The notes under the pieces were generated by a model. The model was not told where the DNA came from. It ran no database searches and saw nothing but the letters and a program-made list of their open reading frames with translations. Positions 1 to 41,680 of a DNA stretch of 41,680 nucleotides are shown here, piece by piece. Positions within the stretch are counted from its first letter, which is position 1, and the number at the start of each line of letters is the position of its first letter. A program made the translations under genes and the position numbers. Origin of the DNA: a virus; the IMG/VR virus record IMGVR_UViG_3300008219_000025, positions 1 through 41,680 of that record; one strand, 5' to 3'.

Positions 1-1
1 A

Positions 2-835
2 CAAACCTACGCCAAAAACTTTGGACATGAACCAGAATACACAGACGTCAGAAAAATCAATCCAGGAGAGTTGGAAGATTTTGACTGCCTTTGTGCTGGA
101 TTCCCATGCCAAGCTTTTTCAATCGCTGGAAAGCGGAGAGGATTCGATGATACAAGAGGCACGTTGTTTTTTGAAATCATGCGGATTGCTAGGGAAAAAC
201 AACCATCGATTCTTTTCCTCGAAAACGTCAAAGGCCTACTATCTCACGACAAAGGGGAAACCTTCAGAACCATCATCGAATCAATGGATGAGTTGGGGTA
301 TGATGTCGAATGGCAAGTGCTTGACAGTGCGAACTGGGTCCCGCAACATCGAGAGAGGATATTCATTATCGGACATCTTAGAGGAAAATCCAGATCCCAA
401 GTATTCAGTCCACATGACACCTTCCAGGATCAAGATGATAGAAACACAAATAGCAAAAAAGAAGGTATTTCAGCAACCCTTACCACAAAGCAAGATAGAT
501 ACCCAAACGCAGGATTTATAGTTGAACCTGTTTACGACTTGAGTAGGGATAATTATAGAGGTAATGGTAGAAGAATAAAAACCAATAACGAAGATTCATT
601 TACATTAACGATTGCTGACAAGCATGGCATAAGATTGAATGGTAAGTATAGATTTTTCACGCCTTTGGAATGTGAAAGACTCCAGGGTTTTCCAGATGGT
701 TGGACCGAGGGTGTGAGTGATGTTCAAAGGTATAAACAGATGGGTAATGCAGTTACAGCAACTGTGGTTGAATATATAGCACAATTACTAACTACCAATG
801 ACTTTATTAGAGATAATCTATATTTGGATGTATAG
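2..835 (+). CDS. DNA (cytosine-5) methyltransferase, 5'-truncated by the window edge
   Basis: This enzyme methylates C5 of cytosine in DNA using S-adenosylmethionine. The reading frame is open from base 2, and the first visible codons read like the region after motif I (YAKNFGHEPEYTDVRKI), so the true start lies outside the window and the TTG at 71 is not the start. Visible family motifs are the catalytic loop GFPCQAFS (motif IV), FLENVKG (VI), QHRERIFIIG (VIII), the GFPDGW segment before motif IX/X and YKQMGNAVTATVV (X). The target-recognition stretch between motifs VIII and IX is short, about 95 residues. A second methyltransferase follows immediately and an endonuclease-fold protein comes after it. 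The group could form a modification (or restriction-modification) set, or protect viral DNA from host nucleases. The family is certain; the target sequence cannot be read from this sequence. Confidence 0.96.
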   Translation, partial: QTYAKNFGHEPEYTDVRKINPGELEDFDCLCAGFPCQAFSIAGKRRGFDDTRGTLFFEIMRIAREKQPSILFLENVKGLLSHDKGETFRTIIESMDELGYDVEWQVLDSANWVPQHRERIFIIGHLRGKSRSQVFSPHDTFQDQDDRNTNSKKEGISATLTTKQDRYPNAGFIVEPVYDLSRDNYRGNGRRIKTNNEDSFTLTIADKHGIRLNGKYRFFTPLECERLQGFPDGWTEGVSDVQRYKQMGNAVTATVVEYIAQLLTTNDFIRDNLYLDV

Positions 836-836
836 A

Positions 837-1409
837 ATGAACCAAACTGAAAGATTAGAAAATTACTATAATGTATTAGATTTCCCACAATCTGTGTTTG
901 TAGGTGAAGATGGTCGTTTAACTGGTACTTGGGTTATGGGAAACAATTACAGAGTAAAGTCATCTTATTATGGTGGCTATCCATATGGATATTTGAAACG
1001 AATTAAAGCGTTATTTCCTGATAAAAAAAACATATTGCATCTTTTTTCAGGTCAAGTTGATAAGGAAATATTTGATGGTAAAACCATTGATATTAATCCT
1101 AAAAACAATCCAGATATTGTAGGCGATGCACATAAACTAAGTGAATATTTCAAAGAAGAATTTGATTTAATATTAGCAGATCCACCATATTCTATTGAGG
1201 ATTGTGATCATTATGGCACATCAATGGTTAAAAGAAACATTATACTAAAAGAATGTATAAAAATTCTCAAAAAAGGTGGTCATGTTGTTTGGTTGGATCA
1301 AGTATTACCAATGTATAGAAAAAATGAGTTGAAAGTAATTGGATATATTGGGATGGTTAAATCAACTAATCATAGATTTAGGGTAATAACCATATTTGAA
1401 AAGGTGTGA
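837..1409 (+). CDS. DNA N6-adenine/N4-cytosine-type methyltransferase
   Basis: A Rossmann-fold amino-methyltransferase of about 190 residues. NILHLFSG fits the SAM-binding motif I, and ILADPPYSIED contains DPPY, the catalytic motif IV of N6A/N4C DNA methyltransferases. LKKGGHVVWLDQ is the usual following strand. The ATG at 837 lies two bases after the upstream stop; an in-frame ATG at 828 and one at 798 overlap the upstream gene and are less likely. The end overlaps the next start as GTGA. The protein is short, without an obvious target-recognition domain, as in other compact viral methyltransferases. Whether it acts on DNA is inferred from DPPY and the neighbouring cytosine methyltransferase. 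Confidence 0.85.
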   Translation: MNQTERLENYYNVLDFPQSVFVGEDGRLTGTWVMGNNYRVKSSYYGGYPYGYLKRIKALFPDKKNILHLFSGQVDKEIFDGKTIDINPKNNPDIVGDAHKLSEYFKEEFDLILADPPYSIEDCDHYGTSMVKRNIILKECIKILKKGGHVVWLDQVLPMYRKNELKVIGYIGMVKSTNHRFRVITIFEKV

Positions 1410-1732
1410 TTGATGATATGAACTATGCCAAACGTAATATGTATAAGAATCGTAACAATCAATTTAGACCAGAACAACTAGAACTATATATACAAATTAG
1501 AGCAACTAGAGCTAATTCGGATCTTTTAATGGAATATGAGGTTAGCTATAAATATGACGATGAGGTAAGGGTATGCATAGGAGATATTGTAGACTTGACA
1601 AGAAAGGAGATATTTAGAATAAACGGCCCAATCCACAAATCTTCTGAAAAGAGGATAATGAGAGATGAGATCCAAAAAGAGGGATTGGAAAAAGACGGCT
1701 GGAAAGTAACGGATGTGGATGTAGATGTTTGA
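1406..1732 (+). CDS. Small PD-(D/E)XK-like (DUF559/Vsr-like) putative nuclease
   Basis: A 108-residue protein whose second half follows the pattern of Vsr/DUF559 endonuclease-like folds. There is a strand with acidic residues (GDIVDL, D60 and D63), a strand ending in RINGPIH at 71-77, then a helix with RDEIQKEGLEKDGWKV, close to the family pattern of H, R-D, L and GW followed by a hydrophobic strand. The exact catalytic E-x-K is not clear, so catalysis is uncertain. The GTG start overlaps the methyltransferase stop (GTGA); an ATG at 1418 is the alternative. Position after two methyltransferases and before a RecB-like nuclease suggests a DNA-modification or repair role. This is pattern recognition only. 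Confidence 0.7.
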   Translation: MIDDMNYAKRNMYKNRNNQFRPEQLELYIQIRATRANSDLLMEYEVSYKYDDEVRVCIGDIVDLTRKEIFRINGPIHKSSEKRIMRDEIQKEGLEKDGWKVTDVDVDV

Positions 1733-2378
1733 ACATATAGTTAATCCTCAAATAGTGTTACCTACCTTAAAGAGAAAGAATGAAAATGGTCATAGGGTTT
1801 ACTACGACCAAGATGGCAATAGATACCATAGCACTACTACTGTTGTTGGATCTATAGACGAAAAAGGCCTAAACGAATGGAAGGCGAGGGTAGGAGAGGA
1901 TGTAGCAAAGTATGTATCTATACGGGCTACAACCCTGGGTACTAAGATGCACAACATGATAGAAAACTATCTTGGTAATGAGAAAAACACAGAAACTAGC
2001 ATATTTGCAAAGGCACATTTTAACAACATAAAGCCACTATTAGACAAGATTCAACATATCAATGGTTTGGAAACCAAGATTTGCAGCAAGGAGTTAGGCT
2101 TGGCTGGAACTGCTGATTGTATAGCAGAATATGATGGGGTACATTCCATTATCGACTTTAAGACTTCTAGTAAGCTAAAGAAAGAGGAATGGATTAAAAA
2201 ATACTTCCTGCAAACTACGGCATACTCGCTAATGTGGGAAGAACTTACCTCAACTAAAATTGACCAAATCGTGATCCTAATCTCTGGAGAGGATGGTTCT
2301 AGGGAAGAGTATATAAGGCAACGAGATGATTATGTGGATGAGTTAAAGGAAGTCGTAGCAAATTATAAGGAACAATAA
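1725..2378 (+). CDS. RecB/Cas4-family PD-(D/E)XK exonuclease
   Basis: A 217-residue nuclease of the RecB-like family found in many phages as a recombination or DNA-processing exonuclease. The order of motifs is typical: an N-terminal helix GTKMHNMIE with H76, then GLAGTADCI with D131, then SIIDFKTSS with D144 and K146 as the D-x-K core, then FLQTTAYSLMWEE with Q163 and Y167 (the QxxxY motif). There is no Cas4-type cysteine cluster, so an iron-sulphur form is unlikely. The start overlaps the upstream gene by 8 bases. The primase-helicase gene follows after a promoter, so a role in replication or recombination of viral DNA is likely. Confidence 0.88.
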   Translation: MFEHIVNPQIVLPTLKRKNENGHRVYYDQDGNRYHSTTTVVGSIDEKGLNEWKARVGEDVAKYVSIRATTLGTKMHNMIENYLGNEKNTETSIFAKAHFNNIKPLLDKIQHINGLETKICSKELGLAGTADCIAEYDGVHSIIDFKTSSKLKKEEWIKKYFLQTTAYSLMWEELTSTKIDQIVILISGEDGSREEYIRQRDDYVDELKEVVANYKEQ

Positions 2379-2380
2379 AC

Positions 2381-2420
2381 TCTACATAGACTACATACAT
2401 TCTACATAGACTACATACAT
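2381..2420 (+). repeat. Perfect 20-bp tandem direct repeat upstream of the replication promoter
   Basis: The sequence TCTACATAGACTACATACAT occurs twice head to tail at 2381-2400 and 2401-2420. Each copy is itself two near-identical 10-base halves sharing CTACATA, so the array has a helical-turn spacing of four sites on one DNA face. It ends 12 bases before the TATA box of the ribbon-helix-helix/MCM operon. It may be the operator for the downstream ribbon-helix-helix protein or an iteron-like element. Confidence 0.85.
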
Positions 2421-2432
2421 TTTTTAGATAGG

Positions 2433-2440
2433 TTTATAAT
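2433..2440 (+). promoter_or_regulatory. TATA box of the RHH/primase-MCM operon
   Basis: TTTATAAT is centred 25-26 bases upstream of the ATG at 2462, the spacing expected for a leaderless archaeal transcript starting at the start codon. Confidence 0.75.
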
Positions 2441-2461
2441 TCTAAGAAGCTATACTATAGT

Positions 2462-2758
2462 ATGAATTATTTAACTTTCTACATTAGACCCCATCATATT
2501 AAAACTATAAAGCTTATGGATAAGTTGAGAGGTAATATGTCAAAGTCAGAGTTTATCCTCAAATCAATCAAATATATGGCCGATACGCATGAGAGTAATA
2601 AGGATCTTTTAACACCTATTGATCAACCTACCCTACCAGATGATTGGCATATTTGGAAGTTATATTTCCAGGGAACTAAACTAACCACTTTGGTTGATTC
2701 CATAACCAAGTTGGACCAACTACTACGAATGGCAAAGCAAGAGGTTGAAAATAGATAA
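2462..2758 (+). CDS. Ribbon-helix-helix DNA-binding protein
   Basis: A 98-residue protein. The first 45 residues fit a ribbon-helix-helix fold: a short strand (LTFYIRPHH), helix 1 (KTIKLMDKLRG), the turn NMSKSEFI and helix 2 (LKSIKYMAD). The C-terminal half carries two tryptophans and an amphipathic helix and may dimerise or bind a partner. The start is fixed by the TATA box spacing. The stop overlaps the ATG of the primase-MCM gene (TAATG). With the 20-bp repeats directly upstream, autoregulation or a role in origin recognition is a natural inference, not shown. Confidence 0.7.
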   Translation: MNYLTFYIRPHHIKTIKLMDKLRGNMSKSEFILKSIKYMADTHESNKDLLTPIDQPTLPDDWHIWKLYFQGTKLTTLVDSITKLDQLLRMAKQEVENR

Positions 2759-5172
2759 TGCTTTCCAGGGATACCTTTAATCTAATTCCAATTCGCAATA
2801 GATCAAAGATACCAGCAATAGCATGGGGTGAGTACCAACAAAAGAAGTATGAGGGTGAGATAAACTCTACCAACTATGCTGTAATTTGTGGCAAGATATC
2901 AAGTTGTGTTGTAATAGATATAGATAGTCCAGAGCTTATACAAAAACTCTTCAAGAATTGGGATGGACTTCTTAAAGGCACATTGGTTATCAAGACAGGT
3001 TCAGGTGGGTATCATGTATATGTTCGGCCCAAGAACGACAACTATCCACCCAAGATGCCACTAACAAATTCAAGTGGCCAACATATAGACATTCAAAGCG
3101 ATGGATCATATGTACTTGGTCCAGGTTCTATACATCCCAATGGCACTAGATATGAGATAATATCATCAACGAATGACCTAATAGAATTTGATCTTGGAAC
3201 ATTCCTAGAGCATATCAAGAAGTTTGGATTCAATACAGAGTATGGTGGTTTGAAGCGATTTGAGGAAATAGCAAAGGGTGGCTTAGGCCCAGGTGAAAGA
3301 AACGCTAGTGCCTTCAAATACGCAATCAACCTATTGGAGAATGTTAGTATGGATTCAACTACAGCGTGGTCCGAAGTGTTAAGATGGAATAACACTCTCA
3401 AACCACCAATGGAAGAACGAGAGTTAAAGACTACATTCGAGTCTGCATTAAAGAAATACATTAGAAAGGTAGGCACTCCACCAACAGAGAGTGAAACATT
3501 ATCATTAAAACTAATGAGGGATGTATCTGCCAAAGATGAGGGTAAGACAATATCATTTCATGGTTTCATAGCAGGTATGGATGAGCATAGGACCATTACC
3601 AAGAAGTTAAAGCATAATTGCCCAATATGTAATGCAGAAGTAACTTCGACATCTAATGGCTTCGAAAATCCAAGAACTCCACATTGTAGGAAATGTAGGC
3701 AAGAGATGGAAGCCATTGAGGAAACTAGGGTAACCGAGGATGTTCGTACCATACTATTACAAGAGATGCCAGATGAGGTGCAAAACAACACTCCTGTAAG
3801 AAAAATAGCTAGAGTGCATAAGGAGTTGGCAAGACTTGTCTATATCTCAAGCAGGAAAGTATTATTCATTGGTAGATTTAGAAGTGTCAAAGTAAAGGGT
3901 AAGATGGAAAATGAGATTGTAATAGAGATAGAAAAGATAGAGTATGTAGATGAAAACTTGGATCAAGTAAGCACAACAGAAGAGTTGAAAAAGATAGATG
4001 ATATGATAGATGAGCAATTCTTTGACAAATTAACTACCTCTTTTGCACCAAACATATATGGTTATGATGATATAAAGAAGTCAATCTTACTTCACTTGGT
4101 TGGTGGTGGGAACACTAGAAGAACTAGAATACATATTATAATAATAGGAAACCCTGGAAGAGGGAAGTCGGAACTACTAAACTTTACAGGTAAGCTAGGG
4201 AAATCATGCTATGTTAATGGCAAACTATCATCAGGTGCTGGTTTGGCTGCAGGTATGGTCAAACTATCATCAGGTGCATCCATACCATCAACAGGTGCTT
4301 TGACACTTTATGACTATGTTATGATTGATGAAACTGACAAAGCTCGAAAGGAAGATAGGGCTGCAATCTTAGAGTGCTTGGAACAAGGCACAGTATCACT
4401 CAAGAAGGTAGGTGTAGACTTGACCGTTCCCGCTAACGCAAGTATACTAGCGGCTGCTAATCCAAGGCTTGGAAAGTGGAAGTCTGACTTGGGCCTAGAG
4501 CAAAACATAAACCTGGAGTCATTCTTGCTTAGTAGGTTTGACTTGATCTGGGGTGTGATCTCACAATCAAGTGGTGAAAGAGCTAGGGTAGCTCACCATA
4601 TTATATCCCAAGCTTCATCTGAAAACGAGATACCATTCACTATTGATGAGTTAAAGAGATACATTAACTTTTGTAAAACAATAAAGCCAAAGCTTACAGA
4701 AAAGGCTGCAAAACACTTGGAAGATTTCTACATAAGAACTTCAGAGTTCATAGAACAAAACAACGAAGAAACTCTACCATTGGAAGAAAGGCAATTAGAG
4801 GGATTGATTAGAATGGCCACTGCTCATGCCAAACTACACCTAAAGGATGAGGTAGGTGTATCAGATATGCAAGAGGCCATTAGACTTTATGAAGAAAGTT
4901 TGCATAGCTTTGGTATTTCCACAGAACAAGGTACATTACAACTTGACTTGAGATCTCCAGCCGCAAACAAAGAAGAAGCATTTTGGGGTGCAGTTCATTC
5001 CATCCTGGATGATAATAGGCACTTTAGACACGATGATTTATTGGGAAAGTTGAAAACATACAATAAATTCTTTAAGACAATACACCAAGCAAAACGCTAC
5101 TTTGACGAAATGGTAGCAAAGGGAAGAATCCTCTTAAATGAGGATGGGAGTTATAGACTTGCAAAATTATAA
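2758..5172 (+). CDS. Primase-polymerase/MCM helicase fusion protein
   Basis: An 804-residue replication protein combining primer synthesis and replicative unwinding. Residues 1-160 are a bifunctional primase-polymerase (AEP) domain: VVIDID with D54 and D56 as metal ligands, SGGYHVYVR with H86, HIDIQSDG with D111, and GPGSIHPNG. Residues 172-235 fit the helical primase C-terminal domain. Residues 260-400 look like the MCM N-terminal domain with a zinc site C288/C291 and C310/C313. The AAA+ core at 420-640 has Walker A GNPGRGKS (464-471), Walker B VMIDE (521-525), sensor 1 AAANP (565-569) and arginine finger SRFD (R593). The end resembles the MCM winged-helix region. Walker A differs from the usual cellular GDPGxAKS. 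AEP-MCM fusions are known from mobile elements, so this is a virus-type replicon protein rather than a copied host MCM. No DNA polymerase is encoded in the window. Confidence 0.95.
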   Translation: MLSRDTFNLIPIRNRSKIPAIAWGEYQQKKYEGEINSTNYAVICGKISSCVVIDIDSPELIQKLFKNWDGLLKGTLVIKTGSGGYHVYVRPKNDNYPPKMPLTNSSGQHIDIQSDGSYVLGPGSIHPNGTRYEIISSTNDLIEFDLGTFLEHIKKFGFNTEYGGLKRFEEIAKGGLGPGERNASAFKYAINLLENVSMDSTTAWSEVLRWNNTLKPPMEERELKTTFESALKKYIRKVGTPPTESETLSLKLMRDVSAKDEGKTISFHGFIAGMDEHRTITKKLKHNCPICNAEVTSTSNGFENPRTPHCRKCRQEMEAIEETRVTEDVRTILLQEMPDEVQNNTPVRKIARVHKELARLVYISSRKVLFIGRFRSVKVKGKMENEIVIEIEKIEYVDENLDQVSTTEELKKIDDMIDEQFFDKLTTSFAPNIYGYDDIKKSILLHLVGGGNTRRTRIHIIIIGNPGRGKSELLNFTGKLGKSCYVNGKLSSGAGLAAGMVKLSSGASIPSTGALTLYDYVMIDETDKARKEDRAAILECLEQGTVSLKKVGVDLTVPANASILAAANPRLGKWKSDLGLEQNINLESFLLSRFDLIWGVISQSSGERARVAHHIISQASSENEIPFTIDELKRYINFCKTIKPKLTEKAAKHLEDFYIRTSEFIEQNNEETLPLEERQLEGLIRMATAHAKLHLKDEVGVSDMQEAIRLYEESLHSFGISTEQGTLQLDLRSPAANKEEAFWGAVHSILDDNRHFRHDDLLGKLKTYNKFFKTIHQAKRYFDEMVAKGRILLNEDGSYRLAKL

Positions 5173-5185
5173 TAAATAAAAGTGA

Positions 5186-5302
5186 TTATTGTGGTGACCA
5201 ACCATGTTGGCAATCTTCACAATAAATCCATCTACCTGGAAGGGAAGTGCTTTCGTTTGGTTCTTCCCAAGTTCTTCTACTTCTACATCGTGGACATCTC
5301 AT
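5186..5302 (-). CDS. Small zinc-ribbon protein (minus strand)
   Basis: A 38-residue protein with CPRCRS at the N-terminus and YCEDCQHGW at the C-terminus, a complete two-knuckle zinc ribbon. The frame extends further upstream, but the ATG at 5302 is chosen because a TATA box (TTATATAG on the minus strand, 5323-5330) is centred 24-25 bases before it and because the zinc ribbon begins there. It is transcribed opposite to its neighbours and divergent from the SWIM protein. A regulatory or adaptor role is possible but unsupported. Confidence 0.7.
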   Translation of the reverse strand: MRCPRCRSRRTWEEPNESTSLPGRWIYCEDCQHGWSPQ

Positions 5303-5398
5303 ATTTAGACTAGAATTAACCTCTATATAAGATATAGTATCACAGAATTTGAAAATTGTGATACCAAGGTATATATGATAAGGTATTGTAGTAGATCC
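5303..5398. promoter_or_regulatory. Divergent promoter region with two TATA boxes
   Basis: A minus-strand TATA box (plus-strand CTATATAA, 5323-5330) serves the zinc-ribbon gene starting at 5302, and a plus-strand box (TATATAT, 5370-5376) is centred 26 bases before the ATG at 5399. The two boxes are about 40 bases apart, with CACAGAATTTGAAAATTGTG (5341-5360), an imperfect inverted repeat with CACA/TGTG ends, between them. One bound regulator there could control both directions. Confidence 0.65.
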
Positions 5399-5650
5399 AT
5401 GAGTCAAACCAATGAATCATTCCAAAGACTTGACAAAGCCTGGGAGTTAATTCGATTAGGCAAAGTTAGATTTGGTGAAAACCCTCTAAGAGCAATAGTT
5501 GAGGGAACGAAGGATTATTCAGTAAACATAGCAGCACAAACTTGCACTTGTGAGGATCATACATTTAGAGATATGAAGTGTAAGCATATATGGGCAGCAG
5601 AGCTACAACGACAAATCCTAATAGGACAAACCCAGGTGATGAAACAATGA
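5399..5650 (+). CDS. SWIM zinc-finger protein
   Basis: An 83-residue protein with the SWIM signature C-x-C-x(n)-C-x-H, seen as CTCEDHTFRDMKCKH, preceded by the usual strand pair (RAIVEGTKDYSVNI). SWIM domains bind DNA or protein; stand-alone small SWIM proteins are common in archaea and their viruses. The ATG at 5399 is chosen over an upstream in-frame codon at 5375 because that codon lies inside or next to the TATA box, whereas 5399 has leaderless spacing. The end overlaps the next gene as ATGA. Confidence 0.8.
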   Translation: MSQTNESFQRLDKAWELIRLGKVRFGENPLRAIVEGTKDYSVNIAAQTCTCEDHTFRDMKCKHIWAAELQRQILIGQTQVMKQ

Positions 5651-5826
5651 GATTCTTTGTATATGATGACATTGACAAAATGGAGATAAAGTTTGGCTTT
5701 GACATGGCTAGATTATGGTGGCGTAGTAAACCTACACTTGATGGTAGGTCTGCAGGTAGTATTAGATTCGCACTCCATGAGATAGCATATTCATTAGGCA
5801 TCATTAAGAGAGGCATAGTAAAATGA
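5647..5826 (+). CDS. Hypothetical protein, 59 aa
   Basis: The start overlaps the upstream stop (ATGA) and the stop region overlaps the next start (ATGA), so it sits in a translationally coupled operon. The sequence is mixed alpha/beta with a WWRSKPTLDGRSAGSIRFALHEIAYSLGII core. I do not recognise the family. Tight coupling on both sides makes it a real gene. Confidence 0.7.
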   Translation: MRFFVYDDIDKMEIKFGFDMARLWWRSKPTLDGRSAGSIRFALHEIAYSLGIIKRGIVK

Positions 5827-6248
5827 TTAAGAATAAGATATTCAAGGAAGTCATACTTGAACCAAAGGCCAAATGTGAGTATGGTAATTGTGAACATGGA
5901 CCAGAAGAACATGAAGCAGGTGTCTGTTGGGCCATAACTGATAAGAAATTGATTAATGAACCAGATGAAAAGAAGTTTTGTAGTTGTAAATCAACACCTG
6001 AATTGACACATGGTTGGGATATACTCAAAGTCAGAAACCCTATAGATGGAGAGGGTTGGCAAGATCCAGGTAAAAAAATCACTATTACGAGAGATCCATT
6101 AACTAAGAAGATAATCAAAGTAGATGTAAAGTATGATTATATTATGATTACAAAGGTATGTAAGAAATGTAGAGGCATATTCTGTATAAGGGTAGATCAA
6201 GATGAATGTTCCAGTTGTAGATCAGAACCGAAGGGTTTATTAGTCTAG
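5823..6248 (+). CDS. Hypothetical zinc-binding protein, 141 aa
   Basis: The protein has two cysteine/histidine groups. The N-terminal one (CEYGNCEHGPEEHEAGVC, then CSC) contains several Cys and His. The C-terminal one (VCKKCRGIFCIRVDQDECSSC) is a zinc ribbon of CxxC/CxxC type. The function is unknown. The start overlaps the upstream gene by 4 bases. It is one of many small metal-binding proteins in this virus. Confidence 0.75.
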   Translation: MIKNKIFKEVILEPKAKCEYGNCEHGPEEHEAGVCWAITDKKLINEPDEKKFCSCKSTPELTHGWDILKVRNPIDGEGWQDPGKKITITRDPLTKKIIKVDVKYDYIMITKVCKKCRGIFCIRVDQDECSSCRSEPKGLLV

Positions 6249-6265
6249 TATATATATAAGCTATT

Positions 6266-6688
6266 GTGGTAGAGTTAGAGGATCTAGTCGCTAGACGAGA
6301 TTATGCACTTAAACCTCTACTTAGAAAAACTTGTATATGTGGTAGAACACTCAATCTCCTTCAATCCCAATCAACAATTAAGCAAATGTGTAGTGATAGT
6401 TATTGTAGAAAGATATACCCTATTAATAGGAAATGTACCTTTTGTGATACAGTTTATGACTACGAAGAAGTAGAATGTAAGGTATGTGATAAGGAATTAA
6501 CCAAACTAACAGATGCAGAAGTAACATTGGAAGATAACCAAAAACTGATTAGAAGGTCCAAAAGGAAGGTTAAAGAGGGTAAAATCACACAAAAGGAATG
6601 TGATGATATAATTAAGAAGGCCAATATAGAGGATGAGGTATGCGAAGAAAGAGCAAGAGAAATAAGGGAAAAACGTCAAATAGATTAG
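6266..6688 (+). CDS. Hypothetical zinc-finger protein, 140 aa
   Basis: The N-terminal half holds three cysteine pairs: CICG, a CSDSYC-type pair, CTFC and CKVC. The C-terminal half is a charged, probably helical tail (IRRSKRKVKEGK, CEERAREIREKR). The start is a GTG. A strong TATATATAA lies only 7-17 bases before it, too close for leaderless initiation at this GTG, so the start is less certain than elsewhere. The next gene begins inside its 3' end. I do not recognise a family. Confidence 0.65.
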   Translation: MVELEDLVARRDYALKPLLRKTCICGRTLNLLQSQSTIKQMCSDSYCRKIYPINRKCTFCDTVYDYEEVECKVCDKELTKLTDAEVTLEDNQKLIRRSKRKVKEGKITQKECDDIIKKANIEDEVCEERAREIREKRQID

Positions 6689-7008
6689 TCTTTAGGGATT
6701 CAAACTCAAAAGCGATCTCCTGGTTACATAAGCGTGGATTCAAGCAAATTCTATTACGAACTCATTGTAGGCATAAGGATTTCGTATATGCCACAAAATT
6801 TCACAAATACCTTTCAACAGACTATTGGAATAGGTGGGATGGTATGTGTTTTGATTCCAATGGTTACTTATGGTTCATACAAATAAAGACATCAGGTTTT
6901 CCAAAGGATAGTGATATACTCGATTGGCTAGATGGGAAGAAAGGTATTAGGGCATTAAGCATACATTTTAAGCCTAAAACAGACACACGATTCTATTATA
7001 ATCTTTAA
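6640..7008 (+). CDS. PD-(D/E)XK nuclease-like protein (Holliday-resolvase-like)
   Basis: A 122-residue basic protein. The core reads NRWDGMCFDSNGYLWFIQIKTSGF: an acidic residue (D) on the first strand, then a strand ending in Q-x-K, the catalytic D...(E/Q)xK arrangement of archaeal Hjc-like and VRR-type nucleases. Helices before it (SKAISWLHKRGFKQILL) and after it (DILDWLDGKKG) fit the fold. A branched-DNA or packaging-related nuclease role is likely but not provable here. The start overlaps the upstream gene by 49 bases, and the first 14 residues are lysine/arginine-rich, suitable for DNA contact. Confidence 0.65.
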   Translation: MRRKSKRNKGKTSNRLVFRDSNSKAISWLHKRGFKQILLRTHCRHKDFVYATKFHKYLSTDYWNRWDGMCFDSNGYLWFIQIKTSGFPKDSDILDWLDGKKGIRALSIHFKPKTDTRFYYNL

Positions 7009-7011
7009 ATA
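7004..7011 (+). promoter_or_regulatory. TATA box
   Basis: TTTAAATA is centred 25-26 bases before the ATG at 7033, consistent with leaderless transcription of the following gene pair. Confidence 0.65.
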
Positions 7012-7032
7012 CAAAAAGAGAGTAATTAAGGT

Positions 7033-7395
7033 ATGTCGTATTTCAACTTTACGAAAGTAAAAGAGGTACTCGGAGCAACAGGAACACAAGATGATAAGAA
7101 GATCCAACATTATGGTGAAATGGCCGATGCATTAATAAATTCATATTTAGTGGATGTGAGGGATAAGAAAGGATCTACCATATTTCTTCAACTTCCGGTG
7201 TCTGCAACCGATTTTGAATCAACTGCCGAATTTAACATATTAAAAGATATTGCCAACCAACTATCAGTTGGCTACTTTTACAAGTTTGAGAGTGGTGATA
7301 CTAGCACTGCAAACCAGGCTGAATCCGTATGGGTTAGGTTTTTCCAATCCAAATGGCAAAGACCTAGATTTGCTGTCAAAGGTGCTGAATATTGA
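7033..7395 (+). CDS. Possible head-tail adaptor (gp6-like) protein
   Basis: A 120-residue mostly helical protein. The pattern of an early helix with AxxxINxYL (EMADALINSYLV), a short proline/aspartate linker (LPVSATDFE) and a helix LKDIANQLSVGYFY followed by a C-terminal helix resembles gp6-like head-tail connectors, where an ia..laa.y helix follows a similar linker. That is resemblance only. The gene starts a new leaderless transcript and overlaps the next gene as TTGA. It lies 26 kb upstream of the capsid gene, an unusual place for a connector, which lowers confidence in the role. Confidence 0.45.
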   Translation: MSYFNFTKVKEVLGATGTQDDKKIQHYGEMADALINSYLVDVRDKKGSTIFLQLPVSATDFESTAEFNILKDIANQLSVGYFYKFESGDTSTANQAESVWVRFFQSKWQRPRFAVKGAEY

Positions 7396-7661
7396 CCAAC
7401 TATGAAATATGGATGGCTGGTAATGGTGGAGATGTCGCAGACTTTAAACTTTTTACAATATTCCTAGAGGAATGGGCTAGACCAACCAAGGGCCAACAAC
7501 TGACAATAAAAGGAACTCTAATGGAAGTATTGAGAACAGATCCAACCACTAACCCACCTGGTCAAATGGTTAAGATATATGTTCAACCATTTAATCCTAA
7601 TAAACCTTTTAGTAGACATATGAAGATTAATAGACGTATGCGTAACGCAGTACGATATTAA
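7392..7661 (+). CDS. Hypothetical beta-rich protein, possible head-closure protein
   Basis: An 89-residue protein starting with TTG that overlaps the previous stop (TTGA). The sequence alternates short strands (KLFTIFLEEW, QQLTIKGTLMEVL, MVKIYVQPF) and ends in a very basic tail (RHMKINRRMRNAVRY). A small beta barrel behind a gp6-like gene would fit a head-closure protein, but the inference rests on order and predicted strands only. Confidence 0.4.
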   Translation: MTNYEIWMAGNGGDVADFKLFTIFLEEWARPTKGQQLTIKGTLMEVLRTDPTTNPPGQMVKIYVQPFNPNKPFSRHMKINRRMRNAVRY

Positions 7662-7666
7662 ATAGG

Positions 7667-7674
7667 TTTATATC
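7667..7674 (+). promoter_or_regulatory. TATA box of the exonuclease operon
   Basis: TTTATATC is centred 25-26 bases before the GTG at 7696. The spacing supports GTG as the true start and a leaderless message. Confidence 0.75.
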
Positions 7675-7695
7675 TCACAATAACGTTGATTAATC

Positions 7696-8460
7696 GTGCC
7701 ACAATTAAACAAACATGGCAACTATAAACGCCTGTTAAAAATAGACGAGATTAAAAATAGATTTAACCTCAATAGAAAACTCCATGATTTTGAAGTGGAT
7801 GAATTATTCAAAGATATTAAACATAGAAAATTCACTAACATACAATATAGATATTTGGAAAAGGGAATACGCTACCAGGGGATAATTGATATTGAAACAT
7901 CGGATTTCAATCCCTACAAAAATTTCATTATTGGGTATGTTATGGTTATACGTGATCTGGTTACAGGTAAAGAGGTATTATACAAAGACAATATAGAAAA
8001 GAAGGATATTGCTATTGCAGTAAAGAATGACTCTTTTGATTTTGATAAAAGACTATTGCTTCAATTAGGAAAACACCTATCCAAATGTGATCATCTAGTT
8101 GGACACTACTCTAGCAAGTTTGATATTCCATACATCAGATCAAGACTTTTACTTACAGATCAACAGGAATCAATACCACAATATGGGCAAATAAGGTATG
8201 GTGATACGTGGAGAATGATGAAGAATAGCATCAAAGCACCAAGAAACACACTAAAGAACTTGGCAATCTATACGCACACCAAAGATCAAAAAACTCATGT
8301 AGATTATGAGCATTGGCAAAGAATCTGGTTTAAAGACTCACCACTTTGGAACAAAAGCATGAAATATATTATGGATCACTGTATCTATGATGTTAAAATG
8401 ACAGTAAGAGCATTAAAGAAGATTGAAACATTCAACAACATCCCAATGGCGATGGTCTAA
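7696..8460 (+). CDS. DEDD-family 3'-5' exonuclease (DnaQ/YprB-like)
   Basis: A 254-residue RNase H-fold exonuclease. Exo I is GIIDIETSD with D65 and E67, Exo II is HLVGHYSSKFDIPYIRSR with D143, and Exo III is HCIYDVKMT with D232 and H228, so all four metal ligands and the general-base His are present. YprB-like members have the same arrangement without a polymerase domain. It probably trims or proofreads DNA during viral replication, or degrades host nucleic acid. The GTG start is supported by the TATA box. It heads a run of four tightly packed genes. Confidence 0.85.
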   Translation: MPQLNKHGNYKRLLKIDEIKNRFNLNRKLHDFEVDELFKDIKHRKFTNIQYRYLEKGIRYQGIIDIETSDFNPYKNFIIGYVMVIRDLVTGKEVLYKDNIEKKDIAIAVKNDSFDFDKRLLLQLGKHLSKCDHLVGHYSSKFDIPYIRSRLLLTDQQESIPQYGQIRYGDTWRMMKNSIKAPRNTLKNLAIYTHTKDQKTHVDYEHWQRIWFKDSPLWNKSMKYIMDHCIYDVKMTVRALKKIETFNNIPMAMV

Positions 8461-8541
8461 ATGGTGGATTATCGTCATATAGAAAGATCCGAATGGACAA
8501 CTAATTTAAAAAAAGTAAAGTCAAAACGTGGTGTAGTCTAA
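8461..8541 (+). CDS. Tiny coupled protein, 26 aa
   Basis: The ATG follows directly on the exonuclease stop codon, and its stop overlaps the next ATG by one base (TAATG). The product is short and basic (RHIERSEWTTNLKKVKSKRG). Its exact fit between two genes argues that it is translated, either for function or only to couple translation. No family is recognised. Confidence 0.45.
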   Translation: MVDYRHIERSEWTTNLKKVKSKRGVV

Positions 8542-8810
8542 TGTTAAGCGATAGGGAGAAATTTATGGGATTCTATTCGATGTTCATAACAACACATATT
8601 AGCTTAGGCATCAATCCACAAGAGTTGGAACGAGATGGAATGGGTTACATCTTCAATGCCGTAATGGATACAATAAGAAAGTCTAGTTGCCCTAGTGTTA
8701 CAGAGGAAGAGGCCAAAGCAATAGCAGAGGATTTCAATATGGAAATGTTTAAAATTAAAACAATAATAGATGAAGCTATACAAAGCCAAAAGTTAGGTGA
8801 TAGAGTATAA
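8541..8810 (+). CDS. Hypothetical helical protein, 89 aa
   Basis: A small acidic all-helical protein (SVTEEEAKAIAEDFNMEMF and KTIIDEAIQSQKLG are amphipathic). Start and stop both overlap neighbours as TAATG. The function is unknown. Confidence 0.65.
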   Translation: MLSDREKFMGFYSMFITTHISLGINPQELERDGMGYIFNAVMDTIRKSSCPSVTEEEAKAIAEDFNMEMFKIKTIIDEAIQSQKLGDRV

Positions 8811-8977
8811 TGCCAACCGTTAAAGTTCAACGAATGTTTCCTAATTGTGATAAATATAAGAAATGTTGCCCAGATTCGGGTATGGAAGAGTTGATGGCTA
8901 AGGTTAAAAAGGTAGATAATTACGAACAAATGATCCAAGATATACTTGAAGAATCTAAGAAAAACGTCAAAACTTAA
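8810..8977 (+). CDS. Hypothetical small protein, 55 aa
   Basis: It begins at an ATG overlapping the upstream stop (TAATG). An N-terminal cysteine group (NCDKYKKCC) precedes a charged helix (MEELMAKVKKVDNYEQMIQDILEES). It may bind metal or be a small coiled-coil adaptor. It is the last gene of the exonuclease operon. Confidence 0.6.
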   Translation: MPTVKVQRMFPNCDKYKKCCPDSGMEELMAKVKKVDNYEQMIQDILEESKKNVKT

Positions 8978-9004
8978 ATCCTTTGATTGTATAGGTATAT
9001 TGAT

Positions 9005-9202
9005 ATGAACGCTGAATTACTAGGTATAATAACAGTGGGGATAATACTCTTATGTGTAGGTTGTGTTATTATTGTGGAAACGAATGATATACAAATCATA
9101 CCAGATACACAAAAGGAAACAAACTTTGGATCATGGACTTCATCAACTAAAACCAATAACTTACCATATTGTTATCCAAGTATTAATCCTGAATGTCGAT
9201 AG
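9005..9202 (+). CDS. Small membrane-anchored protein, 65 aa
   Basis: Residues 5-26 (LLGIITVGIILLCVGCVIIV) form one transmembrane helix, followed by a polar tail with two cysteines near the end. The ATG at 9005 is preferred over a TTG at 8987 because it places the helix at the N-terminus and because a weak TATA-like TTAAATCC (8974-8981) sits at about leaderless distance. It precedes the mini metalloprotease. The function is unknown. Confidence 0.6.
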   Translation: MNAELLGIITVGIILLCVGCVIIVETNDIQIIPDTQKETNFGSWTSSTKTNNLPYCYPSINPECR

Positions 9203-9211
9203 GGTTGGACC

Positions 9212-9451
9212 ATGGGTTTAACTGTGGATTTCAAATGCTCGAAAGACGATAATAGAGGCATTTATTATTCAGAAACAAGTAGGGCATTAATTTACCTAGC
9301 TATGCATGAAACTCTTGAAGATGTCATTAAGACTATAAACCATGAGGTTTACCATCATTGTTTAGAAGAGAATGGTGAGTCTGACAAAATGGATGAGGAA
9401 CAAGAAGAGAAAACAATATTCTTCTTACAATGGGCCGATGTAGCATTATAG
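9212..9451 (+). CDS. Mini zincin metalloprotease-like protein, 79 aa
   Basis: The central NHEVYHHCLEENGE contains HExxH (H-E-V-Y-H), the zinc-binding helix of zincin peptidases, preceded by a strand (SRALIYLAMHE) and a helix. Acidic residues follow in EEQEEKTIFFLQWA and could supply the third ligand. At 79 residues it is far below normal protease size, like the very small HExxH proteins seen in some phages. Proteolysis is plausible but unproven. It lies 9 bases after the membrane-anchored small protein. Confidence 0.6.
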   Translation: MGLTVDFKCSKDDNRGIYYSETSRALIYLAMHETLEDVIKTINHEVYHHCLEENGESDKMDEEQEEKTIFFLQWADVAL

Positions 9452-9456
9452 TAGGA

Positions 9457-9464
9457 TTTATATT
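9457..9464 (+). promoter_or_regulatory. TATA box of the PP-loop enzyme gene
   Basis: TTTATATT is centred 25-26 bases before the ATG at 9486, the leaderless spacing. Confidence 0.75.
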
Positions 9465-9485
9465 TATGAATAGCTAACTAATACT

Positions 9486-10502
9486 ATGTCAAAAGAAACT
9501 ATAGAAGATCCAATAGAAAGAACTCCAGAGGAGATAATGGGAGAAGTAATTGAGAAAGGATTTGACAGTTTTTATGTTGGCTATTCTGGTGGCAAGGATA
9601 GTGGGATAGCTTTAGACTTTATAGCAAAGAACTATCCCAAACAATTTAAAGGCGTACTCTATTGTGATACAGGTATTGGCACAAAAGCCACCATAGACTT
9701 TGTAAAGAGTTGGTGTAAGGACCACAACTATCCACTTCACATACTCGTGGCCACAGATGTAAAGAGGGTTAGGGAAAGCAAATATGGTGAGATTGGAGAT
9801 TCCTTTGGATATGAAGCTATGGTCTTGAACTTTGGATTTCCAGGTGTTGCCAACCATAATATTACAATGGCACAACTTAAAATGTATTCAATAAAGAAAT
9901 TTTGTACTGCTAAGAAGAAAGCTGGAGAGAAGCCAATAGTCATAAGTGGTGTAAGAAGAAAGGAATCTACTAGAAGAAGCCGTAGAAAATCATATCAAAA
10001 CTACATTAATGCCGATGGTAGCACCTGGTTTTGTTGCCCATTATACTTCAAGTCAAACGATTGGGTTATGAAGTATTGGATCACAGCCAATATCAAAAGG
10101 AGTCCAGTGTACGAAACCATGCATATTTCTGGAGATTGCTTGTGCGGCTGCTTTGCCAAAGAAGAAGAATTGGGTTTGTTAAAGATGTTCCACCCTGAAG
10201 TTTATGAAGAGATTAAAAGAATAGAGAAACTAATACCACAAAAAGGAAGCGATGTGGCCAAGAAATATTGTACTTGGGGTAATCATAATCAAAGCACATT
10301 AGGTGTAGAAGCACAAGATGATATAGAAGGCATGGTATGTACTGAATGTTTCCATGATCAAAACCAAGATGAGTCAAAGGCACAAGATACATCATATCTT
10401 AGAGAGAAACCAACTTCCAATATACCACCAGAAGAAGCCGAGATAAGAAAGAAGAAAAGGGAAGCAATTAACAAAGCCTTCAAGGAAAGCCAAGAATCCT
10501 AA
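9486..10502 (+). CDS. PP-loop (PAPS reductase/DndC-like) enzyme
   Basis: A 338-residue protein with the PP-loop SGGKDS (34-39), which binds ATP or an adenylated sulphur donor, and the downstream SGVRRKESTRR, typical of the PAPS reductase/DndC group. Cysteines C140, C183/C184 and the CLCGC cluster (218-222) could bind an iron-sulphur cluster, as in DndC. A further pair, CTEC, lies near 280-290. The last 50 residues are charged and helical. PAPS-reductase-like genes are frequent in viruses and their role is mostly unknown. No dndA, B, D or E partner is present here, so phosphorothioation cannot be claimed. The gene is monocistronic, with its own TATA box, and is followed by an RNA island. Confidence 0.85.
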   Translation: MSKETIEDPIERTPEEIMGEVIEKGFDSFYVGYSGGKDSGIALDFIAKNYPKQFKGVLYCDTGIGTKATIDFVKSWCKDHNYPLHILVATDVKRVRESKYGEIGDSFGYEAMVLNFGFPGVANHNITMAQLKMYSIKKFCTAKKKAGEKPIVISGVRRKESTRRSRRKSYQNYINADGSTWFCCPLYFKSNDWVMKYWITANIKRSPVYETMHISGDCLCGCFAKEEELGLLKMFHPEVYEEIKRIEKLIPQKGSDVAKKYCTWGNHNQSTLGVEAQDDIEGMVCTECFHDQNQDESKAQDTSYLREKPTSNIPPEEAEIRKKKREAINKAFKESQES

Positions 10503-10510
10503 TACCAGGA

Positions 10511-10518
10511 TTTATATA
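10511..10518 (+). promoter_or_regulatory. TATA box of the first structured RNA
   Basis: TTTATATA is centred about 25.5 bases before 10540, which is exactly the first base of the closing stem of the predicted RNA. No start codon follows at this distance with a usable frame. Confidence 0.7.
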
Positions 10519-10539
10519 GAGTATTAGTATTACTAAAAT

Positions 10540-10690
10540 TGACTAAGTTGATTGCTAGGGCAATCGATGAATACATACTTAGGAGAGGATGTATGTATTC
10601 CTCTCTCTCTTAGTCATATGGGCTAGGAATGTAGGCATACTTTAGAAGGATAGATGACGATCCTTTCACCTAGTCTTACTTTTTATTCTA
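10540..10690 (+). ncRNA. Candidate structured RNA A: three-way junction with possible pseudoknot
   Basis: The first domain is closed by TGACTAAG (10540-10547) with CTTAGTCA (10609-10616), 8 perfect pairs. Inside are GATTGC/GCAATC (10550-10555 with 10560-10565, loop TAGG) and a perfect 10-bp stem GAATACATAC/GTATGTATTC (10569-10578 with 10591-10600). The loop of the latter contains GGAGAGG (10582-10588), complementary to the CTCTCTCT strand (10601-10608), so an H-type pseudoknot is possible. A second domain is closed by GGCTAGG/CCTAGTC (10621-10627 with 10669-10675, one G-U) and holds AAGGAT/ATCCTT (10646-10651 with 10660-10665). A T-rich tract at 10680-10688 could terminate it. There is no coding potential. 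The 5' end matches the transcription start predicted from the TATA box. The function is unknown. Confidence 0.65.
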
Positions 10691-10706
10691 CTAGATCTAT
10701 TATATA

Positions 10707-10769
10707 TTGTGGGTAGTGTGAGCTTGCACAACTCGAAAGGGTAGACTGGAGTAGCGAACCAGCCCACAA
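10707..10769 (+). ncRNA. Candidate structured RNA B: small tRNA-like fold
   Basis: Seven perfect pairs, TTGTGGG (10707-10713) with CCCACAA (10763-10769), enclose two hairpins: TGTG/CACA (10717-10720 with 10727-10730) and CTGG/CCAG (10746-10749 with 10759-10762). The second hairpin abuts the closing strand, as a T-arm abuts the acceptor stem, and TA follows the 5' strand as in tRNA positions 8-9. The 15-base stretch between the hairpins cannot form an anticodon arm, and the loop is not a T-loop, so it is not a functional tRNA. A TATA-like TTATATAT (10700-10707) overlaps the 5' end, so RNA B may belong to the RNA A transcript or be a separate, later-starting RNA. Confidence 0.4.
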
Positions 10770-10778
10770 ATACCATAG

Positions 10779-10786
10779 TTTATATA
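10779..10786 (+). promoter_or_regulatory. TATA box of structured RNA C
   Basis: TTTATATA is centred 22-26 bases before the first stem of the RNA at 10804-10809. Confidence 0.6.
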
Positions 10787-10803
10787 TGGCATTAATTCAT
10801 AGT

Positions 10804-10955
10804 ATTATGTGACCGCTTTCGAGAAGTGCGTTTGAGAGGCAGAGGTTTAATATCTCTGAAAGGATCTCGCTAAATTCGGAAAGTCATAATGTGGACGGTA
10901 CAAAGACTGGCTCGGCTGATCTCCGACGAAAGCTTTGTAGAACGCCACAACTTTT
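10804..10955 (+). ncRNA. Candidate structured RNA C: two-domain RNA upstream of the small terminase
   Basis: Domain 1 is closed by ATTATG and AC (10804-10809, 10812-10813) with GTCATAAT (10883-10890), with a 2-base bulge. It contains GAGA/TCTC (10834-10837 with 10865-10868) stacked on CAGAG/CTCTG (10840-10844 with 10854-10858), plus a small CGCTT/AAG..CG hairpin. Domain 2 is closed by GTGG/CCAC (10891-10894 with 10945-10948), then TACAAAG/CTTTGTA (10899-10905 with 10933-10939) and TCGG/CCGA (10912-10915 with 10923-10926). A T-run (10951-10955) follows and may terminate it. It is locally G+C-richer than its surroundings. A GTG-started reading frame runs through its end into the terminase gene, but the structured part shows no protein-like sequence. 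Confidence 0.55.
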
Positions 10956-10961
10956 AATTAC

Positions 10962-10988
10962 TTATATATGTAATACACTAATATTACT
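10962..10988 (+). promoter_or_regulatory. Promoter of the terminase operon
   Basis: TTATATAT (10962-10969) is centred 24-25 bases before the ATG at 10990. The motif AATATTACT (10980-10988) sits directly before the start codon and recurs in other virion-gene promoters of this window. Confidence 0.75.
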
Positions 10989-10989
10989 T

Positions 10990-11484
10990 ATGCCTACTAA
11001 AATAGACAATAATAGACAAAAAAGAGGCAGGCCCACAAAATCAAAACAATCTGCTAATAGAAAGAAATGCCTGGAAGCTTATGAAAAATACTACTCTGCT
11101 GGTGGTGCTGCAAACTTGTTGGATCTAAATCGTCATACTGTAGAGAAATACTTTAAAGAGTTCCAGGAAACAGAGGTAGAGGAAACAAACTATGACTTTA
11201 TATTAAGACAAAGGTCCGCTAAGAATCGTGTCTTGGCTAGACTAGATGGCATATTAGAGGAACTAGATGGCCAATTAGCAGACATTAAGACTGTATTGGT
11301 TGATGATAAGCATGGTGAAAGCCATGATATAGGCAAGTATGAGTATATGCGTACACAGATACTAGGCAAGTTATCTGACATATTGCAACAAAAGGCTAGT
11401 GTGGAGATAACACCTACGCTTGACATCACAATAGACAACTATTTAGAGGAAAGATATGGACAGTTTATTAAAAAAGAAGTATGA
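10990..11484 (+). CDS. terS: Probable terminase small subunit
   Basis: A 164-residue DNA-binding protein directly upstream of, and overlapping, the terminase ATPase gene. After a basic AT-hook-like start (KRGRPTKSK) there is a helix-turn-helix (AGGAANLLDLNRHTVEKYFKEF), then a long helical region (RLDGILEELDGQLADIKTVL, KYEYMRTQILGKLSDILQQ) suited to oligomerisation, and a short C-terminal tail that may contact the large subunit. Small terminases recognise the packaging site on viral DNA. The ATG at 10990 is chosen over an in-frame GTG at 10891 because of the TATA spacing and because the longer form would overlap structured RNA C. The family is assigned by organisation, not by a diagnostic motif. 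Confidence 0.78.
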   Translation: MPTKIDNNRQKRGRPTKSKQSANRKKCLEAYEKYYSAGGAANLLDLNRHTVEKYFKEFQETEVEETNYDFILRQRSAKNRVLARLDGILEELDGQLADIKTVLVDDKHGESHDIGKYEYMRTQILGKLSDILQQKASVEITPTLDITIDNYLEERYGQFIKKEV

Positions 11485-12361
11485 TCTAAACAATCGAGAT
11501 TTTCACAAGGTAGCACCTCAAGTGAAATTAACCATTCCATCCCAAAATTTTAACATTCCAAAAGGTTTTAAGGAGTTTAATGAGATGATTGGCCTACCTA
11601 TTCACCCTGGAACTGGGAAAGAAACCGAAGTGTTCGACTATCAAGTAGACTATTTTGATGCATGGCAAAACCATCATAAACTAATACTCAATAAATCCAG
11701 GAAGATAGGTGCAACAGAGACAGCATTGAGGATCATAGCATATAATTGCCTAGTAGGTAACTATTCAGATCATCGAGTTATGATAGTAGCAGGCAACAAA
11801 CAGGATGTGGCCAATAGATTTATTCAACGTTTCAAGAGTTTGTTTTATAAGGGCCTAACAGACTTAAATAATAAGAGGTTTGAGTATGAGGATATTGTGA
11901 TCCAAGAGGATAGTAAGTCATGCATAATAAATGGAACATATATCCAAGCCTATCCGGCCAACGAGTCTGTGAGGGGAGAAGAGAATGTGATATGCGTGTT
12001 CATGTCAGAGTGTGCCTTTATAAACCTCATTGATGATAGTAAGGTATATAACGCACTCCATCCAAACGTGGCCAATATCAAGGAAGCAGACTTTGTAATG
12101 GAAAGTACCCCAAACGGAAAAAGGGGCTTTTTCTGGCAAAACTGGGATGCAACCTCGGAATACCATAAGTTAGAACAAGATTATACTGTTAGTTTGGGCC
12201 AACTACTAGACGATGAGTTTATAAAGGCAGAACAAGCTAATCCCAGGATTGATTTCCAACAGGAGTATGGATGCAAGTTTACCACATCCTTATCAGCAGC
12301 ATTTAAAGAAGATGAGATCATATTTGAAGAGAAGGATATAAATATGTATGAGGACCTATAA
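11456..12361 (+). CDS. terL: Terminase large subunit, ATPase domain only
   Basis: A 301-residue DNA-packaging motor ATPase. KSRKIGATE (80-88) is the terminase-type Walker A (RKxGxT). VICVFMSECAF (178-188) is the Walker B strand with catalytic E185, but the usual Asp before it is Ser184. ESTPNG (216-221) is the coupling motif III, followed by FFWQNWDATSEYHKL. The protein then runs through the EYGCKF segment that ends the ATPase domain and stops at MYEDL, where a normal terminase would continue into the RNase H-like nuclease. That nuclease is encoded separately at 18393-18965. The start overlaps terS by 29 bases. No intein or intron signature is visible at the break. Confidence 0.9.
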   Translation: MDSLLKKKYDLNNRDFHKVAPQVKLTIPSQNFNIPKGFKEFNEMIGLPIHPGTGKETEVFDYQVDYFDAWQNHHKLILNKSRKIGATETALRIIAYNCLVGNYSDHRVMIVAGNKQDVANRFIQRFKSLFYKGLTDLNNKRFEYEDIVIQEDSKSCIINGTYIQAYPANESVRGEENVICVFMSECAFINLIDDSKVYNALHPNVANIKEADFVMESTPNGKRGFFWQNWDATSEYHKLEQDYTVSLGQLLDDEFIKAEQANPRIDFQQEYGCKFTTSLSAAFKEDEIIFEEKDINMYEDL

Positions 12362-12366
12362 TATGT

Positions 12367-12582
12367 ATGCCGAAAGTATGTCAATCAAAATGTCACAAAT
12401 ATGGTAAAAGAGTTATGATTAAAGGTGAAAGTCCATACAATCGATATGTTTATTGTTCTGTATGTAGGAAGTGGATCAAGAAATACCTGGTTGGATTACA
12501 TTGTTCATGTTGTAGTGCCAGAATTAGAAAGGTATCGCATCATAATATGGCCCGCAATCATTACGAGAAGGTGAGTGCATAA
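12367..12582 (+). CDS. Small zinc-ribbon protein, paralogue of the gene at 12776
   Basis: A 71-residue protein with cysteines in the pattern C-x3-C near the start, then YCSVCRKWI, then HCSCCSARIR, and a C-terminal MARNHYEKV. The same pattern (YCRTCILWI, RCPCCSS, HMRKRYLKV) occurs in the 77-residue protein encoded at 12776, so the two arose by duplication. It starts five bases after the terminase ATPase stop. A zinc-binding adaptor is likely; the role is unknown. Confidence 0.75.
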   Translation: MPKVCQSKCHKYGKRVMIKGESPYNRYVYCSVCRKWIKKYLVGLHCSCCSARIRKVSHHNMARNHYEKVSA

Positions 12583-12776
12583 TAGCCAACTTCGTTTGTA
12601 CCACCTGCTTCAAGGCCAAAGACGAGAGCTTACAACTCCATTGGGTAGATAACAGGCAAGTATGTAATAGATGCTATTTTAAGTTTATTAAATATGAGAA
12701 ACTTGGTTCAGATCTACCAGATGATGAACGCAAGAAGATACTAGAGGATTTACTAAATATGGAAGAGAATAAATAA
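12582..12776 (+). CDS. Zinc-finger protein with a non-standard (ATA) start
   Basis: An open frame of 64 codons with FVCTTCFKAKDES and VCNRCYFKFIKY, a good CxxC/CxxC zinc finger, followed by an acidic helix (DDERKKILEDLLNMEE). No ATG, GTG or TTG is in frame upstream before a stop at about 12545. The frame meets the previous stop at ATAATAG, so ATA at 12582 (or 12579) is the likely initiator, coupled to upstream termination. The 3' end overlaps the next ATG as TAATG, which supports a real gene. A sequencing error upstream is the alternative. Confidence 0.6.
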   Translation: MANFVCTTCFKAKDESLQLHWVDNRQVCNRCYFKFIKYEKLGSDLPDDERKKILEDLLNMEENK

Positions 12777-13009
12777 TGGGAATGACTTGTAAGGGTAATT
12801 GTAGGTTGCATAAATACCCAAGACCACACCTGGGTAGGTATTCAATGCCATATCTTACTCATGGATATTGTAGAACGTGCATACTATGGATACCATTGAG
12901 GCAAGGAACTGGCCCATACAAGAATAGATGCCCGTGTTGTAGCAGCCTATATTCGATAAGGCCAAGACTAAACCACATGAGGAAGAGATATCTCAAAGTT
13001 TTTAAGTGA
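12776..13009 (+). CDS. Small zinc-ribbon protein, paralogue of the gene at 12367
   Basis: A 77-residue basic protein with CKGNC, YCRTCILWIP, RCPCCSSLYS and a C-terminal NHMRKRYLKV. Cysteine spacing and the C-terminal motif match the gene two positions upstream. The start overlaps the upstream stop (TAATG). The function is unknown. Confidence 0.75.
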   Translation: MGMTCKGNCRLHKYPRPHLGRYSMPYLTHGYCRTCILWIPLRQGTGPYKNRCPCCSSLYSIRPRLNHMRKRYLKVFK

Positions 13010-13027
13010 TAATACGCAAGTGTTATT

Positions 13028-13228
13028 GTGGCAACATATAAGGATTGGATTGTAAACCACCCAAAGAAAGGTAAGATCAAACTAGGTAAGTTATCACATA
13101 ATGATGTATGCAGGTTTTGCTTTGAACTATATATTATAAACCAAGAACAAGATAAGAAACTAAAGGAGTTTATTAATCTATTTGATAACTTGGAAAAGAA
13201 GGCAAAAAAGAATGGCACTAAAGACTGA
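13028..13228 (+). CDS. Hypothetical small helical protein, 66 aa
   Basis: The GTG start has a weak TATA-like TTTTTAAG (12999-13006) at leaderless distance. The protein has one VCRFC cysteine pair and a basic C-terminal coiled helix (QEQDKKLKEFINLFDNLEKKAKK). The 3' end overlaps the next gene by 17 bases. The function is unknown. Confidence 0.6.
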   Translation: MATYKDWIVNHPKKGKIKLGKLSHNDVCRFCFELYIINQEQDKKLKEFINLFDNLEKKAKKNGTKD

Positions 13229-13361
13229 TATTTATAGAAAGCAATTGAAACGGCCAAATAGGGGGCAACTCTGTGAGAGATGTGGTGAAGAAATGGAGAA
13301 CATCCAGGTATGCCACCAACGATGCCCTAATTGTGGTAACGAATTAACCTGTAGTGATTGA
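13212..13361 (+). CDS. Small zinc-ribbon protein, 49 aa
   Basis: CERCGEE and CPNCGNE form two zinc knuckles after a basic N-terminus (YRKQLKRPNRGQ). The gene overlaps its upstream neighbour and is followed after one base by the next ATG. This is a compact ribbon of the kind that accompanies transcription- or RNA-related factors; no specific role can be given. Confidence 0.7.
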   Translation: MALKTDIYRKQLKRPNRGQLCERCGEEMENIQVCHQRCPNCGNELTCSD

Positions 13362-13362
13362 T

Positions 13363-13527
13363 ATGGAAAGTGACTTGTTGTTCCTATGGTTTCTTTGTGG
13401 TTGTTATTTGCTAGGTGGGGTAACAATAGGGTATTACTTTAAAGCCTGGAGAAATAGAAAAGGCCACCGAACAGGAACAGGTAGATGGGATTATAAGGAT
13501 AGGCATCTAGGTGACGGATTTAATTAA
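13363..13527 (+). CDS. Small single-pass membrane protein, 54 aa
   Basis: Residues 4-25 (DLLFLWFLCGCYLLGGVTIGYY) form a transmembrane helix followed by a basic tail (KAWRNRKGHRTGTGRW). The type is N-terminal anchor with the positive side after the helix. It begins one base after the previous stop and overlaps the next GTG start by 17 bases. It could be a small holin- or spanin-like protein, but nothing specific supports this. Confidence 0.6.
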   Translation: MESDLLFLWFLCGCYLLGGVTIGYYFKAWRNRKGHRTGTGRWDYKDRHLGDGFN

Positions 13528-13621
13528 ATGTCCTAAATGCAAGTCATTGGATATTGTTGAGGTCCTATCTATTGATGGTGAGTCATTTGTTTGTGATGAG
13601 TGTGACCATGAATGGAAATAA
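13511..13621 (+). CDS. Tiny zinc-ribbon protein, 36 aa
   Basis: A complete ribbon in 36 residues: IKCPKCKS, a hairpin (DIVEVLSIDGESF) and VCDECDHEWK. The GTG start lies inside the end of the membrane-protein gene. It closely resembles the 31-residue ribbon at 17658 (MRCRNCLKE, YVCQDCKYEW) and the minus-strand ribbon at 5186. Confidence 0.65.
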   Translation: MTDLIKCPKCKSLDIVEVLSIDGESFVCDECDHEWK

Positions 13622-13628
13622 TTTATCC

Positions 13629-13636
13629 TTATATAA
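13629..13636 (+). promoter_or_regulatory. TATA box of the 1239-aa protein gene
   Basis: TTATATAA is centred 24-25 bases before the ATG at 13657. AATACTACT (13640-13648), a variant of the AATATTACT element, follows. Confidence 0.75.
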
Positions 13637-13656
13637 CATAATACTACTTATATAGT

Positions 13657-16600
13657 ATGGGTAGTGCTAGGATTAACGCAATTAGACAAAGGATAGCAGT
13701 AAAACGAAGTAAATTACCTAGTATTGGAGAAGCTTGGGATACATTAAATATTGGAACAAGAGAACGAGTTTTAAATCATTCAGGTGAAGGTGGTGGTGGT
13801 ATTCCATATAAAAGATTAATGGATAAAGATCCATATCGTGATCCACATGGTGGGAAAGATGATTTTACAAGAATAAGGTATGTGGTAGGCGATCCAAAAA
13901 AGATAGAAGTGGAAGATATTAATGTAAAGAAAGGAGTTGATTATCATTATAGAGATGGACCATATTTCGCAGAATATGAAAAGAGATTTCAAAAAGCCAT
14001 TAATACACCTTTCAATAAACAATCATCGTATTTGAAAGAGGCTATAGAACGTGGTTTAAGAGAACAAGGAATTAATCATAGAAGTGAAATAAGACCAGAT
14101 GCACCACCAATTAATCTACCTTATGGAGATTATGGAGAACATGAAACAGCAGGTATGAAACGTGATAGACAAAGATTTACCAAACTCAAACAAAGACTAG
14201 GCGTAACTGGTATGCCAAAAGACTTTGGTAAGAAACGTAAAAGGTTCAAAGAAGATAAGGATATTGACAAATTAGTAGATGATATAACAGATGTAGTAAT
14301 GAAAGAACGAAGAAAGATTATAAAAGATAATTCAAGAGGTGGAAGGCCACGTGGAATGAGAAGAGATCTTAGTACACCATTAATAAAAGAAGTACCATTT
14401 GGACCAGAAACAAGAGGAATAGGACAACTACCACATGGTGATCCAGGAAACTATGAACATATAGATCATAGACCATTTACCGATCTAACATTTGAAGAAG
14501 CTGAAGCAAAGGCCAAAGAAATGGGTTTACCTACATTTGAAGATCAACAGGGTATTCCAAAAGAATTACAAGATAAGTCTAAGGCATTTCATGTAATACC
14601 ACATGGTGGCATATCTATACCAAAAGAACAGAAGCGTAAGATATTACCTTTTGAGAAAAGAAAATGGGAAAAGAGTAAAAAATTAAGATCAAGATCAAAG
14701 AGGTATGACCAAAGAGAACAAGATGCAGAAGAAATAGCATTAGATTTATTGAATGATGAAAAACCTAGTAGATTGGTCACAAAGAGAAAATATGCACCTG
14801 GGCCATTTGGACTTGGTATAGATGAAGATGGTAGTGATCTAATAACAAATAGATCCCAGAGAAAGATTAGGCCACCTAAACCTGTTAGAAGTGACTTTGC
14901 AGAAATCATTACGGCCAAACAAAAGTCAGCAAGAGTAGAAGCACTTAGGCAACGAATGGCCTATGATCCACCAGAAGAGGATATTTTAGGATCTGATGTA
15001 TTAGAGAAGGCAGATGCATTTGAAATACATAAACAACCACATAACATACCACCATCCAGGTTGATGAAGAAAAAGATACACGCAAAAGATAAGGTAGGTG
15101 CGGCATTTGAGAACATTTTGGGTGGAGATGATGTGAACCAGATAACAGGCGAAGAGTATAAAAGCCAATTAGATGAGATAATAAGGAAAGGTTATATTGG
15201 AGAAAACGTTGATAGGACCAAGAAATATAGGCTTGATAGAACAAACAAAATGCCATACCAACGGGTTAAGGATGTGGCACAAGGTTGGACTAGGGATTAT
15301 ATTAAAAAACATAAATTGGCTAAAGAAGGAGATTATGGACCATCAGGTGTAAAGCGTGGCCCAGCACCAGGAAAGAGGTTTCCACCATTAAATTTAACAC
15401 CAGATGGTTGGAATAAAGTGATTGATAGAGCTTCTAAAGTTAAAGATTCAAATATATGGAGAGAACGATATGATGCAGCAAAGGGGGGTAATACGATGGG
15501 TTTTATCACAACAGATGGAATATTATATGAATCTGTTGGTTATGATGCAAATCACATAGGTGCGGTAAGAGAGATTATGGAAAAAGGAAAAGTAGATCCA
15601 TATATTTATGATAAATTTGCAGGTAATATGGGGCCTGAATCTTGGATGGCTGAGAGTCAAACAGTTCGTTTTTTCGATACAGGTAAAATGTCAATGGGTG
15701 GTGGTTTTGATGAGGATTACACAAACGAACATAGGCAATTAAATTTTCAAAACATAGAAGGTCCAGGACCTCGTGGCACTCCAACATCAGCTCAAATGAA
15801 AACAATAGGTTCGATTATTGGTGCATCCGGCCTACAACCCTCTCAAATAGTGACAGAATTAGGAGAGTATGGTTCTGATAGATTCGTTAGACGAAGATTA
15901 CAATTACACAAATATCCAAATGGTGATCCAGGTGCAGCTGGATTGGGATTCCTGGGCAGCAAACAAAGAATAGCAATTAAGCCAGATGGCCGAGGTCCAA
16001 ATCCTTTTCACCAAAATACTCCCTACAAACTACCAAACTATTCAGAACAAGATTATGAGGCATTTCACGATAAAATACTAGATCAAGATATGCATTTCGA
16101 TCATGGATTAGAATCTGGCATATATGACGATTTAAATGACGTAGCAGCAAAAGGTGGAGTTTATAAAGGATTTAAGGTAGATGAAAATACAGAGTTTGGT
16201 TCAGATCAAATACAAGATGCGTGGTCCTCACCCGAATTAGATAGTGATTTGCCTTGGAAAAATCTAAGTGATAGATCTAGAATGTATTTTAGAAAATACT
16301 ATCAAAAAATGTTAAGTGGTTCAGCGGACTATCAAACAGGTGGTCGAATTCGTGGGATGGGAGATGATTTTGAATTACGAGATTCTTATGTTAAACCTGG
16401 TTTTAGTAGGAATATTTGGCAAGGCAAGAAACCTGCACCAAGAGGAACAGGTGATATAAGAGCATATATAAAGGATACAGGAAATCCACTTTATTATAAT
16501 CAAACCGAATGGAATTTTGGAGATTCAGATGTAGTTAGTCTAACTAAGCAAGAGTATGATGATCCTAGTAAATATGGCAAATCATCAAGAATACAAACGG

Positions 16601-17376
16601 CTAGGGAAAGGCTTGGTGGCATAAAACTTCCAAATCTCATAGAAAAAAGACTAGTAGATTATACAGGAAAAACAACAAAGTTAAGTGGTAAACATTTCAT
16701 AACAAGTAAGGGTGAAATCACAAGACCACTTAGTTGGCATCGTACTACTCTAGAGGAATCTGGAATAGCACCAAATGTAGTTGGTAAACGTGGAATGGAA
16801 GGATTCTTACAAAAAAACAATGTAGTAAGAATAGATATTGGTAAAGATTATAGGGCGACTGGTGGCGAAGGTCCTTGGTTAGAAATTGAAGCAGAACATA
16901 AACTTACACCACAACAATCTAATATAATTAATAGTCATATAAAGAAAAACAAACTAAAACCAACTGATGTTATGTTAAAGGATAAATCAACCCAAGTGAA
17001 AAAACAACTACCAAAAGGTTTTGGGTTATCTAATGAAGAACTTGTAAACTTGGAAAGACAAGAGGAACAACGAAGAACCCATACACAAAACCTAGCAGGT
17101 AAACTCAGACAAAGGATAGCAGTAATAAGAGTAAGCCCAACAACCAAGAGAATTAAAAGGGTAAAGAAAGTGTTGGATTACGAATACCCATATCAAGGAC
17201 CAGAGGTGCCAACCACTACATATCCTAAGACTAACATACCAAAACTAACTGGACCACGAACAACAACAGGTGAGGAACGAAGAAGAAAGGTAACTAAAAA
17301 AGAGAGAAAGGCATTAAAGAAATACATATCGAAGGGAACTAAAATCAGACCAAAAAAGAGGAAACATAATGTCTGA
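13657..17376 (+). CDS. Giant basic modular protein (1239 aa) with recurrent RQRLA-type motifs
   Basis: A 1239-residue lysine/arginine-rich protein, gene order terL ATPase - this - terL nuclease - portal. A short motif recurs at the N-terminus (RINAIRQRIAVK, 5-16) and at about 175 (TKLKQRLGV), 425 (RVEALRQRMA), 768 (SKQRIAI), 978 (RIQTARERLGGI) and 1148 (GKLRQRIAVIR). Between copies are disordered polar stretches and at least one globular-looking segment (575-740, with GFITTDGILYES, DANHIGAVREIMEKG and SAQMKTIGSIIGASGLQPSQI). That segment recalls domains of large polyvalent virion proteins injected with DNA, by general appearance only. The motif is shared with the proteins at 17750 and 27364. 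I infer a packaged internal or ejection protein that may be cleaved during maturation. Enzymatic function is unknown. Confidence 0.6.
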   Translation: MGSARINAIRQRIAVKRSKLPSIGEAWDTLNIGTRERVLNHSGEGGGGIPYKRLMDKDPYRDPHGGKDDFTRIRYVVGDPKKIEVEDINVKKGVDYHYRDGPYFAEYEKRFQKAINTPFNKQSSYLKEAIERGLREQGINHRSEIRPDAPPINLPYGDYGEHETAGMKRDRQRFTKLKQRLGVTGMPKDFGKKRKRFKEDKDIDKLVDDITDVVMKERRKIIKDNSRGGRPRGMRRDLSTPLIKEVPFGPETRGIGQLPHGDPGNYEHIDHRPFTDLTFEEAEAKAKEMGLPTFEDQQGIPKELQDKSKAFHVIPHGGISIPKEQKRKILPFEKRKWEKSKKLRSRSKRYDQREQDAEEIALDLLNDEKPSRLVTKRKYAPGPFGLGIDEDGSDLITNRSQRKIRPPKPVRSDFAEIITAKQKSARVEALRQRMAYDPPEEDILGSDVLEKADAFEIHKQPHNIPPSRLMKKKIHAKDKVGAAFENILGGDDVNQITGEEYKSQLDEIIRKGYIGENVDRTKKYRLDRTNKMPYQRVKDVAQGWTRDYIKKHKLAKEGDYGPSGVKRGPAPGKRFPPLNLTPDGWNKVIDRASKVKDSNIWRERYDAAKGGNTMGFITTDGILYESVGYDANHIGAVREIMEKGKVDPYIYDKFAGNMGPESWMAESQTVRFFDTGKMSMGGGFDEDYTNEHRQLNFQNIEGPGPRGTPTSAQMKTIGSIIGASGLQPSQIVTELGEYGSDRFVRRRLQLHKYPNGDPGAAGLGFLGSKQRIAIKPDGRGPNPFHQNTPYKLPNYSEQDYEAFHDKILDQDMHFDHGLESGIYDDLNDVAAKGGVYKGFKVDENTEFGSDQIQDAWSSPELDSDLPWKNLSDRSRMYFRKYYQKMLSGSADYQTGGRIRGMGDDFELRDSYVKPGFSRNIWQGKKPAPRGTGDIRAYIKDTGNPLYYNQTEWNFGDSDVVSLTKQEYDDPSKYGKSSRIQTARERLGGIKLPNLIEKRLVDYTGKTTKLSGKHFITSKGEITRPLSWHRTTLEESGIAPNVVGKRGMEGFLQKNNVVRIDIGKDYRATGGEGPWLEIEAEHKLTPQQSNIINSHIKKNKLKPTDVMLKDKSTQVKKQLPKGFGLSNEELVNLERQEEQRRTHTQNLAGKLRQRIAVIRVSPTTKRIKRVKKVLDYEYPYQGPEVPTTTYPKTNIPKLTGPRTTTGEERRRKVTKKERKALKKYISKGTKIRPKKRKHNV

Positions 17377-17614
17377 AGAACCTGAGAAAGTAAATCCAAG
17401 ATGGGAAATAATAAACCAACTATATGATGCAATAGATACTGATATAACAGATATTAGTGAGAAGGAAAAGATGAATTTTATTGAGATTAGTATGGCCCTT
17501 CAAATGATAAACAAGAAAGTAGAGTATGAACAATTTAAGGCCATGTTTGACTTTAATGTAGAATCTATGGTAAAACAAGCAGAAGAGGGCCAACCTGAAG
17601 GTATGTATAAATGA
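17369..17614 (+). CDS. Hypothetical acidic helical protein, 81 aa
   Basis: A small acidic protein (ISEKEKMNFIEISMALQMINKKVEYEQFKAMFDFN) predicted to be almost entirely helical. The ATG overlaps the end of the giant basic protein gene by 8 bases. An acidic partner encoded directly after a very basic protein could be a chaperone for it, but that is speculation. The end overlaps the next ATG as ATGA. Confidence 0.7.
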   Translation: MSEEPEKVNPRWEIINQLYDAIDTDITDISEKEKMNFIEISMALQMINKKVEYEQFKAMFDFNVESMVKQAEEGQPEGMYK

Positions 17615-17661
17615 CAGATGATGAAGAAAGACCAGAGTGGGATTGGCTAAAGAAGAAATGA
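17611..17661 (+). CDS. Possible 16-aa coupling peptide
   Basis: ATGA overlaps join this 16-codon frame (MTDDEERPEWDWLKKK) to the genes on both sides. It may only keep ribosomes moving between the 81-aa and zinc-ribbon genes. The perfect chain of ATGA overlaps is the only support. Confidence 0.3.
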   Translation: MTDDEERPEWDWLKKK

Positions 17662-17753
17662 GATGTAGAAATTGTTTGAAGGAGAATGTTAAATTGATTA
17701 AGAAATGGTATGTATGCCAAGATTGCAAATATGAGTGGGAGAATGTGAAATGA
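17658..17753 (+). CDS. Tiny zinc-ribbon protein, 31 aa
   Basis: MRCRNCLKE and YVCQDCKYEWE make two zinc knuckles around a basic hairpin (NVKLIKKW). It is linked by ATGA overlaps to both neighbours. It is very similar in plan to the ribbon at 13511. Confidence 0.65.
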   Translation: MRCRNCLKENVKLIKKWYVCQDCKYEWENVK

Positions 17754-18403
17754 CCAGGATTAATGAGTTAAGGCAAAGACTTGGTAGAATACGATTTGCA
17801 GCACCAGATTATCTTTATCTAACAAAACAATACCCTAAAAACAAACAATTTAGAGAAGAAGCCAAACAGGATAGAGCATTTAACAAATCACACGCACTTG
17901 AAGAAAAATACAAATATAGGGCAAGAGACCCCACGCATAGAACAGATGTTGATAAAAGTAAAGAGATACCATACGGAAAGGAAAATAGAACATATGAAGA
18001 ACAATCACAAGATGCTTATAATAGAATGATGACAGAATGGGATCAAGAAGAAGGTGCAAAGGGTATAGGTGATTTTAAAGAGAATATTTATACAAGTGAT
18101 CTTTACGAGGCTGATGCCGAAAAGAGAAAAGGCATTAAAGGTGAAGCCACTAAAAAACTAGAAGGTGCTAGTATTGGTCTTGCAGAAGATTTAACTGATA
18201 TACCACCATGGAAGCCTGTGGGATATAAACCATTAAAGATATATCCAGGTAGAGAAGAATATGTTGGTAGGCGATCAAAGAAAAATAGGTATGGTTTGGA
18301 TAGAGTAAAACAAATAGTGCATAAACCAAAACGTAAAGAATGGACTAGAATAATACAGGCCAAAAAACTCAAACAAAGGTTGGCGAGGATATATGAATCC
18401 TAA
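17750..18403 (+). CDS. Basic protein with RQRLA-type motifs at both termini (217 aa)
   Basis: A 217-residue basic, probably extended protein lying between the terminase halves. It starts with TRINELRQRLGRIR (2-15) and ends with AKKLKQRLARIYES (204-217), so the recurrent motif of the two giant proteins brackets it exactly. The middle is polar with many Lys, Arg, Asp and Tyr and few hydrophobic clusters. The ATG at 17750 (ATGA overlap with the zinc ribbon) is preferred over an upstream codon at 17735. The 3' end overlaps the terminase nuclease gene by 11 bases. I infer a packaged internal head protein; the function is unknown. Confidence 0.6.
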   Translation: MTRINELRQRLGRIRFAAPDYLYLTKQYPKNKQFREEAKQDRAFNKSHALEEKYKYRARDPTHRTDVDKSKEIPYGKENRTYEEQSQDAYNRMMTEWDQEEGAKGIGDFKENIYTSDLYEADAEKRKGIKGEATKKLEGASIGLAEDLTDIPPWKPVGYKPLKIYPGREEYVGRRSKKNRYGLDRVKQIVHKPKRKEWTRIIQAKKLKQRLARIYES

Positions 18404-18965
18404 GTTTGGTGGCCTAGATTTAGCACAAAGGGTAGACAATTCAGCCCTGGTTGTATTAGAATTAGATAGTGGTGTATTAACGCAAGTAGGACAGAAGGTT
18501 TGGCCTCACATAGATTATGAGAAGATATTTCAAAGTCTTACTAAGATTAATGAGATTGAGAAGTTTAACAAGATATGCTATGATAGAACTGGTGTAGGTG
18601 ATGCCGTAGCTAAACTGATAAACCCATCTATGAGGAAAATATGTAGGCCCACAGTCCTAACAATCAAGAAGAAGTTTGAGCTAATAACCCTGGTAAAGGG
18701 ATTATTCAATGAGAAGAAGTTAAAGATCCATGATAGAGATCTATTTAGGGAGATAACGGAACAAGAGGTTGTGACTAGCGATGCTGGTAACTTACTATAT
18801 AGGCATCCAGAGGGATTCCACGATGATAGGTTTTGGGGCTTGGCATTGGCTTGTGAGGCTGGTTCATACGCAGTTCGAGGTATTACTAGATCTGCTGCGA
18901 TAGCCGCATCACCAAGGGAAACCAATCTCGAAAGCTTGATTATACAAGAATTAAACCGTGTATAA
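18393..18965 (+). CDS. Terminase large subunit, nuclease domain encoded separately
   Basis: A 190-residue RNase H-fold nuclease, the C-terminal half of a large terminase. GLDLAQRVDNSALVVLEL is the first strand pair with D9, ICYDRTGVGDAV supplies D64 on the fourth strand, and GFHDDRFWGLALAC supplies D144/D145, the three-metal-ligand pattern of terminase nucleases. No ATPase motif is present. The partner ATPase gene ends 6 kb upstream at precisely the domain boundary, so the two products should assemble on the portal in trans. The ATG start overlaps the upstream gene, and the portal gene follows, which is the usual order terL-portal. Confidence 0.9.
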   Translation: MNPKFGGLDLAQRVDNSALVVLELDSGVLTQVGQKVWPHIDYEKIFQSLTKINEIEKFNKICYDRTGVGDAVAKLINPSMRKICRPTVLTIKKKFELITLVKGLFNEKKLKIHDRDLFREITEQEVVTSDAGNLLYRHPEGFHDDRFWGLALACEAGSYAVRGITRSAAIAASPRETNLESLIIQELNRV

Positions 18966-18996
18966 GGTTAATAAAGGAGAAGAGGTAACTATAAAT

Positions 18997-20628
18997 ATGG
19001 CGAAATCTAGAGTGAAAAAAGCAAAGTCAGACAAAATATTGCCAAGAGTTGCTTCTGTTAAATCAACAGCAGGTAGGAATTTCGAACGAAACTTTTGGCG
19101 TAAGATGAATGGAGAGGTTGGTCAATACCAAGGACTACAAGTCTGGGCCCCGCTAGATCCATATTTGGGCCAACAAAGAAAAGAGTTCAAATCAGCCATG
19201 ACTAATCCTTATGTCTATAGGGCTACAAGAATACAAACAACATATGTCACAGGCCAAGGATATACGACAGAGATTGTTCCTCGAAGAGAGGAAGATGTAC
19301 CTGACGAACAACTAGACGAGTGGCAACGTACCACAAGTTATGACGTTCCCTACCTGGACAAAAAATTAACGGCTGAACAAATTAAAGATAAATTAGATAA
19401 AATGGCATTAGACTTGGACTTACCAACCAATCTATTTAATGCATATATGACTAGCCTGGAACAAGGAAGATGCGTATTGGCATTGACTCCACTAGATCCA
19501 GACGAGAATGGTAATTGGCAACTTCCAGAGCAAATTAGGCTTATTAGACCAGAATACACTGAAAGACCCGTACTCGATGATAATACAGGGGAGTTAATTG
19601 GAGTTAGGATTATAGGCGTTAGAAGTCAGATTAGGGATAATATCATACCATCTGAGAGATTTATCTATGTAATGCATGGTTGGAACAATGAGTTATTTAG
19701 TGATTACTATGGTGATTCCAAAATAAGCAGAATATCTGATGAGGCCAACACATTAAACATTGTTTTAAACCAGGATTATGAAAGGGCTGCAGAATCAGCA
19801 TGGTATAAGCCACCAGTATTCTCCGTACCCATACCACCACAAGAGGCTGGTAATGAAGAGGATGTATTATCACAATTCATTCAAAGAGTGAATGATGCCA
19901 AAGGCCAAGCTATTGCAGTAACTGGACCAAGCAATCCTGAAGAAACAGGGGTAAGCGTATTAAGTACACCACCTCATGCAGATATTGGTGGATTGGAAAT
20001 AGTAAGGCAAGGTTTGATCAAAGCAATCATCACAGCATTTGGATTACCAGGGTTTATGTTATCAGAGGGAGATATAGGCAAACTAGGCGGTAATGCAAAT
20101 ATTGAGGAAGTAGATGCATATATCAACCAAGAGATTAGACCAGAGTGTAAGGTGCTTGAAGCAGTAGTAGAAGAACAATTCTTTGATAGGGTTCTATGTA
20201 TATTATTCCAGGAAACAGATGCAAGGAAACTACCATGTAAGATTAAGTTTAAGTTTAACAAACCAAAATTAGTTACATTACTCACACCTGATATGTTTGG
20301 TGTATTGATGCAAATGGCACAACTAGGATTCATAGACGAATCAGGTATCAGAGAGATGTTAGGATTAGAGGAATATGACAAAGATACAATGAGTAAGGGA
20401 GCTCAAGGTGGGCCAAACCCAACATTTAATAGATTAGACAACTGGAAGCAACCAGTTCAAATCAACCTATGGCAAGATGGAACGGGTAAGATGAACATAA
20501 CAGCGGCAGATTGGGTTAAGACGGATCAATGGAATAAGATGGAAGCACATAACAAAGAGAAAGCTTCAGAGAAGAAATGGACCAAGGCAAGACAACTAAA
20601 GAAATGGGAAGAGGATAATAGAGGTTGA
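18997..20628 (+). CDS. Portal protein
   Basis: About 543 residues forming the dodecameric portal at one capsid vertex. The order fits portals: an N-terminal basic region, NPYVYRATRIQTTYVTGQGY (start of the core), a strand-rich section (PEQIRLIRPEYTERPVLDDNTGELIGVRIIG), a clip/stem section (SRISDEANTLNIVLNQDYERAAESAW), LEIVRQGLIKAIITAFGLPGFML before a wing with GDIGKLGGNANIEEVDAYINQEIRPECKVLEAVVEE, and a C-terminal helical crown. The ATG at 18997 is preferred; a GTG at 18958 would add 13 residues and overlap the nuclease gene. A purine-rich AAAGGAGAAGAGG lies at 18973-18985, too far from 18997 for a standard ribosome site. Confidence 0.88.
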   Translation: MAKSRVKKAKSDKILPRVASVKSTAGRNFERNFWRKMNGEVGQYQGLQVWAPLDPYLGQQRKEFKSAMTNPYVYRATRIQTTYVTGQGYTTEIVPRREEDVPDEQLDEWQRTTSYDVPYLDKKLTAEQIKDKLDKMALDLDLPTNLFNAYMTSLEQGRCVLALTPLDPDENGNWQLPEQIRLIRPEYTERPVLDDNTGELIGVRIIGVRSQIRDNIIPSERFIYVMHGWNNELFSDYYGDSKISRISDEANTLNIVLNQDYERAAESAWYKPPVFSVPIPPQEAGNEEDVLSQFIQRVNDAKGQAIAVTGPSNPEETGVSVLSTPPHADIGGLEIVRQGLIKAIITAFGLPGFMLSEGDIGKLGGNANIEEVDAYINQEIRPECKVLEAVVEEQFFDRVLCILFQETDARKLPCKIKFKFNKPKLVTLLTPDMFGVLMQMAQLGFIDESGIREMLGLEEYDKDTMSKGAQGGPNPTFNRLDNWKQPVQINLWQDGTGKMNITAADWVKTDQWNKMEAHNKEKASEKKWTKARQLKKWEEDNRG

Positions 20629-20810
20629 CCGACTATACACAATGCGATAGTAGTGCAATAGATTCATTATACGTGTTATTAACCGAGTCATTACCACATT
20701 TAATAGAAAAAAAACATCATCAACATGAAATAGAAAGGCATATAACATTTAGTATTAATGGTGTTGATCCACATAGTTTGAGAAGCCCTTGGTGGCAAGA
20801 CGATGATTGA
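20625..20810 (+). CDS. Hypothetical histidine-rich small protein, 61 aa
   Basis: A TTG start overlaps the portal stop (TTGA). The protein is acidic at the ends and His-rich in the middle (EKKHHQHEIERHITF). It overlaps the next gene by 8 bases. The function is unknown. Confidence 0.6.
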   Translation: MTDYTQCDSSAIDSLYVLLTESLPHLIEKKHHQHEIERHITFSINGVDPHSLRSPWWQDDD

Positions 20811-21024
20811 CGAGTTATTTGCCCAAAGAGTATTTGAAAGAATAGACAAGTTTGATGAGAAGATAGACGACCTATGTGATAGAATGATGAAAGTAGAAAT
20901 AGATATAACAAACCATTTAAACACAGTTACCCAAAATTCAGAAAGGAAAGAGAAGAAGTTTTACATTATAATAGCTGGGTTAGGTACGCTATTTGCGGCA
21001 GTTTCTTTCTTTCAGACCTTTTAA
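20803..21024 (+). CDS. XhlA/holin-accessory-like protein
   Basis: A 73-residue protein with an N-terminal coiled coil (RVFERIDKFDEKIDDLCDRMMKVEIDITNHL) and a C-terminal transmembrane helix (FYIIIAGLGTLFAAVSFFQTF) preceded by a basic stretch (ERKEKK). This is the layout of XhlA/hemolysin-type holin accessory proteins of phages. It ends an operon and converges with a minus-strand gene. A holin-like membrane protein is encoded 1.1 kb downstream, which fits a lysis function by association. Confidence 0.65.
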   Translation: MIDELFAQRVFERIDKFDEKIDDLCDRMMKVEIDITNHLNTVTQNSERKEKKFYIIIAGLGTLFAAVSFFQTF

Positions 21025-21176
21025 TATTTAAACTTAGTGTTCAACATTAGAACAACAAAGTCATATTCTTTATAAAAACCCTTATCATTATCTCGTGTTA
21101 CCTCTGCATATTTATTGGCACATCTTAACCACTCAATGTTTTCTTTTTGATCTTTTGTTAAGATTGAAGCTAGCAC
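21021..21176 (-). CDS. Hypothetical small protein, 51 aa (minus strand)
   Basis: Read on the minus strand from a GTG at 21176, the frame gives a soluble, mixed-charge peptide (LTKDQKENIEWLRCANKYAEVTRDNDKGFYKEYDF) and stops at 21021, overlapping the end of the plus-strand XhlA-like gene. A stop lies just upstream in frame, so the GTG is the only start. TTTTATCT (plus 21197-21204) lies at leaderless distance. The amino-acid composition looks coding, and the gene shares its direction with the matrixin gene beside it. It explains an otherwise empty stretch. Confidence 0.55.
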   Translation of the reverse strand: MLASILTKDQKENIEWLRCANKYAEVTRDNDKGFYKEYDFVVLMLNTKFKY

Positions 21177-21234
21177 ATTATTATATATCGTTTATAAGAT
21201 AAAAGCATTACCCTCAAAAAATATTCCTATGGTA

Positions 21235-22065
21235 TTATCTTGTGATATTACACTTATGTGTGCATATATCAATATCACCCGCGGTATAATATCCCACTTT
21301 TAAAGGTGGTGTTATAGATCCACCAAACCCATCCTCTCCATATATTTTCTCAACCATTTTTATATCCACGAACATTGGATTTCCTATGTCGTTAAAGGTT
21401 GGATTAATAGAGTAATACATTACTGATGCATCTATCCAGGGCTTATCTTTGGTATAAACTGGGTAATCTGTTATCTTATAATGACCAAGGCCTAAAGCAT
21501 GACCAAATTCATGTGTTACAATATTCTGAATGGCAATTAAACTAAATGGTGTTATCTTATGTGTGGTATCCTTATAGACTTGCTCTTGAGAACCTAGAAC
21601 AATCTTATAATGTTCAATAGCCTTATAGTCATATAGGAATATTATTATATGGACATATTTGTGGGTTGAATAGGAAAAGTCTACATATGTAAATCCCAAG
21701 CTTGATGCTTCCTCATTATAATACTCAAATGATATAAGTATGTTACAAGCAGGGAATTGTGATGAGTTCTTTCCATCATGGTCCTCAAAATCTATGGTGA
21801 CCATAATCATATCCCAATTACCACCTGGAGAGTGTTCTGCAAATCCCTCTTTCCAAAGGTCTATTGATGTATATGATGCCTTTAGTACACCCTCAACATC
21901 TTCCGTATGTGTGGGATCAGGTTCAAATACGCATATAATAGGATTTGTTGAGTGTCTTATTCCTATAGTTCCATATTCATCTGCAAATACAGATTGTATA
22001 TAAATCCCAAAAAGCATTAATACTAGAAACATAGTTACGAATATACCTAAATATATGCCCGACAT
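21235..22065 (-). CDS. Secreted matrixin-type metalloprotease (minus strand)
   Basis: A 276-residue zinc metallopeptidase. The C-terminal half has HEFGHALGLGH, the complete metzincin zinc site HExxHxxGxxH, and the downstream SVMYYSI, a Met-turn. The N-terminus (IYLGIFVTMFLVLMLFGIYIQSVFADEYG) is a signal peptide with a likely cleavage after FA. The frame extends upstream to 22128, but the minus-strand TATA box (TTTATACC, plus 22088-22095) is centred 26-27 bases before the ATG at 22065, and this start puts the signal peptide at the N-terminus. It is transcribed divergently from the holin-like gene. It probably acts on the host cell surface at exit or entry. Matrixin-like genes are common in ammonia-oxidising archaea, so host origin is possible. 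Confidence 0.88.
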   Translation of the reverse strand: MSGIYLGIFVTMFLVLMLFGIYIQSVFADEYGTIGIRHSTNPIICVFEPDPTHTEDVEGVLKASYTSIDLWKEGFAEHSPGGNWDMIMVTIDFEDHDGKNSSQFPACNILISFEYYNEEASSLGFTYVDFSYSTHKYVHIIIFLYDYKAIEHYKIVLGSQEQVYKDTTHKITPFSLIAIQNIVTHEFGHALGLGHYKITDYPVYTKDKPWIDASVMYYSINPTFNDIGNPMFVDIKMVEKIYGEDGFGGSITPPLKVGYYTAGDIDICTHKCNITR

Positions 22066-22084
22066 ATCCATATTTACGAGTAAT

Positions 22085-22110
22085 AAGGTATAAAGGTTTA
22101 AATTCAATGA
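22085..22110. promoter_or_regulatory. Overlapping divergent TATA boxes
   Basis: A minus-strand box (TTTATACC, plus 22088-22095) serves the matrixin gene and a plus-strand box (TTTAAATT, 22097-22104) is centred 26-27 bases before the ATG at 22127. The two boxes are adjacent, so the two transcripts are probably mutually exclusive or commonly regulated. Confidence 0.65.
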
Positions 22111-22126
22111 TGTATATAGACTATTC

Positions 22127-22387
22127 ATGGTAGAACCATTGATATTAGTAGCAGGAGCAGCATCAGTAGGAGCTATATTGAATACCTTGAGAGGGTACTT
22201 ACATCACACAGACGAAGGTTATTCAGCAAGAAAACTAGCAGGATCAATAATCATCGCAGTATTGGGTGGTTTGGCATTGGCCCAAACAGCCGTAATAGAT
22301 GGATTATCAGAACCAGCAATAGTTTTGGTAGGATTGACAACAGGCTTCGCAGCAGACTTCGCTATTTCAAGAGCAAAAAAGGATTAA
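22127..22387 (+). CDS. Holin-like membrane protein
   Basis: An 86-residue protein with an N-terminal hydrophobic segment (LILVAGAASVGAIL), a short polar loop (YLHHTDEGYSARK), a second hydrophobic segment (LAGSIIIAVLGGLALAQTAVI) and a third (PAIVLVGLTTGFAADFAI), ending in a basic tail (SRAKKD). Size and layout match small holins. The start is fixed by the TATA box. Neighbouring metalloproteases and the XhlA-like gene make an exit or lysis cassette likely. A structural membrane protein is the alternative. Confidence 0.6.
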   Translation: MVEPLILVAGAASVGAILNTLRGYLHHTDEGYSARKLAGSIIIAVLGGLALAQTAVIDGLSEPAIVLVGLTTGFAADFAISRAKKD

Positions 22388-22409
22388 TTCGGTTGAACCC
22401 AAGTTTTAG

Positions 22410-23156
22410 GTGCAACGTATGCCTAGAGTAAATCCACGCAAGGATGTATTCAATAAGCTTATAGCTAATCCCTCATGTGTAGCATTAGCCCAGGAATCTG
22501 GTGTTGAGTTTGAAACTGATGAACAGAAGGAATGGCATGACAAATGGCCTGGAAAGGTAATATATTACGCAATAGATTATAATAACGAATGTAAGTTAAT
22601 ACCAATGAAAAAGATGAAGAGGGCTGTAAACATAGCCATGACTACATGGAATTTAGAGATCCCAATTAAGATTAAATCCAAATACACAATTTGGAGAAAG
22701 GCTGATATTATAATTAGTTTTAGGAAGGCCAAAGATGATCAATACTTTAATGAAAGGCCTGGTGTTTTGGCCTATGCATATTTTCCAGGAACCTCTAAGG
22801 CTGGTGAAATAGTATTTAATATAGATTATATATGGGCCACTCATTCAGATGGAATATTAGGATCGGAAGCAGTTAAACTAGGATTAGTGGACCAAGCTAT
22901 TCCCACAAACAAACTTAAAACATGGAATATATTACAAACATTAATCCATGAGATAGGTCATTCTTTAGGTTTAAGGCATGATTCTGACAATAATTCAAGA
23001 GATGTAATGGACCCTTACTATGATGCAAACGTATTGGATCTATCTGACAGGGATTTACTACGAATAAGATTAAAGTATGGAGTTAGGAATTGGAATAGTT
23101 GGAGAATGTATGCATATCTGAAGAAATGGCTATTCAAACGGGTCCGTCAAATTTAA
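22410..23156 (+). CDS. Matrixin-type metalloprotease, no signal peptide
   Basis: A 248-residue metzincin. It has a propeptide-free matrixin layout: strand GKVIYYAID, helix KRAVNIAMTTWN, edge strand ADIIISFRKA, the segment GVLAYAYFPG...GEIVFN, zinc site HEIGHSLGLRHD and Met-turn SRDVMDPYY. The C-terminus is basic (WLFKRVRQI). No signal peptide is seen, so it may act in the virion or be released by lysis. The start is the GTG at 22410 or the ATG at 22419. It is only distantly similar to the minus-strand matrixin, so they look like separate acquisitions or old paralogues. Confidence 0.9.
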   Translation: MQRMPRVNPRKDVFNKLIANPSCVALAQESGVEFETDEQKEWHDKWPGKVIYYAIDYNNECKLIPMKKMKRAVNIAMTTWNLEIPIKIKSKYTIWRKADIIISFRKAKDDQYFNERPGVLAYAYFPGTSKAGEIVFNIDYIWATHSDGILGSEAVKLGLVDQAIPTNKLKTWNILQTLIHEIGHSLGLRHDSDNNSRDVMDPYYDANVLDLSDRDLLRIRLKYGVRNWNSWRMYAYLKKWLFKRVRQI

Positions 23157-23159
23157 TCC

Positions 23160-23167
23160 TTATATAG
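23160..23167 (+). promoter_or_regulatory. TATA box of the fibre operon
   Basis: TTATATAG is centred 25-26 bases before the ATG at 23189. Confidence 0.75.
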
Positions 23168-23188
23168 TATAAAACCATTATTATTAAT

Positions 23189-23410
23189 ATGGTTAGTGGA
23201 TTAGAAGGAACTTTTAAAGATTATAAGAATAATTGGTCATGTGGATCTCTCGAAGAATGGAGAGAACATTTAGCCGAAACAGAAACTACACATAGAGGCG
23301 TAACAAAATGCGTAACTTGTGGAGCAGATGTTGATTTTGTATGGACAGGTAAACTAAAGAATGGAAAGACATACCCAGACGTATTATGTGAGGAGTGTAA
23401 AAACCAATGA
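23189..23410 (+). CDS. Small zinc-finger protein, 73 aa
   Basis: CVTCGADVDF and LCEECKNQ form a zinc ribbon at the C-terminal half. The N-terminal half (EGTFKDYKNNWSCGSLEEWREHLAE) is helical with one Cys. It leads the fibre operon and overlaps the next gene by 4 bases. The function is unknown. Confidence 0.7.
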   Translation: MVSGLEGTFKDYKNNWSCGSLEEWREHLAETETTHRGVTKCVTCGADVDFVWTGKLKNGKTYPDVLCEECKNQ

Positions 23411-23946
23411 CTAACTGTGTAGAACATACATCAACCATTGATGGATCACAAGTAAAATTAGGTAAACAGAAAGGTCTGAATGAGGATTCATTCATTAACG
23501 GATATGTTACTGTTATTAAAAACGTAGGTAAACCAGACGAACAAATATTATGTAAGGACCAACATAACCTATTAACTACAGATGGTAGAGATTTCTTCCA
23601 CGCACAGGTATACACAAATACAAGTACAGGAACAGTCGGAGCAAACTTTATTGCATTGACAACTGACTCTTCAGGAGCAGATGCAGGTGACACAACACTA
23701 CCAAGTGAGATTACAACTGGTGGATTAGGAAGAGCAATCGCAACTACAATTACCCACGTTGATGATTCCAATACTACAACCTTGGTCAAGACGTTTACTT
23801 CCAGCGGAACTCATACTGCCGTACAGATGAGTGGAACATTCAATGCAGCCTCAAGTGGAATCTTGGCCCATGAAGCAGTTTTCACAGCAGTAACCTTAGT
23901 AAGTTCAGACACACTTCAGGTAACGTGGACGCTGACACTGGGATAG
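23407..23946 (+). CDS. Probable virion structural (tail/baseplate) protein, 179 aa
   Basis: A Ser/Thr/Gly-rich beta protein of the kind seen among tail-tip and fibre proteins. NLLTTDGRDFFHAQVYTN, GANFIALTTDSSG and SGILAHEAVFTAVTL recur in phage tail-end proteins in this order, and the C-terminus is a beta strand (DTLQVTWTLTLG). It sits between a zinc finger and the tail fibre gene. Assigned by appearance and context. Confidence 0.6.
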   Translation: MTNCVEHTSTIDGSQVKLGKQKGLNEDSFINGYVTVIKNVGKPDEQILCKDQHNLLTTDGRDFFHAQVYTNTSTGTVGANFIALTTDSSGADAGDTTLPSEITTGGLGRAIATTITHVDDSNTTTLVKTFTSSGTHTAVQMSGTFNAASSGILAHEAVFTAVTLVSSDTLQVTWTLTLG

Positions 23947-23956
23947 GTGACCTATA

Positions 23957-25576
23957 ATGGCTAGACAAGGCTGGGGTCGACATGCAACAGTAGTAACTGG
24001 AAGTAATGATGCAACAAAACAAGTTTCTGTAAATGCATGGAACGCAGACTTAGACAACGATGGTGTTTTAGGTTTCACACCCGAAACAATAGCAAGTGCT
24101 TCAACAGTAACACCAACAAACAGTTTAGTTAAATTATCAGGATCAACAAGCATTGATACCATAGCGATAACAAATACAAACGAGGGTGATCTTTTATGGG
24201 TTTATACATCTGGTTCAGTAACATTAAACAATACATCAAGTCCTTCAAGCGATGGTGATATAAGATTATTAGCAGATGCCAATAAAGATCTATCAACAAC
24301 AACACCAACTGTTTTAATTAGGATAGGTACATATTGGTATGAATATTTAACAGGTGAACAAAATGCAGTAACAGCAAGTTCTACAACAACATTCACAAAC
24401 AAAACAATAGATGCAGATGGCACAGGCAACTCGATTACAAATATTGAGAACGCAGATATTAAAGCAAGTGCAGGTATAGATGCAACTAAGATTGCCAATG
24501 GAACAGTGACATCAACAGAATTTCAATACTTGGGTGATGTAACAAGTTTAATTCAAGCACAGATTGATGGCAAATCACCAACAGCAGGTAATAGTTCATT
24601 GGTCACAGTTGGAACAATAGGATCAGGCATTTGGCAGGGAACAGCAGTTGCAGATTCTTATGTTGCAAGTGCTTCAACATGGAACGCAAAACAAAATGCA
24701 TTAACATTTGGAATTGCAGATACTAACGCAGTTAAGATTGATGGAAGTGGAACAGCAACAGGCGAATATGCTAAATTTACAACAACAGGTGTTGTTGGTG
24801 AGGAAGTTGCAGATGTTAAGACAGATTTATCATTAAACAATGTAGAAAATACTGCACTATCAACATGGGGAGGAACTTCAAATATCGCAACAGTAGGCAC
24901 TGTTGGATCAGGAACATGGCAGGGGACAACGGTAGCAGACGATTATGGTGGCACAGGTCAATCAACATATACCACAGGCGATATTCTTTATGCAAGTGGT
25001 TCTAATACTTTAGCAAAACTTAATGCTGGTTCAAATACAAATGTCCTAACATTGGCAGGTGGTGTTCCAACTTGGGCCGCAGCAAGTGGTGGTAATGCAG
25101 ATGGACATTGGACTTGCGTTGGTGATCATACGTTTAATGGATCAGAACAGTCTTATACATTTCAACATGATTTTAATGCTTCAAGTTCTTCAGAAGCACA
25201 TATTGTATTTCGTGGATATTGTTCAGCAGGAACTGTAAGTATTGAATGGGATCAACAAACATCAGCATATTATGCTATGAATAGAAATAACGGATCAGCA
25301 ACAGCTACAAATAACGCATCTAGTGCGATGATATTAGAAGCAACATCGCCAACCTATCACAACCATCTTGATATTTGGATTTCAGCTAAGGAAAAAACAG
25401 CAGGTGTGGCTATCGGAACAACTGATACAGGTCAGAATATTCAGATCAGTGGTTTTGGCAGAGTTAATACAAATAATACAAGTGGTACATTACGAGAAAT
25501 AAAACTAACCTTTACTGGAACACCAACTTCAACAGCAACAACGAATATGTATCTTTTATCCAACACACAGAGTTGA
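23957..25576 (+). CDS. Tail fibre protein
   Basis: A 539-residue, nearly Lys-free, Thr/Ser/Ala/Gly-rich protein. Fibre repeats are clear: LVTVGTIGSGIWQGTAVADSYV and IATVGTVGSGTWQGTTVADDYG in the middle, then GGTGQSTYTTGDILYASG and SNTLAKLNAGS, phrases common to caudovirus tail fibres. TTTFTNKTIDADGTGNSI is another standard fibre phrase. The C-terminal 150 residues (from GHWTCVGDHTF) form a separate beta domain, probably the receptor-binding head. It would mediate host-surface attachment. Confidence 0.88.
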   Translation: MARQGWGRHATVVTGSNDATKQVSVNAWNADLDNDGVLGFTPETIASASTVTPTNSLVKLSGSTSIDTIAITNTNEGDLLWVYTSGSVTLNNTSSPSSDGDIRLLADANKDLSTTTPTVLIRIGTYWYEYLTGEQNAVTASSTTTFTNKTIDADGTGNSITNIENADIKASAGIDATKIANGTVTSTEFQYLGDVTSLIQAQIDGKSPTAGNSSLVTVGTIGSGIWQGTAVADSYVASASTWNAKQNALTFGIADTNAVKIDGSGTATGEYAKFTTTGVVGEEVADVKTDLSLNNVENTALSTWGGTSNIATVGTVGSGTWQGTTVADDYGGTGQSTYTTGDILYASGSNTLAKLNAGSNTNVLTLAGGVPTWAAASGGNADGHWTCVGDHTFNGSEQSYTFQHDFNASSSSEAHIVFRGYCSAGTVSIEWDQQTSAYYAMNRNNGSATATNNASSAMILEATSPTYHNHLDIWISAKEKTAGVAIGTTDTGQNIQISGFGRVNTNNTSGTLREIKLTFTGTPTSTATTNMYLLSNTQS

Positions 25577-25582
25577 TTAATA

Positions 25583-25759
25583 ATGCACAAATTTAATAAA
25601 ATAAACCGAGAAAAAACAGAGGGCGAAGATTTTATGGAAAGATTCCATGATTTGTCATTCAGATTGAAAACTGACATAAATGAAAATATAGTATCAGTGG
25701 AAACAGACGACCCAACAATAATTGCATGGCTTGCAGAAAATGGCTTGGTTGAAGAATAA
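25583..25759 (+). CDS. Hypothetical small protein, 58 aa
   Basis: The ATG at 25583 begins seven bases after the fibre stop. The protein is charged (NKINREKTEGEDFMERFHDLSFRLKTD) and ends in a short helix (TIIAWLAENGLVEE). It could be a fibre assembly chaperone by position. The function is otherwise unknown. Confidence 0.6.
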   Translation: MHKFNKINREKTEGEDFMERFHDLSFRLKTDINENIVSVETDDPTIIAWLAENGLVEE

Positions 25760-25775
25760 TGGAGTGGCATAGTCT

Positions 25776-27002
25776 GTGTCATATACACAAATCTTTGATG
25801 AAGTTATCTACGACTCGGTAGTATTCGATACAGCCAAGAGATATTCAGCAGACATAGTAGAGAAGAAAACCCTATTTGACGGAACAAACGATCTGTTTGA
25901 TCCAGTAGTATTCGATACGGTTGCAGGCGGTATCATTACAGTTAGTGATGCAATAGAGAGGTTAATGGCAGCGTATAGAGCACCAGCGACAGAATCAGTG
26001 TCGGTTTCAGATAATATTTCAAGACTTCAAAATATTTTTAGAACCATATCAGAATCCACAATAAGCGTGGGTGTGGGATTAGTCGAGAGATTACTAACGG
26101 CATTTAGAACCATAACAGGCGTAAGCGTAACAACGTCAGATTCAGCAACAACAATATCGCCAACATCTAATAGGTATATTTACGACTTGGGTTCTGTCTT
26201 TGATGACTTTTATTATGATCCACTGGTATTCGACACATCTGTAAAATCATACACAATAACGGATTCTGTATCCAGGTTGTTTGCATCATATAGAACTATA
26301 ACTGGTGTTTCTATATCTGTAAGCGATAGCGTAAGTAGGGTATTAAGTGCATTGAGATCAATAAGCGATAGTAGTGTTTCCATATCTGATTCAATATCAA
26401 GAATAATGTCAGCATTTAGAACCATAACAGATCCATCTATATCTGTGAGTGATAGTGTATCTAGGTTATATAGTGCTTTGAGAAGCATATCAGAATCAAT
26501 ATCCATATCGGATTCTGTAAGTAGATTATTCGCAGCCTTTAGAACATTATCTGAATCCACATCTATATCGGATAGCATATCCAGGATTCTATCAAGCTTT
26601 AGAAGTATCACAGAATCAACAATATCTGTATCGGATTCCGTATCTAGAATACTAGGTGCTGTTAGATCAATGTCTGAATCAGTATCCATATCTGACAGTC
26701 TAAGTAGATTATTAACGGCCTATAGAAGCATGAGTGAAAGCGTATCCATATCTGACTCGGTATCTAGATTAATGAATAGCTTTAGGAGTATTACTGAATC
26801 AACCATATCCATATCTGATGCAATAAGTAGAATAAAAGCCACATTTAGAACCATATCCGAGGTAGCATTAACGGTTGGAGATGTCTTAACAGCCATTAAA
26901 CACGCACCAGCGATGGTTATACTAAATACAGTCCAAATACTAAGAACTTCAAGAATAACCACATATATTGCAAGGGTGATAAGGAATACCGTATATGGTT
27001 AA
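25776..27002 (+). CDS. Repetitive fibre/adhesin-like protein with 20-21-aa SDSVSR repeats
   Basis: A 408-residue protein starting at GTG. Residues 161-370 are eleven units of 20-21 residues of the form SISDSVSRLxxAxRSISES; the Asp of SDS recurs at 163, 184, 205, 226, 246, 266, 287, 307, 327, 348 and, degenerate, 369. Degenerate copies occur near 58, 79 and 100. A different short repeat ending in VVFDT or LVFDT appears at about 13, 42 and 148 and may mark domain edges. The regular Ser/hydrophobic alternation suggests an elongated shaft. Position after the fibre gene fits a second fibre or adhesin. The last 40 residues (MVILNTVQILRTSRITTYIARVIRN) may anchor it. Confidence 0.7.
   Translation: MSYTQIFDEVIYDSVVFDTAKRYSADIVEKKTLFDGTNDLFDPVVFDTVAGGIITVSDAIERLMAAYRAPATESVSVSDNISRLQNIFRTISESTISVGVGLVERLLTAFRTITGVSVTTSDSATTISPTSNRYIYDLGSVFDDFYYDPLVFDTSVKSYTITDSVSRLFASYRTITGVSISVSDSVSRVLSALRSISDSSVSISDSISRIMSAFRTITDPSISVSDSVSRLYSALRSISESISISDSVSRLFAAFRTLSESTSISDSISRILSSFRSITESTISVSDSVSRILGAVRSMSESVSISDSLSRLLTAYRSMSESVSISDSVSRLMNSFRSITESTISISDAISRIKATFRTISEVALTVGDVLTAIKHAPAMVILNTVQILRTSRITTYIARVIRNTVYG
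26256..26885 (+). repeat. Tandem 60-63-bp coding repeats
   Basis: About eleven imperfect in-frame units, each containing variants of ATATCTGATTCTGTATCTAG, encode the SDSVSR repeats. Unit length alternates between 60 and 63 bases. They create a long artefactual open frame on the opposite strand. Confidence 0.85.
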
Positions 27003-27005
27003 GTC

Positions 27006-27013
27006 TTATATAG
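27006..27013 (+). promoter_or_regulatory. TATA box of the baseplate/protease operon
   Basis: TTATATAG is centred 25-26 bases before the ATG at 27035. Confidence 0.75.
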
Positions 27014-27034
27014 GAATAAGCACTAATAAAGGTA

Positions 27035-27364
27035 ATGGCAACAGGAAAGGTACACACTGGAGATACCCACACAGATTTTCAGTTATTGGTCCAAGAAACA
27101 GGAACAGATGGTTCAAATACGGCTTACGACTTGGCAGATGCGAGTACGATCCAAATGGTATTCATTGATCCAAGTGGTACGGAAACCACAGTTACGGCTT
27201 TAATTCTTAATGCACCTGGAACTAATGGTATTATTCGATATATAAACAGCACTCCCAACCCAACCATATCCACAGCAGGTTTGTGGAAATATAGGGCTAA
27301 GATAGGTATTACTGGTGGTGGAGCATTTCAAAGTAATAACGCAACATTCGAGGTGCTTGGATAA
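27035..27364 (+). CDS. BppU-like small beta-sandwich protein
   Basis: A 109-residue protein with the layout of the N-terminal domain of phage baseplate upper proteins: a strand HTDFQLLVQETGTD, then AYDLADASTIQMVFIDPSGTETTV, NGIIRYI and a final GLWKYRAKIGITGGGAFQSN. This domain normally attaches a fibre or receptor-binding protein to the baseplate. Here it stands alone, so it may be an adaptor for the repetitive fibre encoded just upstream. The start is fixed by the TATA box. The stop overlaps the next ATG (TAATG). Confidence 0.65.
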   Translation: MATGKVHTGDTHTDFQLLVQETGTDGSNTAYDLADASTIQMVFIDPSGTETTVTALILNAPGTNGIIRYINSTPNPTISTAGLWKYRAKIGITGGGAFQSNNATFEVLG

Positions 27365-30300
27365 TGCCTGGTGACCACAAACAAAAAAAGAAAGTAAAGG
27401 ATCTTAGGGAAAAGTTAGGAAAGGCCAAGAAAACTAACAAACTATCCAAGAAAATACGAAAAGAGAGTATGATCCAAGATGTAGATGAATACTATAAGGA
27501 GAAGAAAGGCAAACTACAAAAGAGGTTAGCTAAGGTAAGAAAAGTACCTAGTTACGTTGATCCAATAATGAAACAAAAAATACCAACAAAACAAAAGATT
27601 GAGGAATTAAAACAAGCTTATTATCAAGTAGAATATGATGATGATCACTTACGAAATCTCCAAGAGCAAATTGACAACACAGTTGGTAATGAAAGTAAGG
27701 TTGAGGAATTAAGACAAGCTTATTATCAATCAGAATATGATAACAACACATTACGCAGTATATCAGAGCAAATTGATAAATTGGAGAAACATAAAACTCC
27801 ATTTTTTCAAAGAAGTGGGAAGATAAGAAAGGCAGATGCCACTGATATTAATAGGGTTACAAGATGGGATGAAAGAACATTTAACAAGAGAAGAGAGATG
27901 CCAAAAAAGAGAGAGGAAGATGTTGAAATAGATAGAAGTGATGTTGAATTACACCCATACCAAGCTATTGCAAAACTTAGAAATAGGTTGGCCAAAATAA
28001 GAAAGGCGGGAGCTAAAAAGAAAACTGAAAAGAAACTACCATATAGTAAATATACAGTTCCACAGGATTATAACACTACTGATTTTCAACAAAGACCTGA
28101 TATATTAAGTAATGCAGGAATAGACACAGACAATACATTTTGGAAAAAACAGATAGATGAAAATATGTATGTTGATTATGAAAAAATACCAAAAGGTAAA
28201 GATAAAAGAAAAATACGAAAAGAGATAAAACGTAGTGATAGAGAGAATTTTAATGTTGAACAAGAAAGGAAATATGATAAATCAATAAAGAGTTCCAAAC
28301 TAAAGAACAGATTAGCAAAGATTAGAAAGGCGGACGGTGGAATAGCACCAAACTTCGTGCCTACCGAATCCCATGATCAAAAGAAGAAGAAGAAGCAAAA
28401 GACGGCGGCAGGATTAGCAAACATAAGTAAAAAACCTTGGTTGAAAGAAAAGAAGAAAGGTAGACTTACTTCAGATCCAGTTTCTAACGATATTAAAAAA
28501 CCTAAAAACAAACAATACCTGGAAAGAAGGAAGAAAAAGGATTATGTTAAGAACGCCAAAGATCAGATTAAAGGTAAATCAACTGGACAACCAATGCCTG
28601 ATAATAGAGAGTTTCAAAGGAAAAGATTAAAGAGATTAATGGGTGATATTACAAGTGGAAATATGACACCTACACCAGAACAAATAGAAAAGAAGAAGAT
28701 AAGGGATAAGAAGGAAGCCGATGCCGCAAAGAAGCTATATGAGAGAAGGCATAGAGGTAAAGCAAAGAAGGCTAGAATAAGACGAGCAACTGAAATAATA
28801 GATCCAAGAGAGAAGAAGAAGAAAACAGTAAGGCCTGATTCTAATGTTCAAAAGGTATCACAAAGGATAGCAGAAATGAAAGTAGATAAGGATCATAACC
28901 ATAAGATACAATTTAGAGTGCATGAGGGAAGCCAATATAGAAGAGCTAGCCTAGCCAAACAGGAAGGAAAGTATGCAAAGTATTGGTTGTTAAATGCCAA
29001 ACAAACCAATGGTAATGGCTGGGGTGTATCACAAACATCAATAGCCAAGAACATAAGCAAGTTTATAGGCAGACCATTTGTAATTACGGCTAAACAATGG
29101 GTAGCAGAATCAGAATATGGAGATCAGTTTGAACACCCATACCTACCTACGAATAACATAAGCCAAATCATAAACCACCAGGAGAAGTTTAGGGTTGGAA
29201 GTATTGTAGATGTCATTGAGAAAGATGGAGATTATCATGCAGTTATTGAGATGAATAGTAAGTTTGCGAATATGATGTTACCACCATTCTGTAGTCCTGC
29301 TATATTCCAAAACAACCCAGGAGAGGCTGATGGTCAAATATCAGATTGGGAAGCATTACATTTAGCGGGATTGATGGAAGATCCAGCTTACGGTGCTAGG
29401 ATAGCTTTATTAAAGGGAAGTTGTGTGGGAACTGCCGATGCGTGTAGTGTTCAATTCAAGTCTGCGAAACAAGCCAAAATGGTATGCCCTAAAAAGATGA
29501 AGAACCTAAAGGGAAGATTAGCTGGAATGAATACCGATGGTAGTGAAGATTTAACTGATGAGTATGAAGGAAAAGGAAAAGTTGCACCACCAAGAGTTAG
29601 TGAGGGTTTTCAAACACCAAGAATTGTAAGGCATAAAGGTACAATATTACAACCAGGTAAAAGAGAAGCGTATCCAATGCACCAAGATTATGATTTTAAG
29701 AGTGAGTTCCAACGTAAATATGAGAAGAAAAAACCATTTAAAGGAAGGGCAAAAGCCTTGAAACACTCTCCTGAAGCTGAAAACCGGTTACACTCAAGAA
29801 AGATATCCAACACCCTAGAAGAAGTAGGAGATGTTCTAACAATTTCAGAAGCAAACGCAGAAAAATGGGCTAAACTAAAAACAAGATTAGCTGCAGTAAT
29901 AAAGCCAAAAAAGGCAGATAGTGTAGATAATACAATAGACAAATTAGTTAAAAACGTCAAAGATCCTACCAATAAGGAAGATTTGGTAAAGAGATTAGGT
30001 ACTACGCCTAACGAACATGGCCCAAAGAACTATGGTGCTACCAAAGCTAAAGACTTTAGTTCGAGAAGAAAGGTATCGAAAAAAAAACAAAAAATCTCTA
30101 AAGTAAGACGGGCTATGATGCCACCAGAAGATCCACTTAATTGGCTACAACATTACGAAGAAGAGGGTTTTGTAGAGAAGAAATCGAGAGAGGGTTATAA
30201 TTTTCCAGTAAAGCAATTAAAGGATGAATCAAAGGCGGTTAGCACACGTAATTATCGAAAGAAAGTTAATCCACCTAAACTTACTCGACCATCTCGTACT

Positions 30301-31698
30301 GGTCATGGAGCTACTTGGAAAGGTCCTGGAACTAATGCTGCATATACAACTCTCAAAAACTTAGAAAAAGGTGCTAAAACCTCTAAACTCAAACAACGAT
30401 TAGCAATAATAGATTCTGATCAAGATGAAATTGCTGGAGATCTTAATAAGATCAATAAGGATACCGAGAACTTACGGACCAAGAGGACTTTGGGAATAGA
30501 TCTGAAAAAACTACCAGGTAATGATTTGGAAGCACGATGGCAAAGTTTAACCGATCAAAGGGTACAAGCTTTACATCGATATTATGCAGGTGACGAGAAA
30601 GCTTTACAACTTGATAATGAACTTGAAAAATTACAAGCGGATGTGCAAAGTGAGATAACAACACGGGCCACCTTGGGAACTCCCACCAGGATTTCAGATC
30701 CAAAGATTCCAAAACGTGGCAAAGGCAAAATCTCTAAACTAAGGCAACGATTAGCATTAGCAGTTAAGACACCATATCCAAACCCAAAAAACTCATATAT
30801 AATACGATTAAAAAAAGGCTTGACAGATATGGGTTGGCATCCTAGATATATGAATTATGCCATACAAAACCAAGTAAATCAAGGTTGGGCCAAAAAATAC
30901 CAAATGGGAACGGCACAACAATTCATAAGAAAGAATGATTTGGCCAAGATGGATATTTATGATCCAAACCTAGACATAACCATGAAATTAAACGAAGTTG
31001 CAGATATATTGCCAGGAACAGCACCTACACAAGCTGGTGATACAATGTTCCAAAGGACAGGAACACCTGGAAAGAATCGTTATTATGACGAACCAGAATT
31101 GACAGGAAAACTCAAACAAAGACTAGCAGTAATAGGCAAAGTGCCTAAAATACTTGATAGTGTTGGTAATACAATTCCAAGTGGTTTTCCATATTATGTG
31201 ACATCGAGAGATACATATATGTCAGGTTGGGGACCAGCTAAAGGTAAAAATAATAGGTTGATTTTCGCAGCCTTTGATAAAGGCCAAATAAAAAATCTTA
31301 AAAGAAATATGAGAAATCGTGGTGATCAAGATCAAATTAAAGTTCATAAAGGAATACCAAAACTAGACTTTGAAAGAGATTATATTCAATCCAAAGGTTT
31401 AGGCACAAAAGAAAGGTATGAAAAATGGTATGAAGATGATAAAAAAGGGTTCACAAAATCACCAAAATATGATCCAAAAGAACCACCAATGAAAGATCTT
31501 GCAAAAGTCTTTGATATGACAGGTGATCCTGAAACAGCGGGTGTAATGCGAGATACAATGAGAAAACCACCAAAACCAACACAAAAGGATAGATCAGATG
31601 TAATGGAAGGAAAATTAAGATCGGCCACCATAAAACCCTTAACAAAGAAGAAAAAGAAAGGTAAGGCAATAAGGAAAGTATCCTCTAAATCGAAGTAA
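27364..31698 (+). CDS. Giant basic modular protein (1444 aa) with embedded prohead-protease-like domain
   Basis: A 1444-residue Lys/Arg-rich protein just upstream of scaffold, decoration and capsid genes. Residues 515-695 are globular: FIGRPFVI, a strand-rich section with HPY (H591) and GSIVDVIEKDGDYHAVIEM, then FCSPAIF (S644) and WEALHLAGLMEDPAYGARIALLKGSC. This follows the course of DUF2213/prohead-protease-like proteins (FxGxPxV, HP, SPxI, HLAxxxxPAYG). The rest is extended and basic, punctuated by KLKQRLAxI-type motifs near 50, 204, 312, 498, 714, 837, 1007, 1124 and 1248. Two 34-residue units sit side by side at 78-139 (KIEELKQAYYQVEYD, KVEELRQAYYQSEYD). A small domain with YMSGWGPAKGKNN is near 1285. 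I infer a protease-containing internal head polyprotein; catalytic residues are not certain. Confidence 0.65.
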   Translation: MPGDHKQKKKVKDLREKLGKAKKTNKLSKKIRKESMIQDVDEYYKEKKGKLQKRLAKVRKVPSYVDPIMKQKIPTKQKIEELKQAYYQVEYDDDHLRNLQEQIDNTVGNESKVEELRQAYYQSEYDNNTLRSISEQIDKLEKHKTPFFQRSGKIRKADATDINRVTRWDERTFNKRREMPKKREEDVEIDRSDVELHPYQAIAKLRNRLAKIRKAGAKKKTEKKLPYSKYTVPQDYNTTDFQQRPDILSNAGIDTDNTFWKKQIDENMYVDYEKIPKGKDKRKIRKEIKRSDRENFNVEQERKYDKSIKSSKLKNRLAKIRKADGGIAPNFVPTESHDQKKKKKQKTAAGLANISKKPWLKEKKKGRLTSDPVSNDIKKPKNKQYLERRKKKDYVKNAKDQIKGKSTGQPMPDNREFQRKRLKRLMGDITSGNMTPTPEQIEKKKIRDKKEADAAKKLYERRHRGKAKKARIRRATEIIDPREKKKKTVRPDSNVQKVSQRIAEMKVDKDHNHKIQFRVHEGSQYRRASLAKQEGKYAKYWLLNAKQTNGNGWGVSQTSIAKNISKFIGRPFVITAKQWVAESEYGDQFEHPYLPTNNISQIINHQEKFRVGSIVDVIEKDGDYHAVIEMNSKFANMMLPPFCSPAIFQNNPGEADGQISDWEALHLAGLMEDPAYGARIALLKGSCVGTADACSVQFKSAKQAKMVCPKKMKNLKGRLAGMNTDGSEDLTDEYEGKGKVAPPRVSEGFQTPRIVRHKGTILQPGKREAYPMHQDYDFKSEFQRKYEKKKPFKGRAKALKHSPEAENRLHSRKISNTLEEVGDVLTISEANAEKWAKLKTRLAAVIKPKKADSVDNTIDKLVKNVKDPTNKEDLVKRLGTTPNEHGPKNYGATKAKDFSSRRKVSKKKQKISKVRRAMMPPEDPLNWLQHYEEEGFVEKKSREGYNFPVKQLKDESKAVSTRNYRKKVNPPKLTRPSRTGHGATWKGPGTNAAYTTLKNLEKGAKTSKLKQRLAIIDSDQDEIAGDLNKINKDTENLRTKRTLGIDLKKLPGNDLEARWQSLTDQRVQALHRYYAGDEKALQLDNELEKLQADVQSEITTRATLGTPTRISDPKIPKRGKGKISKLRQRLALAVKTPYPNPKNSYIIRLKKGLTDMGWHPRYMNYAIQNQVNQGWAKKYQMGTAQQFIRKNDLAKMDIYDPNLDITMKLNEVADILPGTAPTQAGDTMFQRTGTPGKNRYYDEPELTGKLKQRLAVIGKVPKILDSVGNTIPSGFPYYVTSRDTYMSGWGPAKGKNNRLIFAAFDKGQIKNLKRNMRNRGDQDQIKVHKGIPKLDFERDYIQSKGLGTKERYEKWYEDDKKGFTKSPKYDPKEPPMKDLAKVFDMTGDPETAGVMRDTMRKPPKPTQKDRSDVMEGKLRSATIKPLTKKKKKGKAIRKVSSKSK

Positions 31699-31716
31699 TA
31701 CTCGAATAATATTACC

Positions 31717-31734
31717 AATATTACTCTATATATA
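31717..31734 (+). promoter_or_regulatory. Promoter of the scaffold/capsid operon
   Basis: AATATTACT (31717-31725) is followed by TATATATA (31727-31734), centred 31-32 bases before the ATG at 31762, leaving a 5-6 base leader. The preceding AATATTACCAATATT (31708-31722) is an inverted repeat and could be an operator. Confidence 0.6.
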
Positions 31735-31761
31735 CTACCAAAACATATAAATATCAATAAC

Positions 31762-32370
31762 ATGACTAGACTTTCTAGACAAAACTGGACAAGAATTGCT
31801 CGTGATGTAACTAGAGCTCAAAGCAAAATTGCTAATGAGCTATTAGATGCAGCCGAAGCAGGTGGAGAAGGTGCAGTTGCAGGTCCTCAAGAAGTTGTGA
31901 ACGCAATCGAAGTGATTGTAGATCAATTAGAAGAGGTACAAGCAGCAATACCAGCCGAACCAGCAGGTGCAGAACCTGTTGTCGAAGGTCCACAAATCGA
32001 AGGGGAGGTAGAAGCCCCTGTAGAAGAGGTAGAAGCCCCTATTGAGGAAGAGGAAGAAGAAGAATATGTAGCCAAATTAAAAGCCCAAGTCGCAATATTA
32101 GCCCGAAAGGTTGATGTTCAAGACAGGGAAAGAATGGCACAAGCTTATTCAGAACTCTTTGACAACGTACAAGTTGCTCAACAAAAATTCGATGAAGTGG
32201 TAAACTCCAAAGAACCAATCAGTTCATGGCAGGGTAAGATCGCAGCCATTGAAAACTATCGTAACGAAAGCAAAGAAGGCACACCATATAGTGTTGCACC
32301 AACTACTTCAGGATTTCTATCCAGGAGTAAAACTGCAAAACTACAAGCTGGTAGCCTGGAGCATTTGTAG
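31762..32370 (+). CDS. Capsid scaffolding protein
   Basis: A 202-residue protein. A basic helical start (TRLSRQNWTRIARDVTRAQSKIANELLDAA) leads into a very acidic, Pro/Glu-rich linker (EGPQIEGEVEAPVEEVEAPI, then EEEEEE), a coiled coil (YVAKLKAQVAILARKVDVQDRERMAQAYSELF) and a C-terminal basic tail with SRSKTAKLQAGSLEHL. Acidic, helical, low-complexity composition directly before decoration and capsid genes is typical of scaffolds. AKLKAQVAILARK and KTAKLQAG partly resemble the recurrent RQRLA motif, so they may be recognised by the same protease. Confidence 0.75.
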   Translation: MTRLSRQNWTRIARDVTRAQSKIANELLDAAEAGGEGAVAGPQEVVNAIEVIVDQLEEVQAAIPAEPAGAEPVVEGPQIEGEVEAPVEEVEAPIEEEEEEEYVAKLKAQVAILARKVDVQDRERMAQAYSELFDNVQVAQQKFDEVVNSKEPISSWQGKIAAIENYRNESKEGTPYSVAPTTSGFLSRSKTAKLQAGSLEHL

Positions 32371-32380
32371 GTAGATTATC

Positions 32381-32878
32381 ATGGCATTCGGACTCATACC
32401 TGCAGGAACAATTACGAGAGAAACAATAATTTCTACTCGTAGGATACCTGTGGCAGCATCAGAATCAATCACGAAAGGACAAGTTTGTGAGTTAGTAAGT
32501 GGATACTTGAAGAAAAGCCCAACAGCCGCAACAGTAGATGTAAATCATTTTGTTGCATTAGAATCAATAGACAACAGTAGTGGTAGTGCTGGAGATCTAT
32601 CATGCCCTGTAGCAGTCAGCGGACATTATGTGACCGTTGTTGCAGACGGAGTAATCCGACCAGGTGCAAGATTACAGATTTCAGCTTCAACTGCTGGACA
32701 AGTTATCACCACAGGTGGTGGTGGCAACAAACAAATAGGTTGGTACACAGGCAAAGAAGGTGGAATTATTGCGAAAGCAGCAGGAACACCATTTCAAGAA
32801 ACATTTACCGATGATTCAGACTTCCCACCAGTAGCGTGTGCAGATGGTGACGTAATCGAGATTTATCTCGGATTATAG
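32381..32878 (+). CDS. Capsid decoration protein
   Basis: A 165-residue, Gly/Ser/Val-rich beta protein in the slot between scaffold and major capsid protein. The phrases VAASESITKGQVCELVSGYLKKSP, VALESIDNSSG, YVTVVADGVIRPGARLQIS and GGNKQIGWYTGKEGGIIAKAAG correspond to the DUF2190/decoration-like beta-tulip family that cements HK97-fold capsids. The C-terminus (ACADGDVIEIYLGL) is the usual final strand. It starts 10 bases after the scaffold stop. Confidence 0.75.
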   Translation: MAFGLIPAGTITRETIISTRRIPVAASESITKGQVCELVSGYLKKSPTAATVDVNHFVALESIDNSSGSAGDLSCPVAVSGHYVTVVADGVIRPGARLQISASTAGQVITTGGGGNKQIGWYTGKEGGIIAKAAGTPFQETFTDDSDFPPVACADGDVIEIYLGL

Positions 32879-32890
32879 AGGTAGAAAAAA

Positions 32891-34042
32891 ATGCAAAGTA
32901 AAATAAACAAACGAGAAATCGACTACAAAGGACAACAACTATGGTTGAATCCTGTAGACAAGACAGTGTATGCTACCGATGGAGCTCCAACTTACTCCTT
33001 TGGAGAAGTTAATGGAACACCAATCTATAACTACAACGCCCATTTCGATGCAGTAAAAACTGCCAAAGACAAACTCGGAACATCATATATGCATGATGCT
33101 TTCGTAGATCCTGAATTTAAATCCCTAGCAGAAGATTATGTTAGCGATATAAAATCAGGCGGTCGTCAAAGACAGGCAGCATTGAGAAGCAACGTAAACT
33201 CCGCAGTCGATATTGTCAATGTATGGGAAACCGTACTTGGTAAAAGAGATAGGGTTTACGCTGGTAAGAACTTGGCAAAAGAAATTGCCGTTCCAAACTT
33301 ACTCATAAGCATCGACACAGTTACAAAATATACTGGAATGGAAAAGTTAGACGAAGGTATGAGAGCTCGAGTAAAAGAACTCCCATATACAAGAGCTAAC
33401 TTTACAGCAGCAAAGTATGGTCTAAAGTTCATCATCCATGAAGAAGCAAGATTGAAGAACGTGCATAACGTTTTACAAGACAGCATCCAAGTGGCTTCAA
33501 CAAAGATCGAACAAAGACAGAGCTTTGACGTTTTGGCAATAACAGAAACGAACACAGGACAAGCAGTCAAAGGTTTATGGGATACATTTGCCTCAAACAC
33601 CGATCACTCCGACTACGATCCAACAGTAGATATTGGAATCGCAAGTTTGAATATCGATGGATCAGGGGTAGGTGGAAAACTAAACCGAGTTGGTATGCAC
33701 CAACTAACATTCGCAAAATTCACTGGAAACACATTCATTCGTGGTGTGGCTTCCAACGGACCTCGTGATTATAATTACGAGCCAGGAACAACCGATTTAG
33801 TCGGTATTCCAGGAATTGGATTGGTATTGGATAACGGTATCAAACAAGGCGATGTACACTGTGTAGACACTGAATTAGAACCAAACTGTGCCTTATTCCA
33901 AGGACCACAAAGAGTCGGAAGTATGCATGACGAGGAAACTGGTGACGATAAATATTTCGTCATTGATTACCATCTTGCAGCGAAGATTCAAAGTGAAACT
34001 GGTAGATTAATCACAGGAGCAATTACACCCGTAGCGTGGTAA
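32891..34042 (+). CDS. Major capsid protein (HK97-fold)
   Basis: A 383-residue protein in the expected order scaffold-decoration-capsid. An N-terminal extended region is followed by a helical start (AVDIVNVWETVLGKRDRVYAGKNL), a middle with ISIDTVTKYTGMEKLDEGMRARVKELPYTRANFTAAKYGLKFIIHEEARL, a helix DSIQVASTKIEQRQSFDVLAI, and a C-terminal beta-rich axial domain ending with YHLAAKIQSETGRLITGAITPVAW. Length and order fit HK97-type shells in encapsulin-like or E-loop forms. Codon use is enriched in CGT and GAC relative to neighbours, as for a highly expressed gene. A strong T-run follows. Confidence 0.85.
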   Translation: MQSKINKREIDYKGQQLWLNPVDKTVYATDGAPTYSFGEVNGTPIYNYNAHFDAVKTAKDKLGTSYMHDAFVDPEFKSLAEDYVSDIKSGGRQRQAALRSNVNSAVDIVNVWETVLGKRDRVYAGKNLAKEIAVPNLLISIDTVTKYTGMEKLDEGMRARVKELPYTRANFTAAKYGLKFIIHEEARLKNVHNVLQDSIQVASTKIEQRQSFDVLAITETNTGQAVKGLWDTFASNTDHSDYDPTVDIGIASLNIDGSGVGGKLNRVGMHQLTFAKFTGNTFIRGVASNGPRDYNYEPGTTDLVGIPGIGLVLDNGIKQGDVHCVDTELEPNCALFQGPQRVGSMHDEETGDDKYFVIDYHLAAKIQSETGRLITGAITPVAW

Positions 34043-34050
34043 TAAACCCG

Positions 34051-34066
34051 CTTTTCTTTTTTTTTT
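34051..34066 (+). terminator. Oligo-T terminator after the capsid gene
   Basis: CTTTTC followed by ten T residues begins nine bases after the capsid stop codon. Archaeal polymerases terminate at such T-runs without a hairpin. Confidence 0.8.
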
Positions 34067-34077
34067 AAACTAAAAAT

Positions 34078-34193
34078 AGGTATAGAGTAAGGATTCTACT
34101 TCCTTACGAAGCGTGATCGATTTGCCTGCAGACATCACTCACCTGGCTGTTCATTTGATATTTCTATCATCTGTTTTAACGCCTCTTATACCT
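34078..34193 (+). ncRNA. Candidate structured RNA D after the capsid operon
   Basis: AGGTATA with GAG (34078-34087) pairs with CTC and TATACCT (34183-34193) with one bulged T, a 10-bp closing stem over a 116-base region. Inside are GTAAGGA/TCCTTAC (34087-34093 with 34101-34107, 7 perfect pairs), GTGAT/ATCAC (34113-34117 with 34134-34138) and TGATA/TATCA (34156-34160 with 34165-34169, loop TTTC), giving a four-way-junction plan. No reading frame is present. It lies between the capsid terminator and the tRNA-like gene. It may be an independent RNA or the processed 3' end of the capsid message. Confidence 0.5.
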
Positions 34194-34208
34194 AATCAAT
34201 ATTGGTTA
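34193..34208. promoter_or_regulatory. Imperfect palindrome, possible operator
   Basis: TAATCAATATTGGTTA is a 16-bp inverted repeat with a single mismatched pair. It lies about 30 bases upstream of the TATA-like TTAATATA (34241-34248) of the tRNA-like gene. The decamer TTATACCTAA at 34187 and again at about 34225 brackets it. Confidence 0.4.
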
Positions 34209-34273
34209 ATCCATAATATAAATTATACCTAAAAACAAGCCTTAATATAGGGCATTTTTAATTGATGTATTAG

Positions 34274-34369
34274 TGGGGTAAGGTCAGGCCACTGTGATAG
34301 AACTGCGTTGAAGGCAGGGAAAACGAGCTCAACATCGGTCACACCTAGGTTCAAATCCTAGTGCCTCAA
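34274..34369 (+). tRNA. tRNA-Ser(UGA)-like gene with long variable arm
   Basis: The acceptor stem is TGGGGTA (34274-34280) with TGCCTCA (34362-34368), seven pairs including two G-U. The T-arm is CTAGG-TTCAAAT-CCTAG, a perfect stem with a canonical loop. The anticodon arm is CTGC-GTTGAAG-GCAG with a 7-base loop that places TGA (34309-34311) in the anticodon, with T33 before it. A long variable region of about 25 bases (with CGA/TCG pairing) is the type II feature of serine and leucine tRNAs, consistent with UGA for Ser. The discriminator is A34369 and CCA is not encoded. The D-arm is weak: GGTC/GAAC has a mismatch and the GG of the loop is misplaced. The gene may be degenerate or use unusual pairing. 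TTAATATA about 29 bases upstream can serve as a promoter. Confidence 0.65.
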
Positions 34370-34385
34370 AATTCAATTTTAATAC

Positions 34386-34411
34386 TTATATAGTATTACT
34401 ACGATATTACT
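34386..34411 (+). promoter_or_regulatory. Promoter with TATA box and two ATTACT elements
   Basis: TTATATAG (34386-34393) is centred 27-28 bases before the ATG at 34417. AGTATTACT (34392-34400) and GATATTACT (34403-34411) follow, resembling the AATATTACT element before the terminase gene. Confidence 0.7.
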
Positions 34412-34416
34412 TATAT

Positions 34417-34977
34417 ATGGCAAAGAAAGAATTAGGACCAAAAGACTACTGGGCTCAGTATATTGTGAGAACTCATAGTGCTGGAAAAGACTATCTTTAT
34501 GCCTTAGTTCGTAGACGATATTCAGAAGATGATGTTGAAGCTGATGGAAGAGGAAAATACATTGGTGTGGAAGAAGAACCACGTTATCCAATGACTACCG
34601 ATGCAGATCCAGATTCCGACACCTTTGGTAAAAGAATCCAAGTAAAAGATAAGGAAGCTGTTGGCATTAAACTAAAATACACATTGGAGTTTACTGAAAA
34701 AAACATCGCTGACATGAAAACGATGTGTGGTGCAATCGGTGATCCCTGGGGTGAAACTCGCTTTGTTTGGAAATTCAAAGAAAGAGCTATAGCAACGGAT
34801 AATCTTAGGAATTTTTGGGATCTTAGTTGGGAAGAGGCCCATAAGAGATTTATCGAAAGAACTAAGCAAGTTATAGAGATCGAGCAAACAGAGAGGCCGA
34901 GAGAAAAACAGGAGATAAAAGTTGAACAAACGAATAAGCATGACAATAGACACAGAAGTTCTAAAAAGACTGAATAG
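34417..34977 (+). CDS. Hypothetical protein, 186 aa
   Basis: A soluble, charged protein. The N-terminal two thirds (DYWAQYIVRTHSAGKDYLYALVRRRYSEDD to MKTMCGAIGDPWGETRFVWKFKERAIATDNLRNF) looks alpha/beta; the C-terminus is a disordered Glu/Lys/Arg tail (RPREKQEIKVEQTNKHDNRHRSSK). It follows capsid and RNA genes and precedes the tail genes, where a head-tail connector or assembly factor would be expected, but no family is recognised. Confidence 0.65.
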   Translation: MAKKELGPKDYWAQYIVRTHSAGKDYLYALVRRRYSEDDVEADGRGKYIGVEEEPRYPMTTDADPDSDTFGKRIQVKDKEAVGIKLKYTLEFTEKNIADMKTMCGAIGDPWGETRFVWKFKERAIATDNLRNFWDLSWEEAHKRFIERTKQVIEIEQTERPREKQEIKVEQTNKHDNRHRSSKKTE

Positions 34978-35074
34978 GTATATTGATGAATTTGCTCTTG
35001 GGCATGAGAGAGGAAATAGGTCATTATACATATCAAACCTCATAAAGAAGTATGTTCCAGAACTACCACCTTAA
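34922..35074 (+). CDS. Ribbon-helix-helix (CopG/Arc-like) protein, 50 aa
   Basis: A minimal RHH repressor: strand NKRISMTID, helix EVLKRLNRYIDEFALGHE, turn RGNRS, helix LYISNLIKKYVPEL. The TTG at 34922 is preferred over the ATG at 34940 because it supplies the strand that RHH folds need. The gene overlaps the tail of the 186-aa gene in another frame. It may regulate the late promoters around it. It is unrelated in sequence to the RHH protein at 2462. Confidence 0.7.
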   Translation: MNKRISMTIDTEVLKRLNRYIDEFALGHERGNRSLYISNLIKKYVPELPP

Positions 35075-35094
35075 TTTTTTTTAAAATACTACAA

Positions 35095-35102
35095 TTTATA
35101 TA
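35095..35102 (+). promoter_or_regulatory. TATA box
   Basis: TTTATATA is centred 25-26 bases before the ATG at 35124. The T-run at 35074-35082 just upstream may terminate the previous transcript. Confidence 0.75.
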
Positions 35103-35123
35103 GGGCATAAACCCTGGATAATT

Positions 35124-35321
35124 ATGGAAAAAGAAAACGCTAAAATCTTGGGAAAGCTATGGAAAACATGGCTAGACACAAGAAAAGGTGCGAGAAGATG
35201 TGAGGGAAATTGGCATAACTTTGTAACAGAAGATCTCTTTGATGTCACAAAAGACTTAGAAAATATAGAGGATGATGCTTTTATGTGGTATCTTAGCCAT
35301 ACTAAAACAACATTCTCTTAA
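35124..35321 (+). CDS. Hypothetical small helical protein, 65 aa
   Basis: A tryptophan-rich, helical protein (AKILGKLWKTWLDTRKGARRCEGNWHNF and ENIEDDAFMWYLSHTK) with its own leaderless promoter and followed by a T-run. The function is unknown. A monocistronic unit between late operons suggests an independently controlled factor. Confidence 0.6.
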   Translation: MEKENAKILGKLWKTWLDTRKGARRCEGNWHNFVTEDLFDVTKDLENIEDDAFMWYLSHTKTTFS

Positions 35322-35336
35322 TCTTTTTTTTATATA
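35322..35336 (+). promoter_or_regulatory. T-run terminator merged with a TATA box
   Basis: Eight Ts run into TATATA. The T-run can end the 65-aa gene transcript, while TTTATATA (35329-35336) is centred 25-26 bases before the ATG at 35358. Confidence 0.65.
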
Positions 35337-35357
35337 TGAGTAAGCCTAATAGTATAT

Positions 35358-36239
35358 ATGGCAGTTAAGACAGCAGACGATATTAAAACTCAAATTCTAA
35401 CTGGAACATATCCAGAAAATACCATAAATAATGACAATGTATTCGATTATGAGCAATATGACAAAAGGAGAAGATACCCCAGTTGTGAGGTTTGGACCAC
35501 TCAACCAGAGTCTACCCAGGAAACCAAAAAGACTACCGAGACCATAGTAGGCTTTGAAATACGATATTATGTCAAAAATCTAGGCATAAGAAGTAGTCAA
35601 ATTACCTCTCAAAAAGACGTAGAAGCTGAAATATCTAGGGTTATAGGCCTAATGGATTTGCAAGATCATAAGGTAGTTTTCGAGTCTAAGATATGGGCCA
35701 GACAACAAATAGGTAAATTTGGAGTGGATTTTCCATCATATATTGTATCTGTTTTAAAGATAAGTGTTAGGCAAATAACACCCTCAACTGCTACCGCAGA
35801 TGGAGTCTTAAAATTTATAAAAACAGGTTCAAACGTGGATAATGCACCAGCTTCTGACTACACATATACTGAAGTTTTTGACGTAGATATTACATCAGGC
35901 TATAAGAGTATACCTGAAAACTACGCTGGATCTCATATTCCAGTCCATTTTGCTGGAAATTTCACAGGTAGATTGATATGCAACATACCCATAAAAACGG
36001 CCGATTTGGGTAGCACTGGCGACAAATTAAACCAATTAATTAGACTAAGATCTGTAGGAGAAGCACCAGATCTAAAATTCGAATATTCCAATAAAACTGG
36101 TGGAGAGTCACCTGATACAATAACCGAAACATTTATCGTAAAACCTGAATCATTACAGAGATTATATAGGTATCAAGACACTGTGGTTTATAGGTTTACG
36201 GCAACTATTAGTACGCCTAGTGTAATTACCACTTCGTAA
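35358..36239 (+). CDS. Probable tail-terminator/neck structural protein, 293 aa
   Basis: The N-terminal 150 residues are alpha/beta with the course of tail-terminator-like proteins: ADDIKTQILTGTYPENT, a strand-rich section FEIRYYVKNLG, a helix DVEAEISRVIGLM and paired strands KVVFESKIWARQQIG and SYIVSVLKISVRQI. The C-terminal 130 residues form a second, beta-rich domain (VDITSGYKSIPENYAGSHIPVHFAGNF to YRYQDTVVYRFTATIS). It directly precedes the tail-tube gene with an RNA gene between. The role is assigned from order and fold impression. Confidence 0.6.
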   Translation: MAVKTADDIKTQILTGTYPENTINNDNVFDYEQYDKRRRYPSCEVWTTQPESTQETKKTTETIVGFEIRYYVKNLGIRSSQITSQKDVEAEISRVIGLMDLQDHKVVFESKIWARQQIGKFGVDFPSYIVSVLKISVRQITPSTATADGVLKFIKTGSNVDNAPASDYTYTEVFDVDITSGYKSIPENYAGSHIPVHFAGNFTGRLICNIPIKTADLGSTGDKLNQLIRLRSVGEAPDLKFEYSNKTGGESPDTITETFIVKPESLQRLYRYQDTVVYRFTATISTPSVITTS

Positions 36240-36272
36240 GGTTAATTAAGCATATAATACAATATTACTCAT

Positions 36273-36357
36273 GTATGGCTAGAATCTGGCTATAATCAAA
36301 ACCAGGCAAGTTTTTCCCTATCATTGGATGGGGTTTTGAACTTCATTGATGCCATAC
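36273..36357 (+). ncRNA. Candidate structured RNA E: three-way junction before the tail-tube gene
   Basis: GTATGGC (36273-36279) pairs perfectly with GCCATAC (36351-36357). Inside are two arms. CTGG/CCAG (36286-36289 with 36302-36305) forms one. The other is AAGTT/AACTT (36308-36312 with 36339-36343) continuing across an internal T-rich loop into CCC-ATC/GAT-GGG (36316-36322 with 36327-36333, loop ATTG). The region is 85 bases and has no reading frame. TATAAT (36253-36258) and AATATTACT (36261-36269) lie just upstream, so it may be transcribed from its own promoter. The tail-tube gene has a separate TATA box after it. Confidence 0.55.
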
Positions 36358-36367
36358 TACTAAAATC

Positions 36368-36375
36368 TTTATATT
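36368..36375 (+). promoter_or_regulatory. TATA box of the tail-tube operon
   Basis: TTTATATT is centred 25-26 bases before the ATG at 36397. Confidence 0.75.
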
Positions 36376-36396
36376 AGATAAAACCTATGTTTAAGT

Positions 36397-36858
36397 ATGG
36401 GACATTTCGATACTGGAAAGGAAATTAACGCTAAAAAGTTTAATATTTACATAGGTAGTGCTTCTAACGAGTGGAAGCTAGTCCAAAATGCAAGAGTATT
36501 GGTATCTCACCCTGTTTTTAGAGAACCTACAACATCTGGTGGAGTTATTACATATACTGGAGCTGCAGATCATACTATTTCAGGCACTTTACTATTTACC
36601 ACAGATGAATGGACAACTGCTAATTCGGCAGGTGCAACAAACGTAGCAGGATTGGCAGCATTACTAACACCTGATGCAACATCAGGAGAAGTATTAAGCA
36701 AAACATGGCTAGTTAAATTTACGGATATGAACTCATCATCAACTACTACCACATTGACATTTGCGAATTGTAAATTATCTGTAGCAGATATTTCAAAAAG
36801 CGTTGAAGGAGCAGTTAAGGTAGATATAACCATTGTATGTCCTGATGAACCAACGTAG
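36397..36858 (+). CDS. Major tail tube protein
   Basis: A 153-residue Thr/Ser/Val-rich beta protein with an N-terminal GHFDTGKEINAKKFNIYIGSASNEWKLVQNARVLVSHPVF, a GTLLFTTDEW strand, and a C-terminal pair (WLVKFTDMNSSSTTTTLTFANCKLSVADISKSVEGAVKVDITIVCPD) as in tail-tube proteins of non-contractile and contractile tails. Placement between the terminator-like gene and gp10-like/tape-measure genes fits. No sheath gene is seen next to it, favouring a non-contractile tail. Confidence 0.72.
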   Translation: MGHFDTGKEINAKKFNIYIGSASNEWKLVQNARVLVSHPVFREPTTSGGVITYTGAADHTISGTLLFTTDEWTTANSAGATNVAGLAALLTPDATSGEVLSKTWLVKFTDMNSSSTTTTLTFANCKLSVADISKSVEGAVKVDITIVCPDEPT

Positions 36859-36873
36859 TGATAGTGATGAACG

Positions 36874-37362
36874 ATGAGCTTGGATATCGCAGAACAACGG
36901 CTATCATCAGCTAAAGATAGGATTAGAAAATATATAGATCAAAACATATTGATGTGGGCCACAGAAGAAATGTTACTTCCAGGTCAAGCAGATATAGCAG
37001 GTTCTGTTTCCCAAAGAGCTTCAGATGGATTGTCACTTGAAAAGTCTGGTTTTATGAAAGTTGAATTAGTGTGGGATTTTAGAGGTGAAGATAACCAACC
37101 AATACATTTTTACTTAGAGTATGGCACTAAACCACACATGATAGAAGCTAAAGGAAAGATGGGTGGTGGTGCAGATTGGCTACATTGGAAAGGACCATCA
37201 GGTGGATTTGTTATAGGAAAGGACCACTTTGCTAAAATGGTAAGACACCCTGGAACTGAACCAAAAATGTTAGTGCATGGAATAAGAGATGAAAGATTAC
37301 CAGCACTTGAAAAACGTATTTCGAGTGAGGTTCAAAACCATTTGGAGATTGATAAGACATGA
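36874..37362 (+). CDS. HK97-gp10-like tail-completion protein
   Basis: A 162-residue protein with the signatures of the HK97 gp10 family: an N-terminal helix (SSAKDRIRKYIDQNILMWATE), the strand FYLEYGTKPHMIEAKG, then WLHWKGPSGGFVIGKDHFAKMVRHPGTEPKMLVHGIRDERLPALEKRISSEV, with the HPGTxPxxLxxG segment typical of the family. Such proteins join head and tail or complete the tail. The gene overlaps the tape-measure-like gene by 4 bases (ATGA). Confidence 0.82.
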   Translation: MSLDIAEQRLSSAKDRIRKYIDQNILMWATEEMLLPGQADIAGSVSQRASDGLSLEKSGFMKVELVWDFRGEDNQPIHFYLEYGTKPHMIEAKGKMGGGADWLHWKGPSGGFVIGKDHFAKMVRHPGTEPKMLVHGIRDERLPALEKRISSEVQNHLEIDKT

Positions 37363-38186
37363 GTGCATCTGACGATAAAGTTCGTGTTCCAATAGAAATA
37401 GATCCAGAGGATATGGGTGAATTAAACGATTTAATACAAAGAATAAAAGATGCCAAATCAGATATTAGAGGATTAGAACCAAGAACTGGAAGAGGTAAGG
37501 GTGACGAAGAATCTCGTATGCCATATAGACCAACTCCTTTTGAGGATAGAGGTGGTATATTTGGTGGTGAAACTGGCAAAGAAGAAAAGTTTAGGGATAA
37601 AAAATCAGCAGCACCTTTCCAAAGAGGAAATCAATTTAAAGAAATGCAAGAAGAATTACAACAAGTACAAGAAACACAAGGTGATGTTGTAAACAGCTTG
37701 ATGAACTTAGGTTTCATGGGTGGTATTGGTGCGGGTTTTGGACAAGGTGGTAGATTACAACAAGCACAAAAAGGTATTGGTAAAGCTAAAGGAATAATGA
37801 AAAACCCATTAAGTATACTTGGTATGGGTGCAGGTGGTTTGAAAGGTATGTCTGGTCTATTAATGTTTGGTGGTATTTATGGTATGATAGCTATGGCTGT
37901 TATTGAATTTGGATCTGCGATGATAGATTCATTATTCAAGCCAGGTGGTATTTATGATACAAGATTTAGACGAAATATAAAAGAAGAGATCATAAAAGTA
38001 TTTGACTTGAAAGAAAAGGAAGATATAGCACAAGGTAGAAGAACAATAAGAGTAACAACAAGTTCTGCTTTAAGAGGAACAGATAATAAAGTTAGAAGTA
38101 ATTTGGATATAATAGCAAATGGTAAAAGGGTGTTCGATTTAGACGGAACTCTTATAACACAAAATACAGGAGCAGGTAGTGTATAA
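37359..38186 (+). CDS. Very short tape-measure-like protein, 275 aa
   Basis: It sits in the tape-measure slot between gp10-like and tail-tip genes. The layout is tape-measure-like: N-terminal helices (EDMGELNDLIQRIKDAKSDIRGLEP), a coiled coil (FKEMQEELQQVQETQGDVVNSLMNL), a Gly/Met-rich hydrophobic segment (ILGMGAGGLKGMSGLLMFGGIYGMIAMAVIEFGSAM, about 150-190) and a folded C-terminus. At about 1.5 angstroms per residue it would specify a tail near 40 nm, very short for a siphovirus. It may be only part of the tape measure, or an internal tail protein of a short-tailed particle. Confidence 0.6.
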   Translation: MSASDDKVRVPIEIDPEDMGELNDLIQRIKDAKSDIRGLEPRTGRGKGDEESRMPYRPTPFEDRGGIFGGETGKEEKFRDKKSAAPFQRGNQFKEMQEELQQVQETQGDVVNSLMNLGFMGGIGAGFGQGGRLQQAQKGIGKAKGIMKNPLSILGMGAGGLKGMSGLLMFGGIYGMIAMAVIEFGSAMIDSLFKPGGIYDTRFRRNIKEEIIKVFDLKEKEDIAQGRRTIRVTTSSALRGTDNKVRSNLDIIANGKRVFDLDGTLITQNTGAGSV

Positions 38187-38746
38187 TGGTTTCATATATT
38201 TGGAGAAGTACCGATGGTCAAGAAGATGGTACAACAAAACAAGGAACTAGAACTGCAGCAGGAACTGATTTAATCACATTTTCCAAAACAAGTGTTTCTG
38301 ATGGTAAGTATCTACACCAAACACAATTAGATATGATTGTAGGCATAGGAGAAAATGAGAAGCCAAAAGGTAATGTAAACGAATTACAAGATACCTTCCT
38401 AGACTCTATAACATGGACCATAACTGGATCTGTAGTTACCGATACAGGTAGTTCAAGTGTTTTCCAAAAGATTAAGGAATGGTTAATAGAGGAAAAGACA
38501 GATGATGTATTTACAAAGGGTAGATTTGGATTAGAATTAGACGATATTGATTCCTACGACTTAGTACCAACAGGAACTGGTGCTGCAGTAGAGCAACCCA
38601 GAGCGTATGTATTGACAAGTTGGCGATGGATACGAGAAGGTGAAACAAAAGGAAAAACAACCTTTATTGCAACAATTAGATTTAATGGAGATGTAGGAAG
38701 TAGTACAAGTAGCCCTAAATATTCCTGGACAGTGAATTACTCTTGA
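38186..38746 (+). CDS. Tail-tip beta protein, possible distal tail protein
   Basis: A 186-residue beta-rich protein directly after the tape-measure-like gene and overlapping the hub gene by 4 bases. Strand-rich segments (TQLDMIVGIGE, DSITWTITGSVVTD, RAYVLTSWRWIREGETKGKTTFIATIRFNG, YSWTVNYS) could form a Dit- or tube-like barrel. The KGNVNELQDTFLDSITWTITG segment recalls proteins that bind local coordinate frames of the tail. The assignment is by position. Confidence 0.55.
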   Translation: MVSYIWRSTDGQEDGTTKQGTRTAAGTDLITFSKTSVSDGKYLHQTQLDMIVGIGENEKPKGNVNELQDTFLDSITWTITGSVVTDTGSSSVFQKIKEWLIEEKTDDVFTKGRFGLELDDIDSYDLVPTGTGAAVEQPRAYVLTSWRWIREGETKGKTTFIATIRFNGDVGSSTSSPKYSWTVNYS

Positions 38747-41526
38747 CATCACAATGGTCATATACTGTCACTCATTACGATGAAGATGACTCTTGGTCCT
38801 CAACAGATATAACTTCAGAAATTAACTCAATGCCATTAGTGACGGATACGGGAACAGGTGATGTTAATTCTGCAAGGATTATACTATCTGCAAATAATGG
38901 TAAATTCATTAAAACAAGTCCTGTTATTGATCAATATGATAGGATAAGGATACAGATAGATGATGGTGATTCTACTACAACTAATTATGACAAATATTTT
39001 GAGGTAATAAAGATACTACCTTCAGAATCAAAGTCGGAAGGAACTAGGGTAGAATTATTCCTTATGGGCCTAGAATACCACTTGCAAAAAATTAATTATA
39101 TTAAACCTCACTTTTTTGAGGGTGCTAATGAGGTAATGGAAGATATTGGAAATCAATATAATGATAGTCGTGGAACACAACAACCTACATTGTTAGGGCA
39201 TGATAGTAGCACATATAATGAATTACCAACCAAGTCTTTTCAAAGAAACAACTATGATTATGGAAGTAATGAATTACCATGCTATGATAGAATGAATGAA
39301 GTGTCAGACTCACTAGCTATGGCTGTGTCAGAAGGCGGAGCTTTGGATTTCTATGACTTTAAGTTTGTTGTTCCAAATACCACATCATACTCTCCAGGAA
39401 CATACGATCCAAAAACTCATATAATGTTAAAGGCATTTTCATCAGGTAATAATATAGCAGGTGGAAGTCAGAAAATGATTAGTGATAGTACGTCAGTAAA
39501 CGTAGGAGAAACCGACTCTGGTATTGATAATGAAACAGGAACTGTTGTTTTGGCATGGGGTGCTGCAGAAGCTGGTAGCTTACCTATTGCTTATTCTCAA
39601 TTTGCATCTGAAGAAATTAGGTATCCTTTATATCCAGAATGGTTAAGTACCGAAATATATAAACAAAACTCAAAAGTTCAATATCAAGGCGAATTATATA
39701 GATCGGTTTATGCTGGTGATAACGAAAATCACACTCCACCTGGTAGTGGTAGTGCAGATTCTTATTGGGATCACAGAACAAAAGATGAAGATTATGGTGC
39801 ATTATACCAATATTCACAATGGACCGACAATCTAAATGACGAATGGAAAGATAGTGGTACAGATCCAGATGATATTAATTCAAGTGGTGAATTAGGCCCA
39901 GGTTTTAATGATGGAAATATGGTTATATGGGATACTGGTGAAAATTGGTTTAGAACTTGGGCTGATGTAAGGGATAATAATGGTACGCCTAATCCAAGTA
40001 ATATATCAAGTGATGTAACATTAAAAAAATACCTTTATAATGACGATACATTTTATAGAGGGTTTAGGGTTTTAATTGAAAATGCCGTATCTGGTTCAAG
40101 TGGTAAATGGCAAGGATCTGATAAGAATGGAAAATCCTTTTCCTATGCAATAGTAGAGTGTATAACACCTGGAACGGCCTCAACAGCCGAATGGATAGTC
40201 AAATATGTAGGTGCAAATAATTTAAGTTGTATTGTTAGACATGATGGCATACCATTTAGGAATGTAGGTGGTTCTACTTGGACTGCTACTGGAACTATTG
40301 ATGGTGTATCATATGGTGCTAATACCGATGGTGATTGCCTACACCCATACGATTCATTAACTAATGAAGAGGGTATTTATGGATCAACTTTTTCAGCTAG
40401 TACGGATTCAGCATTAAAAGTTTCATATACATGGCAAACTAATGCTGTTACGGGTATTCCTGCTAATGCAACACAAAAACATAAACTAGGTGCATGGTTG
40501 AATTTTAACATACCTTTTCCTCATGCAGAAATAAATGGTAATCTTGACGTTGGTTTTTGGTTTGGTGGTGGTGCTTCTGGTAGAGATGCCGTCTGTGAAC
40601 CTGCTACCTTAGATATTGAAAATATGCATATGAGTCCACAAGGATATAGAGGATTCAATAATGGAGATACATTAAATACAGAATGTTTTGGCCAAATATC
40701 TAGTATAGACTTTTGGTTGAAATTAGACTATCAAGGTAGACTTGCAAGTTCAGGTGGATACACATCTTCAACAGAACCAAATATAGGGGTAACCTGTCTT
40801 GTTATAGATACATCTGATAATGTGGCAAAACAAGATTTCATAGTTCCTTTTAACAACCAATGGTTACCTTACAAATTACCAATAAGTGGTTTCCAAACTT
40901 ATAGAGGAAGAAAACCAAAAGATTCCCTCATTGATGCATTTGTACCACCAAAAGACTTGACAATTAACAACCAAATAGAATGGAGAAACATCAAGCAAAT
41001 AATTCTTCAAACAACAGGTAGTTATGACTCTTTTGGAAGATATTGTGATAGTGGTCCAACAGGAAATTTCTTTGCAAACCAAACTATATTATTATCTGGT
41101 TTGTCTGCAATTGGATTTGAATATAGAAAATTGGATATGTATATTGATGCCTTCCATTTTACAAAGCCTTTGTTAGTTTCTACAGGCCAAGATACTTCCA
41201 AAGACATAGAATCTGACTTTATGGAAAAACCAGAAGTGTTCGACTACTTCCAATTAAAAAACATCGCAGAAGCCGAAAGACAAAAACGAAAGTTTAGGCA
41301 CGTTGAGTTTGAGGTTAATACAACAGGAAAATTCGACATTGAGTTTGGAGATTATTTCAAATTCAAACACGCACGTTTAATTTCTGATGGATTAAGAACT
41401 GGTACAGATGGTGGAATCAACTACATTGAATTAGTGGCCAAACGGATAGAATATAGTATAACAAAGCCCGTAGATGGCAAAGGTGGATTTCTAAGAAAAA
41501 TATTAGGGGTGAGAAGATTTGTCTAA
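38743..41526 (+). CDS. Baseplate hub/tail-tip protein with a CBM5/12-like insertion
   Basis: A 927-residue protein starting at TTG (TTGA overlap). Residues 1-230 fit the first hub barrel of gp27/Tal-like proteins (EINSMPLVTDTGTGDVNSARIILSANNGKFI, then QYDRIRIQIDDGD and GTRVELFLMGLEYHLQKI). The last 110 residues (AEAERQKRKFRHVEFEVNTTGKFDIEFGDYFKFKH) fit the closing hub domain. Between them is a large insertion. Residues 300-343 have WLSTEIYKQNSKVQYQGELYRSVYAGDN...TPPG...YW, the tryptophan/tyrosine pattern of carbohydrate-binding module CBM5/12. Further beta domains (YGSTFSASTDSALKVSYTWQTN; GQISSIDFWLKLDYQG) look like jelly rolls. It could bind the glycosylated host surface layer. Confidence 0.75.
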   Translation: MTSQWSYTVTHYDEDDSWSSTDITSEINSMPLVTDTGTGDVNSARIILSANNGKFIKTSPVIDQYDRIRIQIDDGDSTTTNYDKYFEVIKILPSESKSEGTRVELFLMGLEYHLQKINYIKPHFFEGANEVMEDIGNQYNDSRGTQQPTLLGHDSSTYNELPTKSFQRNNYDYGSNELPCYDRMNEVSDSLAMAVSEGGALDFYDFKFVVPNTTSYSPGTYDPKTHIMLKAFSSGNNIAGGSQKMISDSTSVNVGETDSGIDNETGTVVLAWGAAEAGSLPIAYSQFASEEIRYPLYPEWLSTEIYKQNSKVQYQGELYRSVYAGDNENHTPPGSGSADSYWDHRTKDEDYGALYQYSQWTDNLNDEWKDSGTDPDDINSSGELGPGFNDGNMVIWDTGENWFRTWADVRDNNGTPNPSNISSDVTLKKYLYNDDTFYRGFRVLIENAVSGSSGKWQGSDKNGKSFSYAIVECITPGTASTAEWIVKYVGANNLSCIVRHDGIPFRNVGGSTWTATGTIDGVSYGANTDGDCLHPYDSLTNEEGIYGSTFSASTDSALKVSYTWQTNAVTGIPANATQKHKLGAWLNFNIPFPHAEINGNLDVGFWFGGGASGRDAVCEPATLDIENMHMSPQGYRGFNNGDTLNTECFGQISSIDFWLKLDYQGRLASSGGYTSSTEPNIGVTCLVIDTSDNVAKQDFIVPFNNQWLPYKLPISGFQTYRGRKPKDSLIDAFVPPKDLTINNQIEWRNIKQIILQTTGSYDSFGRYCDSGPTGNFFANQTILLSGLSAIGFEYRKLDMYIDAFHFTKPLLVSTGQDTSKDIESDFMEKPEVFDYFQLKNIAEAERQKRKFRHVEFEVNTTGKFDIEFGDYFKFKHARLISDGLRTGTDGGINYIELVAKRIEYSITKPVDGKGGFLRKILGVRRFV

Positions 41527-41680
41527 GGCAGCGGTAAGAAAGAACCAAGCCGATCTTCTAAACCAACAAAAGAAAGATCGTAAGGATTTGTTTGCTCAAA
41601 GACGACAAATAGCATCTGGCACAGGTTCGGTTAATTTTGGCAACCTAGCGACAAATTCAGGTGGTGGATCTGGTGGTGGA
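41519..41680 (+). CDS. N-terminal part of a tail-tip/fibre-attachment protein, cut by the window end
   Basis: A TTG at 41519 overlaps the hub stop by 8 bases. The 54 visible codons give a basic helical N-terminus (SKAAVRKNQADLLNQQKKDRKDLFAQRRQIASG) and a glycine/serine linker (SGGGSGGG). This looks like an N-terminal anchor of a further baseplate or fibre protein. The rest lies outside the window. Confidence 0.6.
   Translation, partial: MSKAAVRKNQADLLNQQKKDRKDLFAQRRQIASGTGSVNFGNLATNSGGGSGGG

Follow-up and report, generated by a model that had tools for sequence, protein, structure and literature searches.

Separate genes for the ATPase and nuclease of the large terminase, parted by a variable gene block, in a lineage of uncultured tailed viruses

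Large terminases (TerL) of the Terminase_6 type are single polypeptides, but in the virus sequence studied here the ATPase and the nuclease are encoded by two ORFs lying about 6 kb apart. This raises the question whether the locus reflects an artefact, a decaying gene, a gene rejoined by splicing or a fission with both products still at work. The sequence (hereafter the window) is an IMG/VR virus sequence of 41,680 bases with open ends, its first and last ORFs running off. The original prediction was a fission at the interdomain linker with both halves intact and no decay, and this is strongly supported by 13 contigs, invariant residues, purifying selection and fold, as well as by the lack of a second terminase or a splicing element, as detailed below.

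The ORF at positions 11456-12361 on the plus strand encodes 301 amino acids and was assigned as the ATPase half of TerL (P-loop ATPase plus lid) by Pfam, PHROGs, profile and fold comparison. It matches Pfam Terminase_6N (E=7.4e-8) and PHROG terL (6e-21). Searched against solved structures, its family profile hits T4 gp17 (9e-9), and the T4 gp17 ATPase domain is also the top match of the predicted fold (E=7.4e-9; pLDDT 62, i.e. a model of modest confidence). The predicted Walker A-like sequence KSRKIGATE (residues 80-88), the Walker B strand, the coupling motif ESTPNG (216-221) and the stop within the interdomain linker were all confirmed, with the addition that in the Walker B strand VFMSE (181-185) Ser replaces the usual Asp ahead of the catalytic Glu. 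Walker A, catalytic Glu and coupling motif are thus all present, as in TerL of the Terminase_6 type. The catalytic residues are invariant in an alignment of seven members (A4), in which identity to the window ATPase falls as low as 41% with the layout still kept. A putative small subunit gene (TerS, 10891-11484, plus strand; weak match to PHROG terminase small subunit, E=0.017) overlaps the start of the ATPase gene and likely begins at an internal ATG near 10993; its place directly upstream of the ATPase gene is conserved in relatives.

The nuclease half (18393-18965, plus strand; 190 amino acids) is RNase H-like according to Pfam, fold and alignment. Beginning with M-NPKFGGLDLAQ, it has its own start codon with GAGG upstream, and GAGG or a similar sequence precedes the gene in many members, too. 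The acidic residues D9, D64, D144 and D145 were found as predicted and are invariant in 18 homologues (18-member alignment A3), with identity to the window nuclease as low as 44% and the layout still kept. The protein matches Pfam Terminase_6C (E=1e-7) and several terL PHROGs, and its family profile matches the G20c TerL nuclease among solved structures (1.6e-4). Structure prediction, proposed originally as a check, matched both halves to TerL domains; for the nuclease (pLDDT 82) the top match was again the G20c TerL nuclease (E=2.3e-10) compared with 3.2e-4 for RuvC, and an identity as RuvC-like resolvase was therefore rejected. A C-terminal helix (residues 179-189) is kept, although with low model confidence. 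The gene overlaps by 8 bp the portal protein gene (18958-20628, plus strand; Pfam Phage_portal 2e-4, below cut-off), and in every member seen the nuclease gene adjoins the portal gene, either overlapping or preceding it. In the 52-kb contig G001 the first catalytic Asp of the nuclease frame is closely followed by TAA TGA (L004, reverse strand; 813-1660 of reoriented G001); either the copy is broken or the assembly may be faulty at this point. An HNH-type ORF, recognised by eye, lies directly upstream of this frame.

IMG/VR searches with the ATPase, the nuclease and the portal protein yielded about 30 nuclease-bearing loci of this lineage. Both halves are present, always on one strand, in 13 contigs (L002, L006, L007, L013, L014, L016, L017, L018, L026, L031, L035 with L028, the L001 contig and the window), which rules out an assembly artefact. 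None of the nuclease ORFs of the lineage extends into an ATPase, and the domains are separate ORFs in every member found, i.e. two genes as in the split TerL of Arthrobacter cluster AY phages. The same searches returned no fused close relative within the lineage; the sole fused hit, L041, is 26% identical and was discarded as a close outgroup. Each of the records G000-G004 has a single ATPase and a single nuclease. No second terminase of the tested types was detected in the window and the long records, which are not closed genomes, and the long records revealed no further TerL nuclease. Hence neither of the two observations named beforehand as speaking against the fission, a complete second terminase and a RuvC-like nuclease, was made. 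Decay is ruled out by the invariant catalytic residues and by the dN/dS values of unsaturated pairs, which range over 0.026-0.054 in the ATPase and over 0.037-0.119 in the nuclease. The two ORFs are complete domains with their own starts, conserved and under purifying selection.

The usual gene order in the lineage is TerS-ATPase-[cargo]-nuclease-portal, which corresponds to the standard terL arrangement interrupted at the linker. In the intact Terminase_6 relatives with one gene (StopSmel, B3, Riverbug, Lsp-JY19, MMP17, Emery, HGTV-1 and HCTV-6), terL lies mostly directly upstream of the portal gene or near it. When the halves are mapped onto TerL of Riverbug, the aligned part of the ATPase ends at position 287, equivalent to residue 231, and that of the nuclease begins at position 6, equivalent to residue 252. 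This leaves a linker of 20 residues in Riverbug compared with 19 in the split pair (ATPase 288-301 plus nuclease 1-5), and judging from this alignment no residues are lost relative to the intact TerL. The ATPase stops at a near-identical alignment position in all members, L031 having three extra residues. As the order TerS-[ATPase/nuclease]-portal of the intact relatives is kept and genes are inserted at the linker, the simplest history is a fission after which the gap grew. We therefore consider it very probable that an ancestral single-gene TerL of the Terminase_6 type was split at the linker, that accessory genes filled and reshuffled the gap and that the halves act in trans at the portal.

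Instead of fission of one gene, recombination might have joined halves of different TerLs. The top-scoring intact relatives do rank differently for the ATPase (HGTV-1, Riverbug) and the nuclease (L041, StopSmel), but the halves form the matching Pfam pair Terminase_6N/6C and are ordered as in intact relatives, so that such an origin appears unlikely. The topology that the nuclease favours is also compatible with the ATPase data (AU p=0.30), a result that bears only on the history within the lineage. Independent reassortment of the halves, at which the distances hinted, was dropped likewise, since none of three topologies could be rejected with the ATPase data. Another explanation would be that the nuclease-like protein has left packaging, e.g. 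to degrade host DNA, and that packaging is left to the ATPase, either by itself or together with a different nuclease. Motors of the phi29 type package with a vestigial nuclease domain (PMC7672431). Furthermore, the pairwise distances of the nuclease correlate less with those of the ATPase (0.78) than with those of the portal (0.94; ATPase-portal 0.84), with the reservation that gene adjacency confounds the nuclease-portal value and could alone yield it. Against this stand the position of the nuclease gene beside the portal gene in all members seen, its TerL-type fold and residues and the lack of another TerL nuclease in the long records, and we regard a departure from packaging as very unlikely.

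The two ORFs could also be exons or split-intein parts that are rejoined by RNA splicing (group I/II, trans-splicing, bulge-helix-bulge) or protein splicing. There are precedents for interrupted terL genes: introns or inteins have been described for ICP1 (PMC10448857), Bastillevirinae (PMC11878797) and Mic1 (PMC7156551), and in ICP1, SIOphi and Mic1 RNA or protein splicing restores one protein. The herpesvirus terL (UL15/UL89) has other genes between its coding blocks, as is the case here; there, these genes lie inside an intron and mRNA splicing gives one protein (PMC6466031). In the present lineage, however, the ATPase has its own stop in the linker and the nuclease its own start, often with a GAGG-like sequence upstream. 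Since no Rfam intron family reached the gathering threshold in the window and eight loci, a known group I or II intron is not indicated. RNA pairing between the two borders was not above that of shuffled sequences in seven loci, with duplex energies no different from those of the shuffles. An intein was not detected by Pfam, and neither the ATPase end nor the nuclease start carries an intein-like extension. No exact direct repeat of at least 10 nt that could represent an insertion scar is common to both borders. Rejoining of the halves is thus highly improbable, and the lack of a Rfam intron, of border pairing and of an intein-like extension makes synthesis as two separate proteins the best reading of the sequence.

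The interval between the halves (12362-18392, 6031 bp) contains variable accessory genes. Its length ranges from 2,100 nt (L018) to 7,957 nt (L031) among the loci. For G001 the distance between the halves is about 17 kb on a circular map and larger in linear order; the ends of this contig do not overlap, so that a circular contig was not accepted and the value is uncertain. The count of seven small genes before and four after a 1239-amino acid ORF proved too high for the window. Plausible small ORFs on the same strand number about four before (at 12367, 12776, 13028 and 13354) and two after it (17369 and 17735). The large ORF itself (13657-17376, plus strand) belongs to no known family and contains motifs of the KLRQR(I/L)A type; its C-terminal 134 amino acids share 56% identity with a portion of a large ORF that precedes the major capsid protein (MCP) gene in a relative. 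Directly upstream of the nuclease, a 222-amino acid ORF (17735-18403, plus strand) carries an LRQRLG/LKQRLA motif near both ends, a pattern recurring in G002 (27050-27763) and G004 (38612-39802).

When the proteins of five long records and three shorter loci were clustered by BLASTP, the genome outside the interval proved largely collinear while the interval varies, and no interval gene family is common to all members. A PD-(D/E)XK gene, an M78-like gene and the small families 39, 41 and 51 belong to the interval in some genomes, but in others they precede TerS or MCM. The interval therefore looks like an accessory-gene region. It had been suggested that a protein encoded between the halves might bring the nuclease to the portal; as no family is present in the interval of every lineage and relatives carry several of the interval families elsewhere in the genome, this idea found no support.

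The motif K-L-[KR]-Q-R-[LI]-[AG] (KL[KR]QR[LI][AG]xI) occurs eight times in the window compared with 0.05 matches expected by shuffling, seven times in G004 and four times in G003. It is carried by a 1444-amino acid ORF upstream of the capsid genes and by interval proteins next to the nuclease, these large ORFs being otherwise without family. In the window, the ORFs concerned are those at 27364-31698 (1444 amino acids), 13657-17376 and 17735-18403, and in relatives they lie at 27697-32043 in G003, at 7765-12177 and 38612-39802 in G004 and at 27050-27763 in G002. Segments between motifs that one genome has in its ORF of the 1444-amino acid type recur in interval proteins of a second genome. In a G004 interval protein, for instance, a motif-flanked stretch of 191 amino acids shares 88% identity with part of the 1448-amino acid ORF of G003. 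This identity and the recurrence of the motif suggest that the motif-bounded segments may be interchangeable modules with a common targeting or cleavage signal. Residues from about 528 to 722 of the 1444-amino acid ORF are conserved in all four relatives compared and form the core of a 320-amino acid homologue in G001 (52% identical). The conserved part has no match in Pfam or PHROGs; its position before the scaffold and MCP genes suggests a head maturation protease.

Returning to the favoured reading, ATPase and nuclease would cooperate in trans at the portal as separate polypeptides. The nuclease would probably dock on the portal by its own surface and its C-terminal helix, and an ATPase ring with TerS would stack on the docked nuclease, pump DNA and trigger the cut. 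Docking without help seems more likely than docking via a recruiter from the interval. In other systems, docking on the portal is likewise attributed to the nuclease domain and the C-terminal arm of TerL. The nuclease domain adjoins the portal in phi29 and HK97 (review PMC7617512). The P22 nuclease is weak when isolated from its ATPase domain (same review), and activation in trans would therefore need to be efficient here. As a more tentative idea, the cutter may be an independent, portal-docked module made with the late structural genes and the motor be made with TerS and the preceding genes. The halves might then differ in timing, and the fission would decouple pumping from cutting both temporally and during assembly.

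The lineage comprises uncultured tailed viruses, and its hosts are probably archaeal. This is deduced from an MCM helicase fused to a prim-pol domain (window 2758-5172), from MCM matches in haloarchaeal and methanogen viruses and from a RadA-like recombinase and a PCNA-like fragment recognised by eye in G001. Searches of GTDB species genomes with the nuclease and portal profiles revealed no proviral relatives. Directly upstream of the packaging genes, the window encodes a PAPS-reductase-domain protein (9486-10502), which was not seen at that place in G002-G004. Two matrixin-like metalloprotease genes of opposite orientation are located at 21235-22128 (minus strand) and 22410-23156 (plus strand); the place of this pair is kept in G002, G003 and G004. 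A protein rich in near-repeats of the SVSDSVSRLxxAFRTI type (25776-27002) is possibly fibre- or tail-associated.

A two-gene TerL as such is already known. In the Arthrobacter cluster AY phages (BillyTP, PP978841) the TerL domains are encoded by two adjacent genes (PMC11920828), and in the BillyTP record TerS, ATPase (600-1679), nuclease (1663-2259) and portal are consecutive. The order TerS-ATPase-nuclease-portal is thus the same as here. In contrast, the cluster AY genes are consecutive and overlapping, whereas the halves described here are 2.1-8 kb apart and more than 17 kb in G001. The AY nuclease belongs to another TerL family, PF20441, the AY host is bacterial, and an hmmsearch of the BillyTP proteins with the A3 and A4 profiles gave no match to either half. 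The two fissions therefore look independent. In the Thermus phage Riverbug, HGTV-1, the Mu-like B3/StopSmel and T4 (gp17) the same domain families are present, but in one polypeptide, and terL is in most of them directly before or close to the portal gene. Among the open-licence papers searched, cluster AY was the sole comparable two-gene case, and we found no report of unspliced TerL halves parted by a multi-kb gene block. What is new is a fission, apparently an independent one, that encloses a variable block of genes several kb long in a virus lineage of archaeal type.

Annotation that expects a single terL gene will overlook these viruses or give them a wrong name. Should the two proteins act in trans, they would form a natural packaging motor without a covalent linker, which would make the linker dispensable, and they would provide a system where motor and cutter can be supplied separately.
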